Source: Clostridiaceae bacterium (GTDB lineage Bacteria; Bacillota; Clostridia; Saccharofermentanales; DTU023). From it: DNA of 64,000 nucleotides. The notes below the pieces were generated by a model. It was not told the origin of the DNA. It did no database searches and saw only the letters and a list, made by a program, of their open reading frames with translations. Position 1 is the first letter of the stretch; each line of letters opens with the position of its first letter. The position numbers and the translations under genes were made by a program. The stretch spans positions 1 through 64,000 of the forward strand of contig DUOO01000015.1 of the NCBI GenBank assembly GCA_012838795.1, in the 5' to 3' direction. Below, in pieces: positions 1 to 64,000 of the stretch.

Positions 1-48
1 CGGTTCATACCCGGACGGTCGTAAGTTCAAATCTTACCGCCGCTACCA
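1..48 (+). tRNA. tRNA-Met (CAU), 3' part only
   Basis: This is the 3' part of a tRNA cut by the window start. The anticodon arm closes CGG/CCG around loop TTCATAC, giving anticodon CAT. The T arm is GTAAG/CTTAC with loop TTCAAAT, followed by a seven-base acceptor strand, discriminator A and an encoded CCA. The loop and stem look like elongator Met rather than initiator, which usually has three G:C pairs (GGG/CCC) in this stem. The 5' half, and so the D arm, is not visible, and tRNA-Ile2 (CAU precursor) cannot be fully excluded. Confidence 0.85.
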
Positions 49-52
49 AGAT

Positions 53-127
53 GGCCCGTTGGTCAAGAGGTTAAGACACCGCCCTTTCACGGCGGAATCA
101 GGGGTTCGATTCCCCTACGGGTCACCA
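53..127 (+). tRNA. tRNA-Glu (UUC)
   Basis: A complete cloverleaf can be drawn. The acceptor GGCCCGT pairs with ACGGGTC (one G:U). The anticodon loop CTTTCAC gives TTC, and the T arm is AGGGG/CCCCT around TTCGATT. Discriminator A and an encoded CCA finish it. It lies four bases after the preceding tRNA-Met, so the two are probably one transcript that ends at the hairpin just downstream. Confidence 0.95.
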
Positions 128-131
128 TTAT

Positions 132-164
132 AGCCTGTAATGACTCGGATTACAGGCTGTTTTA
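132..164 (+). terminator. Rho-independent terminator of the tRNA cluster
   Basis: A perfect 10-bp stem (AGCCTGTAAT / ATTACAGGCT, 132-141 and 149-158) with a seven-base loop is followed by GTTTT. It sits five bases after the CCA end of tRNA-Glu. Confidence 0.85.
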
Positions 165-242
165 ATTAAAAGGTGATTAGGATACAACTATTGTTAAACG
201 TATTATATATATATGAGCAAATTCCTGAATGGAGGTGTTAGG

Positions 243-440
243 ATGGCTAAATGTGAAATTTGTCAAAAAGATATACATTTTGGTAGAAAAATTAAGATGA
301 CACGTTCTCAGATCTCACGCCGTGGTCTCAGACAACAAAAAGCCAATGTGAAACGCGTTCGTGTGATGGCAAACGGTACACCAAGAAGAATGAATGTTTG
401 CACACGTTGTCTCCGTTCTGATAAAGTCGAACGAGCTTAA
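243..440 (+). CDS. rpmB: 50S ribosomal protein L28
   Basis: A 65-residue protein of the usual bacterial L28 length. It binds 23S rRNA in the large subunit. It starts MAKCEIC and carries the cysteine pairs CEIC (residues 4-7) and CTRC near the end, as in zinc-binding (C+) forms of L28, with a basic centre. I chose the ATG at 243 because GGAGG lies eight bases upstream (231-235). An upstream in-frame ATG at 213 lacks a ribosome site and would add ten unrelated residues. It is a single gene followed directly by a terminator. Confidence 0.95.
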   Translation: MAKCEICQKDIHFGRKIKMTRSQISRRGLRQQKANVKRVRVMANGTPRRMNVCTRCLRSDKVERA

Positions 441-463
441 TAATATCGCATTTCTGTTTCACG

Positions 464-508
464 GGACTGTCTCAAAAAAGTATAATTTGGGGATAGTCCT
501 TTTTTTTA
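464..508 (+). terminator. Rho-independent terminator after rpmB
   Basis: GGACTGTC (464-471) can pair with GATAGTCC (492-499), with one G:U pair, and is followed directly by a run of T residues. It is 23 bases after the rpmB stop. Confidence 0.8.
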
Positions 509-601
509 TTTTTTATAGAGATCATGATTATCTCGTTTTTGAATCTGTTTTTACCCAAATACAATATTTCGGATTTTTATATTAATCATAAAATAGGTAA
601 C

Positions 602-1702
602 CTAATCCCAAGCGTCTTGGGTGTAGGTTGCGGTAAATGTTCCGGGGAAGCCTGATTGTTCTAATTTATTTAATGCATAATCTCGTTTTGTATATGAGTT
701 GTATATTGCAAAAATTGTAGGTCCGCTTCCGGTGAAACGTACAAATTGCGAACCGGTTTGCTTGAATGCATGACAAATATTTTGCAAATGAGGATATTTG
801 TGCAGAATTGGCGAAGTGAAATCATTGGAAAAATACTCGTTCATTGATTTTAAGCCGGTATGAATAATTTGATTATAGTGATCGAAAGTTTTTTGATCTG
901 CTAATTTAAGTTTAGTTAAAGGTTGTGCATTAAGTTCTTGAAAAGCTTCAGCGGTTAAGACCGTTTCCGGCGGACTATAGATTAAAACAGGTTTTCCGGA
1001 AAAACTGTTTAACGGGCTGATTATCTCGCCTATTCCCTCGCATAAAGCAGTTCCGCGCTGTAAACAGAAAGGAACATCGGCACCGATTGAGACAGCGATT
1101 TTCAATAGTTCAGCTTTTGTAATGACATTAATCTGATTATTTCTTTCATCATTAATATGTCCGGCAGAGTAAATGTTGTTGAAAAAGTTCGTAATATTTG
1201 ACGTATCTTGCGAATCATCTTGGTTTAAGGAAGATGCACATTGAAAAAAGATGCGAGATTGAGGATTGTTATACAAATTCGCCAGACCGCGTAAAACAGC
1301 TGCTCCGTTTGCACTTCCGCCTGCTAATCCTGCGGCTAAAGAAATGTTTTTAACTAAAGAAATAGTTAGATTTGCTTTTAACTTAAAATATTCTAAAAAG
1401 GTTTTAGCACTGCGATAAGCTATGTTTTCCTTTCCGCTGCTTAAGGCAGCATTGTCAGAAAACAGGGAAATAATCGTTTCATCAGCAGGATTTATCGGTT
1501 TTAGTGTTAATTCGATGATATCGTGCAAAGCCAAAGACTGCATAATTGAATGTAGTTGATGGTAATTATCCGGTCTTTTTCCCAGAATATTTAAACTCAA
1601 ATTTATTTTTGCTTGTGCTCGCAATTTACAATGTGCTTGCTTGCGGTCCACTCTAATCTTATCGGTTCGTTGACTAGAGAAAATCGGGTGAATCTTTTTC
1701 AA
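602..1702 (-). CDS. ispE: 4-diphosphocytidyl-2-C-methyl-D-erythritol kinase, with insertion
   Basis: GHMP-family kinase of the non-mevalonate (MEP) isoprenoid pathway; it phosphorylates the 2-hydroxyl of CDP-methylerythritol. Visible motifs are AKINLSLNILGKRPDNYHQL (residues 31-50, catalytic Lys32), the glycine-rich ATP loop AAGLAGGSANGAA (123-135), GADVPF with the catalytic Asp209, and the C-terminal FTGSGPTIFAIY. At 366 residues it is well above the usual 280-300: there are about 25 extra residues at the N terminus and an Asn/Ser/Asp-rich insert at about 146-193, between the ATP loop and the GADVPF motif. The start is TTG at 1702, preceded by AGGAG seven bases upstream and lying inside the end of the YitT-family gene (29-base overlap), so translation is probably coupled. 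A later GTG at residue 18 is a possible alternative. Confidence 0.92.
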   Translation of the reverse strand: MKKIHPIFSSQRTDKIRVDRKQAHCKLRAQAKINLSLNILGKRPDNYHQLHSIMQSLALHDIIELTLKPINPADETIISLFSDNAALSSGKENIAYRSAKTFLEYFKLKANLTISLVKNISLAAGLAGGSANGAAVLRGLANLYNNPQSRIFFQCASSLNQDDSQDTSNITNFFNNIYSAGHINDERNNQINVITKAELLKIAVSIGADVPFCLQRGTALCEGIGEIISPLNSFSGKPVLIYSPPETVLTAEAFQELNAQPLTKLKLADQKTFDHYNQIIHTGLKSMNEYFSNDFTSPILHKYPHLQNICHAFKQTGSQFVRFTGSGPTIFAIYNSYTKRDYALNKLEQSGFPGTFTATYTQDAWD

Positions 1703-2630
1703 ATCCTTCTCCTAAAACTTCACGTGCTTCCGTTACTATTATGAAAGCATTCGGGTCAATTGCTTCAACCATTTTTTTTAATTCCGGTAATTGCCTGCTC
1801 GACATTACGCAAAAGATCATACCACGATTTTTCTTACTGTACATCCCTTTAGCTTTTAATCCGGTTGCACCTCGGTCTAATTTCACAAAAATTTCATCGG
1901 CTATTTCGTTATGTTTATCTGAAATGATATAGGCTATCCGCGATACCTCGAGTCCCTCTAAAGTAATATCGATAAATTTTGCAGTCAGCCACATTGCGAC
2001 AAATGAGTACATAGTTATGATCAGAATGTCCGACTCAATATTTTGATAGAAAAACAAACTTGAAGTGACAATGATTATATCAAGGATCAAAGATATTTTC
2101 CCGATTGAAACTGAAGGGAATCTTCGATGGAAAATTACGGCGATAATATCTGTTCCGCCCGTAGTAAATCCGCTGCGCAATATTAAGCCCAGCGCAATGC
2201 CGAAGATGATTCCGCCAAACAGACAAAAGATAAGCAGATCCGGTTTGCCGTTGATTGTAGGCTTGTTAAGATACTTTTCAAACCAGGAGACCATCGGTTT
2301 TTCCGTTATTGTCAAAGCAAAAGAATATAGGGTTGAACCGATAATACTTTTATAGACAAATCGCCAACTGACTTTGATCCAGCCTAATATTAACAGCGGC
2401 AGGTTGAGGATGGCAACAATAACACCTAAAGGCAAAAACTCTCCCCGTCCTGTTAACTGGAAAATAATTGAACCGATGCCTGTAATTCCACCGGTAGTCA
2501 ACATCAAAGGGGTGTAGAAAATATTTATTGCAACAGCGGAAAGTAATGAGCCGAAAATTAAAAAACATAAAGAGCGAAATTGTTGCAGAATATGTTTTTG
2601 TTTGGATGAACCGGAATGTGAAATTCCCAT
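1674..2630 (-). CDS. YitT-family membrane protein (DUF161/DUF2179)
   Basis: Integral membrane protein with about five or six hydrophobic segments in residues 20-230, including the family-typical TTGGITGIG and GLILRSGFTTGGTDIIA motifs. A soluble C-terminal DUF2179-like domain ends in DPNAFIIVTEAREVLGEGF. The biochemical role of the family is not established. I chose ATG 2630 because GGAGG lies just before it; the ATG at 2642 overlaps that ribosome site. It is followed by ispE with a 29-base overlap, forming a two-gene operon, but no functional link between the two is known. Confidence 0.9.
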   Translation of the reverse strand: MGISHSGSSKQKHILQQFRSLCFLIFGSLLSAVAINIFYTPLMLTTGGITGIGSIIFQLTGRGEFLPLGVIVAILNLPLLILGWIKVSWRFVYKSIIGSTLYSFALTITEKPMVSWFEKYLNKPTINGKPDLLIFCLFGGIIFGIALGLILRSGFTTGGTDIIAVIFHRRFPSVSIGKISLILDIIIVTSSLFFYQNIESDILIITMYSFVAMWLTAKFIDITLEGLEVSRIAYIISDKHNEIADEIFVKLDRGATGLKAKGMYSKKNRGMIFCVMSSRQLPELKKMVEAIDPNAFIIVTEAREVLGEGFEKDSPDFL

Positions 2631-2783
2631 TGCTGCCTCCATATATAATAGTATTATCCTTTTTATACATCAGATAAAATGCTGTTCTGTTAAAACCAGG
2701 ATGTATTATAGATAACAACAGAAACAAACTTATGCACTAAATGTATAATCACATGTATCATATCATATTCTGTACATCAATAC

Positions 2784-3845
2784 TTATTGAGTTATTATAC
2801 CGCCGCCGATACAACGTTCGCCTTGATAAAAAACGGCAGCTTGACCCGGGGTGATTGCTCTTTGCGGTTCGATACAACGGACCTCTGCATAATTTTGATC
2901 TTGATTGGCATGTTGATCAATGATCGCCTTTGCTTTTTTTGCCTGATAACGATTTGTTACTTCAATTTCTAGTGGTAATTCCGGTTTGACTAAAGTGTTC
3001 CATTTGACATCTTTGACTGAATAATCGGATGTCATTAAATCTTGCGGTTCACCAATTGTGATTTGATTGGTTGAAGAATCAATTTTTGTGACAAAGACTT
3101 TTTTGCCAAACGACATTCCTAAATTTTTTCTTTGCCCTATTGTATAATTACCTATTCCGAGATGTTTGCCCAGAATATTGCCTTGCGAATCTACAAAATT
3201 TCCGGGTTTACCGATTGCATTGAATTCGGTCAGCAAATCACGATAGGATTTATTGCGGGAAATAAAACAAATATCTTGGCTGTCACTTAGAGAATCTGTA
3301 GCAAATCCGATGTTTGCGGCAATTGATCGGACTTCTTTTTTATCTAGTGCACCCAGGGGGAAAAGTATGCGAGACAATTGGTCTTGAGACAAGTGATACA
3401 GAACATAACTCTGATCTTTGGCAATATTTGTTGCTTGCCATAATTGATACTCTTCTGAGTTTTCCTCTTTTATTATTCTTGCATAATGGCCGGTTGCTAA
3501 ATAGTCAAAATCACCATCTGACGCTTGTTCCATCAGATTAAACTTAAATTTTTGATTGCATATGACACAAGGGTTAGGAGTTAAGCCCGCTTGATATTGC
3601 ATGATAAATTCTCTGACAATTTCTGCAAAAAAAACTTGCTCTAAATCCAGTATCTGTAAAGGAATATTTAAGTAATCAGTGACATGTTTGACTCTGACAA
3701 GATCATGTTCGTCTCGTCGACAATCCTCCGTGTCACGCCATAATTTCATATATGCTCCGGTCACCCGAAAACCTTGTTGTTTTAAAAGATATGCTGCAAC
3801 TGTACTGTCAACACCGCCGCTCATGCCGAGCAAAACCTTTTTCAT
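2784..3845 (-). CDS. mnmA: tRNA-specific 2-thiouridylase MnmA
   Basis: ATP-dependent enzyme that thiolates U34 of tRNA Lys, Glu and Gln, taking sulfur from a desulfurase relay. The PP-loop SGGVDS is at residues 9-14. The two catalytic cysteines are in NPCVIC (Cys93) and SQDICFI (Cys193), and TGHYA is at about 118-122. The C-terminal beta-barrel region includes GQRKNLG and ends PGQAAVFYQGERCIGGGII. At 353 residues it has the normal length. It is transcribed divergently from the glucuronidase locus. Confidence 0.97.
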   Translation of the reverse strand: MKKVLLGMSGGVDSTVAAYLLKQQGFRVTGAYMKLWRDTEDCRRDEHDLVRVKHVTDYLNIPLQILDLEQVFFAEIVREFIMQYQAGLTPNPCVICNQKFKFNLMEQASDGDFDYLATGHYARIIKEENSEEYQLWQATNIAKDQSYVLYHLSQDQLSRILFPLGALDKKEVRSIAANIGFATDSLSDSQDICFISRNKSYRDLLTEFNAIGKPGNFVDSQGNILGKHLGIGNYTIGQRKNLGMSFGKKVFVTKIDSSTNQITIGEPQDLMTSDYSVKDVKWNTLVKPELPLEIEVTNRYQAKKAKAIIDQHANQDQNYAEVRCIEPQRAITPGQAAVFYQGERCIGGGIITQ

Positions 3846-4019
3846 TTATTTTTTCTCCTTTATCATTGAAGAATATTCTAAATATATTTGATTTGAATAA
3901 CAAGCATTCAAAAGATACCGATAAACACTCTTTACCTTGTATATATTTGTCAATATCTGCAACTTTTTTAGTGAATTGTTAAAAATTTACAATGAATTAT
4001 GCATATATTTATTGTTTTT

Positions 4020-4046
4020 TGTTATAATTAGATAGCTAGATAGCTA
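4020..4046 (+). promoter_or_regulatory. Extended -10 promoter and tandem 8-bp operator-like repeat before uidA
   Basis: An extended -10 element TGTTATAAT spans 4020-4028, with no convincing -35. Just downstream, where the transcript would begin, the octamer GATAGCTA occurs twice in direct tandem (4031-4046). Repeats over a start site are typical of repressor sites. No uid/uxu-type regulator gene is in the window, so the binding protein is unknown. Confidence 0.5.
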
Positions 4047-4074
4047 CTTTTTAAATATGAGAGGAGTAAAAAGC

Positions 4075-5871
4075 ATGTTATATCCTATTACAACCCAAAC
4101 AAGAACAGTACAATCATTGAACGGAGTCTGGAAATTCGCCCTGGAGAAAGAAGCTAACCCCAATGATGTCAGCACACCTTTAGAGACAAAAAAGAGTATG
4201 TCGGTTCCGGGTTCGTTTAATGATCAAGGCGTAACTCGCGATATCAGAATGCATGTAGGCTATGTATGGTATGAACGGGAATTTGTAGTTGCAGACAGTC
4301 TGTTAAATGAGAGAGTGGTTTTGCGCTTTGATGCAGCAACCCACGAAGCAGATGTTTATGTAAACGGACAATTTGTTGTTCATCACAAAGGCGGTTTTGT
4401 TCCTTTTGAAGCAGAAATTAATCAATTTATTAATTCAGGCAGAAACCGTGTAACTGTAAAATTGAGTAATATGATTGATTATACCAGCTTACCGGTCGGC
4501 AATTACTCCGAAACAACCGATACAGAAGGAAATGTTGTTCGTAAACTGTCGGAAAATTTCGACTTTTTCAATTATGCCGGTTTGAATCGTTATGTCAGAA
4601 TTTATACGACACCGAAAACATACATTTCGGATATAACAGTTACATATGATGTTGATCTGGAAAATTTAGCTGCTGATGTAAAAATTGCAACAGAAGCTGC
4701 AGGTGACTATGATGAAGTAAAAGTAACAATCTTAGATGAAGCTGATCAAGTTGTCGGTGAAGGTAACAGTGATTCTGCAATCAGTCTCAAAGAAATCAAC
4801 TTATGGCAACCGCTCAACGCCTATCTCTATAAAGCAAAAGTAGAGCTGATTAAAGATGGTGCCGTTGTTGATGTTTATGAGGAAGATTTCGGAATCAGAA
4901 CAGTTGAAGTAAAAGGCACACAATTCTTGATCAACGGAAAACCTTTCTATTTCAAAGGTGCCGGCAAACATGAAGACAGTTTTATCAACGGCCGTGGCAT
5001 CAATGAAGCTTACAATGTAGCGGATCTCAATATTATGCGTTGGATGGGTGCAAACTCTTTCCGTACTTCTCACTATCCGTATTCTGAAGAAATGATGCGT
5101 TTATGTGACCGTGAAGGTTTTGTTGTAATTGACGAATGTGCTGCTGTCGGTATGTTCGAAGGATTTAGTGTTGACTCGGCTTCCGGTATGGCTGCGAAAT
5201 CCACCTGGTCTGTATTAAATACAAAAGAAGCTCATGAACAAGGCATGTATGAATTAATCAAACGTGATAAGAATCATGCTTGTGTTGTGATGTGGTCGGT
5301 TATGAACGAACCTGATTCAGCAGGTCCGGGTTCTTATGAATACTTCAAATCTATTTTTGATTATTCCAGAAAATTAGATCCGCAAAACAGACCGTTTGCC
5401 TATGTCAATTTCCAAATTTGCGGTGTTGATAAAGATGTTTGTATGGAATTAAGTGATGTTATACTGCTAAATCGTTACTTCGGCTGGTACTGGGATACAG
5501 CGGACTTTGCATCGGCAGAGGCTCATTTGAGAGAAGACATGGCTGCCTGGCATGCAAAATTTCCTGACAAACCGATCATGTTCTGCGAATATGGTGCTGA
5601 TACGGTTGCCGGTTTACATGCTATTGCAGATATTCCGTTTACTGAAGATTATCAAGTAGAATACTACAAAATCAATTCTAAAGTATTTGATGAATGTGAT
5701 TACTTTGTCGGTGAACAATTATGGAACTTTGCCGACTTTGAAACCAAGACAGGTATCAACCGTGTTCAAGGTAACAAAAAAGGTGTCTTCACCCGCGGAC
5801 GTGATCCGAAAGCTGCAGCTCGCTGGTTAAGAGAGCGCTGGTTAAATATTCCGGATTTTGATTACAAATAG
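4075..5871 (+). CDS. uidA: Beta-glucuronidase (GH2)
   Basis: Glycoside hydrolase family 2 enzyme of 598 residues that releases D-glucuronate from beta-glucuronides in the cytoplasm (no signal peptide). The order is sugar-binding, immunoglobulin-like and TIM-barrel domains. The acid/base Glu412 is in MNEPD and the nucleophile Glu505 in CEYGAD. The NKK triplet at 567-569 gives the N-x-K pair that recognises the glucuronate carboxylate, which separates glucuronidases from beta-galactosidases. The segment matching the E. coli active-site loop is present and only slightly shorter. The start at 4075 has AGAGGAG upstream; the ATG at 4057 overlaps that site. It begins the glucuronide locus, in which the downstream uxaC, uxuB, uxuA, eda and kdgK products use the glucuronate. 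Confidence 0.96.
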   Translation: MLYPITTQTRTVQSLNGVWKFALEKEANPNDVSTPLETKKSMSVPGSFNDQGVTRDIRMHVGYVWYEREFVVADSLLNERVVLRFDAATHEADVYVNGQFVVHHKGGFVPFEAEINQFINSGRNRVTVKLSNMIDYTSLPVGNYSETTDTEGNVVRKLSENFDFFNYAGLNRYVRIYTTPKTYISDITVTYDVDLENLAADVKIATEAAGDYDEVKVTILDEADQVVGEGNSDSAISLKEINLWQPLNAYLYKAKVELIKDGAVVDVYEEDFGIRTVEVKGTQFLINGKPFYFKGAGKHEDSFINGRGINEAYNVADLNIMRWMGANSFRTSHYPYSEEMMRLCDREGFVVIDECAAVGMFEGFSVDSASGMAAKSTWSVLNTKEAHEQGMYELIKRDKNHACVVMWSVMNEPDSAGPGSYEYFKSIFDYSRKLDPQNRPFAYVNFQICGVDKDVCMELSDVILLNRYFGWYWDTADFASAEAHLREDMAAWHAKFPDKPIMFCEYGADTVAGLHAIADIPFTEDYQVEYYKINSKVFDECDYFVGEQLWNFADFETKTGINRVQGNKKGVFTRGRDPKAAARWLRERWLNIPDFDYK

Positions 5872-5925
5872 TTCCTCAAAAAATCTGTGTTTTATAGAGA
5901 AAACAGTGAATTAAAGATAATTTCA

Positions 5926-5961
5926 GATAGACAAGAAACTTTCAACAGTTTCTTGTCTATC
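5926..5961 (+). repeat. Perfect 15-bp inverted repeat between uidA and the permease gene
   Basis: GATAGACAAGAAACT (5926-5940) and its exact complement (5947-5961) flank a six-base loop. The sequence after it is ATAATTAAAA, with no T-run on either strand, so it is not a standard terminator. It lies 28 bases before the permease start and could be an mRNA processing or stability hairpin, or an operator. Confidence 0.85.
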
Positions 5962-5989
5962 ATAATTAAAACTAATTAAGGAGATATAT

Positions 5990-7321
5990 ATGACAGCAAC
6001 TCAAAAAGAGAAAAAGATGGGTGTATTTGATATCATTGGCGGTATCTTTAAGCCTATTCTCATCGTTATTATCGGAGCAGGCGTTCTGCAGGCGGTACGA
6101 GACGTTCTGGTTCAGGTCGGAGCTATTTCCAAAGTCAGCAGCAGCTATATTTTCTTGGATGGTTTAGGCAATGCGGTATTCTACTTTTTGCCTATTTTCC
6201 TGGCAATTGCCAGTGCGCAGGTATTTAAAGCTACTCCGTTTTTAGCTGCGGCAACGGCTGCTTTTTTACTATATCCAAATATTGTCAATATGTATGAATG
6301 GGCAAACAATGTAGGCTGGAATCTCACATTATTCGGTGCCATACCGATTACCTATGCCAAATATCCAAGCAGTGTTTTGCCGATCATTCTTATCGTTTAT
6401 GTTCAGTCCAAAATAGAGCCGTTATTAAAGAAGATTATCCCGGATTTATTGATGTCTATTTTATTTCCTGTATTGACTTTGTTTGTTACATGTATCAGCG
6501 GAATTATCATTTTGGGACCGATCGGAACTTGGATCGGTGACGCTTTGGCAGCCGGAATTACATGGTTAAATAATACGGTTTCATGGCTTGTACCGACCGT
6601 TGTCGGAGCTATGAGTCCATTCCTTGTTATTACCGGGTCACATTATTCATTGTTCCCGGTTGCTACACAGAACCTGGCTCAATTAGGCTATGATACAGTT
6701 TTAATACCGGGTATGATGGCTTCCAATATGGCACTTGCAGGTGTTTCGTTTGCGATTGCCATTCGCTCCAAACAAAAAATGTATAAGAGTTATAGTGCTT
6801 CTGCCGGAATAACTTCGCTTTTCGGTATTTCACAATCCTCCTTATATGGTAATGCGATTCCCCTGAAAAAACCTTTATATGCTTCGATTATCGGCGGCGG
6901 TATCGGCGGATTCTATGCCGGTATTACAGCGATTAAAGCAAGAAGCTTCGTTACGCCTGGACTGTTAGCTTTAGTCGGTTTCTCAAGTGACACAGGTAAT
7001 CTGATTAATTCGATATTAACCTGTGTAATTTCTTTTGCTGCGACATTTGCTTTAACGATTATTATGGGATTTGAAGAGCCTGATGCCAATACTGTGGCAG
7101 AACTTACCGGTCAGGCTATTTCCGAAGAGGAAAGCTCTGACATGCAAAAAGCTGCGGAAGAAGCAAGAGATACTGCCAGTGAAGCTGAAGTTGCTGCTGC
7201 TGAAATCGGATATGAAGCGGAAAAAGCAACCATCACCAGTGGCGCAACACAACTTGGACAAGATCTTGGTTTAACAGAAAAGGAAGAAAAGTCTGCAGAT
7301 AAACCGGATGCAAAAGAGTAG
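5990..7321 (+). CDS. PTS EIIC-like permease without EIIA or EIIB domains
   Basis: Polytopic membrane protein of 443 residues resembling the EIIC domain of the glucose/glucoside PTS family, with about ten hydrophobic segments up to residue 365. Family signatures include PFLAAATAAFLLYPN (83-97), GSHYSLFPV with the conserved His218, and SLYGNAIPLKKP (284-295). The usual GITEP motif is replaced by GISQS (279-283), so its glutamate is missing. There is no EIIB phosphocysteine domain or EIIA domain in this gene or nearby. The tail (about 370-443) is Ala/Glu-rich, probably cytoplasmic and helical. Lying directly after uidA, it probably imports glucuronides, perhaps without phosphorylation, since UidA acts on unphosphorylated substrate; this is inference. 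The ribosome site is AAGGAG. Confidence 0.8.
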   Translation: MTATQKEKKMGVFDIIGGIFKPILIVIIGAGVLQAVRDVLVQVGAISKVSSSYIFLDGLGNAVFYFLPIFLAIASAQVFKATPFLAAATAAFLLYPNIVNMYEWANNVGWNLTLFGAIPITYAKYPSSVLPIILIVYVQSKIEPLLKKIIPDLLMSILFPVLTLFVTCISGIIILGPIGTWIGDALAAGITWLNNTVSWLVPTVVGAMSPFLVITGSHYSLFPVATQNLAQLGYDTVLIPGMMASNMALAGVSFAIAIRSKQKMYKSYSASAGITSLFGISQSSLYGNAIPLKKPLYASIIGGGIGGFYAGITAIKARSFVTPGLLALVGFSSDTGNLINSILTCVISFAATFALTIIMGFEEPDANTVAELTGQAISEEESSDMQKAAEEARDTASEAEVAAAEIGYEAEKATITSGATQLGQDLGLTEKEEKSADKPDAKE

Positions 7322-7332
7322 TCAGGAGGGAA

Positions 7333-7836
7333 ATGATGAAAAAGATTTCAATTATATTGACCGTCATTTTACTTTTCAGTTTGGTTGGCTGCAGCAAAGC
7401 AGAAAAAAAGGAATTTACCTCACATATACCTCCGGAGACTGCTGAAGTTGGTCAGGATATTCAGATTGATGAAACTAATCATATTGAAATTACTGATATA
7501 AATATTAAAGAATTCGAAGATTCGAAATATGTTGTAATTACCTATGATTGGACTAATGATTCAAAAAGTGCGGCCACATCTGATAAGAGTTTTACAATAA
7601 CGGCTTCTCAGGACGATGTAGGACTGAAGCCCAATTTGAAAGTTGTTGAAGATAAGAAAAAATTGGTAACGCAGATTGAAGGAGGAGAGACTTTAAGCGG
7701 AATGGAGCAAGGTTTTGCTTTACGCAATGAAGAATCACCTGTTATATTATCTATCAAAGGAAAAATGTTCTCAGTATTTATTGATGGGAAACCTCAATCA
7801 GCTTATCCGGTCAAGGTTACAGTAGAGTTACCATAG
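7333..7836 (+). CDS. Predicted lipoprotein, DUF5067-like
   Basis: A 167-residue protein with a lipoprotein signal: MMKKISIIL, a hydrophobic core, and lipobox LVGC (acylated Cys20). The mature part has the pattern VVITYDWTNDSKSA..SFTITASQDD, a beta-rich extracellular fold like that in DUF5067 lipoproteins of Firmicutes; I place it there from memory of the pattern. It starts 11 bases after the permease with a strong AGGAGGG site (ATG at 7333 or 7336), so it is cotranscribed. It may bind or present glucuronides at the membrane, but nothing in the sequence proves this. Confidence 0.7.
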   Translation: MMKKISIILTVILLFSLVGCSKAEKKEFTSHIPPETAEVGQDIQIDETNHIEITDINIKEFEDSKYVVITYDWTNDSKSAATSDKSFTITASQDDVGLKPNLKVVEDKKKLVTQIEGGETLSGMEQGFALRNEESPVILSIKGKMFSVFIDGKPQSAYPVKVTVELP

Positions 7837-7900
7837 TAATATTTGAAAAACCACATAATAATTAATCATAAAATGTGAAATTGCTGAAAGGGATTATATT

Positions 7901-9517
7901 TTGAAATTAAATTTAGATTCAATCAAGAATAAAGAATTATGGGAAGATCAAGGTTTTGAACTTCCGGCTTATGATATTGAAGCAGTAAGAAATAAAACAA
8001 AATGTGAACCTGCTTGGTTACATTTCGGAGCAGGTAATATCTTCAGAATTTTTCCTGCAAGATTGCAAGATGAATTATTAGATAAAGGTGAAGCTGATAC
8101 CGGTATCATTTTTGCAGAAACTTTCAATCCGGACAAAATAGACTATATTTTTAAGCCTTATGATAATTTGAGCACCGCTGTAACCTTAAAGGCTGACGGA
8201 ACGCTTGGCTTGAGAGTAGTTGGATGTTTGGCCGAAGGAGTTAAAGTTGAACAAAATCGTGAAGGTTGGGCAAGAGCGGAAGAATTGTTCTCCCAACCTT
8301 CCTTACAGGTAGTAAGTTTTACCATTACGGAAAAGGGCTACAGTATCGTTGATCATACCGGAGATTATTCTGCTCAAGTAAAAGCGGAGATGCAGAATCC
8401 GGAATTGAAAACAACTAATCCGATGGGCATTGTCTGTCTCTTGCTGTACAAAAGATTTCAGGCAGGAAAATTGCCGCTTACCTTACTTAGTATGGATAAT
8501 GTTTCTCATAACGGGACTAAGTTGAGAGAATCTGTTTTAGCTTATGCAAAATCCTGGACTGAAAACGGTTTTTTGCAGCAAGAGTTCTATGACTATGTTG
8601 CAGATGAATCACTCATCAGTTTCCCGTGGTCAATGATTGATAAAATAACTCCGGTATCGAATGAATCAGTTGCGCGAATGCTGGAAGAGCGTGGCTATGA
8701 AGATGCAGAATGTCCTGTGGTGGAGGGCAGAAAAATGCCGCCCTCATTTGTTAATGCTGAAGAAACAGAATATTTGGTAATTGAAGATAATTTCACCAAC
8801 GGCAGACCTGATTGGGATAAAGCAGGTGTAATTTTTACTGATCGTGAAACGGTAGACAGAGTGGAAACCATGAAAGTAACGACCTGTCTTAATCCGTTGC
8901 ATACAGCATTAGCTGTTTTTGGCTGCTTATTGGGATTCGAGTTAATCAATCAGGAAATGTCGGATGAAGATCTGCTTAATTTGATTAAGGGTGTAGGTTA
9001 TGTTGAAGGTTTACCTGTCGTGGTAGATCCGGGCATTTTGGATCCGAAGACTTTCATTGATACGGTCATAGAGCAACGCTTACCTAATCCGTTTTTGCCG
9101 GATACTCCGCAAAGAATTGCTACAGATACTTCGCAAAAAATCCAAGTCCGATATGGTAAAACCATACAATCATATCTGGATCAAGATCCTGAAAAAATAA
9201 AAGACTTAATCTTTATTCCTGCTGTTTTAGCCGGTTGGTTAAGATATTTGCTTGCAATTGATGATTCAGGGAATGTAATGGAATTATCATCAGACCCTCT
9301 GTTAGAAACTTTGCAGGAACAGCTTAAAACCATAAAATTTATGGACAATGATAATGTTGCTGAAGTTCTGACACCGGTCTTAAGTAATAGCGAAATATTC
9401 GGGATAGACTTGGCAGAATACGGCTTGTCAGACAAAGTCATTCAATATTTTATTGCAATGAATAAGGAGATCGGAGCCGTTCGACGGTTTTTACAGTCTT
9501 TACCTCGCGCTGATTAA
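7901..9517 (+). CDS. uxuB: D-fructuronate reductase (mannitol dehydrogenase family)
   Basis: Long-chain polyol dehydrogenase of 538 residues that reduces D-fructuronate to D-mannonate with NADH. The N-terminal Rossmann segment contains WLHFGAGNIFRIF (residues 39-51). The C-terminal catalytic part has MKVTTCLNPLHTALAVFGCL at about residue 324-343, the site where the family carries its substrate and catalytic residues, and VVVDPGILDPK. Fructuronate reductase rather than mannitol dehydrogenase is chosen because uxuA, uxaC and kdgK adjoin it. Translation starts at TTG 7901, with GAAAGGGA upstream. Confidence 0.9.
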   Translation: MKLNLDSIKNKELWEDQGFELPAYDIEAVRNKTKCEPAWLHFGAGNIFRIFPARLQDELLDKGEADTGIIFAETFNPDKIDYIFKPYDNLSTAVTLKADGTLGLRVVGCLAEGVKVEQNREGWARAEELFSQPSLQVVSFTITEKGYSIVDHTGDYSAQVKAEMQNPELKTTNPMGIVCLLLYKRFQAGKLPLTLLSMDNVSHNGTKLRESVLAYAKSWTENGFLQQEFYDYVADESLISFPWSMIDKITPVSNESVARMLEERGYEDAECPVVEGRKMPPSFVNAEETEYLVIEDNFTNGRPDWDKAGVIFTDRETVDRVETMKVTTCLNPLHTALAVFGCLLGFELINQEMSDEDLLNLIKGVGYVEGLPVVVDPGILDPKTFIDTVIEQRLPNPFLPDTPQRIATDTSQKIQVRYGKTIQSYLDQDPEKIKDLIFIPAVLAGWLRYLLAIDDSGNVMELSSDPLLETLQEQLKTIKFMDNDNVAEVLTPVLSNSEIFGIDLAEYGLSDKVIQYFIAMNKEIGAVRRFLQSLPRAD

Positions 9518-9646
9518 TCCGAAATGGAATAGTCTTAAGCTTATGAAGCATATAATGAAGTTAAACTGAAGTTTACTTCAAATGTTAAATAATGAAAAAT
9601 ACTTAAAAATATAAAATTGATTTTAATTAAAAGGAGGATATGCTAA

Positions 9647-10723
9647 ATGAAAATGACTTTTCGGTGGTACGGAGAAGGAAACGATCCGATACCGCTAAAG
9701 TATATCAAACAAATTCCGAATTGTTCGGGTCTCATGGGAGTTTTAGATCAATATGCCGCAGGCGAAGTTTGGCCTGAAGATGTAATTGCCGATTATGTAA
9801 AACACGTAAATAATGCAGGTCTTGAAGTGGAAGTCATTGAATCGGTAAATGTTCATGAAGATATCAAATTAGGACTTCCGACCAGAGACCAATATATTGA
9901 AAATTACATTACTACAATCAGAAATTTAGCAAAACACGGTATCAAAGTAATTGTGTATAATTTCATGCCGGTTTTTGATTGGTTGCGTACTGATTTAGCG
10001 AGAGATATTCCGGAAGACGGTTCAAATTCTTTATTTTATGATGAACAGGAACTTTTGGGCATGACACCCCAAGAAATAGTTAAGCAAACTACTGAAAATG
10101 CAGGCTTTACTTTGCCTGGCTGGGAACCTGAACGCTTAGCTGATTTGGATCGTGTTATGAAATTATACGAAGATGTAAGTCCGGAACAGTTGTTAGAGAA
10201 TTATAAATATTTCTTGCAAGCTATTATACCGGTATGTGAAGAAGTCGGTATCAGAATGGGAGTGCATCCTGATGATCCGGCTTGGCCTATTTTCGGTTTG
10301 CCGCGGATTGTTCATAATAAAGAACAATTAAAAGCTATTTTGAATTTAGTGGACAGTCCTGCTAACAGTCTCTGTTTCTGCACCGGTTCACTAGGCTCAA
10401 ATCCGGATAATGACATTCCTGCCATGCTGCGTTATTTCAGTGAAAAAGATCGGGTAGCTTGCGTGCATCTCAGAAACGTTAAATATTTGGGTGAACGTTG
10501 TTTCCGTGAAGCCAGTCATCTCTCAGCTGACGGGGATCTCGATATGTATGAAATAGTAAGAGCTTTATACGAAACCGGATTTGATGGTTATGCCCGGCCT
10601 GATCACGGCAGAATGATTTGGGATGAAAAAGGACGTGCGGGCTACGGACTGTATGATCGGGCACTTGGCATTACTTATCTGAACGGTTTATGGGAAGCCT
10701 TGGAAAAAGGAGATAAGATTTAA
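9647..10723 (+). CDS. uxuA: Mannonate dehydratase
   Basis: Xylose-isomerase-like TIM barrel of 358 residues that dehydrates D-mannonate to 2-keto-3-deoxy-D-gluconate. The start [24 protein letters not shown] is the typical UxuA N terminus. Other family blocks are [34 protein letters not shown] (metal-binding His), [19 protein letters not shown], and [13 protein letters not shown] near the end. An AAGGAGG site precedes the ATG. Its stop overlaps the ATG of the aldolase gene by one base (TAATG), indicating translational coupling. Confidence 0.97.
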
Positions 10724-11352
10724 TGTATCAATTATTAGAGGGACATGGAGTTGTCCCGGTAATTAAATTCAGTGATGTCAGTGAAGCTCTACCTTTAGCA
10801 GATGCCTTATCTGCAGGTGGCATAAATATTATGGAGATTACATTTCGTAGTGATGCTGCCTATGATGCTATCAAAAGAGTGGCTGCAGAAAAACCGGAGA
10901 TTCTGGTAGGTGCCGGAACAGTTGTCAATTTAGCGCAACTTGAACAGGCGATTGATGCGGGTGCAAAATTTGTCGTTAGTCCGGGTTTTGATCCGGAAAT
11001 CGTCGAGGCCGGTTTAAAAGCAGGGGTAATCATGTTGCCGGGTGTCATTACACCAAGTGAAATAATGGCTGCGATGAAGTTAGGGTTAACTGTCTTAAAA
11101 TATTTCCCCGCATCTGTTTTCGGCGGACTCAAAGCTATTAAGACCTATGCAAGCGTTTTTGGCGGTGTGAAATTTATGCCGACAGGCGGAGTTTCTGCAG
11201 CTAATTTAGCGGAATTTTTAGCTGTACCCAATATCCAGGCTTGTGGCGGTTCGTGGATGTGTTCGGCTGATTTGATCAAAGAACAAAAATGGGATGAAAT
11301 TACCAAGTTGTCTGCAGAAGCTACAATTATTTACAAAACAGTTAGAGGCTAA
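10723..11352 (+). CDS. eda: KDPG/KHG aldolase
   Basis: Class I aldolase of 209 residues that cleaves 2-keto-3-deoxy-6-phosphogluconate to pyruvate and glyceraldehyde 3-phosphate. Visible motifs are MEITFRSDAA (catalytic Glu), VGAGTV, the Schiff-base lysine in TVLKYFPAS, and the phosphate-binding MPTGGVS. It overlaps uxuA by one base and precedes the KDG kinase, matching the pathway order in reverse. Confidence 0.95.
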   Translation: MYQLLEGHGVVPVIKFSDVSEALPLADALSAGGINIMEITFRSDAAYDAIKRVAAEKPEILVGAGTVVNLAQLEQAIDAGAKFVVSPGFDPEIVEAGLKAGVIMLPGVITPSEIMAAMKLGLTVLKYFPASVFGGLKAIKTYASVFGGVKFMPTGGVSAANLAEFLAVPNIQACGGSWMCSADLIKEQKWDEITKLSAEATIIYKTVRG

Positions 11353-11382
11353 AAATCTTTTAGCTTGAAAGAGAGGAATTCA

Positions 11383-12471
11383 ATGGATTTAAAAGTTAAA
11401 GATCGTGATTCTTGCAAGTATGATCAGTTTTCTTTAGGTGAAGTTATGTTAAGGCTTGATCCGGGTGATGGCAGAATACGTACTGCACGTCATTTCACTG
11501 CCTGGGAAGGAGGCGGAGAGTATAATGTAGCAAGAGGTTTGCGTCGCTGTTTCGGAATGCGTACCGGTATAGTTACAGCTCTGGCTAAAAATGACATCGG
11601 TTATTTAATTGAAGACTTTATACTGCAAGGCGGATTAGATACTTCATATATTCAATGGATGGATTTTGATGGCATCGGCAGAAAATCAAGAAACGGAATT
11701 AATTTTACTGAACGTGGTTACGGTGTACGTGGTGCACTGGGTGTATCCGATAGGGCAAATACTGCGGTAAGTCAAATTAAACCGGGTATGATCGATTGGG
11801 AAAAATTGTTTGGTGAAGAAGGTGTACGCTGGTTCCATACAGGCGGAATCTATGCCGCTTTATCTGAAGATGCTGCTGCAGTTGTCATAGAGGCAGTAAC
11901 TACCGCACATAAATACGGTACAATAACCAGTTATGACTTAAACTACAGACCGTCCTTATGGAATGCAATCGGCGGTTTGGAACGTTGTCAGGCAGTCAAC
12001 AAAGAAATTGCGTCACACATTGATGTTATGATCGGTAATGAGGAAGATTTTCATGCCTGTCTCGGTTTGGAGATTGAAGGTGATCTGAAAGAACTCAATT
12101 TGGATAGTTATCGCAAAATGTTGAAAAATGCATCTGAAGCATATCCCAACTTTAAAGTTATCGGCAACAGTTTACGTACTGTACATACGGCAACCGATAA
12201 TGATTGGTCGGCATTCTGCTATGCAGACGGCGAAATTTATAAAGCCAGACAATATGATCATCTGGAAATTTTTGATCGTGTCGGTGGCGGCGACAGTTTT
12301 GCTTCCGGTTTAATCTACGGTTTAATGACGACCGGAGATCCTGAAATTGCTGTTAATTACGGTGCGGCTCACGGTGCACTTGCTATGACGACGCCGGGTG
12401 ATACAACCATGGCACGTAAAGAAGAAGTTGAAGCCTTAATGGGCGGAGGCAGCGCGAGAGTAGTCAGATAG
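11383..12471 (+). CDS. kdgK: 2-keto-3-deoxygluconate kinase (PfkB family)
   Basis: Ribokinase-fold sugar kinase of 362 residues. The N-terminal FSLGEVMLRLDPGDGRI and GGGEYNVARGLRRCFG blocks and the C-terminal signature DRVGGGDSFASGLIYG (catalytic Asp in GGGDS) are clear. It should phosphorylate 2-keto-3-deoxygluconate, the product of UxuA and, once phosphorylated, the substrate of Eda. The ATG at 11383 has GAGAGGA upstream; a TTG at 11365 without a ribosome site is less likely. It ends the first part of the operon, before a terminator-like hairpin. Confidence 0.9.
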   Translation: MDLKVKDRDSCKYDQFSLGEVMLRLDPGDGRIRTARHFTAWEGGGEYNVARGLRRCFGMRTGIVTALAKNDIGYLIEDFILQGGLDTSYIQWMDFDGIGRKSRNGINFTERGYGVRGALGVSDRANTAVSQIKPGMIDWEKLFGEEGVRWFHTGGIYAALSEDAAAVVIEAVTTAHKYGTITSYDLNYRPSLWNAIGGLERCQAVNKEIASHIDVMIGNEEDFHACLGLEIEGDLKELNLDSYRKMLKNASEAYPNFKVIGNSLRTVHTATDNDWSAFCYADGEIYKARQYDHLEIFDRVGGGDSFASGLIYGLMTTGDPEIAVNYGAAHGALAMTTPGDTTMARKEEVEALMGGGSARVVR

Positions 12472-12511
12472 ACAGTTTTGTAAAAAGTTATCGACTATTT
12501 TATAATTTATG

Positions 12512-12592
12512 GTCCTGCTAAAGCAAATAGAATTATGAATAAGTATTTCTTGCATTGAAAGTTCTTTTTGCTTTAGCGGACTTTGTTTTATT
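12512..12592 (+). terminator. Probable terminator between kdgK and uxaC
   Basis: GTCC-T-GCTAAAGCAAA (from 12512) pairs with TTTGCTTTAGCGGAC (up to about 12581) with one bulged base and a long loop of roughly 40 bases, then TTTGTTTTATTT. The long loop makes efficiency uncertain. It may partly separate uxaC from the upstream genes. Confidence 0.55.
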
Positions 12593-12674
12593 TATCAAAT
12601 CAATAAGATACTGTGCGGTAAAACGATCTGTTTAAAAAATTTATATCGTGTTTGATAATTTAAATGGAGATACT

Positions 12675-14084
12675 ATGAAAAAGTTTTTGGACGAAGATTT
12701 TATGTTGAATTCGCATTCTGCAACTGTTCTTTATCATGAATATGCAGAAAAAATGCCGATAATAGATTTTCATAATCATTTAGAGCCACGAGAAATATAC
12801 GAAGATAAACAGTTTTCTGATATTTCTGAGTTGTGGCTGGGAGGCGATCATTATAAGTGGCGTTTAATGCGTGCTTTTGGTATTCCCGAAGAGCAAGTAA
12901 CCGGAAATGCAGCACCATATGATAAGTTTCTGGCTTATGCCAGGATGATTCCTTATACAATCGGCAATCCGGTTTTCCATTGGACACATTTGGAACTGGC
13001 AAGATATTTCGGTATTACTGATATTCTTTCGGAAAAAACTGCAGCTAGGATTTATGCCGAATGTAATGAAATGCTTAAATCTGCGGAATTTTCTGTAAGA
13101 AATCTTTTGTCACGTATGAATGTTAAAGCATTATGTACCACGGATGATCCGACTTCTGATTTGAAATATCATCTGGCAATGAGAGATGAAGGATTTTCAA
13201 TTAAAGTCTTGCCGACATTCAGACCGGAACGGGCAATGGCAATTGAAAAATCGGATTTTGTCGATTATATTTCAAAATTAGCCACAAGTGCAGGGATGAC
13301 AAAAATCGAAACTATTACCGATTTAGAAAATGCTTTGCTTAAACGGATAGAATTTTTTGCTGCTGTCGGTTGTAGAATCAGTGATCACAGTCTGGATGCC
13401 GAATTATTTTCGGAAGCTTCTCCTGAGAAGGCAAATCTGGTCTTGCAAAAAGCTTTGCGCGGTGAAAGTCTGAGCTCAAATGAAAGAAGAAGTTATAAAG
13501 GATATTTACTATCTTTCTTGGGTAAAGCATATTACGATCACGGGTTAATTATGCAGTTGCATATCGGTGCGATCCGCAATAATTCTCAGCGGATGTATGA
13601 ACTGTTGGGAGCTGATAAAGGTTATGATTCAATGGACGATTTCAATTATGCGGCTCAATTATCGGGTTTATTGAATGAGCTCGATTTAGCAGACAAAATG
13701 CCTTACTCTATCATGTATTGTCTAAACGGTAAAGAAAACGATATGCTGGCTACGATGATTGCAAATTTTCAAGGTGGCGGTGTTAAGGGGAAATTACAAT
13801 TAGGCTCTGCCTGGTGGTTTTTGGATCATAAAAGAGGTATGTTCAATCAAATGGAAGCATTTGCCAATAATGGTTTGATCGCTACTTTTGCCGGTATGGT
13901 AACCGATTCAAGATCTTTTTTATCCTTTCCGAGACATGAATATTTTCGCAGAACACTCTGCGATTTTTTAGGCGGCTTGATTGATCGCGGTGAATATCCT
14001 GCCGATTACGAATTTGTCGGCAGCATTGTTCAAGACATTTGTTATAACAATATAAATAAGATGATGTTTAAGCCGAAAAAATAA
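12675..14084 (+). CDS. uxaC: Glucuronate isomerase
   Basis: Amidohydrolase-superfamily uronate isomerase of 469 residues, matching the family length of about 470. It converts D-glucuronate to D-fructuronate, the first step after UidA. Metal-binding IIDFHNHLEPREIY is at residues 25-38. Further blocks are HWTHLELARYFGI, CTTDDPTSDL, LQLHIGAIRNN (bases 13553-13583), LGSAWWFLDHKRGM and TDSRSFLSFPRHEYFRRTLC near the end. The ATG at 12675 has TGGAGA upstream; a GTG at 12648 without such a site would add nine residues. Confidence 0.96.
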   Translation: MKKFLDEDFMLNSHSATVLYHEYAEKMPIIDFHNHLEPREIYEDKQFSDISELWLGGDHYKWRLMRAFGIPEEQVTGNAAPYDKFLAYARMIPYTIGNPVFHWTHLELARYFGITDILSEKTAARIYAECNEMLKSAEFSVRNLLSRMNVKALCTTDDPTSDLKYHLAMRDEGFSIKVLPTFRPERAMAIEKSDFVDYISKLATSAGMTKIETITDLENALLKRIEFFAAVGCRISDHSLDAELFSEASPEKANLVLQKALRGESLSSNERRSYKGYLLSFLGKAYYDHGLIMQLHIGAIRNNSQRMYELLGADKGYDSMDDFNYAAQLSGLLNELDLADKMPYSIMYCLNGKENDMLATMIANFQGGGVKGKLQLGSAWWFLDHKRGMFNQMEAFANNGLIATFAGMVTDSRSFLSFPRHEYFRRTLCDFLGGLIDRGEYPADYEFVGSIVQDICYNNINKMMFKPKK

Positions 14085-14142
14085 TTTTATTAATAAGGCG
14101 ACATTTAATCGTAAAATTGCTCAAAAATTGACGCCCGACAAA

Positions 14143-14170
14143 TCAGAATTTGCACAGCTCCAAATTCTGA
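14143..14170 (+). repeat. Perfect 10-bp inverted repeat after uxaC
   Basis: TCAGAATTTG (14143-14152) and CAAATTCTGA (14161-14170) flank an eight-base loop. No T-run follows on either strand. It lies in the 302-base gap between uxaC and livJ and may be a 3' mRNA-stabilising hairpin. Confidence 0.6.
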
Positions 14171-14303
14171 GCCAACTCCTTAATTTGAGTTCTTTCCTAA
14201 TATCGAATCAATAATATTTTCGGATTGCCGTGCTAAATAACATTGTTTTAGCATAATTTGCATAAAAGATTGTTAAATTGTCACTTTAATTACTTGGACT
14301 AAA

Positions 14304-14312
14304 TGGTATAAT
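14304..14312 (+). promoter_or_regulatory. Extended -10 promoter of the liv genes
   Basis: TGGTATAAT is a perfect extended -10 element (TGn plus TATAAT, -10 at 14307-14312), 75 bases before the livJ ATG. The -35 position is poor, as is usual for extended -10 promoters. No attenuator or riboswitch is seen between it and livJ. Confidence 0.55.
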
Positions 14313-14386
14313 TATTTATTAATCCTTATAAATAGTATAAGTAGTTAGGGATAATTTTTTTATTTAACTAAAATTGGAGGGGCTAA

Positions 14387-15586
14387 ATGAAAAAGAAACT
14401 ATTGAGTATTTTACTGGCTTGTTTGATGGTTCTTACTCTTGTTGCCTGTGGTGGTGACAAAAAAGACGATCAAAAAGATGAAGTAAAAGACAAAGCTGAA
14501 GATGCAGAAGACAAAGCTGACGGTAATGAAATAATTAAAATCGGACAAATCGGTCCGCAAACCGGTGATGTTGCCGTTTACGGTTTAACGACTTTAGACG
14601 GAATTAAATTAGCCGTTAAAGAAATTAATGAAGCCGGCGGTATTAACGGAAAACAAATTGAATTGCTGGATGAGGATGACAAAGGAGATCCCACAGAAGC
14701 TACGACAATTTATAATAAATTGTTTGAAGAAGGGGTTGATGCTATTATCGGTTCAGTTACATCAAAACCGACTGATGCTGTTGCCGCAATCGCAGTAGAT
14801 GATGGTATTCCGCTCATCACACCAACCGGTACGATGGCTGTAATTACAGAAGGCAGAGATAATGTATTCCGTACTTGCTTTACCGATCCTTACCAAGGTC
14901 AAATTTTGGCAATGTTCGCAGCTGATTCCTTAAAAGCAAAAACTGCTGCTGTGATGAGAAATACATCAGATGACTATTCCAACGGTGTTGCAGATGCCTT
15001 CATACAATTTGCAAAAGAAAAAGATATTGAAATTGTAGCTGATGAAGGTTATGGTGCAGGAGATCAAGACTTTAATGTTCAATTAACAAATATTGCACAA
15101 ACAAATCCTGATGTTTTGTTAGTTCCTGACTATTACCAAACTGACGTAATGATTGCTAAACAAGCACGTGATCTGGGTATCGAAGCGACGATTATCGGAC
15201 CTGACGGTTGGGACGGCGTTTTAGATGTTGTAGATGCTGATGCTTTAGATAATCTTGAAGGTGTATATTTTACCAACCACTATTCAGTAGATGATCAAGC
15301 AGATGTTGTCAAAACATTTGTCGAGAATTACAATGCAGAGTACGGTAGTAATCCATCATCTTTCTCAGCGTTAGGTTATGACTCTGTCTATCTCCTGAAA
15401 GCTGCATGGGAAAAAGTGGGCTCAACAGATTTTGCCAAAACGGTTGAAGCTCTGAAAGGAATCGAGCATGAAGGTGTTACGGGATTTTTAACCTATGGTG
15501 AAAACAACAATCCGATCAAAACATCTCCGATTATTACAATCGAAAACGGTGCCTACAAGTTTTATGAAAGCGTTTCAACTGACTGA
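14387..15586 (+). CDS. livJ: Branched-chain amino acid ABC transporter, substrate-binding lipoprotein
   Basis: Extracellular periplasmic-binding-protein family I receptor of 399 residues. The signal and lipobox LVAC (acylated Cys21) are followed by an acidic/lysine linker (about 22-48), then the binding domain starting EIIKIGQIGPQTGDVAVYG. Family blocks include DGIKLAVKEINEAGGINGK, IIGSVTSKPTDAVA and LITPTGT. It delivers Leu, Ile, Val or related ligands to the LivHMGF importer encoded downstream; the exact ligand cannot be read from sequence. The ribosome site is TTGGAGGGG. Confidence 0.93.
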   Translation: MKKKLLSILLACLMVLTLVACGGDKKDDQKDEVKDKAEDAEDKADGNEIIKIGQIGPQTGDVAVYGLTTLDGIKLAVKEINEAGGINGKQIELLDEDDKGDPTEATTIYNKLFEEGVDAIIGSVTSKPTDAVAAIAVDDGIPLITPTGTMAVITEGRDNVFRTCFTDPYQGQILAMFAADSLKAKTAAVMRNTSDDYSNGVADAFIQFAKEKDIEIVADEGYGAGDQDFNVQLTNIAQTNPDVLLVPDYYQTDVMIAKQARDLGIEATIIGPDGWDGVLDVVDADALDNLEGVYFTNHYSVDDQADVVKTFVENYNAEYGSNPSSFSALGYDSVYLLKAAWEKVGSTDFAKTVEALKGIEHEGVTGFLTYGENNNPIKTSPIITIENGAYKFYESVSTD

Positions 15587-15636
15587 TATCTCGATTGGAT
15601 GATTAAGTCATTACTTTAATAATAAGACAATGTACA

Positions 15637-15677
15637 CTCTATTGTGAGACTGTAAAGTCTCGCAATAGAGATTTTTC
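15637..15677 (+). terminator. Rho-independent terminator between livJ and livH
   Basis: CTCTATTGTGAGACT (15637-15651) pairs with AGTCTCGCAATAGAG (15656-15670) around the tetraloop GTAA, with one G:U or mismatch position, followed by ATTTTTCTTT. It would let livJ be expressed in excess of the membrane genes. Confidence 0.85.
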
Positions 15678-15792
15678 TTTCCACAGACATATTTATGTTG
15701 AATTATTTAATCTCGATGTATTGAAATTGTTTCGATCGAATGGCAGCGGATAATATTTTAAATTTGCTTGAGTCAATGCTAAAATTTATATA

Positions 15793-15808
15793 AAGTATTA
15801 TAATACTT
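15793..15808 (+). promoter_or_regulatory. 16-bp palindrome overlapping a TATAAT box before livH
   Basis: AAGTATTATAATACTT is a perfect palindrome containing a -10-like TATAAT at 15799-15804, 72 bases before livH. It could be an operator over a second promoter that restarts transcription after the terminator. No good -35 is seen. Confidence 0.45.
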
Positions 15809-15879
15809 AAATATTAGTAAGAATCGTTTTTGGGAACATAAACGGATCTCTTACTAAAATACTATTGAGGAGCGATAAT

Positions 15880-16767
15880 TTGAACTTTTTATTACAATTA
15901 TTGAACGGGTTACAAATCGGTTCGATTTATGCTCTGATTGCTCTTGGCTATACTATGGTCTATGGTATAGCTTTGTTGATTAATTTTGCTCATGGTGAAG
16001 TTATTATGATCGGAGCGTACACTGCTGTATTTACGATTCAACTTTTCTTGGCGAATACGAATTTACCGTATATTTTGGCAGTTATTCCGACAGTAATTAT
16101 CTGTACGCTTATCGGCATGCTGATCGAACGTTTAGCTTATAAGCCCTTGCGTAACAGCCCGAGAATTTCTAACTTAATAACAGCAATCGGTGTGTCATTA
16201 TTTCTCCAAAACTTGATGATGAAATTATTCGGTGCCCAATCGCGCTCCGTACCGTCGATATTAAATGCTGAACCGCTCAATTTCTTCGGCGCAAAAATAT
16301 CTTTTACTACATTGGTTACGATTGTTGTAACGACTATTTTAACTATTCTTTTACAGCTTTTTATTAAAAAGACTAAATACGGCAAAGCGATGACAGCGAC
16401 GAGCGAGGATTACGGAGCTGCAGCTCTGGTCGGGATCAGCGTAGACAAAACCTTGACCATGACATTTGCCATAGGTTCCGCACTTGCCGGTGTAGCATCG
16501 ATTCTTTGGGTTTCTTCTTATCCGCAAGCCGGACCGATGATGGGATCTATGCTTGGCATTAAGGCTTTCACTGCAGCTGTAGTGGGCGGAATCGGATTGA
16601 TTCCCGGTGCTGTGCTGGGCGGTTTGGTTTTGGGTATAGTTGAAGCTTTAACTAAAGCATTCATTTCCAGTAAGCTTTCCGATGCTATTGTCTTTGGCTT
16701 ATTGATATTAGTTTTATTAATTAAACCGAGCGGATTATTAGGCGAAGATCGTAAAGAGAAAGTATAG
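15880..16767 (+). CDS. livH: Branched-chain amino acid ABC transporter permease LivH
   Basis: Membrane permease of 295 residues with about eight hydrophobic helices. It starts MNFLLQLLNGLQIGSIYALIALGYTMVYG and contains INFAHGEVIMIGAY, both diagnostic of LivH, plus the coupling segment EDYGAAALVGISVDKT. It ends IKPSGLLGEDRKEKV. The start is TTG at 15880 with GAGGAG seven bases upstream; the in-frame TTG at 15865 overlaps that site. livM follows after eight bases. Confidence 0.95.
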   Translation: MNFLLQLLNGLQIGSIYALIALGYTMVYGIALLINFAHGEVIMIGAYTAVFTIQLFLANTNLPYILAVIPTVIICTLIGMLIERLAYKPLRNSPRISNLITAIGVSLFLQNLMMKLFGAQSRSVPSILNAEPLNFFGAKISFTTLVTIVVTTILTILLQLFIKKTKYGKAMTATSEDYGAAALVGISVDKTLTMTFAIGSALAGVASILWVSSYPQAGPMMGSMLGIKAFTAAVVGGIGLIPGAVLGGLVLGIVEALTKAFISSKLSDAIVFGLLILVLLIKPSGLLGEDRKEKV

Positions 16768-16775
16768 GTGAAAAG

Positions 16776-17759
16776 ATGCCTCGAGATAAAAAATTAATAT
16801 ATTTAATTAATACAGGATTGGTTCTTATACTTTTTGCCTTGTTGACGGTGTTTGAAGCAAGCGGAGTTTTTACCCGCTATTCGATGTCCATAGTACGTTT
16901 AGTCTGTATTAATGTTATTCTGGCAACCAGTCTTAATGTTACGGTAGGTAATTTAGGCCAAATAACTTTGGGGCATGCCGGTTTTATGTCGATAGGAGCC
17001 TATACTGCGGCTCTGTTTGCTAAAACAGAAGTAATAACGGGTCAGGGCGGATATTATATCGGGATGATTCTGGCCGGTATCTGTGCGGGAATTTTCGGTA
17101 TTGCAATCGGTATTCCGGTCTTGCGACTAAAAGGCGATTACTTGGCTATTGTAACTCTGGCTTTCGGTGAAATTATTCGAGTGTTAATTGAATATTTCGA
17201 TTTTACCGGTGGAGCTCAGGGTATTAACGGAATCCCCAGAATGCAGAATTTCAGCGTAATGTTTTTTGTAGCGGTAATCTGTGTTACTTTGATGTATTCA
17301 GTGATGACTTCTCGACATGGTCGAGCGATACTGGCAATCCGTGAAGATGAGATAGCTGCGCAAAGTTCCGGTATTAACATTACCTATTACAAAACTTTTG
17401 CATTTACCCTGTCCGCATTTTTTGCCGGTGTAGCAGGAGCTATGTATGCTCATAATATCGGAACGATCGGTGCAAGTTTTTTCAATTATAATAAATCTTT
17501 CGATATTTTGGTAATGGTTGTCTTGGGTGGTATGGGTTCGTTTACCGGTGCCGTAATTTCGGCAACCGTTTTAACAGTTGTTCCGGAAACTCTGAGACAA
17601 TTCAACGAATATCGGATGATTGTATATTCTTTACTCTTAATCATGGTAATGTTGTTCCGTCCGGAAGGTTTGCTTGGCAGAAAAGAATTCCATATTACGA
17701 AAGTTGTTGATAAATTAAGAAATAAATTTGGCAAGCAATCAATCGAAGGAGGTAACTAA
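16776..17759 (+). CDS. livM: Branched-chain amino acid ABC transporter permease LivM
   Basis: Second permease subunit, 327 residues, with about nine or ten hydrophobic segments. Diagnostic blocks are NLGQITLGHAGFMSIGAYTAAL, RLKGDYLAIVTLAFGEIIRV, the EAA-like coupling loop AIREDEIAAQSSGINITYYK and the C-terminal MLFRPEGLLGRKEF. It pairs with LivH in the inner part of the importer. livG starts three bases after its stop; an AAGGAGG site lies inside its last codons. Confidence 0.95.
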   Translation: MPRDKKLIYLINTGLVLILFALLTVFEASGVFTRYSMSIVRLVCINVILATSLNVTVGNLGQITLGHAGFMSIGAYTAALFAKTEVITGQGGYYIGMILAGICAGIFGIAIGIPVLRLKGDYLAIVTLAFGEIIRVLIEYFDFTGGAQGINGIPRMQNFSVMFFVAVICVTLMYSVMTSRHGRAILAIREDEIAAQSSGINITYYKTFAFTLSAFFAGVAGAMYAHNIGTIGASFFNYNKSFDILVMVVLGGMGSFTGAVISATVLTVVPETLRQFNEYRMIVYSLLLIMVMLFRPEGLLGRKEFHITKVVDKLRNKFGKQSIEGGN

Positions 17760-17762
17760 CCA

Positions 17763-18533
17763 ATGACCAATCAAGTATTATCTTGTAAGAATGTGGGTAT
17801 AAATTTCGGTGGCTTGCAAGCAGTTCAAGATTTTAATTTAACTATAGACGATGGGGAGTTGATCGGTTTAATCGGTCCCAACGGTGCGGGAAAAACGACG
17901 GTTTTTAATTTGATTACCGGTGTTTATACACCTACGGAAGGTGAAATATTATTGTCAGGTATCAATATTATCGGAAAAATGCCGCATCAAATTGTACGTT
18001 ACGGTATTGCCAGAACTTTCCAAAACATTCGTTTGTTCGATCATTTGTCAGTATTGGATAATTTGAAAGTCGCAGCCAATAAAGATATGCGCTATTCAAT
18101 TTTCAGCGGCATGTTCCGTTTAGGCGGATATTGGCGTGAAGAAAGCGAAGTTACCGATAAAGCAATTGAAATTCTGGATATTTTCGATATGGGTAAACAT
18201 GCCTACAAGTATGCCAATTCTCTCTCATATGGTGAGCAGAGAAAACTGGAAATAGCAAGAGCGATGGCCACCGATCCCAAATTGTTGTTATTGGATGAAC
18301 CTGCTGCCGGAATGAATCCCACTGAAACTGATGAATTGATGGACACGATTATGCTGATTCGTAACGAATTCGGCATTACAACTTTGCTGATTGAACATGA
18401 TATGAGATTAGTCCTGGGTATTTGCGAGAGGTTAATGGTTCTCAATTACGGCCAGATTTTGGCAGAAGGAAATCCGCGCGATATTGTTAATGATCCTTTG
18501 GTTATTGAGGCTTATCTGGGCAAAGGAGAATGA
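17763..18533 (+). CDS. livG: Branched-chain amino acid ABC transporter ATPase LivG
   Basis: ABC ATPase of 256 residues. Walker A GPNGAGKTT is at about residues 38-46; the Q-loop lies in RTFQNIRLF. The signature motif is LSYGEQRKLEIARA, Walker B LLLLDEPAAGMNP, and the switch region is LLIEHDMRLV. It ends EAYLGKGE, typical of LivG. It energises uptake together with LivF. Confidence 0.96.
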   Translation: MTNQVLSCKNVGINFGGLQAVQDFNLTIDDGELIGLIGPNGAGKTTVFNLITGVYTPTEGEILLSGINIIGKMPHQIVRYGIARTFQNIRLFDHLSVLDNLKVAANKDMRYSIFSGMFRLGGYWREESEVTDKAIEILDIFDMGKHAYKYANSLSYGEQRKLEIARAMATDPKLLLLDEPAAGMNPTETDELMDTIMLIRNEFGITTLLIEHDMRLVLGICERLMVLNYGQILAEGNPRDIVNDPLVIEAYLGKGE

Positions 18534-18539
18534 GCTGAA

Positions 18540-19247
18540 ATGTTGAAAGTATCAAATCTGAATATTTATTACGATCATATCCATGCAGTTAAAGACTTGA
18601 GCATTGAGGTAGAAGAAGGAAAGATTGTCTGTCTGATAGGTGCTAACGGGGCAGGAAAAACAACTACTTTGCAAAGTATTTCAGGACTGTTGCCTATTCG
18701 CTCAGGCGAAATTACCTTTAAGGATAAATCAATAATCAAAAGCAAACCTCATTTAATTACTCATATGGGTATTGCCCAAGTTCCGGAAGGGCGCAGAATC
18801 TTTACCAATTTATCAGTACTGGATAATTTAAAGCTTGGTTCATATGCCATAAAAGATTCATTGCAGAATAAAGAAAAAGAAATAAAACGTATTTATGAGA
18901 GATTTCCGATTCTCAAGGAACGATCAAATCAAAGAGCAGGAACCTTGTCAGGCGGTGAACAACAGATGCTGGCAATTGGCCGCGCTTTGATGAGCCGCCC
19001 CAAATTATTATTGTTGGATGAGCCGTCCATGGGTTTGTCGCCGATTTATGTTGAAACAATTTTTGAAGTTATCGAGGATCTGATTCATGAAGGTGTTACA
19101 ATTTTATTAGTAGAACAAAATGCCAATATTGCTCTCTCAATTTCAGATTATGCTTATGTTTTAGAGACCGGCAGAATCGTAAAGTCCGGAACGTCTGAAG
19201 ATCTGATGAATGATCCTGATGTTAAAGTTGCCTATCTCGGAGCATAA
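18540..19247 (+). CDS. livF: Branched-chain amino acid ABC transporter ATPase LivF
   Basis: Second ATPase, 235 residues. Walker A GANGAGKTT, the LivF-typical GIAQVPEGRRIFTNLSVLDNL, signature LSGGEQQMLAIGRALM, Walker B LLLLDEPSMGLSP and switch LLVEQNANIAL are all present; the protein ends VAYLGA. It is the last gene of the liv operon and converges on cca, 43 bases away. Confidence 0.96.
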   Translation: MLKVSNLNIYYDHIHAVKDLSIEVEEGKIVCLIGANGAGKTTTLQSISGLLPIRSGEITFKDKSIIKSKPHLITHMGIAQVPEGRRIFTNLSVLDNLKLGSYAIKDSLQNKEKEIKRIYERFPILKERSNQRAGTLSGGEQQMLAIGRALMSRPKLLLLDEPSMGLSPIYVETIFEVIEDLIHEGVTILLVEQNANIALSISDYAYVLETGRIVKSGTSEDLMNDPDVKVAYLGA

Positions 19248-19290
19248 CGAATATTTTTAATGTTTGTCTGAAAACTACTAAAATTAATTA

Positions 19291-20625
19291 TTAAACAATA
19301 GCTTTGAGAGCTTCTAGAAGAGGCTCTCTTTTATTTTCCAATTTTTCGTTCAAGACGAGATCAAGGATTTGATTTAAGGCCAGACCGATTTGCGGGCCTT
19401 GAAGTCCGAGAGCCATAGCATCATAACCGTCAATCTCCAAGTCAGTTACTTGCAAAGCCGGTTTACTTCGGATTATTTTATCCAACATCAATGATATTTG
19501 GTTAAAATAATCGATCAATTCATAGCGGATTGCTTCGGATTTACCTGTAATGTCAGCTTTTTTCAAAAGGATTAATTTATATAACAAATCTGATCCGAAT
19601 TTGCGTAAGCGACGTTTTAAGATAACTTGATCCAATTCCAGCGGGTAATCATGGTAGCGAACCAACGTTTCAACTCGATCAATCAGTTTTTTTTCAAATT
19701 TCAATTCTTGCATATTGCAACGAGCAATTTCAGCTGATACTTGCGGATGTTGATAAAAATGTCCGATACCCTTGCTGTCTATAGAGAATGCAGCAGGTTT
19801 ACCAATATCGTGATAAAGAGCGGCCAGACGCAAATCTAATTCCGGCGGAGTATTACAGATAACTTCTATCGTATGACGAAATACATCATATTCGTGATAC
19901 GGATTATGTTGCTCAAAATCAAAAGTTGCTGCCAGATCCGGAATAAACACAGCAAAAATATCGCGAAAATCATAGAGAATTGCATGTAAATCGGATGAGA
20001 TCATGATTTGTCTGAATTCATGCTGAATTCGTTCTTGAGAAATATTTTTCAACAAAGAACGAAATTGATGTATTGCTTTTGTGGTTTGATCTTCTACTGA
20101 AAATCCCAAACTTGCAGCAAATCTTAACGCACGCAGAATCCTTAAAGCATCTTCTGCAAAACGTTCTTGCGGTTGCCCGACAGTACGGATGATTTTGTTT
20201 TTTAAATCCTGATAGCCTGAAAAAGGATCAATCAGACCTATGTCAGGATGAAATGCGATTGCATTAATCGTGAAGTCTCTTCTTGCTAAATCCGCTTTTA
20301 AACTTGTCGAAAAGCGGACTTGATTCGGGTGACGAAAATCGGTATATTCAGTTTCAATTCGAAATGTTGTAATTTCGATAGGCATTTGTTCAATTATTAC
20401 TGATACCGTGCCGAATTTTAATCCGATCGGAATGACCTGAAAATCTGCAAAAACTTGACTGATTTGTTCCGGTTGGGCGGAAGTTGTCAGGTCATAGTCG
20501 ACAGGTGTTTGATTGTGCAACAAATCTCGTACCGAGCCTCCCACCAAATAAGCATCAAAACCATGTTCGTTCAAGAGCCTGATTGCCTGTAGAATTTGCG
20601 AAGGTATGTTATCCGGTTTAATCAT
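19291..20625 (-). CDS. cca: CCA-adding tRNA nucleotidyltransferase
   Basis: Class II nucleotidyltransferase of 444 residues that builds or repairs the tRNA 3' CCA end. The NTase head has YLVGGSVRDLLHN and the metal-binding DYDLTT. RRDFTINAIAFHPDIGLIDPFSGYQDL and EDALRILRALRFAASLGF follow. An HD domain, LAALYHDIGKP, is near the middle. A CCA-adding rather than poly(A) enzyme is expected, although both local tRNAs that are complete already encode CCA, so repair may be its main task. I start at ATG 20625, which overlaps the tcdA stop as ATGA; an earlier in-frame codon at 20685 would add 20 unrelated residues. Confidence 0.92.
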   Translation of the reverse strand: MIKPDNIPSQILQAIRLLNEHGFDAYLVGGSVRDLLHNQTPVDYDLTTSAQPEQISQVFADFQVIPIGLKFGTVSVIIEQMPIEITTFRIETEYTDFRHPNQVRFSTSLKADLARRDFTINAIAFHPDIGLIDPFSGYQDLKNKIIRTVGQPQERFAEDALRILRALRFAASLGFSVEDQTTKAIHQFRSLLKNISQERIQHEFRQIMISSDLHAILYDFRDIFAVFIPDLAATFDFEQHNPYHEYDVFRHTIEVICNTPPELDLRLAALYHDIGKPAAFSIDSKGIGHFYQHPQVSAEIARCNMQELKFEKKLIDRVETLVRYHDYPLELDQVILKRRLRKFGSDLLYKLILLKKADITGKSEAIRYELIDYFNQISLMLDKIIRSKPALQVTDLEIDGYDAMALGLQGPQIGLALNQILDLVLNEKLENKREPLLEALKAIV

Positions 20626-21332
20626 AAATCTATCTGAAATTGAGCGATATCTTCTACGACTCTTGCAGCACAAATTAAGCCGCAAGCTGCAGGTACATAA
20701 GCTAAGGATGCGATTGCATTTCGGCCACTTGTTACAGGTTTTTCCGGAGAAAATACGACTGTATGCTGCGTGATATTATTCTTCTTTAATTCACTGCGCA
20801 ACTTTTTTGCCAAACGATCATTATAAGTTTGAAAAATATCACAAACCATAAATCCGGCAGGATCATATTTATTGCCCGCACCCATAGCGGAGACAATCGG
20901 AATTTGATGCCGGTGAGCCATAATAATCAAGTCGATTTTTGATTGTACGGAATCAATGGCATCGACAATATAATCCAAATCTTTCGGCAAAAACTCAAGA
21001 CCTGTTTCGGCATTATAAAATATTTGATGAGTATTAATTTTTGCTTGTGGATTGATGTCGTGAATACGCTGTTTCACCACATCTACTTTTGGCAGACCGA
21101 TTGTTTGTTGCAATGCACAGAGTTGACGATTCAGATTGCTCCGCTCAACTAAATCATAATCGATTAATTCAAAATGACCGATGCCTGATCTGGCTAAAGC
21201 TTCGGCAGCATAGGAACCGACTCCGCCCAAACCGAATATTGCAACTTTGGCATTTTGCAAGTTTAATGCCCCTTGCTCTGTCAACAAGGGCAGTGATCTG
21301 GTAAATAACGGATTTTCTTTGATTTCTTTCAT
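20622..21332 (-). CDS. tcdA: tRNA threonylcarbamoyladenosine dehydratase
   Basis: ThiF/E1-like ATP-dependent enzyme of 236 residues (CsdL/YgdL family) that cyclises t6A37 to ct6A in ANN-decoding tRNAs. The nucleotide loop is FGLGGVGSYAAEALARSGIG, followed by LIDYDLVERSNLNRQ, DAIDSVQSKIDL, and SAMGAGNKYDPAGF. No CxxC zinc pairs are visible, consistent with TcdA rather than ThiF or MoeB. It overlaps cca by four bases, forming a tRNA-maturation pair. Confidence 0.92.
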   Translation of the reverse strand: MKEIKENPLFTRSLPLLTEQGALNLQNAKVAIFGLGGVGSYAAEALARSGIGHFELIDYDLVERSNLNRQLCALQQTIGLPKVDVVKQRIHDINPQAKINTHQIFYNAETGLEFLPKDLDYIVDAIDSVQSKIDLIIMAHRHQIPIVSAMGAGNKYDPAGFMVCDIFQTYNDRLAKKLRSELKKNNITQHTVVFSPEKPVTSGRNAIASLAYVPAACGLICAARVVEDIAQFQIDL

Positions 21333-21358
21333 AGTTTAATATCGGTTTAATCTGATAT

Positions 21359-22348
21359 TTATTCTGCGGTAAAATACGCTTCCAATGCTTCCGGCGAATC
21401 TTCCGGTACAGATTTGAATCGACCGATCGGTAACGGCTCGATAAAACCCCAATCACCGAATTTGAAATTATCTTCTTTAAGATTTTCCATATGCTGCAAC
21501 AGGCCGGTAGTTTGACTTTCTAATGTATCGATGTAGTGGACAATAGCTGCTGCAACTGAAGTCGGTCGATCACCGTAGTCTCCGTGATGCCCGATGATTA
21601 CACTCTGTACCTGACGGTAGAAGGTTTCGTCAAATAATTCGATAATTGCATCTTTGTAGTTGGCAATGAATTCAATGCCGCGAACCCGATGATTGGCATA
21701 CCAGAATTTTGAAGGAGCTAAATCTTCATATTCGAAGACTTTGCCTATGTCATGGACCATAATTGAGAAAGTTAAGAGATCGGCACATTCCAATAAGTCG
21801 GAATTGTTTTCCAACAGCGCTGCCAGAATATTAAGCATTTTTACAGTGTGGTTAACCAGGCCACCTATCTTATTGTCGTGATAATATATAGCAGCCCCTT
21901 CAGTCGTGAAACGTCCTTTTATTTCAGGATCTTTGATTATTTCTTCCAGCAGACGCCAGCAATCCTTGGATACACCCAATGCACTTAGTTTACCGACAGC
22001 TCTTTTCCAATTTTGATTAATCTGATCACGCGGGATACTTGGCAAAAAATCATGTTTGGTAATTTCCGGATTTGCCGAGACTTCGATATTGCGTACAGTA
22101 AAATAGAATCCGTTGTATTCTGAACCGACTATTTCAACATCATAAATACCTGTGCCGTTGGCCAGCACAGTCGAAAAAATTTCCTCTTCCCAAATTCGAA
22201 AATCAAACAGACCGTCTTGCGAAAGAAATTGTCCAACCATAAAATCACCTTTTTTACCGGTACGAATTGACGGCACGACATTGATCAAGACAGTGCCTTG
22301 GGAAACTTTACCTTTTTCTTGTGCTTGCTTCAGGTCTAAAATCGACAT
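21359..22348 (-). CDS. yhaM: 3'-5' exoribonuclease, YhaM family
   Basis: Protein of 329 residues with an N-terminal OB-fold (about 15-95, starting TVLINVVPSIRTGKKGDFMVGQ) and a C-terminal HD domain (GGLVNHTVKML with the first His, then FSIMVHDIGKVFEY, and IIGHHGDYGD). This architecture is that of YhaM, a metal-dependent 3'-5' exoribonuclease of Firmicutes acting on RNA and single-stranded DNA. The spacing to tcdA is 26 bases, so it likely heads the yhaM-tcdA-cca operon. Confidence 0.9.
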   Translation of the reverse strand: MSILDLKQAQEKGKVSQGTVLINVVPSIRTGKKGDFMVGQFLSQDGLFDFRIWEEEIFSTVLANGTGIYDVEIVGSEYNGFYFTVRNIEVSANPEITKHDFLPSIPRDQINQNWKRAVGKLSALGVSKDCWRLLEEIIKDPEIKGRFTTEGAAIYYHDNKIGGLVNHTVKMLNILAALLENNSDLLECADLLTFSIMVHDIGKVFEYEDLAPSKFWYANHRVRGIEFIANYKDAIIELFDETFYRQVQSVIIGHHGDYGDRPTSVAAAIVHYIDTLESQTTGLLQHMENLKEDNFKFGDWGFIEPLPIGRFKSVPEDSPEALEAYFTAE

Positions 22349-22496
22349 TATTAATGCTCCTTTATCAAGTAATTACCTTGTGTTTATTATACTCATTAAT
22401 TACATGTTGTATATTGAGTGTAACGCTAGTATACCAAAATTGTGTATAATTAGACTAATTGAGAAAAGCATTTTTGCGATGTATGGAGGAATCCCG

Positions 22497-24617
22497 GTGA
22501 ACTCAAATCGAAATTTGGCAGAATATGTTGAGCAGTATGCAGATTGGTTTTTAGATACTCAATTATTACAGAAAAATCAGTACAGCAATAACTTATATCC
22601 ATATGAATATTTATTTTCACAGATTAGGTTCAATCAAGTAAATGTGAAAAACAGGATCATGTTTAATTCTTTGCCGAATTATAATATGGCGGAACAATCA
22701 GGCAGACCGAATGAAACTTTAACGGCATTTTATGCAGAGCGGGCCAAAGGCGGTGTCGGACTGATAACCACCGGTGCTGTTCCGGTTACCGGAAAAATTG
22801 ATCCTACAGTTACTGATTTATACGGCAGATCAATTTATCCTCAAATTATTGACGATCCGTCAGTTCTTTCGGGGTGGACTGAACTTACCGAAACTTGTCA
22901 TATTTTTTCTGCTAAAATATTCTTAACTCTATCTGCAGGTCCCGGTTTGACGGGTAAGCTGGAACTTGATTCCGATAAGATTAAACAACGTTTCCCGTTT
23001 GCTAAAAGACCGATTTCACCTTCAGGCGGTAAAAGTTTTGTACAAAATATTTATACTCGAAGATTATCCGAGTATAAGCTGAGACAAATTATTGCAAATT
23101 TCGCTCAAGCAGCTGCATTAGCTCAAAAGGTTAATTTTGACGGGATCTTGATAGAAGGCGGACGAGATGAATTAATTGCACAGATGTCAAATTCTGCAAT
23201 TAACAGACGAAAACTTGGTTCTTTCACTAACAGCCAAACATTTGCTTTAGAGATAATTCGCAGAATCAGAAGAGTTGTCGGAGCTGATTATCCGATAATT
23301 TATAGTCTGGATCTTGATCCGGGAAATTTGCCCTTGGATTTTTTGAAAAATTTGGTTCAAGCCGGTGTTGACGGTTTTGTAGTTCGTTTGGGCAATTATG
23401 CTTATAAGTGGTTGACTCAAGGTGCAAGAACATTGCCGCCCGGTTATAGTCTGGACCTGGCCGATCAAATTAAACATTTCTTTCAAACCGAGAATTTGAA
23501 CGGAACAAATGGTGAGCCTGTGCCGATTATAGTTGCAGGCAAAATGGATTTTCCTGATTTGGCTGAAACAGCATTACTTTCAGGTCAAGCAGATATGATT
23601 TGTCTGGAAGATGCTTTATTGGCAGATCCTGAATGGCCGAACAAAGTGTTTTGTGATTCGTTAAGTTCAATCAGACCGGTGGTTCGGGCAGAATCTGATT
23701 TTCATCAGAAAATTTCCAGCTCGGTTAATCCGAGAATCGGCCGAGAGTACAAATATAAAGACACAGTGATTCAAGTAGGCAGTCCACGCAAAATTGCAGT
23801 TGTCGGTGCCGGTTTAGCCGGAATTGAATGTGCGATTGCAGCACATTCCAGAGGGCACGAAATTTGGTTATTTGAGCAAACCGGAAAAATCGGAGGCAAA
23901 TTGAATAAAACTTTAACTCCCAACTTTAGGATTGATATTGCAAATTATTTATCTTGGCAACAGAAACGCATAGCTAATTTAGTGGAAAACAGTCCGAATT
24001 TTAATCTGGTTTTAAATACGATCGCCACAATGTCAATGCTTGAGGAAAGAAATTTTGATGTGATTGTTGTGGCGAGCGGTGGCAAATCGAAACCGTTTAA
24101 ACAATCAGAGATAGAGATGATAGATGTTTTAGATTTAGATTTTTCCAACAAAATAGAAGAGTCTTTATTTAAGCAATTAAATATTGTTGAAAAAAATAAA
24201 ATTGTGATTTACGGTGAGCATCCGACAGCTTTAGACATAGCTTATAATTTAGTTTATGCCTATGGCAAACATGTCTCTTTGTTATTCGAAGGTGAAGAAC
24301 AAATTGATTTGTTGCAAAATCTGGAAAGCCAACATTTACTGTATTTCCTTAAACGAAAAAAAGTTGATATATATTACAATGTTACTTTGAATCAATTAGA
24401 CAAAGAGCAAATCAGTTTTCAATCAACAGCCGGTAAATATGTTTTACCATATGATTTCTTGTTTAAAGCAACCGGACCGGAAGCCGAGCCGGAATTATAT
24501 AATCTGCTTTATAAATATAAAATATCGCCTTCTGTTTATCATATCGGTGACTGTGCTAAACCGGGTTCTAATACAGACAATATTAAAGCCGGATACAAAT
24601 TGGGGATTAATTTATGA
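22497..24617 (+). CDS. Divergent OYE-like NADH:flavin oxidoreductase fused to a pyridine nucleotide-disulfide oxidoreductase domain
   Basis: Protein of 706 residues with the two-part layout of 2,4-dienoyl-CoA reductase/trimethylamine dehydrogenase enzymes: an OYE-like TIM barrel (about 38-395, with VKNRIMFNSLP and FYAERAKGGVGLITTGAVPV) and a Rossmann half (KIAVVGAGLAGIECAIAAHSRGH, 432-454). Key motifs are altered. The cysteines that bind 4Fe-4S in relatives (normally C-x-x-C-x-x-x-C after IRP) are absent from 392-412, where SSVNP stands in place of C-x-VNP. The usual HGAHGYL active-site block reads EGGRDEL (220-226). It is probably FAD/FMN-binding but with unknown chemistry. Translation starts at GTG 22497, with TGGAGGA six bases upstream. 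It overlaps the next gene by four bases. Confidence 0.75.
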   Translation: MNSNRNLAEYVEQYADWFLDTQLLQKNQYSNNLYPYEYLFSQIRFNQVNVKNRIMFNSLPNYNMAEQSGRPNETLTAFYAERAKGGVGLITTGAVPVTGKIDPTVTDLYGRSIYPQIIDDPSVLSGWTELTETCHIFSAKIFLTLSAGPGLTGKLELDSDKIKQRFPFAKRPISPSGGKSFVQNIYTRRLSEYKLRQIIANFAQAAALAQKVNFDGILIEGGRDELIAQMSNSAINRRKLGSFTNSQTFALEIIRRIRRVVGADYPIIYSLDLDPGNLPLDFLKNLVQAGVDGFVVRLGNYAYKWLTQGARTLPPGYSLDLADQIKHFFQTENLNGTNGEPVPIIVAGKMDFPDLAETALLSGQADMICLEDALLADPEWPNKVFCDSLSSIRPVVRAESDFHQKISSSVNPRIGREYKYKDTVIQVGSPRKIAVVGAGLAGIECAIAAHSRGHEIWLFEQTGKIGGKLNKTLTPNFRIDIANYLSWQQKRIANLVENSPNFNLVLNTIATMSMLEERNFDVIVVASGGKSKPFKQSEIEMIDVLDLDFSNKIEESLFKQLNIVEKNKIVIYGEHPTALDIAYNLVYAYGKHVSLLFEGEEQIDLLQNLESQHLLYFLKRKKVDIYYNVTLNQLDKEQISFQSTAGKYVLPYDFLFKATGPEAEPELYNLLYKYKISPSVYHIGDCAKPGSNTDNIKAGYKLGINL

Positions 24618-25726
24618 ATAATCGGATGCCGTTAAAGATTGCCTTGGCCGGTTGCGGCAGAGTTGCGGACAAACATCTTAAAGCACTCAATTATTTGACG
24701 AATAATAACAAGAAACATGGTCAAAGAGCGGAGTTAATTGCCTTAATTGATCCAGTGCCTCAAGCCAGACAAAGAATTTTATCCGGATATGGATTTTCAC
24801 GAGACAATATACAAGAATATGACTGTCTCGAAGATATGTTTGAAACAAACGTTAACGACAGCCATATGAAACCTGATATTGTAGCTATTACTACACCTTC
24901 AAGTCAACACTATACTCAAGCTAAGCAGGCATTGGAAAATGATTGTCATGTTTTTATCGAAAAACCGATCGCAATGCAATTAGAGCACGCTCAAGAATTA
25001 AGATTGTTAGCAGAACAAAATTACAAAAAAATTGTTGTCGGTCACATATATCGCTATTTTCCGGTGATCGGTCTGGTGGCACAAGATATTGCGCAAGGTA
25101 TGTTCGGTAAACCTCTTTACGGAACGGTCAGTGTGCGCTGGGGTCATGATCAGACCTATTATGATCAGGCAACATGGCGCGGGACGAGAGAACATGACGG
25201 TGGTGCAATCATGAATCAGAGTATCCACGCACTGGACTTAATGCATTGGCTGCTGGGAGAACCTGAATTGATTTCAGCGAAAGGTGCAATCAGCACACAA
25301 ATCCACCGGATCGAGTCTGAGGATTTAGGTTTCGGAATTTTCGAATTCGCGGATGATCGCTGGTTAATGCTGGAAGGTACAACGAATACAGAGCCTGCTC
25401 GACCTGAAGCATCATTTTTTGTTCGTTTAACACAAGGTGATGTTAAAGCCGGTATCTCTTCAGGAAGAATATCATTTTCAGTTTTTGACTCTAACGGTAA
25501 ACAATTGAAAAACAGATATATCAGGCGAGAAATTTTCCGGAGGATCAAAACTGAAGGATTTTCTTATTTGCTGCAAATGGGTAATCCTCATACTGCCATC
25601 TATATAGATTTGATAGACAGCATTTCGAATGACAGGCAACCTTTAGCTGATGTTGTGAGCGGGATCAATTCCCTGAAATTGGTGCTGGCACTTTATCAAG
25701 ATGCAGGAGTGAGTTATAATCATTGA
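24614..25726 (+). CDS. Gfo/Idh/MocA-family NAD(P)-dependent oxidoreductase
   Basis: Protein of 370 residues. The N-terminal Rossmann motif KIALAGCGRVADKHLKAL is typical, and IEKPIAMQLEHAQEL contains the conserved EKP. The C-terminal domain has WRGTREHDGGAIMNQSIHALDLMHWLLGEP, where GGAIMNQSIHALDL carries the His of the family's catalytic motif. Members oxidise or reduce hydroxyls of sugars, inositols or sugar nucleotides. The substrate cannot be inferred. Its ATG overlaps the stop of the OYE-like gene (ATGA), so the two are made together. Confidence 0.88.
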   Translation: MNNRMPLKIALAGCGRVADKHLKALNYLTNNNKKHGQRAELIALIDPVPQARQRILSGYGFSRDNIQEYDCLEDMFETNVNDSHMKPDIVAITTPSSQHYTQAKQALENDCHVFIEKPIAMQLEHAQELRLLAEQNYKKIVVGHIYRYFPVIGLVAQDIAQGMFGKPLYGTVSVRWGHDQTYYDQATWRGTREHDGGAIMNQSIHALDLMHWLLGEPELISAKGAISTQIHRIESEDLGFGIFEFADDRWLMLEGTTNTEPARPEASFFVRLTQGDVKAGISSGRISFSVFDSNGKQLKNRYIRREIFRRIKTEGFSYLLQMGNPHTAIYIDLIDSISNDRQPLADVVSGINSLKLVLALYQDAGVSYNH

Positions 25727-25804
25727 TATGTTCCGGCTGAAACAGAGAGATGTACCGTTTAGAACAGTTAAGGTACGAGTTCCGCGGATACAGGCAGAAA
25801 ATAT

Positions 25805-25881
25805 GCGCCAGTAGCTCAGCAGGACAGAGCACTTCCCTCCTAAGGAAGGGGTCGGGGGTTCAAGTCCCTTCTGGCGCACCA
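25805..25881 (+). tRNA. tRNA-Arg (CCU)
   Basis: The acceptor GCGCCAG pairs with CTGGCGC. The D arm begins GTAGCTCAGCAGGACAGAGC. The anticodon stem CTTCC/GGAAG encloses CTCCTAA, giving anticodon CCT (decodes AGG). The T arm GGGGG/TCCCT has loop TTCAAGT, with one weak pair. Discriminator A and CCA are encoded. Confidence 0.95.
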
Positions 25882-25970
25882 CTGACTTTAATTTGCACAT
25901 ATATTTCAGTTAAGCTGGTTATTATGTGTGCTATGACAATTTAATTATTTAATACTTTGAAGGAATCAAC

Positions 25971-26363
25971 ATGGATATTTTTGAATTAGCTAAACAGGTT
26001 AGTCAAATGGAAATTGCAGATGCTTTTAAAGAGTTGAAATCCCAAGCGGAGTTTTTTCAATATAATCTAAGTGAGGCACCATATTATTTGCAGCCTGAGG
26101 GAAATATTTACACGTTATTTGAACATGATTTCAGTTTTTCAACAGGTGATGTTATAACATACACCGCAAAAGCGGAAGACCCGGCCGATGCAAACGGTAC
26201 TTGGGATGTTTTCTATTTTGTTGAAGATAATTGGTACCGTTATGAAGATCAAGAATTTGTTTTGCATAGAACAAGTCGTGTTGATTTTCCGGAAATGAAA
26301 TTGGAAGAGGTTCTGAGAATAAATAGTGATGATATTCCGGATGAAGATATAGATGGTTTTTAA
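25971..26363 (+). CDS. Hypothetical acidic protein
   Basis: A 130-residue soluble protein I do not recognise. It is strongly acidic, has no signal or membrane segment, and is rich in aromatic residues in its centre (YYLQPEGNIY, WDVFYFVEDNWYRYEDQEF). It ends in a very acidic tail (DDIPDEDIDGF). It starts after an AAGGAATC site and overlaps the methyltransferase gene by 11 bases, so the two are cotranscribed. Codon use resembles the neighbours and the frame is open, so it is probably a real gene. Confidence 0.7.
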   Translation: MDIFELAKQVSQMEIADAFKELKSQAEFFQYNLSEAPYYLQPEGNIYTLFEHDFSFSTGDVITYTAKAEDPADANGTWDVFYFVEDNWYRYEDQEFVLHRTSRVDFPEMKLEEVLRINSDDIPDEDIDGF

Positions 26364-27642
26364 TAAGATTTACTTGCCCACTCTTCTTGGTGTTGAGGCA
26401 CTAACTTCATCTGAACTTCAAGACTTGGGCTATCAGAAAAGTCAAATTACGGTTGACGATGGTGAAGTAACATTATTCCTTGATTCAAATCAAGAAGCGG
26501 CAAATGCTATTGCTGAGCTCAATTTCAATTTGCGCACTGCGGAAAGAGTCCTTTTAGGTTTAGCTGAATTTAATGCGGATAGTTTTGAACAGCTGTATGA
26601 CAAAACTTTTAATTTGCCATGGCATGAGTGGGTCGATTATCAATATTATCTGGAAATTGTCGGTTATTCTCGAAAGTCTGCATTACATAGTATTCCTGCA
26701 TGTCAAAGAATTATTAAGAAGGCTTTAATCGATAAATTAAATTTAATATATGGATATCCTGATGGCGTAGTTCCTGAAGATCAGAATGCAGGAAATTATC
26801 GCATTCAGTTTTCAATTATTAATAATAAAGTGAAAATACGTTTGGATACCACGGGCGATCCTTTACATAAAAGAGGTTATCGGCCAATCACACATGAAGC
26901 ACCACTGCGTGAAACTTTAGCCGCAGCTATTCTGTTGGTTTCTTTCTATAAGCGTAATATAAAAAACGGCGAGGTATTATATGATCCGTTTTGCGGCAGC
27001 GGAACGTTTTTAATTGAAGCTGCCTTGATCGGAAGTAATACCGCTCCCGGACTTCAAAGACATTTTGCCGGAGAAGAGTACTGTATAATCGGCAGGAAAG
27101 TTTTTGATCGGGCACGTGAATTGGCAAAGAGAAAATCTTTAATCTATAATCCTGACTTATTAAACGAAGTAAAACTGCAGGACGTCAAATCTGAAAATAA
27201 TTCGTTTAATACTTCGTCACATATTTATCCGGGTCTGCCGCCTAAGATTTTTGGTTCGGACATTTCAAGAGATAATATAAACTTGGCAAAAGAAAATGCG
27301 AAAAGAGCAGGCGTTGATGACTTGATCCTTTTTGAAAAACAAGATATCTATCAACTGAAAAGAGTAAACTTGTTAGAAAAATTCTCAACGGATCGAATTT
27401 TGTTTGTAGCTAATCCTCCCTATGGTGAACGTATGGCCGATCAAGAAGAAGCTGAGAAATTAGCAAATCAATTATGCAAATTGTGCTTGAATGAAAAACG
27501 TTTTGTTGCTCGCGGAACCAGACTTTCGGTGCTTACGCCGGATGATGATTTTGAAACAATTATGGGATTTAAGGCCAACCGTCGCAGAAAATTATATAAT
27601 GGCGGGATCCGTTGTACTCTGTTTCACTATTTCAATTTCTAA
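26353..27642 (+). CDS. THUMP-domain class I SAM-dependent RNA methyltransferase (RlmL/YpsC-like)
   Basis: Protein of 429 residues. The N-terminal THUMP region (about 45-160) precedes a Rossmann methyltransferase: DPLHKRGYRPITHEAPLRETLAAAIL, the SAM loop YDPFCGSGTFLIEAALI, then GSDISRDNINLAKENAKRAG, and the N-methyltransferase tetrad NPPYGERM. These indicate m2G methylation of rRNA, as in the RlmL N-terminal half (G2445 of 23S rRNA). Exact target is inference. It overlaps the preceding hypothetical gene. Confidence 0.9.
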   Translation: MVFNKIYLPTLLGVEALTSSELQDLGYQKSQITVDDGEVTLFLDSNQEAANAIAELNFNLRTAERVLLGLAEFNADSFEQLYDKTFNLPWHEWVDYQYYLEIVGYSRKSALHSIPACQRIIKKALIDKLNLIYGYPDGVVPEDQNAGNYRIQFSIINNKVKIRLDTTGDPLHKRGYRPITHEAPLRETLAAAILLVSFYKRNIKNGEVLYDPFCGSGTFLIEAALIGSNTAPGLQRHFAGEEYCIIGRKVFDRARELAKRKSLIYNPDLLNEVKLQDVKSENNSFNTSSHIYPGLPPKIFGSDISRDNINLAKENAKRAGVDDLILFEKQDIYQLKRVNLLEKFSTDRILFVANPPYGERMADQEEAEKLANQLCKLCLNEKRFVARGTRLSVLTPDDDFETIMGFKANRRRKLYNGGIRCTLFHYFNF

Positions 27643-28167
27643 AAAGTAAAATTATTGCAAATAATTAAACTGTAATTGTTTCAGATATTAATAAAAATTT
27701 ATTTGATTATTTGGATATTTGAATGTAATTTTGTTTCGGATATTAATAAGGACTGGTATAAGATGTTAGGATGACTCTAAGGTTGTTCTCCACACGTGGA
27801 CAGTAGGTTTTTTGCATATTGTTAAAAACTGGTTAAAAGCTTGAAAATATCACTTTTTTATTTATATGAAAAAATATGTTTGTTTTGTGATATTTATATT
27901 GTATAAATTTGAACTGATTAATATCAGGGCTTTCACTATGTTAAAAATGGTCAAATGTTGTCTTAATAGTTATACACAAAGTTATTAACATTATTAACAT
28001 TTTTGTGAATACTTTAATGCACTACTTTATTAAATTTCAGAGTAGATTAATTTTATGTAAATTGAGATGAACATTTAATATTATTTCAGTTCGAAAACAA
28101 TAATTCCTTGTTAATGCTTGTCAAATTAGTTAAAATATTTAAAAACAATATCGTTCAGGAGGCTTAG
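27643..28167 (+). other. 525-base gene-free, very AT-rich stretch
   Basis: No plausible coding frame. It contains an imperfect direct repeat, TGTAATTGTTTCAGATATTAA at 27671 and TGTAATTTTGTTTCGGATATTAA at 27724, the sequence TCTCCACACGTGGACA near 27785-27801, and TTATACACA at 27970-27978, which fits the DnaA-box pattern TTATNCACA. A single such match is weak evidence for DnaA binding. The upp promoter lies at its right end. No known structured RNA was recognised. Confidence 0.6.
28108..28136 (+). promoter_or_regulatory. Putative upp promoter
   Basis: TTGTTA (28108-28113) and TAAAAT (28131-28136) are separated by exactly 17 bases, 31 bases before the upp ATG. No PyrR-type attenuator or terminator hairpin lies between them. 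Confidence 0.45.
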
Positions 28168-28797
28168 ATGGAAAACGTCTTTATTTTTGATCATCCTTTG
28201 ATCCAACACAAAATCTCATTAATGCGTGATAAGAATACTGCGACTAAAGAATTTAGAGAATTAGCAACAGAAGTATCACGTTTGATGGCATATGAAGTAA
28301 CACGAGATCTCCCTTTAAGAACTGTCGAAATTGAAACTCCGGTGGCTGTTGCCAAAGCAAAAATAATTGCAGGAAAAAACCTGGCTCTGGTTCCTATTTT
28401 GAGAGCAGGTCTGGGCATGGTTGACGGGATGTTGGATTTGATTCCGATGGCTAAAGTAGGTCATATCGGATTGTATCGTGATCCTGTAACTTTGGAAGCG
28501 GTTGAATATTATTGTAAATTACCGGAAGATGTCGAGAATAGAGATGTAATTCTTTTAGATCCGATGCTGGCAACCGGTGTTTCAGCAGTAGATGCTGTAA
28601 GTCAATTAAAAAAACGAAATATTACTTCAATAAAATTTGTTTGCATAATTGCTGCTCCTGAAGGTATTGAGAAATTGCATTCGACTTATCCTGATGTCCC
28701 GATTTTCTGTGCCGCAAAAGATGAGGGATTAAACGAACATGCCTATATTATTCCCGGCTTAGGTGATGCAGGTGACCGATTATTCGGTACAAAGTAA
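28168..28797 (+). CDS. upp: Uracil phosphoribosyltransferase
   Basis: Salvage enzyme of 209 residues that makes UMP from uracil and PRPP. Motifs are [19 protein letters not shown] at the start, [14 protein letters not shown], the PRPP loop [16 protein letters not shown], and [15 protein letters not shown] at the C terminus, which holds uracil-binding residues. An AGGAGG ribosome site precedes it. A single-gene unit ending at a good terminator. Confidence 0.97.
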
Positions 28798-28815
28798 GAG
28801 TAATGATTCTTATCA

Positions 28816-28845
28816 GGGAATATCAAAAATGATATTCCCTTTTTT
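28816..28845 (+). terminator. Rho-independent terminator after upp
   Basis: GGGAATATC / GATATTCCC (28816-28824 and 28831-28839) form a perfect 9-bp stem with a six-base loop, followed by TTTTTT. Confidence 0.95.
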
Positions 28846-28932
28846 GTATACACCTAAAATGCAATAAAATACGGTCAGATGGATTTCAAGAGAATTACGA
28901 TTTGCAGCACAAACTATTTTGTTTGGATGTAT

Positions 28933-29991
28933 TTATTCAACATAAAAGTAAAAAGTTCTATCGGCAAATTTTAAACGACATTGGTCCGGTAACAAATATG
29001 TTTGATGTTTATGGAGTTTTTTTTCATTTAACGTTGTTCCGTTAGCTGAACCGAGATCTTCTAAAAAATAATGGCTGCCATGTCGGGAAATTCTGGCATG
29101 AACCCTGCCAATCGTTGAATGAGCTAAAATTAAATCACAAATCATTTTATCTCTTCCGATCAAAAATTCGTCTACCAGAATAAATGCCCGGATTCCTTCG
29201 CTCTCGGCAAGAGTACCCGGTGGTCCTTCTGATAGCATTGCTAAACGGAATAGATCGTCTTGAGGATTAATCGGAACTGTTTTTTCACTTGGGATAGTTT
29301 TTTTATATCTATTTCTATTTTTCAAATGTTTTATGAATTTTTGTATAAAACTGTCTTTTGAGAGTTTTGTTTTACTGCTTCCGTTTCTGGAATAGGGTTC
29401 AACATCTGATGAAGATTTCGTTAATGATTCACGTTCAATATGATTATCTAATAGATTTCCAGCTTGTTTATAACGATAATCCAAGATTAACTGATAGTGA
29501 TTCATAATAATATTTTTTATTTCAGTTTTTCTATCTGAAAGATAATTCCAAAGATTGCCGGATTCTTGTCTGATTAGAGAAGCAGGTATTCCGACAGGCA
29601 AATCGGAGGGCAAAACTAACCATTTGATTTGCCTGATTTGTGTCCGATTTCGGGAAAATAACATAAGTTCAGGTCGGATTAAATGGATGTTAGGTTTTAA
29701 CAGGTGTTCATTAAGTACGGCTAAATTGTCTGTAATGATTTTTAGAAGTGAAAGACAAAAAGATTTTTGCAGATCGGAATCAGTTGTTTTAAAATTTTCA
29801 GATTCACACCAATTAAATACTGTGTTTTTATCAGATGGCATGTTGAATAAAATGTAATGTAATTGTTTTTTCGAATCGGAGATTTTAACAAAATCGAAAC
29901 AAAAATCAAAATTGAGTTGTAACAAATGCAGAAGTTCCGACTCCTGCATTTGTTCAAGCTTTTTAATATCTAAACGAATGTACCTTTCCAT
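28933..29991 (-). CDS. FHA-domain protein of the Tad locus (DUF6382-like N terminus)
   Basis: Protein of 352 residues. The C-terminal FHA domain (about 268-350) shows FLIGRDKMICDLIL, the phosphothreonine-binding STIGRVHARISR and LEDLGSANGTTLNEKKL. The N-terminal 180 residues resemble the DUF6382 domain found ahead of FHA domains in clostridial Tad loci; that match is from memory. A basic linker (about 185-245) joins the two. It has no membrane segment. It probably binds a phosphorylated partner and regulates pilus assembly. It is last in the Tad operon. Confidence 0.75.
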   Translation of the reverse strand: MERYIRLDIKKLEQMQESELLHLLQLNFDFCFDFVKISDSKKQLHYILFNMPSDKNTVFNWCESENFKTTDSDLQKSFCLSLLKIITDNLAVLNEHLLKPNIHLIRPELMLFSRNRTQIRQIKWLVLPSDLPVGIPASLIRQESGNLWNYLSDRKTEIKNIIMNHYQLILDYRYKQAGNLLDNHIERESLTKSSSDVEPYSRNGSSKTKLSKDSFIQKFIKHLKNRNRYKKTIPSEKTVPINPQDDLFRLAMLSEGPPGTLAESEGIRAFILVDEFLIGRDKMICDLILAHSTIGRVHARISRHGSHYFLEDLGSANGTTLNEKKLHKHQTYLLPDQCRLKFADRTFYFYVE

Positions 29992-30014
29992 CTTACTCCC
30001 AGTTCATCATTGTA

Positions 30015-30203
30015 TTAATAATTGATAGCATCGATTATTGAGTAATCGAAAACCTTATTAATCAAACTTTTAGCAAAGCTTGACAATTGAGTTCTGAAGA
30101 TTAAGGCAACTGCAACCAGTACTGCAATAATCAATACAATTTCCAAAGTGCCTAAACCCTGATCATCTTGTAATTTTTTTTGAAAATCCTTGATTTTTAA
30201 CAT
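30015..30203 (-). CDS. Flp1-like type IVb pilin
   Basis: A 62-residue prepilin-like protein. A short basic leader (MLKIKDFQKKLQDDQG) is followed by GLGTLEIVLIIAVLVAVALIF, which matches the type IVb processing site (G before LGTLE, with Glu at +5 of the mature form) and a hydrophobic helix, then a short polar tail ending Tyr. This is the major subunit expected for a Tad/Flp pilus. The start has GAAAGGA upstream. It has its own 176-base leader with repeated motifs. Confidence 0.85.
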   Translation of the reverse strand: MLKIKDFQKKLQDDQGLGTLEIVLIIAVLVAVALIFRTQLSSFAKSLINKVFDYSIIDAINY

Positions 30204-30228
30204 GATATTTCCTTTCAGTTTTTAAAGA

Positions 30229-30334
30229 TTGATTAATAATAATCAGTTTGATTTCGTTGATTAATATTAATCTGTTTTATTGTGCTGTTCAGTTGATTAA
30301 TAAATATTCTGTTTAATTATTCAGTTGATTAAAT
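30229..30334 (-). repeat. Four TTGATTAA repeats upstream of the pilin gene
   Basis: TTGATTAA occurs at 30229, 30257, 30293 and 30325, three of them extending to TTGATTAATA. Spacings are 28, 36 and 32 bases. They lie between tadBC and the start of the pilin gene, in the pilin upstream region on the minus strand (reading TTAATCAA). They may be binding sites of a regulator. Confidence 0.6.
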
Positions 30335-30379
30335 CGATTTGTTCATCAGAAATAAATTTAACTGCAGTTAAAAATGAAA

Positions 30380-31891
30380 TTAAAGCTGCAAGTTACTCAT
30401 ACTGGCTATGGCCGGTAACATGGCCATAACGATTACAATAAATAGATCTGTTGCCATAGGCAATAACAAACCCATGTTTTTGGTCTGCAAACGACGACGC
30501 ATTGCGTTGCGATATAATTGCCAACTTGCATTGGCTTGTAAATCCAGAATATCTAAAATTTCTTGTCCACCATCCCGATCATAACGTACCATTAATTGTA
30601 AAACGGAGGCGATTTCCTCTTGAGGTAAATTTTCTGTTACCTGTAATACTGCAACAGCTGCACTTTCTCCAACACTTAGAGCATGTTTGACTTGAGCCAG
30701 ATCAGATTTAAGTTGAGAGTTAACATTATGTTTATAGGAATTAATCATTAATCTGAGACTGCGGTCAAGGCTGATTCCGCTGCGTAAGAGTATAACCATG
30801 GAATTCAGAAAGTTCGGATATTCAAGTCTGATCTGCTGTTTCAAATTGTTTTCTCTTTGTAAAAGGTCAAAGTCTTGAATAAACCAAATGAATAACGGAA
30901 TAATCAGTAATGCAGACCATGAGATCATTCTGAGCCAACCAAAGACACAGGCAATTAATGTGAAAACAAAGGTAAGCAATAATTTTCTTTTAATATAAGT
31001 TTGCCAAGCATGAGGTTTGTTTTGAGATAATATTCTTACAGTTTCAGCTAAACGATAACCAAGTTTGGCAGGAGCATAAGTTAAGATGAATTGTGCTGTG
31101 AATGTTACAATTTTTGATTTTGATTTGTTCCCTGTTAATTCAATGAAAATGTCTTTTTTCTTAAAGTTTGCCGGGTTTTGTGCCAAAATGATTAAAGTCC
31201 AACAGATTGCCAGGTGTGAAACAAGGAAGATAATCGCCAACAACGGTCTGCTCCAATTAACTTCAGATAATGAACCCGCATATGAAGAACTGTTTTTAAT
31301 AAGTATAAATGAAAATAAAAACGGTAAAAACATCAGAATGATTGCTTCGCTGTTTTGAGCATTTTGTTCGGCTTTAATATCTTTTTGCATTTGAATTTCC
31401 GCATTTAATGTGCGATGTGTTTGTTTGACGAAAACATCCAAACGACCGCCATAATGATTGAGGTAAGGTAAGACATCAAAAAAAGCATCACTTGTTTTAC
31501 AGTTGAATTGATTTTTCAGATTAAGCAAACAACGGTCTAAATCAAGTTGAGCTTTCATTCCTTGATTTAACTGTTTCAGGCATTTTATCAAAATACTGTT
31601 ATATCCCAATTCTTCTTTTAGACGACCGGATGCTTCTAGCAATGAAGTTTCCAAGGTATGTCCGGCAGCCAGCCGACTGCTCAAATATTCGAGCAATATT
31701 TTATATTGTTCGATTTTTGCGGAGGCCGTTCTGCTTAAAACAAACTTCGTCAAACCACAGCAGATAATCAGAGTTGCCGGAATCAATATCAGGATGCTTT
31801 TATTTTGAAAATCGATCCAGGTCAAAGATGATAAATAAACAAATAATGAAGCGGGCAATAACATAGTTAAAAATTGTTTCAGATAAGGCAT
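30380..31891 (-). CDS. Fused TadB-TadC type II/IV secretion inner-membrane protein
   Basis: Protein of 503 residues with two GspF-like halves. The N-terminal half (about 1-235) has two hydrophobic helices, a cytoplasmic region LLEYLSSRLAAGHTLETSLLEA typical of TadB, and two more helices. The C-terminal half (about 290-503) repeats the plan, with YPNFLNSMVILLRSGISLDRSLRLM, LVRYDRDGGQEILDILDLQANASWQLYRNAMRRR and a terminal helix, typical of TadC. In other Tad loci these are two genes. There is no internal stop, so the fusion is real in this sequence. It forms the membrane platform for the TadA ATPase. It overlaps tadA by 13 bases. Confidence 0.85.
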   Translation of the reverse strand: MPYLKQFLTMLLPASLFVYLSSLTWIDFQNKSILILIPATLIICCGLTKFVLSRTASAKIEQYKILLEYLSSRLAAGHTLETSLLEASGRLKEELGYNSILIKCLKQLNQGMKAQLDLDRCLLNLKNQFNCKTSDAFFDVLPYLNHYGGRLDVFVKQTHRTLNAEIQMQKDIKAEQNAQNSEAIILMFLPFLFSFILIKNSSSYAGSLSEVNWSRPLLAIIFLVSHLAICWTLIILAQNPANFKKKDIFIELTGNKSKSKIVTFTAQFILTYAPAKLGYRLAETVRILSQNKPHAWQTYIKRKLLLTFVFTLIACVFGWLRMISWSALLIIPLFIWFIQDFDLLQRENNLKQQIRLEYPNFLNSMVILLRSGISLDRSLRLMINSYKHNVNSQLKSDLAQVKHALSVGESAAVAVLQVTENLPQEEIASVLQLMVRYDRDGGQEILDILDLQANASWQLYRNAMRRRLQTKNMGLLLPMATDLFIVIVMAMLPAIASMSNLQL

Positions 31892-33024
31892 ATTAATTCA
31901 TCTCCTTGTCGTTTATATAAAGGTTCAATTTTAAATTGCTGATTTTCGTAGCCTGTAATACAAATGATTTCTTCAACGATTCTTTTGCCATCAGGTAATC
32001 TGGTTAAATGAACATTAACATCAAGTGCTGAGGCAACTAATCGGCGGACGGCATCCCAGGGCAGGCTGGAAGACATGAGAATCATCAGGCTGATTCGATC
32101 CAACATTTCTAAACTGTTATTTCCGTGTCCGGTCGACATTGATCCCGGATGACCGGTGCTCATTGCCTGAATCATTTCGAAAGCTTCACTTCCTCTGATT
32201 TCTCCGACTAGAATGCGGTCCGGTCTCAGTCTTAATGAAGAACGAATTAATTGATCAAGAGTAATGGCTCCCTGACCGTCCGGACCGCATTCTCTGGCTT
32301 CCAAACGTACAAGATTATTAATTCCCTGTAAATCCAGCTCCAGGTTATCTTCAATTGTGACTATTCTTTCCTGTTTGCCGATGTAGGCTGAAAGTGCATT
32401 AAGAAAAGTTGTTTTTCCTGTTCCGGTACCACCGGAAATAAATATATTTTTTTTGCTTTTAACGAAATCAATCAATGTATTTGCAGCATGTTCCGTCAAT
32501 GACCGATGTTCTGTTAAAGATTCCAAACGCGGTTTGATTCCTGTAAATCTTCTGATTGTCATAACCGGTCCCTCGGGTGCGGCAGGAGGCAGAACCGCAT
32601 GAATTCGTGAACCGTCGGCCAAGCGCATGCCGTTAATCGGATTCTGTTCATTAATTAATCGGTTGGCCTTACCGAAAAATCTGGTTATAACATGAGTTAA
32701 ATGTTCGGCATGATCAAATTGCACGGAAGTTTGATAAATTCGACCGTCTCTTTCCACGAAGATTGTGTCTGCTCCGTTAACCATAATTTCAGTGATTGAA
32801 TTATCGTCAATAAACGGTTGCAACAAATCTAAACCGCGCATTGTATTAAATAATTGATTGATCAACATTCTTCTTTCCGGCAAATTTATTTGCGATATGT
32901 CCGGATATTCAGTTACCAGTTTTGCTAACAATTGTTTTAGTTCAACATCGGACAGGTGGTCAATTTCAGTATGTTTAGCAATTAAATGCTCAATGAATTT
33001 TTGTCGTTCTTGATGATTTAACAT
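31879..33024 (-). CDS. tadA: Tad pilus assembly ATPase TadA/CpaF
   Basis: Secretion ATPase of the PulE/VirB11 superfamily, 381 residues, powering pilin polymerisation at the membrane. The N-terminal helical domain is followed by LQPFIDDNSITEIMVNGADTIFVERDGRI, ADGSRIHAVLPPAAPEGPVMTIRRF, Walker A FISGGTGTGKTTFLNAL, the Asp box VTIEDNLEL, Walker B RILVGEIRGSEAFEMIQAMSTGHPGSMSTGHGN with the His box. All catalytic motifs are intact. Its stop lies inside the start of tadBC. Confidence 0.95.
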   Translation of the reverse strand: MLNHQERQKFIEHLIAKHTEIDHLSDVELKQLLAKLVTEYPDISQINLPERRMLINQLFNTMRGLDLLQPFIDDNSITEIMVNGADTIFVERDGRIYQTSVQFDHAEHLTHVITRFFGKANRLINEQNPINGMRLADGSRIHAVLPPAAPEGPVMTIRRFTGIKPRLESLTEHRSLTEHAANTLIDFVKSKKNIFISGGTGTGKTTFLNALSAYIGKQERIVTIEDNLELDLQGINNLVRLEARECGPDGQGAITLDQLIRSSLRLRPDRILVGEIRGSEAFEMIQAMSTGHPGSMSTGHGNNSLEMLDRISLMILMSSSLPWDAVRRLVASALDVNVHLTRLPDGKRIVEEIICITGYENQQFKIEPLYKRQGDELICLI

Positions 33025-33163
33025 ATTGTTATACCTGCTTTATTTGAATAATTTATTTATAGTTGTTTTATCGTACTTGTTCAGATAAATCGGCCGGAGC
33101 GCTTGTCAATGACCATCTGATGAATATCAGTTAAAGCAACATTCCGGGGAAAAGCCGTTTTGG

Positions 33164-34099
33164 CTAGTTTTTTAGAACGATTGGTTCGAATGTGACGGCT
33201 GAGCTTTTTTGAGCTAAGAATGTTGCTATTTCTGTTTTAGCAATACGTACGCCGTAACTGTCTTCTTCTCCTAAATCAAGATGACATACATCGCATACTG
33301 ATGCTAAATCTTTAACCAAATGGAAAGGCTTGGCTTCAATATCTATTAAACCGATACTGTTTTTCTCATGTTGATTAATAAATTTTTTGAATAATTTTCC
33401 GATAGTTTGAATTGATTGATGTTCATAGGCAAAAACATCATCTGAGACTGTATTGCTGCGGGATATGAAAATGCCGGATTTTTGTTTTTCAAAAATTAAT
33501 CCGAATTCTTTTTCAGTGATTTCAATGCCTTGTTCTATTTGTAAAATAAGGTCGGATAAATCAGGTCCGGTGTGAAAAACAGCTTGATAATTCCATAAAT
33601 ACAAAGGTTTAATCGGTAATATAAATATTTTATTACCTTCAGTTTTTTGCTCTGTTAACCATTTTTGAAAAAAACGATAACGGATTTGCTGATTAAAAGT
33701 GAACAGCAAATGAATTCGGTTCGGTATTTTTTCGATTCGCTGTTCGACTTGATCAAGTTTGTATAAGATCTGACACAACCAATCTGTGATGGTGGTTCTG
33801 CGTGATAAAGTCAAACAGTTTAGTTCAATTAAATCTGAAGTTATCGGTTGTTGTTTGAAACAGACAACTATGTCATTTAGTTTAATGATTTTGGTTTTAT
33901 CAATTTTGTTTAACTGATCTGTATATCGGTAGTCAGAAAAATAACTTGCATGAATTATCAGCAAGTCATAATCATTTTTTAATTCTGCCGGTGAAATCAA
34001 CAGCTTAATCTCTGCAAGCGGCTTTAATTTCGGATTAAGTTGTTTTTGTAATTTTTCTGCATATTTTTGATTCGGATCAATAAAATATATTTTTTTCAT
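33164..34099 (-). CDS. TadZ/CpaE-like protein lacking a P-loop (tentative)
   Basis: Protein of 311 residues in the position usually taken by TadZ/CpaE, upstream of tadA. The N terminus MKKIYFIDPNQKYAEKLQKQL looks like a degenerate receiver domain (about 1-115). The second half starts IHLLFTFNQQIRYRFFQKWL (148-167), where a MinD-like ATPase would carry its deviant Walker A; here no GxGGxGKT-like sequence exists. It ends with alternating strands and helices (IGLIDIEAKPFHLVKDLASVCDVCHLDLG) suggestive of a degraded MinD fold. Assignment rests on gene order and fold pattern, and a different function is possible. Confidence 0.5.
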   Translation of the reverse strand: MKKIYFIDPNQKYAEKLQKQLNPKLKPLAEIKLLISPAELKNDYDLLIIHASYFSDYRYTDQLNKIDKTKIIKLNDIVVCFKQQPITSDLIELNCLTLSRRTTITDWLCQILYKLDQVEQRIEKIPNRIHLLFTFNQQIRYRFFQKWLTEQKTEGNKIFILPIKPLYLWNYQAVFHTGPDLSDLILQIEQGIEITEKEFGLIFEKQKSGIFISRSNTVSDDVFAYEHQSIQTIGKLFKKFINQHEKNSIGLIDIEAKPFHLVKDLASVCDVCHLDLGEEDSYGVRIAKTEIATFLAQKSSAVTFEPIVLKN

Positions 34100-34378
34100 A
34101 TTACTTCTCGCTTATCTATTTTTGTAAATTCAGAAAACAAAATATAATTTTAGTTAACAGCCTTGATGTTCAGTTGAAAGTTAATTGATCTTTTATTTTT
34201 GAAGTGAGGTAATTTAATAATTCAGCTGCAGATATTGTACCTTCGAAATTTAGTCTGAATGGCAGGTTTATTTGAGAAATAATAATAAAATTCAGAAAAG
34301 TGAGAAACCGGATATTTTCATGTGCTTGACAGTTATTTGATCTCATGTTAGGTTAAACAAAAGTAAAAATAAATTATT

Positions 34379-34475
34379 CTTATCCAGAGTGGTGGAGGGA
34401 ACGGCCCTATGAAACCCGGCAACCCTAAGACGGTGCCAATTCCGGCAGGTAATACCTGAGAGATGAGTTAACATA
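34379..34475 (+). ncRNA. SAM-I (S-box) riboswitch aptamer
   Basis: CTTATCCAGAGTGGTGGAGG, then GGAACGGCCCTATGAAACCCGGCAACC, then GGTGCCAATTCC..GGCAGG..CCTGAGAGATGAG match the S-box consensus in order, including the kink-turn GA-rich internal loop, the P3 region GCCC..TATGAA and the P1 closing GATGAG. It binds S-adenosylmethionine and turns off the downstream gene. It precedes metK, the SAM synthetase gene. Confidence 0.95.
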
Positions 34476-34503
34476 AGCTTCTCCGGGTGAGAGGCTTTTT
34501 TTA
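34476..34503 (+). terminator. SAM riboswitch expression-platform terminator
   Basis: AAGCTTCTC and GAGAGGCTTTTTTT form an imperfect stem around CGGGT followed by seven T residues. It starts just after the aptamer, so SAM-bound RNA would end here, and its 5' arm would be taken up by an antiterminator without SAM. Confidence 0.85.
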
Positions 34504-34531
34504 TGAGAAAGAGTGAGAAAGGTTGATAAAT

Positions 34532-35725
34532 ATGGCAAGAAAAAAGTTTTTTTCTTCGGAGTCAGTTACAGAAGGGCATCCGGATAAAGTCTGTGATCAG
34601 ATTTCCGATGCGATTTTAGATGCGGCTTTAACTGATGATCCGAACGCGCGGGTTGCATGTGAAGTGATGGTCAGCACCGGTTTGGTTTTTGTTGCCGGAG
34701 AAATTACAACTACTTCTTATATCGACATTCCTCAAGTAGTACGAAATACGATTCAGGAAATAGGTTATACAGATCACCGTTTAGGATTTGATTCCGATTC
34801 ATGTGCCGTAATAACTTCAATTGATGAACAATCACCGGATATTGCCCAAGGTGTGGATCAAGGATATGAAAAACGTATGGGTGAATCAGATGACGGTTTA
34901 TCAGGCGGTGCCGGAGATCAGGGGATCATGTTCGGTTTTGCAAACAAGGATACACCGGAATTTATGCCATTACCGATTTCTTTAGCTCATAAACTGGCTC
35001 AACAGTTAGCTGTTGCGAGAAAAACCGGACAAGCAAAAACATTTTTACCTGACGGTAAATCTCAAGTTACGGTTGAATATGAAGATGATCGGCCGGTTCA
35101 TATCGATACGATAGTAATCTCAACTCAACATAGAGAATCAAGCAGTCTGCAGGAAGTTGAACAAGAAGTATTAGAATATGTTTTGAAACCTGTTTTACCG
35201 GCAGACTTATATGATGAAAAAACCAGAGTTTTGATTAATCCTACAGGACGTTTTGTAGTTGGCGGTCCTGAAGGTGATACCGGATTAACAGGCAGGAAAA
35301 TTGTAGTTGATACTTACGGCGGATACGGCAGGCATGGCGGAGGTGCTCTATCCGGCAAAGATCCGACAAAGGTTGATCGATCTGCAACTTATGCTGCCCG
35401 TTATGTCGCTAAAAACATAGTTGCAGCAGATTTGGCAGATTCTTGTGAAGTACAGATTGCATATGCCATAGGAGTTGCAAGACCGGTTTCGATTTTCATT
35501 GATACTTTCGGCACAGGTAAGATTGCAGATCAAGATTTGGAAAAAATCGTCCGGGATAATTTTGATTTAAGACCGCAAGCCATCATTAAAAATTTTGATT
35601 TGCTAAAACCGATTTACAAACAAACAGCAGTTTATGGTCATTTAGGACGTTCGGATATAGAATTTCCCTGGGAAAAAACTGATAAAGCGGATCTGTTAAA
35701 AATTGCTGTTCGAAAAATCAGATAA
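34532..35725 (+). CDS. metK: S-adenosylmethionine synthetase
   Basis: Enzyme of 397 residues that makes SAM from methionine and ATP. Motifs are [47 protein letters not shown] (the signature hexapeptide region), [27 protein letters not shown] and [13 protein letters not shown]. The start is ATG 34532, with GAAAGG nine bases upstream; a TTG at 34523 is unlikely. Regulated by the SAM riboswitch. comF begins on the base after its stop. Confidence 0.97.
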
Positions 35726-36475
35726 ATGTTAAATTTTCTGCGAGCTGAAAGTTGCCTTATCTGCAATCTTTCTGCCGGTAATAATTTTTCTCGGCAGAGT
35801 GAATTGTTACGTTTAGGTGTGCTGGAAAACAAAAAAGACAATCCTCATTTGTTATTCCTTAAACGGCATACATGCAAAGATTGTTTAGTTCATTTACCTT
35901 TGTTATTTCCGGAGAATACTTGGTGTTTTGAACATACGGATCTTGAGGTAAAAGCTTTATTCTCGTATAAAGAGCCGATCAAACAATTGCTTTTAAGTTA
36001 TAAATTTCATCATAATCTTTATTTGGCAAATTGGTTTGCCGCGATTATGTTTCTGGCATGGCAGCGATTTTGGCTGCAGCTCTCGAAGCAATCTGTCATA
36101 GTACCTGTTCCTTTAGGTAAAAAAAGATTACGGCAAAGAGGATTCAATCAAGCAGCCGTAATAGCTGAAATAATAGCCGAATTTGCTAACTTGAAAATTG
36201 TGCCTGATTTGTTAATTCGTCAACGTGAAACTGCACGACAAACTGAAATGCGCAATAAGACGGCCAGGCAAACTAATCTGAAAGATGCATTTATAATTAA
36301 TCCTGAAGCGAGTAATTTTATACAAAAAATTAAACAAGATAATTTACTAATAATTATATTTGATGATGTGACAACGACCGGTACTACAATTTTGGAAGCG
36401 GCAAAACCTCTGTTAAATACAGGCATAAAAACAAGTGCGGTAGTCGTAGCGACAGAACATCAGAGAAAATCTTGA
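35726..36475 (+). CDS. comF: ComF-family phosphoribosyltransferase-like protein
   Basis: Protein of 249 residues with the ComF plan: an N-terminal zinc-type cysteine region (CLIC at 10-13, CKDC at 50-53), ALFSYKEPIKQLLLSYKFH, PVPLGKKRLRQRGFNQA, RETARQTEMRNKTARQTNLKDAF, and the PRPP-loop IIIFDDVTTTGTTILEAA. ComF proteins act in uptake of transforming DNA, though many homologues lack that context, and no other competence gene is in the window. It abuts metK with no gap. Confidence 0.9.
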   Translation: MLNFLRAESCLICNLSAGNNFSRQSELLRLGVLENKKDNPHLLFLKRHTCKDCLVHLPLLFPENTWCFEHTDLEVKALFSYKEPIKQLLLSYKFHHNLYLANWFAAIMFLAWQRFWLQLSKQSVIVPVPLGKKRLRQRGFNQAAVIAEIIAEFANLKIVPDLLIRQRETARQTEMRNKTARQTNLKDAFIINPEASNFIQKIKQDNLLIIIFDDVTTTGTTILEAAKPLLNTGIKTSAVVVATEHQRKS

Positions 36476-36519
36476 ACTGTTGAGCATTATTTTGTATATT
36501 ATAAGTACCCTTGGAATAT

Positions 36520-36664
36520 AAGTCGCTTCGTATTTGAACCTACAACGTTTTTAGGGGAGTCCGGAGTCGATGCGGAATACGATTTAAGCCTTTCGGAAAA
36601 GTCAAAGACCGCCGCAGGACACCCACCTGGTCATGAGGCTAGGTTTCAAAAGAAGTGCGTTTTT
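36520..36664 (+). ncRNA. ssrS: 6S RNA
   Basis: The ends pair into the long closing stem of 6S RNA: CGCTTCGTATTTGAACCTA near the 5' end with TAGGTTTCAAAAGAAGTGCG near the 3' end, followed by TTTTT. Between them are the central-bulge region and the sequences GCCTTTCGG, GACCGCCGCAGGACACCCACCTGGT, similar to the conserved 3' part of 6S RNAs. 6S RNA binds sigma-A RNA polymerase by mimicking an open promoter. Boundaries are approximate. A T-box leader for the following cysS was considered but its TGGNACCGCG motif is absent. Confidence 0.75.
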
Positions 36665-36705
36665 AAGGGTTTTTATTAATCCGGAATTTAGCTTGGAGGC
36701 GTCTA

Positions 36706-38118
36706 ATGCGCATATACAATGATTTAACAAGAAAAAAAGAGAAGCTCGTTCCTCAACGTGAAAACCATATTACAATTTATGTTTGTGGCCCGACGGTCTA
36801 TGATTTATTTCATTTAGGTAATGCCAGACCGTTTGTTATCTATGATACGTTGCGTCGTTATTTACTATATAAAAACAAAGAAGTTACTTATGTGCAAAAC
36901 TTTACCGATATTGATGATAAAATGATCAATCGTGCTCAAGCCCGCAATATTACGGTTAAGCAATTAGCAGAAGAAATGATTGAAGAATATTTCTATGATG
37001 CTGACAATCTCAATGTAATGCGTGCCGATCATCATCCGAGAGCAACTGAAACAATTCCGGAAATCATTGAAATGATTTCCACTCTGGAAGAAAAAGGTTA
37101 TACATATGTCTTAAATGACGGTGTTTATTTTGACACATCCAAATTTGAAGATTACGGCAAACTTTCAAAACGTGATCTGGATGATCAGGAAGCCGGAGCT
37201 CGGGTAGATTTGCTCGATGACAAACGGAATTTAAGTGATTTTGTTCTTTGGAAATTCAAAAAAGAAGGCGAACCGGCTTGGGAATCACCTTGGGGTGAAG
37301 GCAGACCGGGTTGGCATATTGAATGTTCGGCAATGAGTAAAAAATATTTAGGCGATACGATTGATATTCATGCCGGCGGAATGGATTTAATGTTTCCGCA
37401 TCATGAAAATGAAATTGCCCAGAGTGAAGCTGCGAACGGCAAACCTTTTGTTAATTACTGGATGCATAACGGGTTTATCAATGTAGATAATGTCAAAATG
37501 GCAAAATCCGGCGGAAATTTTTTCCTGGTACGTGAATTAGCCGGTGAGTACGGTTATGACGTTTTACGGTTTTTTATTTTACAAGCTCATTATCGGATGC
37601 CGTTGAATTTCGAAGAAGAGCCATTAATGGCAGCTACTCATGGTTGGCAGAGAATTCAGCGCAGTGTTGCAAACATAGATTTTTTAATTACAAATGCAAG
37701 TCCCGAATACGATCAAGCTCAATCAGCAGAATTGACGGATTATGTTACTGCTACAGTGGAAGAATTTGAACGAGCGATGGATGATGATCTAAATACTCCT
37801 GATGCATTTGCCGCAATTTTTAATTTGGTGCGACATGTCAATACTATTTCTGCCGATTATGTTTTGAGTGCTGCTTCCTTGCAAAAGGCTCGTAATTGTA
37901 TTGTTGAATTGTGCGGTATTTTGGGTTTGGATGCGGAGAATAAAGCTGAAGACGAAATCCCGGATGATGTTCTTGAACAGGTGAAGCTGAGAGATCTGGC
38001 CAAAGCGGAGCGGGATTTTGTTACGGCTGACAGAATAAGAGATGAGCTTAATGCATTAGGTTATAAAATTGAGGATACTCCCCAAGGACCTAAAGTAAGT
38101 CGGGAAGTAAGGAATTAA
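36706..38118 (+). CDS. cysS: Cysteinyl-tRNA synthetase
   Basis: Class I synthetase of 470 residues. The zinc Cys in CGPTVYD (27-33), the HIGH-like HLGNARPF, WHIECSAM (zinc Cys), HHENEIAQSEA (zinc His), and the KMSKS-like KMAKSGGNF are all present. The C-terminal helical anticodon domain ends in a region DFVTADRIRDELNALGYKIEDTPQGPK. A TTGGAGG site precedes the ATG. It heads cysS-mrnC-rlmB, an order conserved in Firmicutes. Confidence 0.97.
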   Translation: MRIYNDLTRKKEKLVPQRENHITIYVCGPTVYDLFHLGNARPFVIYDTLRRYLLYKNKEVTYVQNFTDIDDKMINRAQARNITVKQLAEEMIEEYFYDADNLNVMRADHHPRATETIPEIIEMISTLEEKGYTYVLNDGVYFDTSKFEDYGKLSKRDLDDQEAGARVDLLDDKRNLSDFVLWKFKKEGEPAWESPWGEGRPGWHIECSAMSKKYLGDTIDIHAGGMDLMFPHHENEIAQSEAANGKPFVNYWMHNGFINVDNVKMAKSGGNFFLVRELAGEYGYDVLRFFILQAHYRMPLNFEEEPLMAATHGWQRIQRSVANIDFLITNASPEYDQAQSAELTDYVTATVEEFERAMDDDLNTPDAFAAIFNLVRHVNTISADYVLSAASLQKARNCIVELCGILGLDAENKAEDEIPDDVLEQVKLRDLAKAERDFVTADRIRDELNALGYKIEDTPQGPKVSREVRN

Positions 38119-38120
38119 TA

Positions 38121-38513
38121 GTGAAAACATTGGATTTACCGATCTCAACTTTGGCTTATATCGGAGATGCGGTATATGAATTACAAATTCGTTTATCATT
38201 ATTAAAATCATGTCCTGCAAAAGCCGGTCCTTTACATAGTGAAGTGATTAAATTGGTCAATGCGGAAGCTCAAGCCGAAGCTTTACAGTTAGTCTTGCCA
38301 TTTTTGACAGAATCTGAAAGTCAAATAGTCAAAAGAGCAGCTAACCAATCGGTTCCTTCAGCACGGAATGTAGATCCGGCAGATTATCGTCAAGCAACTG
38401 CATTTGAAGCTTTGATCGGTTACCTTTATCTTGAAGAAGATTTTGAAAGATTATTTGATATTTTAAGTAAAGCTAATCCGGATATAGAATTTAACGGATC
38501 AGGAACAATATAA
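38121..38513 (+). CDS. mrnC: Mini-ribonuclease III
   Basis: An RNase III catalytic domain without a double-stranded RNA-binding domain, 130 residues. The motif LAYIGDAVYELQIRLSLL is diagnostic, and ATAFEALIGYLYLEEDFERL is the second acidic motif. It matures 23S rRNA ends. The start is GTG at 38121, two bases after the cysS stop. Confidence 0.95.
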   Translation: MKTLDLPISTLAYIGDAVYELQIRLSLLKSCPAKAGPLHSEVIKLVNAEAQAEALQLVLPFLTESESQIVKRAANQSVPSARNVDPADYRQATAFEALIGYLYLEEDFERLFDILSKANPDIEFNGSGTI

Positions 38514-38537
38514 ACAGACAATATTTCGGAGTTTATT

Positions 38538-39341
38538 TTGGCTAAAAGCAAGAAGAACAATAAAGAAAATCATAAACTTGAAAATAACAATCCTGTGAAT
38601 TATCTCGATCGGATTGAAGGTCGTAATCCTATTAGTGAAGCGTTAAAAGCAGGTCGTTCAATCAATAAGGTCTGGGTTGCGAAAACCGATCAACGTCGAG
38701 ATAAAAGATTACATGAATTAATTGTTGAATGCAAAGATCAAGGTGCAATTATTATTGAAGTAGAAAGAAATGTTTTTGCAGGAATGGCGGAAACGCCGGG
38801 ACATCAAGGCATTATTGCTCAAGTTTCTCCTAAAGATTATGTAGACCCTTTTGAATTGATTGATGAGCTCAAGGCTAAGGGCAAGCAGCCTTTTATCCTG
38901 ATTTTGGATAGTCTGCAAGACGGTTACAATTTCGGTTCGATTCTGCGAATTTCCGAAGCGGCAGGTGTCGATTTGGTTGTTATTCCGGAACGACGTTCAG
39001 TTACTGCTGATGCTCATGTAGCAAAAGCTTCCGCCGGTGCGATTGAATTTGTACCAATCGCCAGAGTTACTAATCTGGCAACATTCATTGATAGAATTAA
39101 AGGACAAAACTTTTGGATTTACGGTACGGAAGTTGATCGTGCGGAAAATTATCAAAATGTTGATTATCAAGGCTCAATTGCTTTGATAATCGGTAATGAA
39201 GCAAAAGGTATGAGTGATAATCTGAAAAAACGTTGTGATTATTTGGTTAATATTCCGATGTATGGTCGGATTAACTCTTTGAACGCAGCCGTTGCCGCAG
39301 GAATTATTGTTTTTCAAGCAGTTGAACAGCGTAAGCAGTAG
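38538..39341 (+). CDS. rlmB: 23S rRNA (guanosine-2'-O-)-methyltransferase RlmB
   Basis: SPOUT-class TrmH-family methyltransferase of 267 residues. A lysine/asparagine-rich N-terminal tail precedes RIEGRNPISEALKAGRSINKVW. Motifs are LDSLQDGYNFGSILRISEAAGVD, ALIIGNEAKGMSDNLKKRCDYLVNIPMYGRINSLNAAVAAGI (motifs 2 and 3). It modifies G2251 in E. coli numbering. Start codon TTG at 38538, with CGGAG upstream. Confidence 0.93.
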   Translation: MAKSKKNNKENHKLENNNPVNYLDRIEGRNPISEALKAGRSINKVWVAKTDQRRDKRLHELIVECKDQGAIIIEVERNVFAGMAETPGHQGIIAQVSPKDYVDPFELIDELKAKGKQPFILILDSLQDGYNFGSILRISEAAGVDLVVIPERRSVTADAHVAKASAGAIEFVPIARVTNLATFIDRIKGQNFWIYGTEVDRAENYQNVDYQGSIALIIGNEAKGMSDNLKKRCDYLVNIPMYGRINSLNAAVAAGIIVFQAVEQRKQ

Positions 39342-39397
39342 CAAGCAAGTAAGCAATAGAATTTAGTTTGCAAAAAATGAAATAGATTAATGATCCG

Positions 39398-40027
39398 ATG
39401 CCGAATAAAAAATATGAAAAACTGACAGACCAAGAATTAATTTCTTTAATAAGAAATAACGATGAGCAGGCAACAGAGGTTTTGCTGAAAAGATATAAAA
39501 ATATGGTCGCCGGCAAGACAAGACGTTTGTTTTTGCAAGGTGGTGATCAGGAAGATTTAATCCAAGAGGGTATGATAGGTTTATATCGGGCAATATTCAG
39601 TTTTGATATAAAACAAAATATACCATTCAGGAATTATGCTTCAGCTGTGGTCGATTCAAGATTGTATGATGCAATCAGAACTGCTGCCAGAAAAAAGCAT
39701 CAACCGTTGAATGAAAGCTTATCTTTGGATTATTCTTACAATGACAGTTCAGAGAACGAACCGATATCTCTGTTTGATGTTCTCTCTGATGAATCGGCTT
39801 TAACGCCTGAAAGTATGTTGTTGGATAAAGAGATAAGAATAAATTTTGAGAATTTTTTGCGAAATTATTTGAGTAAGTATGAAGATCAAGTTGCCAGTTT
39901 ATATTTACAAGGTAAAACGTATCGGGAAATTGCAGAAAAATTGAACGTTTCAACTAAAAGTGTGGACGGAGCGTTACAAAGAGTTCGCAGGAAATTAAGC
40001 GAATATCGTGATAAACTAGATTTATGA
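39398..40027 (+). CDS. sigH: SigH-type alternative sigma factor (sigma-70 family)
   Basis: Sigma factor of 209 residues. Region 2 includes LTDQELISLIRNNDEQATEVLLKRY, QEDLIQEGMIGLYRAIFSFD (core binding) and PFRNYASAVVDSRLYDAIRTAARKKH (-10 recognition). Region 4 has LYLQGKTYREIAEKLNVSTKSVDGALQRVRRKL (helix-turn-helix, 167-199). The position after cysS-mrnC-rlmB matches Bacillus sigH (Spo0H), which controls the start of sporulation or competence. Whether this organism sporulates cannot be told from the window. It overlaps the following lipoprotein gene by four bases. Confidence 0.88.
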   Translation: MPNKKYEKLTDQELISLIRNNDEQATEVLLKRYKNMVAGKTRRLFLQGGDQEDLIQEGMIGLYRAIFSFDIKQNIPFRNYASAVVDSRLYDAIRTAARKKHQPLNESLSLDYSYNDSSENEPISLFDVLSDESALTPESMLLDKEIRINFENFLRNYLSKYEDQVASLYLQGKTYREIAEKLNVSTKSVDGALQRVRRKLSEYRDKLDL

Positions 40028-41457
40028 GATTGAGAATATTCAACAGACAAATAACAGGAAATAAGGTTCAGCGAATTTCAGCTGTTTTTTGCTGTTTTTT
40101 TATTTCGCTTTTATTACTGTCCGGTTGTTTGAGTATAGGCTCAAATTCAATTCGTACCGACAATACAACTAAAAATAAAGCGAAGCCTCCTTATGAAATT
40201 GCCACCAATGACGATGGTCAAATTACGGATATTTCGCTTTTGTCGGCATTGATTGATGCAATCAACAATATTGCCAGTGTTCAAGAAGTATATTCTGCAA
40301 TACCTGAATCCGGCAAAACAGATCTTTCGATGAATGATTTTTCACTTTACATTGAAGCTATATCTCATCCGGAAAAAAAAGAAATTATCGAATTTTGTCG
40401 AGTTCCTGATGATTTGAAACGTCAAATTACAATTGATATCAGTACAACTTTATCCGGTTTGGTGTTGGAAGCCGAGAGTACTGAGTATTATGAATTAATA
40501 TTTTCAAAAGATACTCAGGAAGTTGATGGAGAAAATGATCAGGAAACAGAAGTAGTCTCAACAATTATCGGAATTCAGCATGATGCAGAAGGCTTGCCTT
40601 ATTTATCTGCAAGTTGGATTAAAGAAGTAAATCAGATTTATGAATTTTCCCGTTTTTATTTCAGGGCTTTGGATGATCGGGATAAGAGCATGTTATCCTG
40701 GCTATTATTGCAGGCGTATCCTGAACAAGTTGAAGATAAGATTTCCGAGATAGAGAATAATAAAGCGCAACTTTTGATCGATTATTATCGTTTAAGTGTT
40801 GAAACCGAACCGCTAAACAGTGTAGCTCATCTATTGATGCCAAATTCCATTGAATATCGGCAGGAGTTGACAAGTATGACGAAGAGTCAGAAAAATTTTC
40901 GTACTTGTACATTTAAGCAAAACAACAATTTGATTTCCGTATCCGAGCCTTATCCTGACAGAATAAAAAATCAGCATTTAAATCTATACTATGAGGATAC
41001 TTTTTTATTATCTTGGTCAAGTAACGGTGTCAGAGAAATATATTCCAGTGAAAAATTTAACAACCTGTTAGGAAAACCCGAGATTAAGCAAATTGAAATG
41101 GAAGATCCTTTACAATCAGGGGCGGCTTTTTGGGAAATACAATATGATCAACTGACTATGATTATCAAGGGACTGGCTGATCCGAGTAATGATACGTGGT
41201 CGGGAATTGTCGAACAATTTGAACTGAATGAAAAATCTGAAAAATTAAGTTTAGGATCTGCGAAAGGTGGAACGGATTCATTGTATTACAACATGGACTT
41301 AAACGATTTTTATATGAATTATCCGTTTTCTCCGGAATCAAATTATGTAATTCCGGGGAATCAGCAAGGCACAAAAATGGAATTGATCGTTCAAGCTGAA
41401 AATTCAAAAATAACCAGAATAATTATTCGTGCCATTTATGATCAAGTAAATACGTAA
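40024..41457 (+). CDS. Unknown lipoprotein overlapping sigH
   Basis: Protein of 477 residues with a basic N terminus, a hydrophobic segment (19-33) and lipobox LLSGC (Cys35). The remainder is an acidic, beta-rich extracellular domain with no motif I recognise, apart from a possible repeated unit around YNMDLNDFYMNYPFSPESNYVIPG. The ATGA overlap with sigH suggests cotranslation. An anti-sigma or surface-stress role is possible because of position only; the protein has almost no cytoplasmic part that could hold a sigma factor. Confidence 0.75.
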   Translation: MRLRIFNRQITGNKVQRISAVFCCFFISLLLLSGCLSIGSNSIRTDNTTKNKAKPPYEIATNDDGQITDISLLSALIDAINNIASVQEVYSAIPESGKTDLSMNDFSLYIEAISHPEKKEIIEFCRVPDDLKRQITIDISTTLSGLVLEAESTEYYELIFSKDTQEVDGENDQETEVVSTIIGIQHDAEGLPYLSASWIKEVNQIYEFSRFYFRALDDRDKSMLSWLLLQAYPEQVEDKISEIENNKAQLLIDYYRLSVETEPLNSVAHLLMPNSIEYRQELTSMTKSQKNFRTCTFKQNNNLISVSEPYPDRIKNQHLNLYYEDTFLLSWSSNGVREIYSSEKFNNLLGKPEIKQIEMEDPLQSGAAFWEIQYDQLTMIIKGLADPSNDTWSGIVEQFELNEKSEKLSLGSAKGGTDSLYYNMDLNDFYMNYPFSPESNYVIPGNQQGTKMELIVQAENSKITRIIIRAIYDQVNT

Positions 41458-41475
41458 TAAAATTCAACAGGAATA

Positions 41476-41772
41476 ATGAGCAGAGAAACAGGTGAACCGA
41501 TGCGTTTAATATTTCTAGATTTTATCAATATTGAAGATAAAATATCTTTACATGATTATTTGATCGAAAAATTTAATCTGCCGGATTATTATGGCAGAAA
41601 CTTAGATGCTCTATGGGATTGCCTGATGGAAATTTCCGACTATACCTTAATTGAAATGCAAAATATTTTTGCTTTATACGGAAAACTGGGAGATTATTCA
41701 GCCAAGTTTCTCAAAACCCTGGATGATGCAGCTCTCGAAAACTCATACATCTGGCTAAAAGTATTAGAATAG
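41476..41772 (+). CDS. Barstar-family protein
   Basis: A 98-residue protein (90 if the second ATG at 41500 is used). The block FNLPDYYGRNLDALWDCLMEISDYTLIEMQN matches the barnase-inhibitor signature (in barstar LPEYYGENLDALWDCL). The protein is acidic, with the conserved Asp and Glu/Asn that contact RNase. No barnase-like RNase gene lies nearby. Both ATGs have weak ribosome sites (AGGAA and GGTGA). It ends four bases from the convergent HAD gene. Confidence 0.88.
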   Translation: MSRETGEPMRLIFLDFINIEDKISLHDYLIEKFNLPDYYGRNLDALWDCLMEISDYTLIEMQNIFALYGKLGDYSAKFLKTLDDAALENSYIWLKVLE

Positions 41773-41776
41773 GACA

Positions 41777-42451
41777 TTAATAAGTCAAATTCTTTGCTGC
41801 CGGAGAACTCAGCCATTCGCCCAAATCGATTACATATTGATTTGCCAGTTTTCTGATTTCAGCTTGATGATGTGAACTAGCTTGATCAAAAACACCAATG
41901 GTCGGCAACCCCATTTTGTTTGCAGTTTTAATCGCATGTAAACCATCTTCAAACAAAACGGTATTTTCTTTTGGCGTACCTAATAGTTGCAAAGCTGCAA
42001 TGAAAATATCAGGTTCCGCTTTAGTTTTACCGATTTCAGGTGAAGTGACAATCCCGGAAAAATAATCATAGAAACCGTGCTTCTTCATTGCTCCTTCGCA
42101 AAGGCAACGTTCGTTTGTAGTAGCAATGACTATGGGAATACCGGATTTATTCAAATATTCCAAAGTTTCTTTAGCGTACTTTTTGGGTATGATTTCATTG
42201 ATATAAATATCTGTTTGATGATCCATTATTTTTTTATACAATTGTTCCGGAGAATAATTTAAATTATATCGTTTAATCATGTATTTGCTTGCTGTTTCAA
42301 AAGTATCGGCAAATAAAATTTGAGCTAAGTTCGGTTCCGGCTCTATGCCTAATTTTTCCAACATTATCGACGGCATAGCATTTAAGCTTGGCATGCTATC
42401 AAGTAAAACTCCGTCAACATCAAAGATTACAGCCTCGATTTTTTTACTCAT
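41777..42451 (-). CDS. HAD-superfamily hydrolase (beta-phosphoglucomutase-like)
   Basis: Protein of 224 residues. Motif I VIFDVDGVLLDSMPS carries the nucleophile Asp and acid/base Asp. Motif II is IVIATTNERC and motif III/IV is KTKAEPDIFIAALQLLG..VLFEDGLHAIKTANKMGLPTIGV. A helical cap domain (about 20-85) fits the subfamily I phosphatases and mutases acting on small phosphorylated sugars. Substrate unknown. AAAGGTGA precedes the ATG. It converges with the barstar gene. Confidence 0.9.
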   Translation of the reverse strand: MSKKIEAVIFDVDGVLLDSMPSLNAMPSIMLEKLGIEPEPNLAQILFADTFETASKYMIKRYNLNYSPEQLYKKIMDHQTDIYINEIIPKKYAKETLEYLNKSGIPIVIATTNERCLCEGAMKKHGFYDYFSGIVTSPEIGKTKAEPDIFIAALQLLGTPKENTVLFEDGLHAIKTANKMGLPTIGVFDQASSHHQAEIRKLANQYVIDLGEWLSSPAAKNLTY

Positions 42452-42638
42452 TAATAATCACCTTTAAGAACAAAACTCTATTATTAAGATAACAAAATCC
42501 GAATATGATTTGTTTGATTAATCTTAGTTCTGAAAAATTCAAATAACATCAAATATCCATCCTACCATATAAAAACAACTTCTGCTAACTTATAAAATTT
42601 CAGAAAATCTATCTGTTATATCTATTTCGGCAATTCAT

Positions 42639-42681
42639 TTTATGAATGATAAAATATTATTTATGAATGACCGGAATATTA
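42639..42681 (+). promoter_or_regulatory. Two direct repeats 21 bp apart upstream of the sugar cluster
   Basis: TTTATGAATGA starts at 42639 and again at 42660, exactly two helical turns apart, each followed ten bases further by AATATTA. The first copy is also part of the inverted repeat ATTCAT-TTT-ATGAAT. The region is in the 397-base gap between the HAD gene and the amidohydrolase gene and is a candidate operator of the DeoR regulator at the other end of the cluster. Confidence 0.5.
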
Positions 42682-42766
42682 ATTGATATTGATTTTAGCA
42701 AAATGCACATTTTATTAAACGAAAATGTATCAATACATCAAAAAATAGTTCAAACAGTTCAAAAAA

Positions 42767-42795
42767 TTGACTAAAACAATCGAAGAAACTATTCT
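42767..42795 (+). promoter_or_regulatory. Sigma-A type promoter of the sugar cluster
   Basis: TTGACT (42767-42772) and TATTCT (42790-42795) are 17 bases apart, 53 bases before the amidohydrolase ATG. Confidence 0.6.
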
Positions 42796-42803
42796 TTACC
42801 TGA

Positions 42804-42816
42804 ATACTAATAGTAT
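42804..42816 (+). promoter_or_regulatory. 13-bp palindrome at the predicted transcript start
   Basis: ATACTA-A-TAGTAT is a perfect inverted repeat starting nine bases after the -10 box, where a repressor would block transcription. It is a second operator candidate. Confidence 0.45.
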
Positions 42817-42848
42817 AAGATCAGAAAAACGCTTTTAGGAGAACAATT

Positions 42849-43895
42849 ATGACTTTGTTTGAAGTTACTCAATATGATAGAGAAATTTATGAAAGAAAAA
42901 TCAAAAATTATTTACCGGAAAACATAATAGATATTCACACTCATGTGTACCAAAAATATGATTCTAAGATTCTTGGCGATCAATCCAGAACGGTGAGTTG
43001 GCCAAATAAAGTTGCACAAGAGAATCCGGTTGAAGATATTATTAAAACATATGAATTAATGTTTCCCGATAAAAATGTAGTTCCGTTAATGTTTATGGAT
43101 GCAAAAAAAGCTGATCAGGCATTTCGTGATCAAGGAAATGCTTATTGCAGGCATGTTTCGGAAGAGACCGGATTTCCTGCACTATATTTCTCTCATCCAA
43201 TAGAAGAACCTGAAGAATTGGAACAAAAAGTAATTTCCGGAGGTTTCTTAGGTCTTAAATCTTATCTCAATCTTGCTCCTGATTATTTACCGGTCAATGA
43301 AATACGAGTATTTGATTTTTTCCCGAAAAGTCAATTAGCTGTTGCGGATAAAAATAAATGGATCATAATGCTGCACATTCCTCGTGACGGACGTTTGGGT
43401 GATGAAGTAAATTTGGCTCAGATTCAAGAAATTGCGGCAGAATTTCCAAATTTAAAGTTAATCATCGCTCATGTCGGCAGAGCATATTGTCCTGAGAACA
43501 TCGGGAACGGTATGAAAGTGTTGAGTGAACTTCCGAATGTGTATGTAGATTTCTGTGCTAACTGCAATCAATATGTTTTTGAAGAACTAATTAAAGCCGT
43601 TGGACCAAAGAGAATTCTGTTTGGCAGTGACCTTCCGATATTGAGAATGAGAACGAGAAGAATATGTGAAAACGGTACATACATTAATTTAGTTCCGCCG
43701 GGATTATACGGAGATGAATCAGTTGATCCGCATTTAAGAGAAGTCAGTGAACAAGAAGCAGAAAAAATTACATTTTTCTTATATGAAGAGATCATTGCAT
43801 TCCTGGAGGCATCACGCCAAGTTGGATTAAATAATGAGGATATAGAGCGAATTTTCTATGGTAATGCCAAAGAATTGCTTGATAGTTTTAAGTGA
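42849..43895 (+). CDS. Amidohydrolase-family (amidohydrolase 2) protein
   Basis: Protein of 348 residues with a metal-dependent TIM barrel. IIDIHTHVYQK (26-36) is the HxH metal site. LKSYLNLAP, WIIMLHIPRDGRLGD (His), LKLIIAHVGRAYCPEN (His) and RILFGSDLPILRMR (catalytic Asp) follow in the usual order. Relatives are hydrolases, decarboxylases and lactonases. Being first in a cluster with a sugar kinase and isomerase, it may open a sugar lactone or remove a side group; this is inference. TTAGGAGA precedes the ATG. Confidence 0.88.
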   Translation: MTLFEVTQYDREIYERKIKNYLPENIIDIHTHVYQKYDSKILGDQSRTVSWPNKVAQENPVEDIIKTYELMFPDKNVVPLMFMDAKKADQAFRDQGNAYCRHVSEETGFPALYFSHPIEEPEELEQKVISGGFLGLKSYLNLAPDYLPVNEIRVFDFFPKSQLAVADKNKWIIMLHIPRDGRLGDEVNLAQIQEIAAEFPNLKLIIAHVGRAYCPENIGNGMKVLSELPNVYVDFCANCNQYVFEELIKAVGPKRILFGSDLPILRMRTRRICENGTYINLVPPGLYGDESVDPHLREVSEQEAEKITFFLYEEIIAFLEASRQVGLNNEDIERIFYGNAKELLDSFK

Positions 43896-43938
43896 AAGAT
43901 TAATTTTAGTTAAAAATAAATGTTTTTGGGAATGAGAT

Positions 43939-45429
43939 ATGTACGGTTTGTTAGGAATTGATGTTGGTACCAGCGCTGTTAAAAGCTCTTTGTTTACAAC
44001 AAAAGGGGTCCTTTTAGGGACAGAAAGTTTTGAATATCCCACAATATATAATGATTATGGGCTGGTCGAGCAGAATCCTGAAGATTGGTGGAAAGGTATA
44101 GTAGTTACTGTTAACAAGTTGTTAGAAGACAATAAGATTAATGTTGTGGCATTAGCAATGTCTACCCAGGGAGGCACTTTAGTACCGGTAGATTCTGATA
44201 ACAATCCTACGCACCCGGCGATTGTATGGAGTGATGAAAGATGCAAAACGGCCAGATCAAAGATTTTAGAGAAATTTACAGAAGATGAAATATACGAAAT
44301 AACAGGTTGGAGGTTAAGTTCAGGCTTAAATTTACTGCAAATTTTAGAATTGAAAATAAATAATCGAAGTGTATTTGATAAAACAGTGTCATTTTTGTCC
44401 GTACCGGATTATTTGGCAGTTAAGTTAACAGGTAAATGTGTCATAGACTTCTCCAATGCTGGCATCAATCAACTCTATGATGTCAGAGATAATAAATGGA
44501 GCAAAGTTTTACTTGATTTTGCGGGAATCAGTGAAAATCAATTAGCTCAGTTGTCTGACTCCGGAATTGTTATCGGTAAAATAAAAAGAGAAGTAATCAA
44601 AGAGCTTGGCATATCTTCAGATGCGGTCTTAGTTACCGGTGGTCATGATCAATACTGTGCCGCATTGGGTGCTGGTTTGACCAATCCCGGTGATGTTTTG
44701 ATCGGATCGGGGACAGCGTGGACAGTAAATCTGCCGACGAAACTTCCCAAGGTTGATGTCAATTCAGGGAATACATTCAGTAGACACGTCATACCGGGAT
44801 TGTACGGTACGCTGATATCTTTAAGTTTTGGCGGTCAATCATTAGAGTGGTTCAGAACTTTATTATTAAATAATAGAAAAAGTGACTTCTCTCTTTCGTA
44901 TAAAGTTATTGATGAAAACGTCGGGAAAAGAAATATTGATCGGCAGTTGATTTTTATACCGTTTTTCAATGGTATTTCTCATAAGATTAACTGTCCGGAA
45001 CTAAGCGCCGGATTCTTAGGAATTAAATCAGGACATGATGCCTACGATTTAATACGAGCGATTATGGAAAGTGTTGCAATGTATGCAGCCTATCTGATTA
45101 CTATACTTTCAGATAACGGTATAGTAAACAAGGTAGTTTTGACTGGCGGAGCAGGGAATAGTGATGTCTGGGTAAAGATGGTGGCTGATACTCTTAATCT
45201 TCCTGTCATTGTACCAAATAATAAAAATGCCTCTTCCAGAGGAGCTGCGATGTTGGCAGGAATCGGAGCCGGCATATTTACCAATCACCAAGAAGCAATA
45301 GATGTGTTTTTAAATGAAACAAATGTAAAAGAGAAGATCATTTATCCTGGTAAGAATCATCAATTAATGTTTAAAAAGCAGAAACTATTTATTGAGATGT
45401 TGGAACATCTAACGATATTTTACAAGTAG
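43939..45429 (+). CDS. FGGY-family carbohydrate kinase
   Basis: Kinase of 496 residues, actin-like fold. GIDVGTSAVKSSLF (6-19) is the phosphate-1 loop, and EQNPEDWWKGIV, MSTQGGTLVPVD and AIVWSDERC match xylulokinase-type members. TGGHDQYCAALGAG contains the catalytic Asp, and VVLTGGAGNSDVWVKMVADTLNLPV is the adenosine motif. Substrate (ketose or polyol) cannot be read from sequence. It follows the amidohydrolase gene after 43 bases. Confidence 0.92.
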   Translation: MYGLLGIDVGTSAVKSSLFTTKGVLLGTESFEYPTIYNDYGLVEQNPEDWWKGIVVTVNKLLEDNKINVVALAMSTQGGTLVPVDSDNNPTHPAIVWSDERCKTARSKILEKFTEDEIYEITGWRLSSGLNLLQILELKINNRSVFDKTVSFLSVPDYLAVKLTGKCVIDFSNAGINQLYDVRDNKWSKVLLDFAGISENQLAQLSDSGIVIGKIKREVIKELGISSDAVLVTGGHDQYCAALGAGLTNPGDVLIGSGTAWTVNLPTKLPKVDVNSGNTFSRHVIPGLYGTLISLSFGGQSLEWFRTLLLNNRKSDFSLSYKVIDENVGKRNIDRQLIFIPFFNGISHKINCPELSAGFLGIKSGHDAYDLIRAIMESVAMYAAYLITILSDNGIVNKVVLTGGAGNSDVWVKMVADTLNLPVIVPNNKNASSRGAAMLAGIGAGIFTNHQEAIDVFLNETNVKEKIIYPGKNHQLMFKKQKLFIEMLEHLTIFYK

Positions 45430-45470
45430 TTTTAATGTAATAGTATAACAAGAGGACGGAGAAGAGATAC

Positions 45471-46172
45471 ATGAAAAAATTACCTGCATCACCATTTTTT
45501 GAAACAAGTGTCAAAAATTATATCTATGGACAAGACGCTATCGACTATGCATTAGCGGTTGAAGAAGCAGCAAACAAATATGATGTAGATGCTTTGTTCA
45601 TTTCACCTTTAACGGAAATTCGAACAATAGCTGAAAAAACCGAACGTTTAATTATCATAGCCGCCTATATGGATCCGATCAGACCCGGCAGAGGTATCGC
45701 GGATATTTTGCCTGAAGCAATCAAAGCGGCGGGTGCCCACGGGGTATTACTCAATCATATTGAGAAGCCGATGTCATTAAAACAAATTGAAGCAACTATC
45801 ATCAGGGCCAATGAACTGGATTTAATATCATTTGCCTGCGCTGATTCAATTGCTGAAGCTAGGGCGATTGCTCAGTTCAATCCGGATATTATTAATCCGG
45901 AACCGTCTGAGTTGATTGGCTCAGGTCAAGCAAGTGACATGACATACGTTATTAAAACATTAGAGGAGGTAAAGAAAGTATCACCGGATATTTTAGTCGA
46001 ACAAGCAGCAGGTATTACTAAAAGCAGTCAAATATATGATTTCATCATGGCGGGTAATGACGGAGCCGGTTCAGCATCCGGTATCTTAAAATCACCGGAT
46101 CCATATGCGTTGCTTGATGAAATGATTTATTACGTAAGTTTAGCAAAAAAAGAATTAAACAAAGTCAAATAA
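45471..46172 (+). CDS. Archaeal-type triosephosphate isomerase homologue
   Basis: TIM-barrel protein of 233 residues that lines up with the short archaeal class of triosephosphate isomerase. SVKNYIYGQ has the N-terminal Lys. AAYMDPIRPGRGIADILPEAIKAAGAHGVLLNHIEKP carries the catalytic His in LLNH. The catalytic Glu is in NPEPSELIGSG, and the phosphate-binding part is EQAAGITKSSQ and GNDGAGSASGI. A glycolytic TIM of the bacterial type would be 250 residues and in the gap-pgk operon, so this is probably a specialised isomerase for a tri- or tetrulose phosphate produced by the cluster; that is inference. Confidence 0.8.
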   Translation: MKKLPASPFFETSVKNYIYGQDAIDYALAVEEAANKYDVDALFISPLTEIRTIAEKTERLIIIAAYMDPIRPGRGIADILPEAIKAAGAHGVLLNHIEKPMSLKQIEATIIRANELDLISFACADSIAEARAIAQFNPDIINPEPSELIGSGQASDMTYVIKTLEEVKKVSPDILVEQAAGITKSSQIYDFIMAGNDGAGSASGILKSPDPYALLDEMIYYVSLAKKELNKVK

Positions 46173-46185
46173 GCGGAGAAGATAA

Positions 46186-46686
46186 ATGAAAATATTTAAT
46201 CATATTATTAATTGCAGTTCAACCGGAAAACGTCCCACTTTTCATAATCTGTCGGAAGAGATCCGTGAGTTTGTGAAAAATACAGGAACAGAGAATGGAC
46301 AATGTTTAGTCTATTCACGCCATACTACTTGTGCAATTCTCATAGACGAAGAATCTTTTGATAAATCATATTCAGGTTTAACTTTTCTCCAGCAAGACTT
46401 AGTGGATGTTTTTGAGAAAACAATTCCTACTTGCAGGAAGGAAGGTCAATATATGCATCCGGGCCCCGAACTGACTATTTTTGCTGCCGAACATGGAGAA
46501 GATAAAGAAGGAACCTTAAATACCGATGCACATCTTCGTTCTTCAATTGTCGGCCGCAGTGAAGTAATTCCGATTATTGACGGGAAATTAATATTAGGTG
46601 ATTTCGGAAATGTGTATTTCATTGATTTTGATCAGACACGAGCCCGAGATCGAGAAGTGATTGTCCAAGTTATTTCATTTGAATGA
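46186..46686 (+). CDS. YjbQ-family protein (UPF0047)
   Basis: Protein of 166 residues. HTTCAILIDEES (47-58), NTDAHLRSSIVGRSEVIPIIDGKLILGDFGNVYFIDFDQTRARDREVIVQV are the two family signatures, with conserved His and Asp residues clustered as in a metal site. Family members complement a thiamine-phosphate synthase defect weakly, and their true role is unclear. It is longer than the usual 130-140 residues by an insert around 60-100 (YSGLTFLQQDLVDVFEKT). It is placed between an isomerase and a NagB-like gene, 13 bases after the former. Confidence 0.88.
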   Translation: MKIFNHIINCSSTGKRPTFHNLSEEIREFVKNTGTENGQCLVYSRHTTCAILIDEESFDKSYSGLTFLQQDLVDVFEKTIPTCRKEGQYMHPGPELTIFAAEHGEDKEGTLNTDAHLRSSIVGRSEVIPIIDGKLILGDFGNVYFIDFDQTRARDREVIVQVISFE

Positions 46687-46723
46687 AATGACTGTATATA
46701 AAGAAATCAGAGAAGGAGTTTTT

Positions 46724-47680
46724 ATGAATAAAGAATTTAATTTTAGTCCTGCAACATGGTTGCCGAAATTTGAGCCGGAAGTTCTTGATTATGTTCGTAA
46801 TATTAAGCGGGAAGACATGGAATATACCAATGAAAACGGTTACAGTGTCAAAGTTGTAATGGATCCTGTTTTACATTTGGTAATGGATATGTTTCACAGA
46901 ATTTATTTGAGTGATGTTGAGGATAAATCATTTACGATGATATGCCCCAATTCATGGGCCGGTTCTTATTCAGCAATTGCAAATATGATAAATAAATATA
47001 ATGTAAATTGTCGGAATGTACATGCTTTTGCAATGGATGAATGGGCAGATGAAGACGGCAATGTAGCTCCGTTAACTTATGGTGCAGGTTTAGGCTATTC
47101 GTTCAGAAAACATTTTTATGAACAGATAAGAGAAGATTTACGTCCGCCGGTCGAACAATGGCATGTTTTCACAAATGAAAATAAGGGTGACGATGTTTAT
47201 TCCGAATTAATCGAAGAAGCTGGTGATGGCGGAGCGGATGTAGTATATTCAGCTACCGGGTGGCCGGGACATACAGCATTTATAGATCCGGGAACAGAGG
47301 CATTTAAAGCGGATAGTCTCGAAGAATACATAAAGATAGGCTCGCGTTTGGTCGAACAACATCCGCTGACAATTGCTGAAAATTCTTTATTCAATTCAGC
47401 CGGCGCATCAGGTGATGTATGGGGAGTACCGCCGAAAGCAGTAACAATCGGACCAAGGGATATTGTGAATGCACGTGAAAGTGTGGAGGTACATTCTTTT
47501 GTAAATCCGGGTGGTGATTCTTGGCAAAGAATGGCCTCCAGATTGCAACTTTACGGACCGATTACCATGGAATGTCCGGCAACGATCTTACGTTTAGGTA
47601 AAGGTACTTGTTATGTAAGTGAAGCTATTGCCAGACCGTTCAGTGCCTGGACAGCAGGTTTGGAAAACAAGGATTTATAA
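46724..47680 (+). CDS. NagB-like sugar isomerase/deaminase superfamily protein
   Basis: Protein of 318 residues related to glucosamine-6-phosphate deaminase. AFAMDEWADEDGN matches the MDE motif, and GWPGHTAFIDPGTEAF matches the GHIAFNEPG motif; both lie in the Rossmann-like sugar-phosphate isomerase fold. The catalytic Asp of the GEDGHI motif is replaced (GWPGHT), and the Glu in NEP is Asp, so ordinary GlcN6P deamination is doubtful. At 318 residues it is longer than NagB (about 240-265). The ATG at 46724 has GAAGGAG upstream; the open frame runs from 46661 into the yjbQ gene. No nagA gene accompanies it. Confidence 0.75.
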   Translation: MNKEFNFSPATWLPKFEPEVLDYVRNIKREDMEYTNENGYSVKVVMDPVLHLVMDMFHRIYLSDVEDKSFTMICPNSWAGSYSAIANMINKYNVNCRNVHAFAMDEWADEDGNVAPLTYGAGLGYSFRKHFYEQIREDLRPPVEQWHVFTNENKGDDVYSELIEEAGDGGADVVYSATGWPGHTAFIDPGTEAFKADSLEEYIKIGSRLVEQHPLTIAENSLFNSAGASGDVWGVPPKAVTIGPRDIVNARESVEVHSFVNPGGDSWQRMASRLQLYGPITMECPATILRLGKGTCYVSEAIARPFSAWTAGLENKDL

Positions 47681-47717
47681 TTATTATTTTCAGGTTACGC
47701 GATAGCTAACCGGAATT

Positions 47718-47746
47718 TCTGCTATTTTCATTTATGGAATAGCAGA
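47718..47746 (+). repeat. 9-bp hairpin after the NagB-like gene
   Basis: TCTGCTATT (47718-47726) and AATAGCAGA (47738-47746) flank an 11-base loop and are followed by TATTTAC, only mildly T-rich. It could be a weak terminator dividing the cluster before the cyclase gene, which is 185 bases beyond the previous stop. Confidence 0.5.
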
Positions 47747-47865
47747 TATTTACATATTGCAGTAAAAAATTCCTGAATGAACAGAAGTAAACTGAAGAAA
47801 AGTGGTTTACCATATCGATGAGCAAACTGCTATAAGTTTAAACAATCAAAAGAGAGGTGATAAAA

Positions 47866-48540
47866 ATGATATTGGATATCACGGGAGTTATTGAGGAAGG
47901 TATGTGGAATTATGACTATCCATATCCTGAAATTAATATCAAACCTTTACCAAAAGTAGATTGGGTTGACGGAGAAGTTTTCAGTGAAATTTTTGAAGGA
48001 TTACATTCTCAAACCGGTACTTATTTAGAAACACCTGCTCATTATTTTGGAAATAACAATAGTTACTTATTAATTGATGTACCCGTAGAAAAATTAGTTT
48101 CGATTGATTGTACTGTCTTACAGGTAGCAGATTATAATATTGAAGATTTAAACAACCGGCCGGCAATCACTTTGGAAGATTTGTTAACCTGTGAAGGTGC
48201 GGAAGAAATTGAAGAAGGCAATGCTATTGTTGTAGGTACAGGCTGGGGAAAATACTGGAAACATAAAGATTACTTAAATTTATCTCCATTTTTTAAGAGA
48301 GAAGCAATAGAATGGATTATAAGCAAAAAACCTTTGCTTTTAGGTTCTGATCTTGCCAGGTGGGAAAACCTGGAAAAGCCGGAAGGCTTTTTTCCTGCTT
48401 TCTATAAGGCGGATATTTTAATGGCGGGGCCATTTATCAATATTGAAAAAATAGAAAAAACCAAGTGTAAGCTTACTATTTTACCGTTAAAAGTAGTCAG
48501 AACCAGTTGTGCGCCTTGCAGAGCAATAGTTGAGTATTGA
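47866..48540 (+). CDS. Cyclase-family protein (PF04199-like) with altered metal motif
   Basis: Protein of 224 residues of the kynurenine formamidase-like family. LDITGVIEEGMWNYDYPYPEI is the typical N terminus. The usual metal-binding motif H-x-G-T-H-x-D-x-P-x-H reads Q-T-G-T-Y-L-E-T-P-A-H: two of the histidines and the Asp differ. VVGTGWGKYW and KKPLLLGSDLARWEN match the downstream blocks. Metal-bound hydrolase activity is therefore uncertain. ATG 47866 has GAGAGGTGA upstream. It precedes the regulator gene and is probably part of the cluster. Confidence 0.75.
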   Translation: MILDITGVIEEGMWNYDYPYPEINIKPLPKVDWVDGEVFSEIFEGLHSQTGTYLETPAHYFGNNNSYLLIDVPVEKLVSIDCTVLQVADYNIEDLNNRPAITLEDLLTCEGAEEIEEGNAIVVGTGWGKYWKHKDYLNLSPFFKREAIEWIISKKPLLLGSDLARWENLEKPEGFFPAFYKADILMAGPFINIEKIEKTKCKLTILPLKVVRTSCAPCRAIVEY

Positions 48541-48632
48541 TATAATTATTAACTCAATGGCGCTCAATGGCAGAAAATCAATCTAATTCAGTTGTATGAT
48601 CATTAATTTGGTTTTTCCGGGAGAAGAGTAAA

Positions 48633-49409
48633 GTGAAAAGAAATTTAAAAAACATAATAATTGATTATTTACATCAGTACGGAAAACTTAAGAATAATGA
48701 TGCAGTTGAATTATTAGATGTTTCCTTATCAACTGTACGTAGATTAATGATTGAGCTTGAAGAGCAAAATTTAGTTACCAGAATCCATGGTGGAGTTCAG
48801 TTGAATGGAGATGTGAGCAGATACCTTTTTAGTGAGAAGGAATTAAAAAATGCAAATCAGAAAATTGCGATTGCTGATTTTGCTGCAAATAATTTGATTG
48901 ATGATCAAGATGTAATATATTTGGACAGCGGTACTACTATTAAGCAATTGGCATTAGCAATTTCGAGAAATTTGTTGTCGGATAATTTAAAAGAACTCAC
49001 CGTCATTACTAATTCTTTAGCTAACATGGAAATACTAAATGACTTTTGCGAAGTTATTTTAATTGGCGGTATATATAGGGAAAAAAGAAAGGATTTTGCC
49101 GGTTTTGCAACAGAACGTTTTCTGGAGTGTTTTAACTATCAAAAAGCTTTTTTCGGTGCGGACGGTTTTGATATTTCAACCGGGTATTCCGGCAATGATC
49201 CTTTAACTGCATCGATTAATGAGACTGTAAAAGCCCGTACGAGTTGTAAACATGTTTTGATAGATAGCAGTAAGTTTAATACAATAGGATTTGTATCTTA
49301 TGCATCTGTAGCTGATATAGATATTTTGATCACAGATGAAAATATCACTGCGGAAAAAAGAAGTCAGTTAGAAGAGAATAACATTAAATATTATGCAGTT
49401 GAGTTGTAA
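48633..49409 (+). CDS. DeoR/GlpR-family transcriptional regulator
   Basis: Protein of 258 residues. The N-terminal winged helix reads IIDYLHQYGKLKNNDAVELLDVSLSTVRRLMIELEEQNLVTRIHGGVQL (residues 9-57), the typical DeoR signature. The C-terminal sugar-phosphate-binding domain has IYLDSGTT, TVITNSLANMEIL, LIGGIYREKRKDFAG, KAFFGADGFD and HVLIDSSKF. DeoR proteins repress adjacent sugar genes and release in the presence of phosphorylated sugars. It likely controls 42849-48540. The start is GTG 48633. Confidence 0.93.
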   Translation: MKRNLKNIIIDYLHQYGKLKNNDAVELLDVSLSTVRRLMIELEEQNLVTRIHGGVQLNGDVSRYLFSEKELKNANQKIAIADFAANNLIDDQDVIYLDSGTTIKQLALAISRNLLSDNLKELTVITNSLANMEILNDFCEVILIGGIYREKRKDFAGFATERFLECFNYQKAFFGADGFDISTGYSGNDPLTASINETVKARTSCKHVLIDSSKFNTIGFVSYASVADIDILITDENITAEKRSQLEENNIKYYAVEL

Positions 49410-49426
49410 ATGGCATAATTTATTAA

Positions 49427-49720
49427 TTATTTTATCTGCAATCGATCTATTACCGTATTATAACCGTTGCTGCCGTATTCTAAGGCACGTCTGACACGAG
49501 AGATAGTTGCGCTTGAGGTACCGGTGATCTGTTCAATTTCAGCATAGGTTTTGCCTTGTTTGATCAGAGTTGCAACTTGAAATCTCTGTTTTAAAGCAAT
49601 AATTTCATTTGCTGTGCATAGATCATCAAAGAATTGATAACATTCTTCAATTGTTTTTAATGCCAGTATTCCGTTAAACAAATTGTCTAAAGCTTTGTCT
49701 TTTAAACTATCTATATGCAT
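49427..49720 (-). CDS. TrpR-family YerC/YecD (HisR-like) regulator
   Basis: Protein of 97 residues. FFDDLCTANEIIALKQRFQVATLIKQGKTYAEIEQITGTSSATISRVRRALEYGSNGYNTVI is the TrpR-type helix-turn-helix with the family's characteristic end. This family, YerC, has been predicted by comparative genomics as HisR, a repressor of histidine genes in Firmicutes. It lies divergent from the his operon, sharing its 156-base upstream region, which supports the same role here. GGAGA precedes the ATG. Confidence 0.85.
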   Translation of the reverse strand: MHIDSLKDKALDNLFNGILALKTIEECYQFFDDLCTANEIIALKQRFQVATLIKQGKTYAEIEQITGTSSATISRVRRALEYGSNGYNTVIDRLQIK

Positions 49721-49788
49721 TATGTTCTCCTAAAATAAATATCCGGGTTCTCTTAGCTTGAAACTGATAAAAAAGTTTGTTATTATCT

Positions 49789-49824
49789 TTGACATCATTG
49801 CTTTAGTGCGATAAAGTAATGATG
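49789..49824 (+). promoter_or_regulatory. his promoter with overlapping inverted repeat (HisR operator candidate)
   Basis: TTGACA (49789-49794) and TAAAGT (49812-49817), 17 bases apart, form a sigma-A promoter. CATCATTGCTTTA (49793-49805) and TAAAGTAATGATG (49812-49824) are inverted with one mismatch and a six-base centre, covering most of the promoter. Its occupation would block RNA polymerase. The adjacent YerC/HisR protein is the likely binder. Confidence 0.7.
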
Positions 49825-49876
49825 CTTTATAAAAGCATATACTAAATTAATAATAATTTCAATTTGAGGTATTAGG

Positions 49877-50689
49877 ATGTCTAATCAAGAACTACTAAAC
49901 AGGATATCGTTAGGTTATCAATATACGAAACTTATGGCTGATCAAGGCTACAAATTGATCGATTTAAATATGATTGAACCTTTCAGAATTGAAGACAAGA
50001 AATTTCAACCGAGCAGCATTGTTTTCGAACGTGATGAACGGATGTATGCGATTCGCAGTGACTGGACCAGATCTTTATTAAATTTCAATGAAGCATATTT
50101 TTTAGCTGATCGGCTGTTTTGTTATTATGGACCGGTTATCAGAAATCATCGTTCATTTTATCAAGCAGGTGTTGAATTATATCAGCCGAATATAGATGAG
50201 ATTGTTAACAGTATCAAGCTGCATTTAGATTTTGTTCAAGAACAGGCTGAACAACACAATCTGGTTTTACGTTCATTTGTTGCCAACAATGATCATTTGA
50301 TTGATCTATATTTAGAAAAATATGAGTTAGACAAGAAAATAAGATTTTTGATATATGATAAAAATTTGAGTGAACTGAAAGAAAAATTGGGTATAGACCA
50401 TCCGTTATACAAAATATTGTCGACCCGAGTCAGTCAACAATTTGATTTAATTCAGCGAGAGTTTTCTGATGACGCTCGAATGAAATTAATCAATGAAATT
50501 AAAAATATTGCCGAGCAACATCAAATTAAGTTTATGTTAGATCTGTCGTTCAGATCACCGCAAAGCTATTACAACGGCTTATATTTTCAAGTGTTCTTAA
50601 ATTACGATACTCCTCTTTTAAGTGGCGGTGAATATAATGATGGTGCATTCGGAATTGCTCTTAATCTGGAAAATGGAGGTTTGGTATGA
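49877..50689 (+). CDS. hisZ: ATP phosphoribosyltransferase regulatory subunit (HisZ), short form
   Basis: Protein of 270 residues like a shortened class II histidyl-tRNA synthetase core: GYKLIDLNMIEPF, FERDERMYAIRSDWTRSLL, CYYGPVIRNHRSFYQAGVELY (motif 2 region) and LSGGEYNDGAFGIAL at the C terminus (motif 3 region). It lacks the tRNA-binding parts. It is smaller than typical HisZ (about 320-390). It forms the regulatory half of a heteromeric enzyme with the short HisG encoded next, with which it overlaps by four bases. Confidence 0.88.
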   Translation: MSNQELLNRISLGYQYTKLMADQGYKLIDLNMIEPFRIEDKKFQPSSIVFERDERMYAIRSDWTRSLLNFNEAYFLADRLFCYYGPVIRNHRSFYQAGVELYQPNIDEIVNSIKLHLDFVQEQAEQHNLVLRSFVANNDHLIDLYLEKYELDKKIRFLIYDKNLSELKEKLGIDHPLYKILSTRVSQQFDLIQREFSDDARMKLINEIKNIAEQHQIKFMLDLSFRSPQSYYNGLYFQVFLNYDTPLLSGGEYNDGAFGIALNLENGGLV

Positions 50690-51291
50690 TTACGGTTGCA
50701 TTACCTAAAGGTCGTTTGCTGAACGATTTCATGGAATATTTAGAGAAACAGGGTTTGGAACATTATTCTACAGGCTTGGATGCCAAATCCCGCTCTTTAT
50801 ATACGACAGTTAATGATGTAAAATTTATTTATGCCAAAGGCAGAGATGTACCGATTTATGTTGAAAACGGCAGTGCCGATATCGGGATTATCGGCTTGGA
50901 TATTATCACGGAAAATGAATTTAATATTATGAATGTTTCGCGCTTGCCGTTTGGTGAATGTCATTTTTCGATTTGCGGTTTGCCGGGAGTTGAGCGTTTC
51001 CGAACGATTGCGACAACATTTAAAAATATTGCTTTTCAATATTTTAAACAAAAACGACAGCAAGTTTCGTTGATTCATCTCAACGGCTCTGTAGAATTGG
51101 CTCCGTTACTCGGTTTAGCCGACGGTATTGTAGATATCGTTGAAACCGGAAGTACTTTAAGAGCCAACGGTTTGATAGAATATGAAAAAATAATGGATGT
51201 CCATGCACGTTTAATTGCCAATCGTCAAACCTTTTACACAAAAGAGGATGAAATCTATCCCTTTTTGAAAGAGATCGGGGTTTTCGAATAA
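50686..51291 (+). CDS. hisG: ATP phosphoribosyltransferase catalytic subunit (short HisG)
   Basis: First step of histidine synthesis (ATP plus PRPP to phosphoribosyl-ATP). It has 201 residues, lacking the C-terminal regulatory domain of long HisG and hence needing HisZ. Motifs are VALPKGRLLNDFMEYLE, GSADIGIIGLDII and the PRPP loop GLADGIVDIVETGSTLRANGL. Overlaps hisZ (ATGA). Confidence 0.96.
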   Translation: MITVALPKGRLLNDFMEYLEKQGLEHYSTGLDAKSRSLYTTVNDVKFIYAKGRDVPIYVENGSADIGIIGLDIITENEFNIMNVSRLPFGECHFSICGLPGVERFRTIATTFKNIAFQYFKQKRQQVSLIHLNGSVELAPLLGLADGIVDIVETGSTLRANGLIEYEKIMDVHARLIANRQTFYTKEDEIYPFLKEIGVFE

Positions 51292-51318
51292 CTTTTTGAA
51301 AAATGGAGTTTTTACATA

Positions 51319-52572
51319 ATGATTAAATTGAAACCGATATACAGTTGTGAAGATTTCAGGTCAGTATTTAATGAGGTTGCGGCTGAAACTAATCTTGAAC
51401 AAACTGAACAAGTAATGCAAATTTTACAAACTGTACGCAAGAATAAAGATCAGGCTTTACGTGAATATACTGCCATGTTTGATCGACAGGAAATTACAGA
51501 TTTCAGGGTTCCTGTCAAGCTCTTGCAAGAAAGTTATGATGCTTTGAAACCAAGTTTGCAAGATGCATTAAAATTTATTAAACAGAGAATTGAATCATAT
51601 GAAATTCAAATCAGGCATCAGGATATTGATTTGGGTGAATTCAAATATGTTTATCATCCGCTTGAAAAGGTAGGTTTTTATGTTCCGGGCGGGCAAGCTT
51701 TATATCCTTCTTCGGTTTTGATGAGCATTATCGCTGCCAAAGTTGCCGGTGTCTCGCAAATTCATGTAGTAACTCCTACTTATACCGGGAACAATATTAC
51801 TTTTGCGTCTTTATTTATTTGCGGTGTTGAAAATGTGTATACGGTAGGCGGGGCACAGGCGATCGCCGCATTGGCTTATGGTACGGAAACAATTCCCAAA
51901 GTGGACAAAATTGTCGGTCCCGGCAACAGTTTTGTAGCTAATGCCAAACGTTTGGTTTTTGGTGAAGTCGGTATAGATATGATAGCAGGACCAAGTGAAA
52001 TTTTAGTATATATAGATCAGTTTGCTGATCCTGATGCAGTTGTTTTTGATTTATTTGCTCAGGCAGAACATGATCCGGAAGCCAGGACATTCTTGCTGGC
52101 AGAGTCATCCGATTTGTTGGAAATAGTGCGCTTAAAAGCTATAGAGGCTTTACCTGCACAAGTCAGAGCGGAAATAATTGCGAAATCTTTGCAAAACAAT
52201 CATTATTCAATTGTCGGCAACAGAAACGATTTAATTAATATTATAAATTATGTTGCACCGGAACATGTTTCGATTCAGCATCAGGCCGCAGCAGAAATTA
52301 TACCGCAAATTAAATATGCCGGAGCAGTTTTCCAAGGTAATTATTCACCGGAGGCAGTAGGTGATTATGTTGCAGGACCCTCACATGTTTTGCCGACAAA
52401 TCAAAGTGCGAGATTCAGTCACGGTTTGAATGTCAATGATTTTTTGACCAGTCATGCTATTATCAATATCGAACAAAATACTTTTCAAAATATTGTTGAT
52501 CCGGCGATTGAAGTAGCCGAGGCAGAAGGTTTATTCTGTCATGCGGAAAGTTTGAAAATCCGCAAGAATTAA
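51319..52572 (+). CDS. hisD: Histidinol dehydrogenase
   Basis: Final two oxidations to histidine; zinc and NAD-dependent, 417 residues. Motifs are YHPLEKVGFYVPGGQALYPSSVLM, IYTVGGAQAIAALAYGTETIPKVDKIVGPGN-type segment (seen as VYTVGGAQ..VGPGNSFV), DMIAGPSEILV, FAQAEHDPEA (zinc region), and AGPSHVLPTNQSARFSHGL (catalytic His). The order after hisZG is usual. Confidence 0.97.
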   Translation: MIKLKPIYSCEDFRSVFNEVAAETNLEQTEQVMQILQTVRKNKDQALREYTAMFDRQEITDFRVPVKLLQESYDALKPSLQDALKFIKQRIESYEIQIRHQDIDLGEFKYVYHPLEKVGFYVPGGQALYPSSVLMSIIAAKVAGVSQIHVVTPTYTGNNITFASLFICGVENVYTVGGAQAIAALAYGTETIPKVDKIVGPGNSFVANAKRLVFGEVGIDMIAGPSEILVYIDQFADPDAVVFDLFAQAEHDPEARTFLLAESSDLLEIVRLKAIEALPAQVRAEIIAKSLQNNHYSIVGNRNDLINIINYVAPEHVSIQHQAAAEIIPQIKYAGAVFQGNYSPEAVGDYVAGPSHVLPTNQSARFSHGLNVNDFLTSHAIINIEQNTFQNIVDPAIEVAEAEGLFCHAESLKIRKN

Positions 52573-52644
52573 TTATAAAATAATTTATTAATTTCAAAAA
52601 ATATTAACATAAAGAGTTTAAGATATTAACAATTGGAGATAAAC

Positions 52645-53628
52645 ATGATCATAATGAATCGCAATACCAGTCCGCTGAAACCTTTGAGTGAAGAGCAAAT
52701 CATCAAAGTTGTTCAAAACACAAATTATAATCAATATCCGGATAAAGAAAGACAACGTTTTATTGATATTTATGCTGAAGCTTATGATTTGAATCCGTCT
52801 GAAATTGAAGTAGCAAACGGTTCGGACGAGTGGATTCAAAAAGTCGTAATGACTCTCGGACAAAACGGGGTCATGACTTTGAATCCGGATTTTGTAATGT
52901 ATAAAGTATATACGGAACAAGTCTTACCTGAGATATTAACTGTTGACTGTGAACCGGATTTCTCTTTCGATTTTGCCAAAGTTGTTCAAGCAATTAAAAA
53001 GTACAAACCGTCTTTGTTCTTGATTTCTAATCCGCATAATCCGACAGGCGTGATGTTCAAAACGGAAGAATTGCAGCTTTTGGCGGATACAATGGACGGG
53101 ATGGGGGGTTATTTGGTTTTGGATGAGTGCTATATTGATTTTGCGGTGGATTATGAAAGACCGCAAGGTGAAAACATTGTGCTTTTGCGGACTTTAAGCA
53201 AAGTATACGGTATGGCAGGTTTAAGGATTGGCTTGGCGATTGCCCGAGGGGAGACTTTTACCAAAATTAACAGTATTAATCATCCGTATCCATTAAATTC
53301 ATTATCTTTAAATTTAGCAAGTGAATTATTTTCGGAAAAAGAAAAATTAATTGAGTATAAAAATTATCAATTTGAAAGTAAAAAACAACTAGAGCAAGCT
53401 TTGGTACAAGTTGATGATCTGATAACAGTCAAACCGTCACTTGCTAATTACATTTTCACTTATGGCGATTTAGCCGTAGATTTAGCAGAATTTTTAATCG
53501 GAAAAGGATTTTTACCCAGGACATATGATACTCCGATTCTTAAGAATGCGGCACGTTATTCAATTATTAAACTTGACGATTATCCGGCTTTGAATGCGGC
53601 CATCAGAGAATGGAAAGAAAAACATTAA
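52645..53628 (+). CDS. hisC: Histidinol-phosphate aminotransferase
   Basis: PLP enzyme of 327 residues, class II fold. NRNTSPLKPLSEEQI begins the N-terminal arm; VANGSDEWI, ISNPHNPTG, LDECYIDFA, and LLRTLSKVYGMAGLRIGLAI (Schiff-base Lys in TLSK) are present. The ATG at 52645 has TTGGAG upstream. Slightly shorter than most HisC (about 350). Confidence 0.94.
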   Translation: MIIMNRNTSPLKPLSEEQIIKVVQNTNYNQYPDKERQRFIDIYAEAYDLNPSEIEVANGSDEWIQKVVMTLGQNGVMTLNPDFVMYKVYTEQVLPEILTVDCEPDFSFDFAKVVQAIKKYKPSLFLISNPHNPTGVMFKTEELQLLADTMDGMGGYLVLDECYIDFAVDYERPQGENIVLLRTLSKVYGMAGLRIGLAIARGETFTKINSINHPYPLNSLSLNLASELFSEKEKLIEYKNYQFESKKQLEQALVQVDDLITVKPSLANYIFTYGDLAVDLAEFLIGKGFLPRTYDTPILKNAARYSIIKLDDYPALNAAIREWKEKH

Positions 53629-53684
53629 TGTTAAATAAAATAAAAATAGATTGATACTAAGTAATATGGAATGGAGATGTAAAT

Positions 53685-54263
53685 ATGTTAAATAAAAAAC
53701 GCTCGACATTAGAAACTAAAATAGAAGTGAGCATAGCAGATGATCGTGTGGCAAGTGAATCAAAAATAAATACCGGAATCGGTTTTTTTGATCACATGCT
53801 GACTTTGTTCAGCTTTCACTCGAATTTATATTTGGAAGTTATTGCAGACGGAGATTTAGAAGTTGATTTTCATCATACGGTAGAAGATATAGGTATTGTT
53901 TTAGGTCAACTGATTCGTGAATTATATACTGCGAAGAAGTCATATCAAAGATACGGTTTTTATTACTTACCGATGGATGAGTCGTTGGCAAGAGTTGTTC
54001 TGGACCTGTCAGGCAGACCGCACCTGAATTTTCAAGCGGATTTTTCCAAAGCAAAAGTCGGAAATTTCGATGTTGAACTGGTAGAGGAGTTTTTCAATGC
54101 GGTTGCGATGAACAGCCGGATGACTTTACATATCGATTTGCTGAAAAAGGGCAATACCCATCATGAAATTGAAGCAATTTTTAAAGCTTTTGCCAGAAGT
54201 TTGAGAATTGCCTTAAGTGAAGCGGACGGCGGAGTTCCCTCTTCGAAAGGATTAATCGAGTAA
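53685..54263 (+). CDS. hisB: Imidazoleglycerol-phosphate dehydratase
   Basis: Monofunctional HisB of 192 residues, without the HAD phosphatase domain of enteric HisB. Duplicated manganese-site motifs are GIGFFDHMLTLFSFHS and HHTVEDIGIVLGQ in the first half and MNSRMTLHIDLLKKGNTHHEIEAIFKAFARSLR in the second. A histidinol-phosphate phosphatase must therefore be encoded elsewhere. AATGGAGATG precedes the start. Confidence 0.96.
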   Translation: MLNKKRSTLETKIEVSIADDRVASESKINTGIGFFDHMLTLFSFHSNLYLEVIADGDLEVDFHHTVEDIGIVLGQLIRELYTAKKSYQRYGFYYLPMDESLARVVLDLSGRPHLNFQADFSKAKVGNFDVELVEEFFNAVAMNSRMTLHIDLLKKGNTHHEIEAIFKAFARSLRIALSEADGGVPSSKGLIE

Positions 54264-54309
54264 GCGGTGATTTATGTTAATTTTTAACATAAGACGAAAG
54301 GGTTATTAA

Positions 54310-55014
54310 ATGATAAAAGTCATTCCGGCTATTGACTTAATTGACGGTCAAAATGTGCGTTTGAAACAAGGTGATTATGAGCAAAAATCTCTGATGCAAC
54401 GTACACCGCAAGAAGCAATTGAGTTTTACAGTCAGTTTCAACAAGTCGCCAGAATCCACATAATAGATTTAATCGGAGCGAAAGCTCAAGAAGTGAAAGA
54501 AATGCAATTAATTTCCGAGTTGAAAAATTTGACCGATTTGCCTTTGCAAATCGGCGGCGGTTTGCGCGATGAAGAGTCTATAACAAATTATGCAAAGCAA
54601 GGTATTGATTATTTTATTATCGGAACCAGAGCAATCATAGATATAGAATGGCTGCGTGAGATGACTTCTCTTTATCCCGGAAGGATTTTCGTCGGTTTAG
54701 ATGCGAGAGTTAATCAAATATATATTAACGGTTGGACCGAAGACAGCGGAATAACCGTAGATCAATATTTGCCTTTAATCGAAGATCTTCCTTTAGCCGG
54801 TATCATTTATACAGATATCAATAAAGATGGTATGGATCAAGGTCCGAATTTTGAAAATACGGCGCGAATTAACGGTTTGACTCGGCACAAAGTAATCGCA
54901 AGCGGCGGAGTACGTAACAAAGATGATCTCGACCGTTTGTTCAAACTCGGTATATCCGAAGCCGTGGTCGGTAAAGCAGGTCATAAACCTGATTTCTGGG
55001 ATAATATAGTTTGA
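54310..55014 (+). CDS. hisA: ProFAR isomerase HisA
   Basis: Phosphoribosylformimino-5-aminoimidazole carboxamide ribotide isomerase, 234 residues, half-barrel repeat structure. VIPAIDLIDGQNVRLKQGDY (Asp8 region), QIGGGLRDEESI, VGLDARVNQIYINGW (second-half Asp), IIYTDINKDGMDQGPN and VIASGGVRNKDDL. The gap from hisB is 46 bases, leaving no room for hisH, which usually sits here. Confidence 0.95.
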   Translation: MIKVIPAIDLIDGQNVRLKQGDYEQKSLMQRTPQEAIEFYSQFQQVARIHIIDLIGAKAQEVKEMQLISELKNLTDLPLQIGGGLRDEESITNYAKQGIDYFIIGTRAIIDIEWLREMTSLYPGRIFVGLDARVNQIYINGWTEDSGITVDQYLPLIEDLPLAGIIYTDINKDGMDQGPNFENTARINGLTRHKVIASGGVRNKDDLDRLFKLGISEAVVGKAGHKPDFWDNIV

Positions 55015-55039
55015 AAAATGGAGAATAATAAAAAACAAG

Positions 55040-55813
55040 ATGAAAATAGAAGATAATATTCGTAAAATAATACCCTGTCTGGATTTAAAAGAAGGTAAAG
55101 TTGTTAAAGGTACAAATTTTATCGGTCTGAGAGAAATGGGTGATCCTTTGATAATGGCAAAACATTATTGTGCAACCGGTGCTGATGAATTGGCAATTTT
55201 AGATATTTCGAAAACTCAAACCGGTGCAGATTTCAATATTGATTTGATTTATGCAATTTCTGCGGCAATTGATATTAAATTGATTGTTGGCGGCGGTATT
55301 GCGACTCTGGCAGATATTGCAAGAATTCTCCAAGCCGGTGCCGATAAGGTGAGCATTGCCAGTGCAGCTCTAAGTGATCCGAATTTTATCGAAGAAGCAG
55401 CTTCGAAATTTGGTTCGGAGAAAATAATCATTGCTTTTGATATTCAATCGGATTCTGAATCCGGTAAGCATTATATTTATACTCATGGCGGTACAAAAAA
55501 ATCGGACTGGGAAGTTTTCAGTGCATTGGAAAAATTTACTGACTTGGGAGCCGGTGAATTCTTAATTACCGGAATAGATTTCGACGGTGCAAAACAAGGC
55601 TTTGATTTGGAGTTTTTTAAAGAAGCCGCTAAATATACGGATAAACCGTTAATCGCCAGTGGCGGTGCCGGAAAGATCGAGGATTTTATTGAATTATTCC
55701 GACAGACATCAGTCAAATCCGGTTTGGCTGCATCAATCTTTCATCAAAATGAGGTCGGAATACCGGAATTAAAGAAAGCCTTAACGGAGGCAGGAATTAA
55801 AGTGAGACTATGA
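55040..55813 (+). CDS. hisF: Imidazole glycerol phosphate synthase subunit HisF
   Basis: Cyclase subunit, 257 residues. KIIPCLDLKEGKVVKGTNFIGL (catalytic Asp), TGADELAILDISKTQTGADFNIDLI, LIVGGGIATLADIARILQAGADKVSIASAAL, IIAFDIQSDSESGKHYIYTHGG and FLITGIDFDGAKQGFDLEFF with second-half Asp then IASGGAGKIEDFIELF. HisF needs ammonia delivered by HisH or supplied free. Confidence 0.94.
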   Translation: MKIEDNIRKIIPCLDLKEGKVVKGTNFIGLREMGDPLIMAKHYCATGADELAILDISKTQTGADFNIDLIYAISAAIDIKLIVGGGIATLADIARILQAGADKVSIASAALSDPNFIEEAASKFGSEKIIIAFDIQSDSESGKHYIYTHGGTKKSDWEVFSALEKFTDLGAGEFLITGIDFDGAKQGFDLEFFKEAAKYTDKPLIASGGAGKIEDFIELFRQTSVKSGLAASIFHQNEVGIPELKKALTEAGIKVRL

Positions 55814-55853
55814 CAGTTCTGATTTTGACAATAAAAGAAAAACGAGAAAAGAA

Positions 55854-56489
55854 ATGAGACTCAATATGCAACCAGATTTTTCAAAAAACAACGGCTTACT
55901 TTCAGTTATTTTACAAGATTATGATACCGGTCAAGTTTTAATGAACGGTTTTATGAATGAGGAAGCTTATGACCTGACGATCCGGGATCAAGTCGTTTGG
56001 TTTTATTCCAGATCACGACAAGCACTATGGAAAAAAGGTGAAACCAGCGGAAATTATCAGCATGTCGTCAGTATGTGTCTTGATTGTGATCAGGATGCTT
56101 TATTAATTCGAGTCAAACCTGACGGGCCGACATGTCATTTAGGCAATGTCAGCTGCTTTGATGATTATTATTTTACATTGGAAATCTTAGAAAAAACGAT
56201 TCAAGATCGAATGGAAAATCCGCAAGAAGGTTCTTATACGAAATATTTGATTGAGCAGGGTGTTGATAAAATACTCAAGAAAACCGGTGAGGAAATGACC
56301 GAAATATTAATCGCTGTCAAAAACAATGATAAGGCAGAAATTATCAATGAAGCCGGTGATTTGCTCTATCATTTCATTTTATTGCTTAATCAAAACGGTG
56401 TAATTTTAGCAGAGGTTAAAGATAACTTGGCTGAACGACACGGCCTTAAACAAAAATACAAACAACGCAAAGAAATAGAACAATGGTAA
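55854..56489 (+). CDS. hisIE: Bifunctional phosphoribosyl-AMP cyclohydrolase/phosphoribosyl-ATP pyrophosphatase
   Basis: Fused HisI-HisE of 211 residues. The HisI part (1-105) has GQVLMNGFMNEEAYDLTI, VWFYSRSRQALWKKGETSGN and the zinc/metal cysteines in MCLDCDQDALLIRV and GPTCH. The HisE part (about 120-211) has YTKYLIEQGVDKILKKTGEEMTEILIAVKN and EAGDLLYHFILLL. It performs the second and third steps and is last in the his operon. Confidence 0.95.
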   Translation: MRLNMQPDFSKNNGLLSVILQDYDTGQVLMNGFMNEEAYDLTIRDQVVWFYSRSRQALWKKGETSGNYQHVVSMCLDCDQDALLIRVKPDGPTCHLGNVSCFDDYYFTLEILEKTIQDRMENPQEGSYTKYLIEQGVDKILKKTGEEMTEILIAVKNNDKAEIINEAGDLLYHFILLLNQNGVILAEVKDNLAERHGLKQKYKQRKEIEQW

Positions 56490-56649
56490 TTGTGATTGAT
56501 AATTGTACTTGACATGTAAATATTTTAATAGTAAATAAGCAATGCAATTAATTATTTAATTTTCAACATTTTTTAAGTGAACAATGATAGAATAGGCAAG
56601 TATTATTTTGACACTGATAAAAGAGCAGTGATGATTAAAGGAGAAATAA

Positions 56650-57291
56650 ATGAATAATCAATCTTTATTCTTGAGTGTCCTCAATCGTGGTAAAGCTAAA
56701 CAGGTTTTGAGTGAAATGAGGATATTGGGTTTGAAGGGTGGTGTAGTTTTGCTCGGTGAGGGAACTGTTTCCAATAAATTTTTGAAAATTCTCGGTCTTG
56801 AGGAAACTCAAAAAGAAATCATTTTTCTTCCGATCGAGTCAAGATTTGAAGATGCAATTCACGAGATGATGCTTGAAAATTTTAATATCCGGCGTAAAAG
56901 GCAGGGAATTGCTTTTTCGATTCCGATCAGCAGATTCGGTCATTCGAGCAATCTCGCAGAAAATGAGAGATTTGATCCACAGTGTTTTGAATATCAGTGC
57001 ATTTTTGTTGTAGTAAATGAAGGACAAGGCAGAGAGGTAATGAATAGTGTCCGCCGGATTGGAGAGGTCGGTGGCACGATTATCCACGGGCGTGGTGCAG
57101 GTGTTCCTGCCGAATCGTTTTTTCCGATTAATATTGAACCGCAAAAAGATATTGTGATGCTCTTGGTAAAAAACAAATCGGTTAAAGCGATCAAAGAGTG
57201 TTTGGTAAAAGAAATGAATTTAGATGAACCGAGCAAAGGTATTATTTTCGTTTTGCCTGTTTCGCGGATCACCGGAGCTTATCAAGCATAG
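56650..57291 (+). CDS. Tandem PII-like protein
   Basis: Protein of 213 residues formed by two ferredoxin-like PII-type domains (about 5-100 and 115-208). The second has FVVVNEGQGREVMNSVRRIGEVGGTIIHGRGAG, with the family's GGTI-HGRG pattern, and IEPQKDIVMLLVKNKSVKAI. The T-loop is short and there is no Tyr51-type uridylylation sequence. PII-like proteins sense nucleotides or metabolites and control a partner, often a membrane transporter encoded next to them. Here DUF1538 follows after ten bases with an AGGAGG site. Confidence 0.8.
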   Translation: MNNQSLFLSVLNRGKAKQVLSEMRILGLKGGVVLLGEGTVSNKFLKILGLEETQKEIIFLPIESRFEDAIHEMMLENFNIRRKRQGIAFSIPISRFGHSSNLAENERFDPQCFEYQCIFVVVNEGQGREVMNSVRRIGEVGGTIIHGRGAGVPAESFFPINIEPQKDIVMLLVKNKSVKAIKECLVKEMNLDEPSKGIIFVLPVSRITGAYQA

Positions 57292-57301
57292 GAGGAGTTA
57301 C

Positions 57302-59173
57302 ATGAATTTATTACAATCAAAAACTAAAGAAGTTTCACAATCATTAATTCCGATCGTAATTTTTGTAGCGATCCTGGGCTTGGCCTTTATTCCAATTGAT
57401 ATACCGGTTATGCAAAGATTTATTGTCGGGGCATTTCTGGTTTTTGCCGGACTTTCGATTTTTCTCTGGGGTGTAGATCAGAGTATGGAACCGATCGGCT
57501 ATCATATGGCACATGAAATAGCGACAAGCAGAAGTCTGATTAAAACAATACTCCTCAGCTTTGCACTTGGTTTTTTAATAACAATTGCCGAACCTGATAT
57601 CTTAATTCTCGGAGATCAAGTAGAAAGTGCTTCCGGCGGATCATTAGATGCAGGTTTTTTAGTCACGATGATTTCTGTTGGTGTCGGTGTACTGATTTCA
57701 ATTGCTTCCATTAGAATTCTCAGTAATTTTAAATATAATGTAATGATGACTTTGGTCTATCTGGTAATCTTGGTGTTAGGTACTCAGGTTTCGGAAGAAT
57801 TTTTGGCGATTTCATTTGATGCTTCAGGTGCAACGACCGGTGCTTTAACTACACCGTTTGTACTGGCAATTTCAATCGGTTTATCGCGGACTAAAGGCGG
57901 AAAAACAGCGGAAGAAGATTCTTTCGGTATGGTTGGCGCGATGAGTGCCGGACCGATTTTGGCGGTCATGTTAATTTCAGTTCTTACCGGACAACAGCAT
58001 ATTCATGGAGAAACAGCTGAATTTGTTATTTCTACTGAGGTGTGGGCTCCGATTTTCTCAGCACTGCAAAACACTTTAATTGAATCTCTAAAGGCTTTAG
58101 CTCCGATTGCAGTTTTATTCTTTGTTTTTAACTTTTTCAAATTTAAAGTTGAACGTAAAGAAATAGTCCGAATTATTCGCGGATTAGTCTATACGATTAT
58201 CGGATTAACTTTGTTCCTGGTCGGAGCAAATGAAGGATTTATGGATATGGGACGCATTCTCGGCACGGGGTTAGCAGACAGGTACTTCGAGATGCTTCCT
58301 GTTTTAGGGCTTGCTTTAGGCATGATGGTAGTTTTAGCTGAACCTGCGGTTCACGTTTTGGGAGAGCAAGTTGAAGATGTAACTGCCGGTAACATCCCGG
58401 TGAAGGTTTTGAAAGCAACTCTTTCAATCGGTGTCGGCATTGCTATCGCTTTATCAATGGTTAAAATTATGTCGCCGCAAGTTAAGTTGTGGTTCTTTTT
58501 ATTGCCCGGTTTCGCAATAGCGATTATCCTTTCCTATTTTGTTGATCCTATTTTTGTCGGCATTGCATTTGATGCGGGCGGAGTTGCATCGGGTCCGATG
58601 AGTGCAACTTTTGTATTGGCATTTGCCCAAGGAGTTGCCGACAGCATTCCTACAGCAGATGTTTTACGTGACGGTTTCGGGATTATTGCAATGATAGCGA
58701 TGACGCCGGTTTTAAGTATCATGATTTTAGGTACGATCAATAAAATTCAAACTATGCGTTCTAAGTATTTGGCGCAAGAAGTTGTTCCTGCCGATCAAAA
58801 AGAAATTTGTGCGATTGCCTCTGATCAAATTGCCGGTGAGCACAAAGATTTAATCTTTTGTGTTGTGGAACGTGGTTATTCTGAAGAGGTTATCGGTGTA
58901 GCAAGAGCTGCCGGTTCAACCGGTGCGACAATTCTTCATGGTCGTGATGCAAGGTCAGGAACCTGGCTTAGCAAATCAATGCGACTTCAGCCGGAAAAAG
59001 AAGTAATCTGGCTTTTAGTTGATGCCGGTCTTACTTTAAAAGTCAGTCAGACATTGTTGGATGCCTCAGATCAGCAAGGTAGCCATATAGTTGCAATTTT
59101 CGCTCTGCCTGTAACGGATGCGGACGGATTAACCGCTGATGAGAATCCGTTTCAAACGAATGGAGAAGAGTAA
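57302..59173 (+). CDS. DUF1538 membrane protein with C-terminal PII-like domain
   Basis: Protein of 623 residues. Two homologous membrane halves are visible: FLITIAEPDILILGDQVE in the first matches LAEPAVHVLGEQVEDVT in the second, and ISFDASGATTGALTTPFVLAI matches IAFDAGGVASGPMSATFVLAF. Each half has about five or six helices, probably inverted or parallel repeats of a transporter. The end (about 505-615) is PII-like: IFCVVERGYSEEVIGVARAAGSTGATILHGRDARSG, then EKEVIWLLVDAGLTLKVSQTLL. The substrate of DUF1538 proteins is not known to me. ATG 57302 has AGGAGG upstream. Confidence 0.8.
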   Translation: MNLLQSKTKEVSQSLIPIVIFVAILGLAFIPIDIPVMQRFIVGAFLVFAGLSIFLWGVDQSMEPIGYHMAHEIATSRSLIKTILLSFALGFLITIAEPDILILGDQVESASGGSLDAGFLVTMISVGVGVLISIASIRILSNFKYNVMMTLVYLVILVLGTQVSEEFLAISFDASGATTGALTTPFVLAISIGLSRTKGGKTAEEDSFGMVGAMSAGPILAVMLISVLTGQQHIHGETAEFVISTEVWAPIFSALQNTLIESLKALAPIAVLFFVFNFFKFKVERKEIVRIIRGLVYTIIGLTLFLVGANEGFMDMGRILGTGLADRYFEMLPVLGLALGMMVVLAEPAVHVLGEQVEDVTAGNIPVKVLKATLSIGVGIAIALSMVKIMSPQVKLWFFLLPGFAIAIILSYFVDPIFVGIAFDAGGVASGPMSATFVLAFAQGVADSIPTADVLRDGFGIIAMIAMTPVLSIMILGTINKIQTMRSKYLAQEVVPADQKEICAIASDQIAGEHKDLIFCVVERGYSEEVIGVARAAGSTGATILHGRDARSGTWLSKSMRLQPEKEVIWLLVDAGLTLKVSQTLLDASDQQGSHIVAIFALPVTDADGLTADENPFQTNGEE

Positions 59174-59182
59174 ATAAATTTT

Positions 59183-60133
59183 ATGGAGAAGAAAAAACAG
59201 GTCGAAATCACAAAAGCCCGGTTTTGGACTAAACCTGTTGTTTGGTTAACTGCTACAATTATTTGTGTAATTCTTTGGGGGAGTGCTTTCCCGATTGTAA
59301 AGACCGGTTATAAATTGTTTCGAATTGACAACTCTTCGCCTGACGCTATACCTTCCATGATTTTGTTTGGAGGTACCAGATTCTTTATCACCGGAATCCT
59401 CATGATTTTATTTACTGTGATTACGGAAAAGATCAATCCGTTTCCGCAAAACAAAGTGCAATGGCGTGATTCTTTTATCCTTGCTCTGCCGGTGACGATT
59501 TTTCAATACGGTTTTTACTTTATCGGGATAGCTAATACTTCAGGAGCGGTCGGTTCGATCATGGCTTCTACTTCTTCGTTTATGGAAGTTATTTTAGCAG
59601 GTTTTATATTTGCTGATGAAAAGTTGAATTTATCAAAAATCATTGGCTGTTGTGTCGGTTTTATCGGCGTGATTATATTAAATGTCAGCGGAGATACGGT
59701 TGTGGCATTTAACTGGTTGGGCGATGGTCTGATTTTGCTTTCAGCACTTTCAACATCAATTGGAACAAATGTTAACAAAGTATTTGTCAAACGTAATCAT
59801 CCTCGTTTATTAAGCGGTTGGAATTTTATTTTAGGCAGCTCGGTTTTGTTAATTATCGGATTAAGTTTTGGCGGATCTCTTAATCCTGTCAATGCTATGG
59901 CCTGGCTGTTATTGCTTTATTTAAGTTCCTTAAGTGCGATTGCTTTTGCATTGTGGACAACAATGTTAAAATATCATCCTGTTGCAAAATTGAGTGTGTT
60001 CAAGACATTGATTCCTGTGACAGGAACGATCGGGTCAGCTATCATTTTAAAAGAAAATATTTTACAAACCCAATTAATAGTTGCCTTGATAGTAGTAATG
60101 CTGGGAATTTACTTAGTAAACCGTAATAAATAA
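59183..60133 (+). CDS. EamA/DMT-family transporter
   Basis: Membrane protein of 316 residues with ten helices in two EamA repeats. ICVILWGSAFPIVKTGYKLF (about 26-45) starts the first, and WLGDGLILLSALSTSIGTNVNKVFVK the second. NTSGAVGSIMASTSSFMEVILAGFIFADEKL is typical. EamA proteins (such as RhtA and YdcZ relatives) mostly export amino acids or metabolites. It lies nine bases after the DUF1538 gene and shortly before the threonine branch genes, but ligand is unknown. Confidence 0.9.
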   Translation: MEKKKQVEITKARFWTKPVVWLTATIICVILWGSAFPIVKTGYKLFRIDNSSPDAIPSMILFGGTRFFITGILMILFTVITEKINPFPQNKVQWRDSFILALPVTIFQYGFYFIGIANTSGAVGSIMASTSSFMEVILAGFIFADEKLNLSKIIGCCVGFIGVIILNVSGDTVVAFNWLGDGLILLSALSTSIGTNVNKVFVKRNHPRLLSGWNFILGSSVLLIIGLSFGGSLNPVNAMAWLLLLYLSSLSAIAFALWTTMLKYHPVAKLSVFKTLIPVTGTIGSAIILKENILQTQLIVALIVVMLGIYLVNRNK

Positions 60134-60285
60134 TATTTTTTGAATAAATCAGGTAATAGAAATTTGATTCAACGTAATATTATGAATAGTATGTTAGTTT
60201 AAGACTATATTAATGAAAAACAATATAATATAACAATTATAAAATGCTTATTACCGGATATTAAAGATAATAGTGGAGATGAAAG

Positions 60286-61620
60286 ATGAAAGTAACAAAA
60301 TTCGGTGGAACATCGTGTGCTGATGCTTCCCAGTTCAAAAAAGTTAAATCGATTATTACAGCAGATGACAGCAGAAAGATTGTAATTGTGTCTGCTCCGG
60401 GCAAACGTTTTACGGATGATCATAAGATTACAGATATGCTGTATTTATGCCATCAATTAATGGAAATAGGGATTGGCGGCGAAGAAGTATTTGCTTCAAT
60501 TAAAGAGCGATTTTTGGAGATTCAAAATAATTTGAATTTGGATATTGATCTGGAACCTGAATTGGATGAAGTTGAACAAAAACTGATTGCGGGAGTATCC
60601 AGAGATTATGCTGCCAGCCGCGGCGAATATTTTTCCGCTAAATTAATGGCAGTATATCTCGGTTATCAGTTTATTGATGCGGCTGAAATAATTCGTTTTG
60701 ATCAAAGTGGAAAATACGATGAAAATTTGACCCGCATTTTAATTAAAGAAAAAGTAAAGGACGATTGTTTTGTTATTCCGGGATTCTACGGAGCCCAGGA
60801 GAACGGTTCAATTATTACTTTTTCCAGAGGCGGATCGGACATTACCGGTTCTATTGTAGCTTCTGCACTTTCGGTTGAAAAGTATGAAAACTGGACAGAT
60901 GTTTCAGGTTTTTTAGCAGCTGATCCGAGAATTGTTGATAATCCGATGCCTTTACGAATTGTAACATATGATGAATTGCGCGAATTGAGTTATATGGGTG
61001 CTGCAGTTTTACATCATGAAGCTATTTTCCCTGCGAGACAAAGAGGTATTCCGATTCATATTCTTAATACTAATGCGCCGAATGATCCCGGTACACTGAT
61101 TTTACCGAGGGCTAAAAGAACGAAATCAGATCCGATTCTGACCGGAGTAGCCGGTGTAAAAGACTTTATGGTTATCAATGTGGAAAAATATCGAATGACT
61201 GAGGATGTGAGTTTTTTGCGTAAATTGTGTTCAGTGTTTGAAACCAATGGAATTCAGATCCATCATATGCCATCTTCTATTGATACCGTATCATTAATTG
61301 TACGCGAAGAAAATATGCGTGGCAAAGAAAGAAAAATGCTGGAAGAGATAGATATTTATTGCTCACCTGACCGTATAGATATTACGCCGGGTTTGGCCTT
61401 GTTAGCGGTTGTAGGTGAGAATATGGCAATGCGTGCCGGTGTTTCTGCAAGAGTATTCGGCGCTTTAGCAGATGCGGGAATTAACATTCGTATGATTTCT
61501 CAAGGCTCAAGTGAGTTTAATATTATTGTTGGTATTGCAAATGATGATTTTGAAAAATCAGTAGCAACAATTTATAATGAATTTTTTCAAGAAAACCTTG
61601 ACGATTCTGCAAGTCATTAG
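60286..61620 (+). CDS. lysC: Aspartate kinase
   Basis: Monofunctional aspartokinase of 444 residues. KVTKFGGTSCADASQFKKV (2-20), VSAPGKRFTDDHKITDMLY, SRGGSDITGSIVASAL, YENWTDVSGFLAADPRIV and YDELRELSYMGAAVLHHEAI are catalytic motifs. Two ACT domains follow (about 305-440) with LLAVVGENMAMRAGVSARVFGALADAGINIRMISQGSSEFNIIVGI, which usually bind feedback effectors (threonine or lysine). It starts the aspartate-to-threonine genes. Confidence 0.95.
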   Translation: MKVTKFGGTSCADASQFKKVKSIITADDSRKIVIVSAPGKRFTDDHKITDMLYLCHQLMEIGIGGEEVFASIKERFLEIQNNLNLDIDLEPELDEVEQKLIAGVSRDYAASRGEYFSAKLMAVYLGYQFIDAAEIIRFDQSGKYDENLTRILIKEKVKDDCFVIPGFYGAQENGSIITFSRGGSDITGSIVASALSVEKYENWTDVSGFLAADPRIVDNPMPLRIVTYDELRELSYMGAAVLHHEAIFPARQRGIPIHILNTNAPNDPGTLILPRAKRTKSDPILTGVAGVKDFMVINVEKYRMTEDVSFLRKLCSVFETNGIQIHHMPSSIDTVSLIVREENMRGKERKMLEEIDIYCSPDRIDITPGLALLAVVGENMAMRAGVSARVFGALADAGINIRMISQGSSEFNIIVGIANDDFEKSVATIYNEFFQENLDDSASH

Positions 61621-61717
61621 AATATCGAAGTGCCTAGATGTCGCGACTCAATCCGAGTGAAGCGAGTAAGAACTTCAATACTTATGAATAAACAACATAC
61701 TGACATATGAGGATAAA

Positions 61718-63160
61718 ATGAAATATCACAGCACCAGAAATAATAGTGACTTCTTTTCACCTTCCGAAGCGGTTCTGCAAGGCTTGGCACCGGATGGCGG
61801 ACTTTTTGTACCACAAGAATTACCGGAAATTGATTTTGTCACCTGGCAAGGCTCAGATTATCAGACTATTGCCAACAGAATTTTTAAAATATTCTTTTCT
61901 GATTTGTCCGATCAAGTTATTGCGGAAATAGTCTGTGCTGCCTATGGCAACAATTTCGATGATCCGCGAATTGTTCCGATTCATCGAATCAATGATCAGA
62001 TCGGCTTTCTGGAATTGTGGCATGGACCGACCCTTGCTTTTAAAGATTTGGCTCTCCAATTTTTGCCGCATTTGATGCAGGCTGCCAAGGAGCAACTCAA
62101 ATTTGAACAGGATATTTTAATTTTAACTGCAACTTCGGGTGATACGGGCAAGGCTGCGATGGAAGGCTTTGCCGGGGTAGAACATTTTAAAGTGATAGTT
62201 TTTTACCCGTATAACGGAGTCAGCTCTTTCCAGAAAAGACAGATGCTATGCCGCGAATACGATAATGTGCGAGCCATTGCTTTAAAAGGTGATTTCGACG
62301 ATTGTCAACGTGGTGTTAAACAATTATTCTCCAATCAAGAATTTACCGCTGAGGCAGCGACAGCCGGTTATGCTTTATCTTCTGCCAATTCGATCAATAT
62401 CGGACGTCTTGTTCCTCAGATGGTTTACTATATCAATAGCTATTTGCAAGCGGTCACCGAGAATAATTTATCATATGGTGAGCCGATGTCAATTGTCGTT
62501 CCGACCGGAAATTTCGGTAATATTTTAGCTGCCTGTTATGCAAAAGCAATGGGATTGCCTTTGGGCAGAATACATTTGGCTGCAAATCAAAACAATGTTT
62601 TGTCAGATTTTTTACAAACCGGCATTTATGACAGTAATCGTACTCTAATCAAGACTTCATCACCTTCAATGGATATTCTGGTTGCCAGTAATTTGGAGCG
62701 TTATTTGTATTTGAAAAACCCGGATAGTGAATGGCTTAAATCTTTAATGCAAGATTTGAATGTTTCCGGTAAATTCCAAATTGATCCTGACTTTTTGGAT
62801 TTAACTGCTTCTTGGACAGATGAAAATGAAACTTCAACTGCAATTAGTGAGGTTTATCAAACATATGACTACTTGATAGATCCCCATACTGCTGTTGCCT
62901 ATTCGGCGACAGCCAAGGCCGGATTGACCGATTTAACGTTGGTTGCGAGCACTGCAAGTCCATATAAGTTTATGGAAAAAATATTATCCGCTTTAGATAG
63001 AGAAATTCCAAAAGATGATTGGCATTCGATTGAAGTTATTGCAGAATTATCAGGAGAAGAAATTCCGCAAACGGTCAGTAAATTGTGGCAATTACCTCAA
63101 GATCAGGAGCTGGTAATTTCAGCAGATCAAATGTCAAAAGCAGTATTTGACAACATTTAG
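61718..63160 (+). CDS. thrC: Threonine synthase
   Basis: PLP enzyme of 480 residues. YHSTRNNSDFFSPSEAVLQGLAPDGGLFVP is the typical N terminus of the longer (E. coli/yeast) class. The PLP Lys is in GPTLAFKDLALQF, followed by TATSGDTGKAAMEG, FYPYNGVSSFQKRQM, SSANSINIGRLVPQMVYY and PTGNFGNILAACYAK. Converts O-phosphohomoserine, from ThrB encoded next, into threonine. A homoserine dehydrogenase gene is not seen in the window. Confidence 0.96.
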   Translation: MKYHSTRNNSDFFSPSEAVLQGLAPDGGLFVPQELPEIDFVTWQGSDYQTIANRIFKIFFSDLSDQVIAEIVCAAYGNNFDDPRIVPIHRINDQIGFLELWHGPTLAFKDLALQFLPHLMQAAKEQLKFEQDILILTATSGDTGKAAMEGFAGVEHFKVIVFYPYNGVSSFQKRQMLCREYDNVRAIALKGDFDDCQRGVKQLFSNQEFTAEAATAGYALSSANSINIGRLVPQMVYYINSYLQAVTENNLSYGEPMSIVVPTGNFGNILAACYAKAMGLPLGRIHLAANQNNVLSDFLQTGIYDSNRTLIKTSSPSMDILVASNLERYLYLKNPDSEWLKSLMQDLNVSGKFQIDPDFLDLTASWTDENETSTAISEVYQTYDYLIDPHTAVAYSATAKAGLTDLTLVASTASPYKFMEKILSALDREIPKDDWHSIEVIAELSGEEIPQTVSKLWQLPQDQELVISADQMSKAVFDNI

Positions 63161-63166
63161 TAAATG

Positions 63167-63224
63167 GCATGTTAGAGGATGATATAGAGGAAATAGCATG
63201 TTAGAGGATGATATAGAGGTAATA
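63167..63224 (+). repeat. 29-bp tandem duplication spanning the thrB start region
   Basis: Two adjacent 29-bp copies (63167-63195 and 63196-63224) differ by one base (A to T at unit position 25). Each starts GCATGTTAGAGG and includes an ATG. The first ATG (63169) opens an 11-residue frame ending TAG at 63204; the second (63198) opens a ten-residue frame, MLEDDIEVIA, whose TGA overlaps the thrB ATG. The third GCATG is the thrB start. Confidence 0.9.
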
Positions 63225-63226
63225 GC

Positions 63227-64000
63227 ATGAAACAGTATACAGTAAGAATCCCTGCTACCAGTGCGAATATAGGTCCCGGTTTTGATTGTTTAGGCATAGC
63301 ATTTAAGTTATTTAATTGGTTTACTTTCTCTTGGGAAAACTCGGATCAACCGGTAAGTTATCAGGAACAGATAAAGTGGCTTGCTACCAGAACCGCATCA
63401 CAAATGCCGATGTTAGAAGCCTATGTACAATATTGCCGTCTGTTTAATGTTGAATTGCCGATTCCGACCAAGGTGGAATGTATCAGAAATGACGTTCCGG
63501 TCGCTAAAGGTCTGGGATCTTCAGCAACATGTTATGTTGCCGGTGCGGGTGCTGCACAATGGATTGCCAAGCAGCTTTATTCAGCTGATCAAATTAAATC
63601 TGATTTCAATATTAATAATGTAGATCCCTTTTCCAAAGAAGCGATTTTGGCGATAGCCTCAACAATTGAACAACATCCGGATAATTTGAGTCCGGCTGTT
63701 TTTGGCGGCTTGCAATTGGCAGCAATTTTAGATTCAGAAAGTTTGCCACATGTTGTTACCCAAAAATTAAATGTAAGTTCAGATGTTAATTTTATTATCA
63801 GCATCCCGAATTTCAGCTTAAAAACAGCGAAAGCCAGAGGTGTTCTGCCGGCTGAAGTAGCACGTGCCGATGCAATTTTCAACATCAGAGCACTAGGTTA
63901 TTTGCTCACAGGCATGTCCGATGCAAACCATGATTTGTTACGGTTAGGTCTGCAAGATAGATTACATCAACCTTATCGAGCCGGCTTAATCCCGAATTTT
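63227..64000 (+). CDS. thrB: Homoserine kinase, 3' end beyond window
   Basis: GHMP-family kinase, 258 codons visible and still open at the window end. VRIPATSANIGPGFDCLGIAF is the N-terminal substrate loop; VAKGLGSSATCYVAGAGAA (about 87-105) is the ATP loop. EQHPDNLSPAVFGGLQLAA is characteristic of ThrB. It phosphorylates homoserine for ThrC. The ATG lies right after the 29-bp duplication, with TAGAGGTAATAGC as its ribosome site. Confidence 0.95.
   Translation, partial: MKQYTVRIPATSANIGPGFDCLGIAFKLFNWFTFSWENSDQPVSYQEQIKWLATRTASQMPMLEAYVQYCRLFNVELPIPTKVECIRNDVPVAKGLGSSATCYVAGAGAAQWIAKQLYSADQIKSDFNINNVDPFSKEAILAIASTIEQHPDNLSPAVFGGLQLAAILDSESLPHVVTQKLNVSSDVNFIISIPNFSLKTAKARGVLPAEVARADAIFNIRALGYLLTGMSDANHDLLRLGLQDRLHQPYRAGLIPNF

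Follow-up and report, generated by a model that had tools for sequence, protein, structure and literature searches.

The PTS is the classic example of transport coupled to chemical modification. In structures of PtsG, residue E298 coordinates the 6-OH of glucose, according to passages of PMC11393339. Passages of a paper on a V. cholerae EIIC describe the Glu of the GITEP motif as almost universal and as essential for transport and phosphorylation, while the motif roles in its own protein are inferred there from homologues (PMC12900739). That sugar can also be carried unphosphorylated is stated for TreB and maltose in an excerpt of PMC3938415, and uncoupled PtsG mutants are known here from a title cited in PMC12900739. 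As to glucuronides, an excerpt of a review places a PTS transporter in the gus operon of R. gnavus (PMC10112845). The locus analysed here contains a lone EIIC gene next to a beta-glucuronidase gene.

The permease gene and its operon

The window, that is, the whole stretch of 64,000 nucleotides that was analysed, is contig C55 of a draft genome of 2.09 Mb (63 contigs, 96.3% complete). On the + strand it carries an operon with the order uidA, EIIC, lipoprotein, uxuB-like, uxuA, eda, kdgK-like and uxaC, the coordinates of which are collected in Table 1. According to the list of open reading frames and Pfam, there is no second transporter gene within the operon, and no transcription regulator gene adjoins it within the window. 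Scans of the window for promoter-like and terminator-like signals gave numbers close to chance (42 versus 32.6 expected and 12 versus 7.7, respectively).

Table 1. Features of the glucuronide operon and of the permease gene in the window.
Feature	Position	Strand	Basis or remark
uidA, GH2 beta-glucuronidase	4057..5871	+	immediately upstream of permease gene
Perfect 14-bp inverted repeat, 8-nt loop	5926..5961	+	between uidA and permease gene
Lone EIIC permease, 443 aa, ATG start, GISQS replacing GITEP	5990..7321	+	
His218 codon, conserved His, aligned with E. coli PtsG H211	6641..6643	+	alignment
GISQS motif, residues 279-283, Gln282 aligned with PtsG E298	6824..6838	+	alignment
C-terminal helical extension of permease	7085..7318	+	
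DUF5067 lipoprotein, lipobox ending in Cys20	7333..7836	+	Pfam, predicted model
Mannitol-dehydrogenase family oxidoreductase, probably fructuronate reductase UxuB	7901..9517	+	Pfam, NCBIfam
uxuA, mannonate dehydratase	9647..10723	+	Pfam, NCBIfam
eda, KDPG/KHG aldolase	10723..11352	+	Pfam, NCBIfam
PfkB-family kinase, probably KDG kinase	11365..12471	+	model scores below cut-off
uxaC, glucuronate isomerase	12648..14084	+	Pfam, NCBIfam

The enzyme encoded upstream of the permease scores 831.8 with the NCBIfam beta-glucuronidase model (cut-off 544) and contains NKKG at residues 573-576, an instance of the NxK motif that marks glucuronate recognition. Judged by eye, it has no export signal or signal peptide, and its gene probably starts at 4075 (MLYP..., as in the relatives). 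The UxuB-like protein reaches 135.5 bits with the fructuronate reductase model, which is below the cut-off.

For the permease itself, the only Pfam domain is PTS_EIIC (PF02378; residues 18-302, 75.5 bits versus a cut-off of 30.7); Pfam gives neither an MFS_2 domain of the UidB type nor an output domain. The best NCBIfam model is that of the beta-glucoside IIABC proteins (TIGR01995; 323.2 bits, below the cut-off of 614.7), matched over the EIIC part alone (model positions 100-466 of 618). The other top models, those of sucrose PTS proteins, are likewise matched in the EIIC part only and below cut-off. E. coli BglF is 29% identical to the permease over 378 aligned positions. A search of the PDB sequences with phmmer and profiles returned no EIIC, but structure comparison did find it. 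The AlphaFold2 model (mean pLDDT 84.9, from a 46-row alignment) has an intact EIIC fold and superimposes on the crystal structure of the MalT EIIC (5iws; Z 19.1, rmsd 4.9, 347 residues aligned) and on an integrative model with a PTS EIIBC chain (9a6a; Z 40.6, rmsd 2.5, 351 aligned). The EIIC fold and the conserved His noted in the sequence-only reading were borne out.

The C-terminal extension is in the AlphaFold2 model mostly one long helix. It is missing in those relatives that are linked to GH3 genes (see below) and shortened in one locus linked to uidA (L064). An EIIB or EIIA hidden in this part was considered and rejected, since it has no Pfam domain, is predicted as a long helix and is shortened in L064.

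The lipoprotein gene follows the permease gene directly in all 12 of the related loci, among the matches listed, that reach past the permease. Its product is predicted as a beta-sandwich like other Gram-positive lipoproteins (pLDDT 88.0; Z 12.0, rmsd 2.4 and 118 aligned residues against 3cfu), and two relatives that were scanned fall below the DUF5067 cut-off. We infer that it is probably an extracytoplasmic accessory of the permease. A strong hairpin between uidA and the permease gene is present in five of the eight loci that were folded, namely the window and four of seven relatives (L058, L059, L063 and L064). Although the stem is of different sequence in the window type and in the L063/L064 type, the hairpin itself is maintained. 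This hints at a conserved function in the RNA, such as processing or partial termination.

Some other parts of the window deserve mention in their own right. Beyond the operon, on its downstream side, is a set of ABC transporter genes that includes one for a periplasmic binding protein; from its gene order the set would be of the branched-chain amino acid type. At 42849-49409 there is a catabolic-looking cluster with an FGGY kinase, a 339-aa protein without Pfam match and, by eye, amidohydrolase-like, BtpA-like, cyclase-like and DeoR-type regulator genes. Two adjoining genes at 56650-59173 have, by eye, PII-like and DUF1538-type membrane features, and are possibly a transporter with its regulator.

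Related permeases and their neighbours

In the class, 36 of 391 genomes match the permease at E <= 1e-30. Besides the window's own genome, three of them (G402, G086 and G290) have matches that are at least 59% identical, with frames of 393-467 aa, while the next-best matches are at most 42% identical and in most cases have longer frames. A family search gave four further carriers among 38 genomes (G037, G033, G025 and G028). When contigs were scanned, 13 loci of the window type (L058-L069 and L075) were found among the best 80 of 173 matches; the remaining 67 are set apart by a motif of EIIB or EIIA, or by a long stretch at the N-terminus. There are hence, with the window, at least 14 related loci among the matches listed. 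Those near-relatives that bear names come from MAGs under the labels Clostridiaceae and other Bacillota; the carriers are draft genomes or MAGs and represent few independent lineages. A spread beyond the class was considered and rejected. In the phylum, matches to query A1 at E <= 1e-100 occur in four of 398 genomes, one of them the window's own. Of the three others, G591 has an IIBC with GITEP, and the remaining two probably have fused proteins, as their open frames are 657 and 671 aa long.

The replacement of GITEP by GISQS, to which the sequence-only reading had drawn attention, is not peculiar to the window. Exactly the same change is kept in all 13 related loci in which the motif can be read, among the matches listed (L075 ends before it), and this is far beyond chance. 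The comparison with other EIICs was made in an alignment that takes 12 members of the clade, out of 14, and 34 loci from outside it, hand-picked for spread from the 67 available; it omits L075 and also L059, the start of which is unclear, though its GISQS is readable. In this alignment, residue 282 is Gln in 12/12 clade rows and Glu in 34/34 others, and residue 283 is Ser in 12/12 and Pro in 34/34, respectively. The conserved His (HP1b, His218) is found in all 12 clade rows and in 25 of the other 34. The clade is also marked by Arg37 and Gln34, where the others mostly have Leu (28/34) and Lys (27/34).

In the tree, the 12 clade members form one group with support 100/100, placed among the EIIB/EIIA-fused beta-glucoside PTS proteins (IIBC/IIABC). 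The uidA-linked members make up a branch of their own (98/94), and a further branch, drawn open, holds the GH3-linked ones (100/99). The clade is under purifying selection. Four pairwise dN/dS values are 0.059, 0.065, 0.085 and 0.149, which means that the permease is not decaying; a pseudogene or decaying PTS fragment was rejected on this ground and because the motif is fixed in all readable members. Between the window and L058 the value is 0.034 for the core and 0.174 for the C-terminal extension, the latter thus evolving faster.

A separate case is a lone EIIC on a distant branch (L053 in G195, 8580-9716), which has GITQPS, apparently by an independent Glu-to-Gln change, and no sugar genes evident nearby.

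The proposal that lone EIIC genes should be sought beside uidA in other genomes proved fruitful. The pairing recurs: uidA adjoins the permease gene in 11 of the 14 loci among the matches listed (the window, L058-L065, L067 and L075; that of L065 is a fragment, divergent and at the end of its contig). In the other three (L066, L068 and L069, the neighbourhoods of the first two being read as L052 and L051) the adjoining gene is a GH3 gene. The finding is therefore wider than the first reading, in that this permease type also adjoins GH3 genes and always has the lipoprotein gene next to it. Within the uidA branch, uidA is the most constant partner; several members have no uxu genes nearby.

As a control, 13 other uidA genomes of the class were opened. 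Eight of them have an MFS_2 (UidB-type) permease gene within the fetched stretch (L168 and L170-L176), which means that in the window the EIIC occupies the place where a permease is expected. Three (L177, L178 and L179) are without an evident permease, one (L169) has a PfoR-like EIIC (24.8 bits, below cut-off), and in one (L180) a complete IIBC and IIA surround uidA. The last case, in G280, is a single run IIBC-uidA-IIA at 5034-8787, in which the enzyme keeps NKKG and the IIBC keeps GVTEP; this IIBC groups elsewhere in the tree than the window clade. A PTS can thus accompany a glucuronidase. The original argument that a phosphorylating PTS would be a poor fit beside UidA is accordingly weakened, both by L180 and, according to the excerpted review (PMC10112845), by the gus operon of R. 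gnavus.

Some neighbours of these control loci can be recorded here. The L180 run adjoins, by eye, a GH1-like gene. In L169 (G258, 8865-12242) the PfoR-like EIIC lies beside barrel-type (His_biosynth-like), by eye GntR-like, and uidA genes, and the window's own genome has a protein that resembles this EIIC (L003, 892-2496; both in the range 534-548 aa).

PTS partners and the mode of transport

The absence of EIIA and EIIB partners, first noticed in the vicinity of the gene, holds also for the genome as a whole. The permease has the EIIC domain alone, and neither a glucose-type EIIB (PF00367) nor EIIA_1 (PF00358) has any match in the 96.3% complete draft. Enzyme I is encoded in this genome, as are three HPr. 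The remaining EIICs are a mannitol-type IICB with a PF02302 EIIB and a PTS_EIIA_2 gene nearby, which we take to be MtlA, and the PfoR-like protein, presumably PfoR. Supply of EIIB in trans from the mannitol-type IICB was considered and rejected, since PF02302 is another EIIB family.

Of the eight carrier genomes that were searched, all drafts, seven have no PF00367 or PF00358 above cut-off; matches below it (EIIB in G290 and G402, EIIA in G402 and two in G028) were treated as chance. The exception is G033, with one EIIB and one EIIA_1. Here the EIIB is part of an IICB of 562 aa, which includes an EIIC of its own and GISEP; the adjoining EIIA gene encodes 187 aa. A dedicated pair elsewhere, which would have spoken for phosphorylation through this permease, was thus not found above cut-off in seven carriers, and in the eighth it belongs to a complete IICB. 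Partner genes could sit in gaps of the drafts, but the same gap across seven genomes is unlikely.

The recurrence of uidA and the absence of EIIB and EIIA support the prediction that an EIIC was converted to non-PTS glucuronide transport. Our preferred reading, with a probability of ca 0.7, is that the permease is a beta-glucoside-type EIIC outside the PTS, which imports intact beta-glucuronides without phosphorylation for UidA. The basis is the anatomy of the protein, the clade, the conservation of the Glu-to-Gln change, the absence of partners in most carriers, the operon context and the selection; from these we infer transport, substrate, lack of phosphorylation and energy coupling. The EIIB and EIIA domains once fused to the ancestral EIIC would have been lost, and Gln would have replaced the Glu of GITEP at the sugar site. 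An elevator-type carrier would then move the intact, unphosphorylated beta-glucuronide across the membrane, where cytosolic UidA would cleave it, and the glucuronic acid would pass through UxaC, the UxuB-like reductase, UxuA, KDG kinase and Eda. The drive could be either a downhill flux upheld by hydrolysis, which would be the likeliest cycle, or ion coupling; facilitated and ion-coupled transport look alike at the level of sequence.

The role of residue 282 needs some consideration. Glucuronides carry a carboxylate at C6, and therefore the usual phosphate acceptor hydroxyl is missing. An acid at this position would be expected to repel the carboxylate. This accounts well for the uidA branch, but it does not cover all members, because the GH3-linked ones share the Gln and may transport something other than a uronide. 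For them a different cause of the Gln has to be assumed, for instance that phosphotransfer was simply lost. Since changes of the GITEP Glu in the PTS lose transport, according to passages of PMC12900739, the protein could also be dead or have taken on another role; the purifying selection argues against the former.

It is quite unlikely, in our estimate, that the protein is still a PTS permease with EIIB and EIIA in trans, phosphorylating another hydroxyl or an aglycone sugar. Enzyme I, HPr, the retained His, the IIBC-uidA-IIA run of G280 and the EIIB and EIIA of G033 are all compatible with such a scenario. It is, however, opposed by the seven carriers without partners, by the G033 pair having its own GISEP-containing IICB and by the different EIIB family of the mannitol-type protein. 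In addition, the Glu that passages of PMC12900739 report as essential for phosphorylation is missing in every readable member among the matches listed.

Two further scenarios concern the cargo and the function. The permease might import free glucuronate or a GlcA-containing disaccharide and not glucuronides in general, for which speak the free glucuronate pathway genes of the operon, the general knowledge that bgl-type EIICs take disaccharides and glycosides, and the GH3-linked relatives, which suggest more than one kind of glycoside. But with a UidA that by eye has no signal peptide the conjugate itself must enter, and in the uidA branch it is uidA, and not the uxu genes, that is kept most constantly, which makes this option unlikely. 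That the protein has become a sensor or regulator after losing its PTS role, and is no transporter, is very improbable. A regulatory role has been ascribed to PfoR-like EIIC proteins, and the operon lacks an adjoining regulator gene within the window, but the permease holds the place that MFS_2 permeases have near other uidA genes, has no output domain and retains the EIIC fold in the predicted model.

A broader version of the preferred reading can be put forward tentatively, although we find it more doubtful than probable. The whole GISQS lineage, which belongs to the glucose superfamily of EIICs, would be outside the PTS and form a non-phosphorylating glycoside importer, a three-gene module with a cytosolic glycosidase and with the surface lipoprotein as obligate outer partner; the Glu-to-Gln change would remove the acid linked to phosphotransfer and, in the glucuronide branch, suit the C6 carboxylate. 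We know of no PTS permease with an obligate outer lipoprotein partner.

Finally, the own genome has two MFS_1-type permeases elsewhere, one of them beside a GH2-like gene, and these could carry glucuronides. The latter pair (L182 on contig C13, 4155-7404), in which a GH2-like glycosidase gene comes after the permease gene, is a possible second glycoside-uptake pair.

Comparison with known systems

If the preferred reading is correct, an EIIC can act as a stand-alone carrier, in a fixed natural lineage that has dropped the phosphorylation machinery and the sugar-site Glu and is nevertheless preserved by strong selection. The role of the GITEP Glu in sugar binding versus phosphotransfer would then be directly testable through one residue in a natural protein. 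There would also be a further kind of glucuronide importer beside the UidB-type permeases and the PTS-linked systems, and most annotation would count the bacteria that have it among the PTS users.

With the beta-glucoside PTS Enzymes II (BglF, TIGR01995), its nearest relatives in the tree, the permease shares the EIIC family and the conserved His. These enzymes, however, have EIIB/EIIA and GITEP, whereas the window permease has GISQS and no such domains, and its partner is a beta-glucuronidase or GH3 enzyme and not a 6-phospho-glycosidase. UidB/GusB (GPH family, MFS_2) has the same presumed job, the import of glucuronides for a cytosolic UidA, but is of an unrelated family, as the window permease matches PTS_EIIC only.

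The linkage of a PTS-type permease gene with a GH2 glucuronidase gene is not new, since in R. gnavus the genes for a PTS transporter and a glucuronidase lie side by side, as far as the excerpted review goes (PMC10112845), and L180 has the same arrangement; L180 differs in its full IIBC and IIA, its GVTEP and its position in the tree. In the open-licence PMC literature we found no account of a glucuronide transporter that is EIIC-only or of the EIIC type, nor of the present lineage. The novelty lies in an EIIC lineage that is fixed, has no partners and lacks the Glu. The passage of sugar through an EIIC without phosphorylation, as proposed for the window permease, has its parallels in TreB with maltose and in the uncoupled PtsG mutants, in so far as these are covered by the excerpt of PMC3938415 and the title cited in PMC12900739. 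TreB and PtsG keep their EIIB and are uncoupled in a side reaction or through mutations made in the laboratory, whereas for the window permease a natural, fixed state is proposed.

Follow-up and report, generated by a model that had tools for sequence, protein, structure and literature searches.

The seven genes at positions 42849-49409 of the window, the 64,000-nucleotide stretch of DNA analysed here, form a conserved but unnamed kind of sugar-catabolism operon, "type I". Within it, a homologue of archaeal-type triosephosphate isomerase (TIM) is followed by a long form of YjbQ/UPF0047, and this pair is the constant core of a pathway family in which the entry and exit enzymes vary. Computation shows that the operon is conserved, that the TIM-like and YjbQ genes are obligately paired, that the catalytic residues are retained and that the genome has a separate canonical TIM. 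The best explanation of the whole, to which we give slightly less than an even chance, is a sugar operon in which the TIM-like protein and YjbQ shift the carbonyl of a ketose phosphate stepwise. More tentatively, YjbQ may be a new family of sugar-phosphate isomerases that, with the TIM-like protein (and a PHI/SIS protein for hexoses), would move the carbonyl step by step along a ketose-1-phosphate; with numbering begun at the opposite end, the product would be a ketose-5- or -6-phosphate.

All seven open reading frames were confirmed on the plus strand, and their families, as claimed in the preliminary description, were borne out by Pfam and NCBIfam profile scores for all but the NagB-like protein. 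They encode AmdH of the PF04909 amidohydrolase superfamily (348 aa, 42849-43895), an FGGY sugar kinase (496 aa, 43939-45429), the TIM-like protein and long-form YjbQ as the proposed successive ketose-phosphate isomerases (233 aa, 45471-46172, and 166 aa, 46186-46686), a NagB-like protein of the glucosamine-6-phosphate deaminase superfamily (318 aa, 46724-47680), a PF04199 "cyclase"-family metal hydrolase (224 aa, 47866-48540), and a DeoR-family repressor that is the presumed regulator (258 aa, 48633-49409). The NagB-like gene starts at the ATG at 46724, preceded by AGAAGGAG, and not at an upstream TTG. The intergenic gaps are 43, 41, 13, 37, 185 and 92 nt in gene order, and the short gaps from AmdH to the NagB-like gene make the first five genes resemble one unit. 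Within the 185-nt gap 3' of the NagB-like gene, a stable hairpin with 13-nt arms (plus strand, 47714-47750; z -3.5) is likely a transcript boundary or processing site; scans for promoters and terminators gave matches no more numerous than in shuffles. The plasmids searched held no DNA-level match to the locus, and no transporter lies near it, as had been noted earlier. The source is a gut-type bacterium.

A shared strand proves little by itself; the weight comes from the recurrence of the same genes together in other genomes. The gene order was found in many, with sister clusters in about 15 further clostridial genomes, so the refuting condition set in the preliminary description, absence of the order elsewhere, does not hold. 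In a survey of 249 genomes, the TIM-like gene occurred at 9 places in 8 genomes; long YjbQ was confined to the same genomes and places, adjoining the TIM-like gene every time (9/9); in a second, even draw of 398 genomes from the phylum, long YjbQ stood alongside at 13/13 places. The preliminary description of YjbQ as embedded in the cluster was thus correct but understated, since the two genes are obligately paired. Among 80 TIM-anchored loci, of which some without a nearby YjbQ stop at a contig edge, YjbQ lay within 1.5 kb of the TIM-like gene in 72 and within 100 bp in 54. The distance matrices of the two proteins correlate with r = 0.79, against 0.16 for the highest of 2000 permutations, which points to co-inheritance, although the comparison was made with no species-tree correction. 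The pair also occurs in Lactobacillales, Alphaproteobacteria, Bacteroidales, Treponema and Lentisphaeria, where it is flanked by a kinase or PTS and by a sugar-phosphate isomerase or aldolase. Gene context therefore suggests that YjbQ acts on sugar phosphates and not in vitamin B1 synthesis.

The TIM-like protein matches the NCBIfam model PRK04302 for archaeal-type TIM (148 bits, cut-off 132) and belongs to the sequence family of the archaeal triosephosphate isomerases (1HG3, 2H6R, 1W0M), sharing their catalytic Lys/His/Glu and phosphate-loop glycines. Lys15, His96 and Glu144 are kept in 75/75 homologues, and the phosphate-loop Gly/Ser residues are conserved. It differs from the archaeal enzymes in its obligate YjbQ partner, in its sugar-operon setting within a genome that encodes a canonical TIM elsewhere (contig C47, 308 bits), and in the replacement of the Asn of the N-x-K motif, which is Ser in the window and, across the 75 homologues, Gly in 62, Asn in 9 and Ser in 4. 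We propose that it is a ketose-phosphate isomerase rather than a glycolytic TIM; the literature yielded no measured activity for any enzyme of this subfamily. An extra glycolytic TIM was rejected on the separate canonical enzyme and on the active-site Asn, changed in 66/75. It is accordingly improbable that the protein is an ordinary additional TIM for aldolase-derived DHAP, with YjbQ as an accessory or repair protein. NCBIfam does name the family triose-phosphate isomerase, and in Lactobacillales and several clostridia the pair comes after a class-II (DHAP-type) aldolase, but most clusters, including that of the window, lack a DHAP-forming aldolase, and the obligate YjbQ would be left unexplained. 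The class-II-aldolase clusters also run against a carbonyl walk, as they would need reversed shifts or another role for the pair.

YjbQ is widespread and has several crystal structures, yet it has no settled physiological role and carries a database label as a thiamine enzyme (at NCBI, "secondary thiamine-phosphate synthase"). The window protein exceeds the TIGR00149 cut-off (89 versus 67.75 bits) and has the family fold (1VMF, 1VMJ, 1XBF, 2P6C) and its three conserved histidines, H46, H91 and H116, which are also present in short YjbQ and suggest a predicted metal site. The long form is set apart by about 30 additional residues, by a YxHPGP motif plus extra conserved Arg/Cys, and by its occurrence, in the surveys here, only beside a TIM-like gene. 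A fold search with an AF2 model (pLDDT 90) matched YjbQ structures only (TM-score 0.7-0.9) and gave no mechanistic relative outside the family. In the literature searched, YjbQ was not connected with sugar catabolism or with TIM. The sole activity reported for YjbQ is a weak thiamin-phosphate synthase activity (Morett et al. 2008, cited in PMC11551756). That activity and the NCBI name could make long YjbQ a thiamin-phosphate synthase or a promiscuous bystander whose gene order is historical, and ThiE is indeed absent from the genome, although a short generic YjbQ, also encoded there, could serve instead. We consider this very improbable: the long form keeps to the TIM-like gene across many sugar contexts and phyla, and no thiamine genes were seen in the listed clusters. 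Thiamine synthesis as the main reading was rejected on gene context, the absence of ThiE alone being ambiguous. Its obligate partnership in a sugar-phosphate context, together with its definite position in the series of reactions, instead gives YjbQ a concrete candidate function that is easily assayed.

In the proposed carbonyl walk, the entering ketose would be derived from an aldose, a polyol or an amino-sugar derivative, and the FGGY kinase would attach a phosphate to the carbon adjoining the ketose carbonyl, giving a ketose-1-phosphate. The kinase has both FGGY_N and FGGY_C Pfam domains over cut-off, and its nearest models are xylulokinase and gluconokinase, with no equivalog cut-off reached (best XylB, 265.5 versus 380); the position phosphorylated cannot be read from sequence. 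The TIM-like protein would then move the carbonyl one carbon from the phosphate end, from R-CHOH-CO-CH2OP to R-CO-CHOH-CH2OP, a step modelled on TIM with DHAP and on EryH with tetruloses, and YjbQ would take the same molecule, most likely through the next carbonyl shift. A pentulose would in this way become a normal pentulose-5-phosphate and pass into the pentose-phosphate pathway; pentoses are the presumed level for the window, and the genome encodes a transketolase. Hexose-type clusters would need one further shift, by a SIS isomerase that is either KdsD/GutQ-like or a true 6-phospho-3-hexuloisomerase (PHI), and hence would carry a SIS-family protein. If the walk is correct, each shift erases one stereocentre and creates another, and rare or L-sugars could in this way become ordinary pentose-phosphate or glycolytic intermediates whatever their starting configuration. 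The walk would then constitute a new way of using rare sugars, and would explain many sugar clusters of gut bacteria and anaerobes now labelled triosephosphate isomerase plus thiamine synthase.

The nearest precedent is erythritol catabolism, in which EryH and EryI are reportedly homologous to TIM and RpiB, respectively. That pathway comprises the EryA kinase, EryB dehydrogenase, EryC racemase, EryH 3-tetrulose-4-P isomerase and EryI (PMC5468441, PMC11508834). The Brucella ery pathway resembles the proposed one in using a sugar kinase, an isomerase that shifts the carbonyl by one position, away from a CH2-O-phosphate end (EryH, D-3-tetrulose-4-P to D-erythrulose-4-P), and then a second isomerase. 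The window differs in that its TIM-like protein is of archaeal type, YjbQ stands in the place of EryI, and neither a dehydrogenase nor an EryC-like gene is present; of the full ery set, it holds the kinase and TIM-like genes only. A Shinella cluster has a dehydrogenase and an EryC-type PF01261 protein in addition to YjbQ. The need for a racemase besides an isomerase in erythritol catabolism raises an alternative that we regard as rather unlikely, in which both proteins act on a sugar phosphate and YjbQ takes the role of EryC, as an epimerase, racemase or mutarotase. The same association data fit this role, and the putative H46/H91/H116 metal site could serve either chemistry. However, an epimerase is already present as the PF01261 protein in Shinella and as RPE in the PHI clusters, and PHI would still require a carbonyl at C3.

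The order TIM-YjbQ-SIS/PHI-RPE occurs in three genomes, and PHI, in the two that were scanned, scores 205-208 bits against a cut-off of 160. At loci L125 and L128 the pair is followed by a true PHI, and at L127 by a similar SIS protein. A fructose-type PTS lies beside the L125 and L128 clusters and is complete in L125, and no FruK was seen at these two loci. PHI converts 3-hexulose-6-P to F6P. In the ribulose monophosphate pathway, which has PHI (HxlB) in common with L125 and L128, the substrate comes from hexulose-phosphate synthase (HxlA), but in the genomes with these loci (G067, G203, G217) none exceeds the cut-off (best 26.6 bits versus 200). These clusters are therefore not a formaldehyde pathway, and another source of 3-hexulose phosphate is needed. 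The TIM-like protein and YjbQ acting on a ketohexose-1-P would yield it.

Homologous clusters carry AraA- and FucI-like aldose isomerases, DUF4432 (aldose-epimerase-like) proteins, polyol dehydrogenases, PTS or ABC transporters, FSA, RPE and SIS isomerases, and the phosphorylated-sugar pathway suspected earlier is well supported by this gene content. The preliminary description of the cluster as uncharacterised, with no named pathway, holds for the literature searched. Type I clusters comprise AmdH, FGGY, TIM-like and YjbQ genes, often with an aldose isomerase gene at some other position, and in 37/80 loci a DeoR gene lies no more than 8 kb from the TIM-like gene. In association contrasts picked after inspection of the data, the ketohexose-6-P enzymes track SIS, with FSA in 9 loci (p 0.023) and RPE in 7 (p 0.09), all with SIS, whereas clusters with AmdH (p 1e-6) or AraA-like proteins of the L-arabinose isomerase family (p 7e-4) nearly always lack it. 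FucI-like isomerases were discarded as a hexose-type marker (p 0.71, no significant SIS association). In the common clusters, the SIS protein that was scanned resembles KdsD/GutQ, which take a ketose to an aldose, more than it resembles PHI, and one genome has the order ABC-FGGY-zinc alcohol dehydrogenase-TIM-YjbQ-SIS.

AmdH, typical of type I clusters, retains D28, H30, H32, H176, H208 and D261 in all 16 homologues. Its AF2 model (pLDDT 90) matched PF04909-type decarboxylases, hydratases and lactonases at TM ~0.5, too broad a result to choose among them, and is compatible with a predicted lactonase-, hydratase- or decarboxylase-like fold. The NagB-like protein has no Pfam match and scores 25-26 bits against NagB models with cut-offs of 237-326. 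It shares the superfamily and the MDE and GH motifs with glucosamine-6-phosphate deaminase NagB, but is about 60 residues longer; D106, E107 (MDE), G183 and H184 (GH) are invariant in 27 sequences. The residue preceding GH is Pro, where E. coli NagB has Asp, but this means less because solved NagB 2bkv also lacks that Asp. Of two active-site changes claimed previously, the loss of the TIM-like N-x-K Asn thus stands, and that in the NagB-like protein carries less weight.

AmdH, the NagB-like, NagA-like and ceramidase-like proteins and the cyclase hint at an N-acyl or amino-sugar substrate, which the walk model leaves unexplained. It is possible, if doubtful, that the cluster in the window breaks down an N-acylated amino sugar, with the amidohydrolase or cyclase removing an acyl group or ring amide, the NagB-like protein deaminating, and the kinase, TIM-like protein and YjbQ handling the ketose; this would be compatible with the carbonyl walk, as its upstream half. 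In contrasts likewise picked after inspection of the data, NagB-like and NagA-like genes occur together in 29/34 loci having either (p 4e-16), and NagB-like co-occurs with ceramidase-like genes (p 1e-10), but the window operon has no NagA-like gene and its NagB-like protein falls far under the NagB cut-offs. That protein is 68% identical to homologues in sister operons. In the relative G013, a cyclase homologue has as neighbours an ABC transporter and a NagB-like gene (69% identical), and the M20 hydrolase beside the NagB-like and cyclase genes there also favours an N-acylated amino sugar.

Seven open reading frames occupy the + strand of the window at 42849-49409, and profile searches assign them to a PF04909 amidohydrolase-superfamily protein (AmdH), an FGGY kinase, an archaeal-type TIM, a YjbQ protein, a NagB-like protein (which itself had no Pfam match in the profile search), a PF04199 cyclase-family protein and a DeoR regulator. 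The seven-gene cluster of the preliminary description is borne out, and its reading as a sugar pathway is supported. Gaps of only 13-43 nt divide the first five genes. Between the NagB-like gene and the cyclase there are 185 nt, which hold a strong hairpin (47714-47750; z -3.5, no clear T-run), and a gap of 92 nt precedes the DeoR gene. The set is flanked by a divergent HAD gene and a convergent TrpR-related gene. This layout suggests a five-gene transcription unit, of which the cyclase and DeoR genes are probably also part.

A long YjbQ (YjbQ/UPF0047, about 30 residues longer than usual) is an almost obligate partner of the TIM-like gene. Of 249 genomes drawn evenly from the phylum, 8 had the TIM-like gene, at 9 places, and exactly the same 8 had the long YjbQ, also at 9 places and always adjacent to it; the remaining YjbQ matches were solely short generic ones of 45-47 bits. 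A draw of 398 genomes gave 13 TIM-like places in 12 genomes, all 13 paired with YjbQ. Among 80 loci collected by searching named genomes with the TIM-like protein, YjbQ lay no more than 1.5 kb away in 72 and no more than 100 bp away in 54, and the distance matrices of the two families correlated at 0.79. Enterococcus, Lacticaseibacillus and Shinella carry the pair on plasmids, and it is also present in Bacteroidales, Treponema and Lentisphaeria. A literature search found no publication tying YjbQ to sugar catabolism or to TIM, and no measured activity came to light for any member of the subfamily. What makes the finding more interesting than in its first description is that it singles out a two-gene module, through which YjbQ, a widespread family whose role is unsettled, can be given a position in the metabolism of sugar phosphates that is open to test.

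The genes around the pair vary. Entry is represented by an FGGY kinase (in 57 of the 80 loci) or by a fructose-type, Gat-type or sorbitol-type PTS, the last named by eye from sequence. Exit is represented by a SIS-family isomerase (SIS) in 52 of 80, and also by a true 6-phospho-3-hexuloisomerase (PHI) with RPE, FSA, or a class II aldolase. FSA (9 loci) and RPE (7 loci) occur solely in loci with SIS, and SIS is nearly always missing both from clusters with AmdH and from those with an AraA-like isomerase; p-values for such contrasts are descriptive, since the contrasts were chosen with the data already in view and among related loci. Where a SIS protein from the common clusters was scanned, it came closer to KdsD/GutQ than to PHI. 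A step on an N-acyl or lactone group, which has no place in the reaction scheme set out below, is hinted at by the AmdH, NagB-like, NagA-like, ceramidase-like and cyclase proteins. The ceramidase-like proteins are weak matches (PF04734, below cut-off) that recur alongside NagA-like and NagB-like genes in L089, L103 and other loci.

Gene maps of uncultured Clostridia show sister operons with AmdH, FGGY, DeoR and TIM-YjbQ genes, often joined by an AraA-like isomerase and DUF4432; three of them (L049, L051, L055) additionally carry a NagB-like gene with 68% identity to that of the window. In a relative genome, G013, the order is AmdH-FGGY-YjbQ-TIM-YjbQ, some kilobases from an ABC transporter that is followed by a cyclase and a NagB-like gene (69% identity to the window's). 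In a tree, the window's TIM-like protein groups with sequences from clusters of its own kind (type I; 17 rows, support 100/100), its nearest neighbours being G013 and a Christensenella MAG. Two different YjbQ paralogues, with 51% and 44% identity to the window's YjbQ, flank the TIM-like gene in G013 (L026:3479-5328), and locus L056 has two YjbQ genes side by side. The window's own genome has a second TIM-YjbQ cluster (L024, contig C40:48000-67999), together with an RbsABC-type ABC transporter and SIS, NagA-like, two NagB-like, ceramidase-like, FucI-like, FGGY and DeoR genes.

The catalytic Lys, His and Glu of TIM are kept in 75 of 75 TIM-like sequences and the phosphate-loop glycines in nearly all, whereas the active-site Asn is mostly not kept. 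A separate canonical TIM is encoded in the window's genome (contig C47:23202-23930), within a 652-aa open frame that is possibly a fusion, such as PGK-TIM. With its phosphate site kept, the TIM-like protein may act on a longer ketose-1-phosphate, moving the carbonyl beside CH2-O-P to the following carbon. The same carbonyl move is reported for EryH of Brucella erythritol catabolism, which converts D-3-tetrulose-4-P to D-erythrulose-4-P (PMC5468441, PMC11508834). Two Shinella plasmid loci (L037, L041) hold SDR, PF01261 epimerase, TIM-like, YjbQ and FGGY genes, with an ABC transporter and DhaKL nearby; this cluster resembles the ery gene set, but with YjbQ in the place of EryI.

Most telling for the reaction logic are L125, L127 and L128, with the gene order TIM, YjbQ, PHI, RPE (L127 is a short contig whose SIS protein was assigned by visual comparison alone). 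The substrate of PHI is 3-hexulose-6-phosphate, and in none of the three genomes did a hexulose-phosphate synthase score up to its cut-off. A fructose-type PTS, of a kind known to act on ketohexoses such as tagatose (PMC10101011), adjoins these genes in L125 and L128, and no 1-phosphofructokinase was seen within either locus. In the hexose case, the PTS would supply a ketohexose-1-phosphate, the TIM-like protein would perform one carbonyl step and YjbQ one more, and the product would be exactly a 3-hexulose-6-phosphate, counted from the opposite end. PHI would convert this to a ketohexose-6-phosphate, which RPE could epimerise. We infer the YjbQ step from its place in this sequence; the only structures that its model resembles are YjbQ entries without an assigned function. 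With a pentulose, a pair of shifts would be enough, which would fit the clusters lacking SIS, the window's included. In clusters of the class II aldolase type the shifts would have to run in reverse.

Elsewhere in the window, a Barstar-family protein (PF01337, 66 bits) is encoded at 41476-41772, with no obvious barnase-type gene adjoining. A stand-alone PTS EIIC protein (PF02378; 5990-7321), without IIA or IIB, sits in an apparent beta-glucuronide/uronate cluster at 4057-14084.
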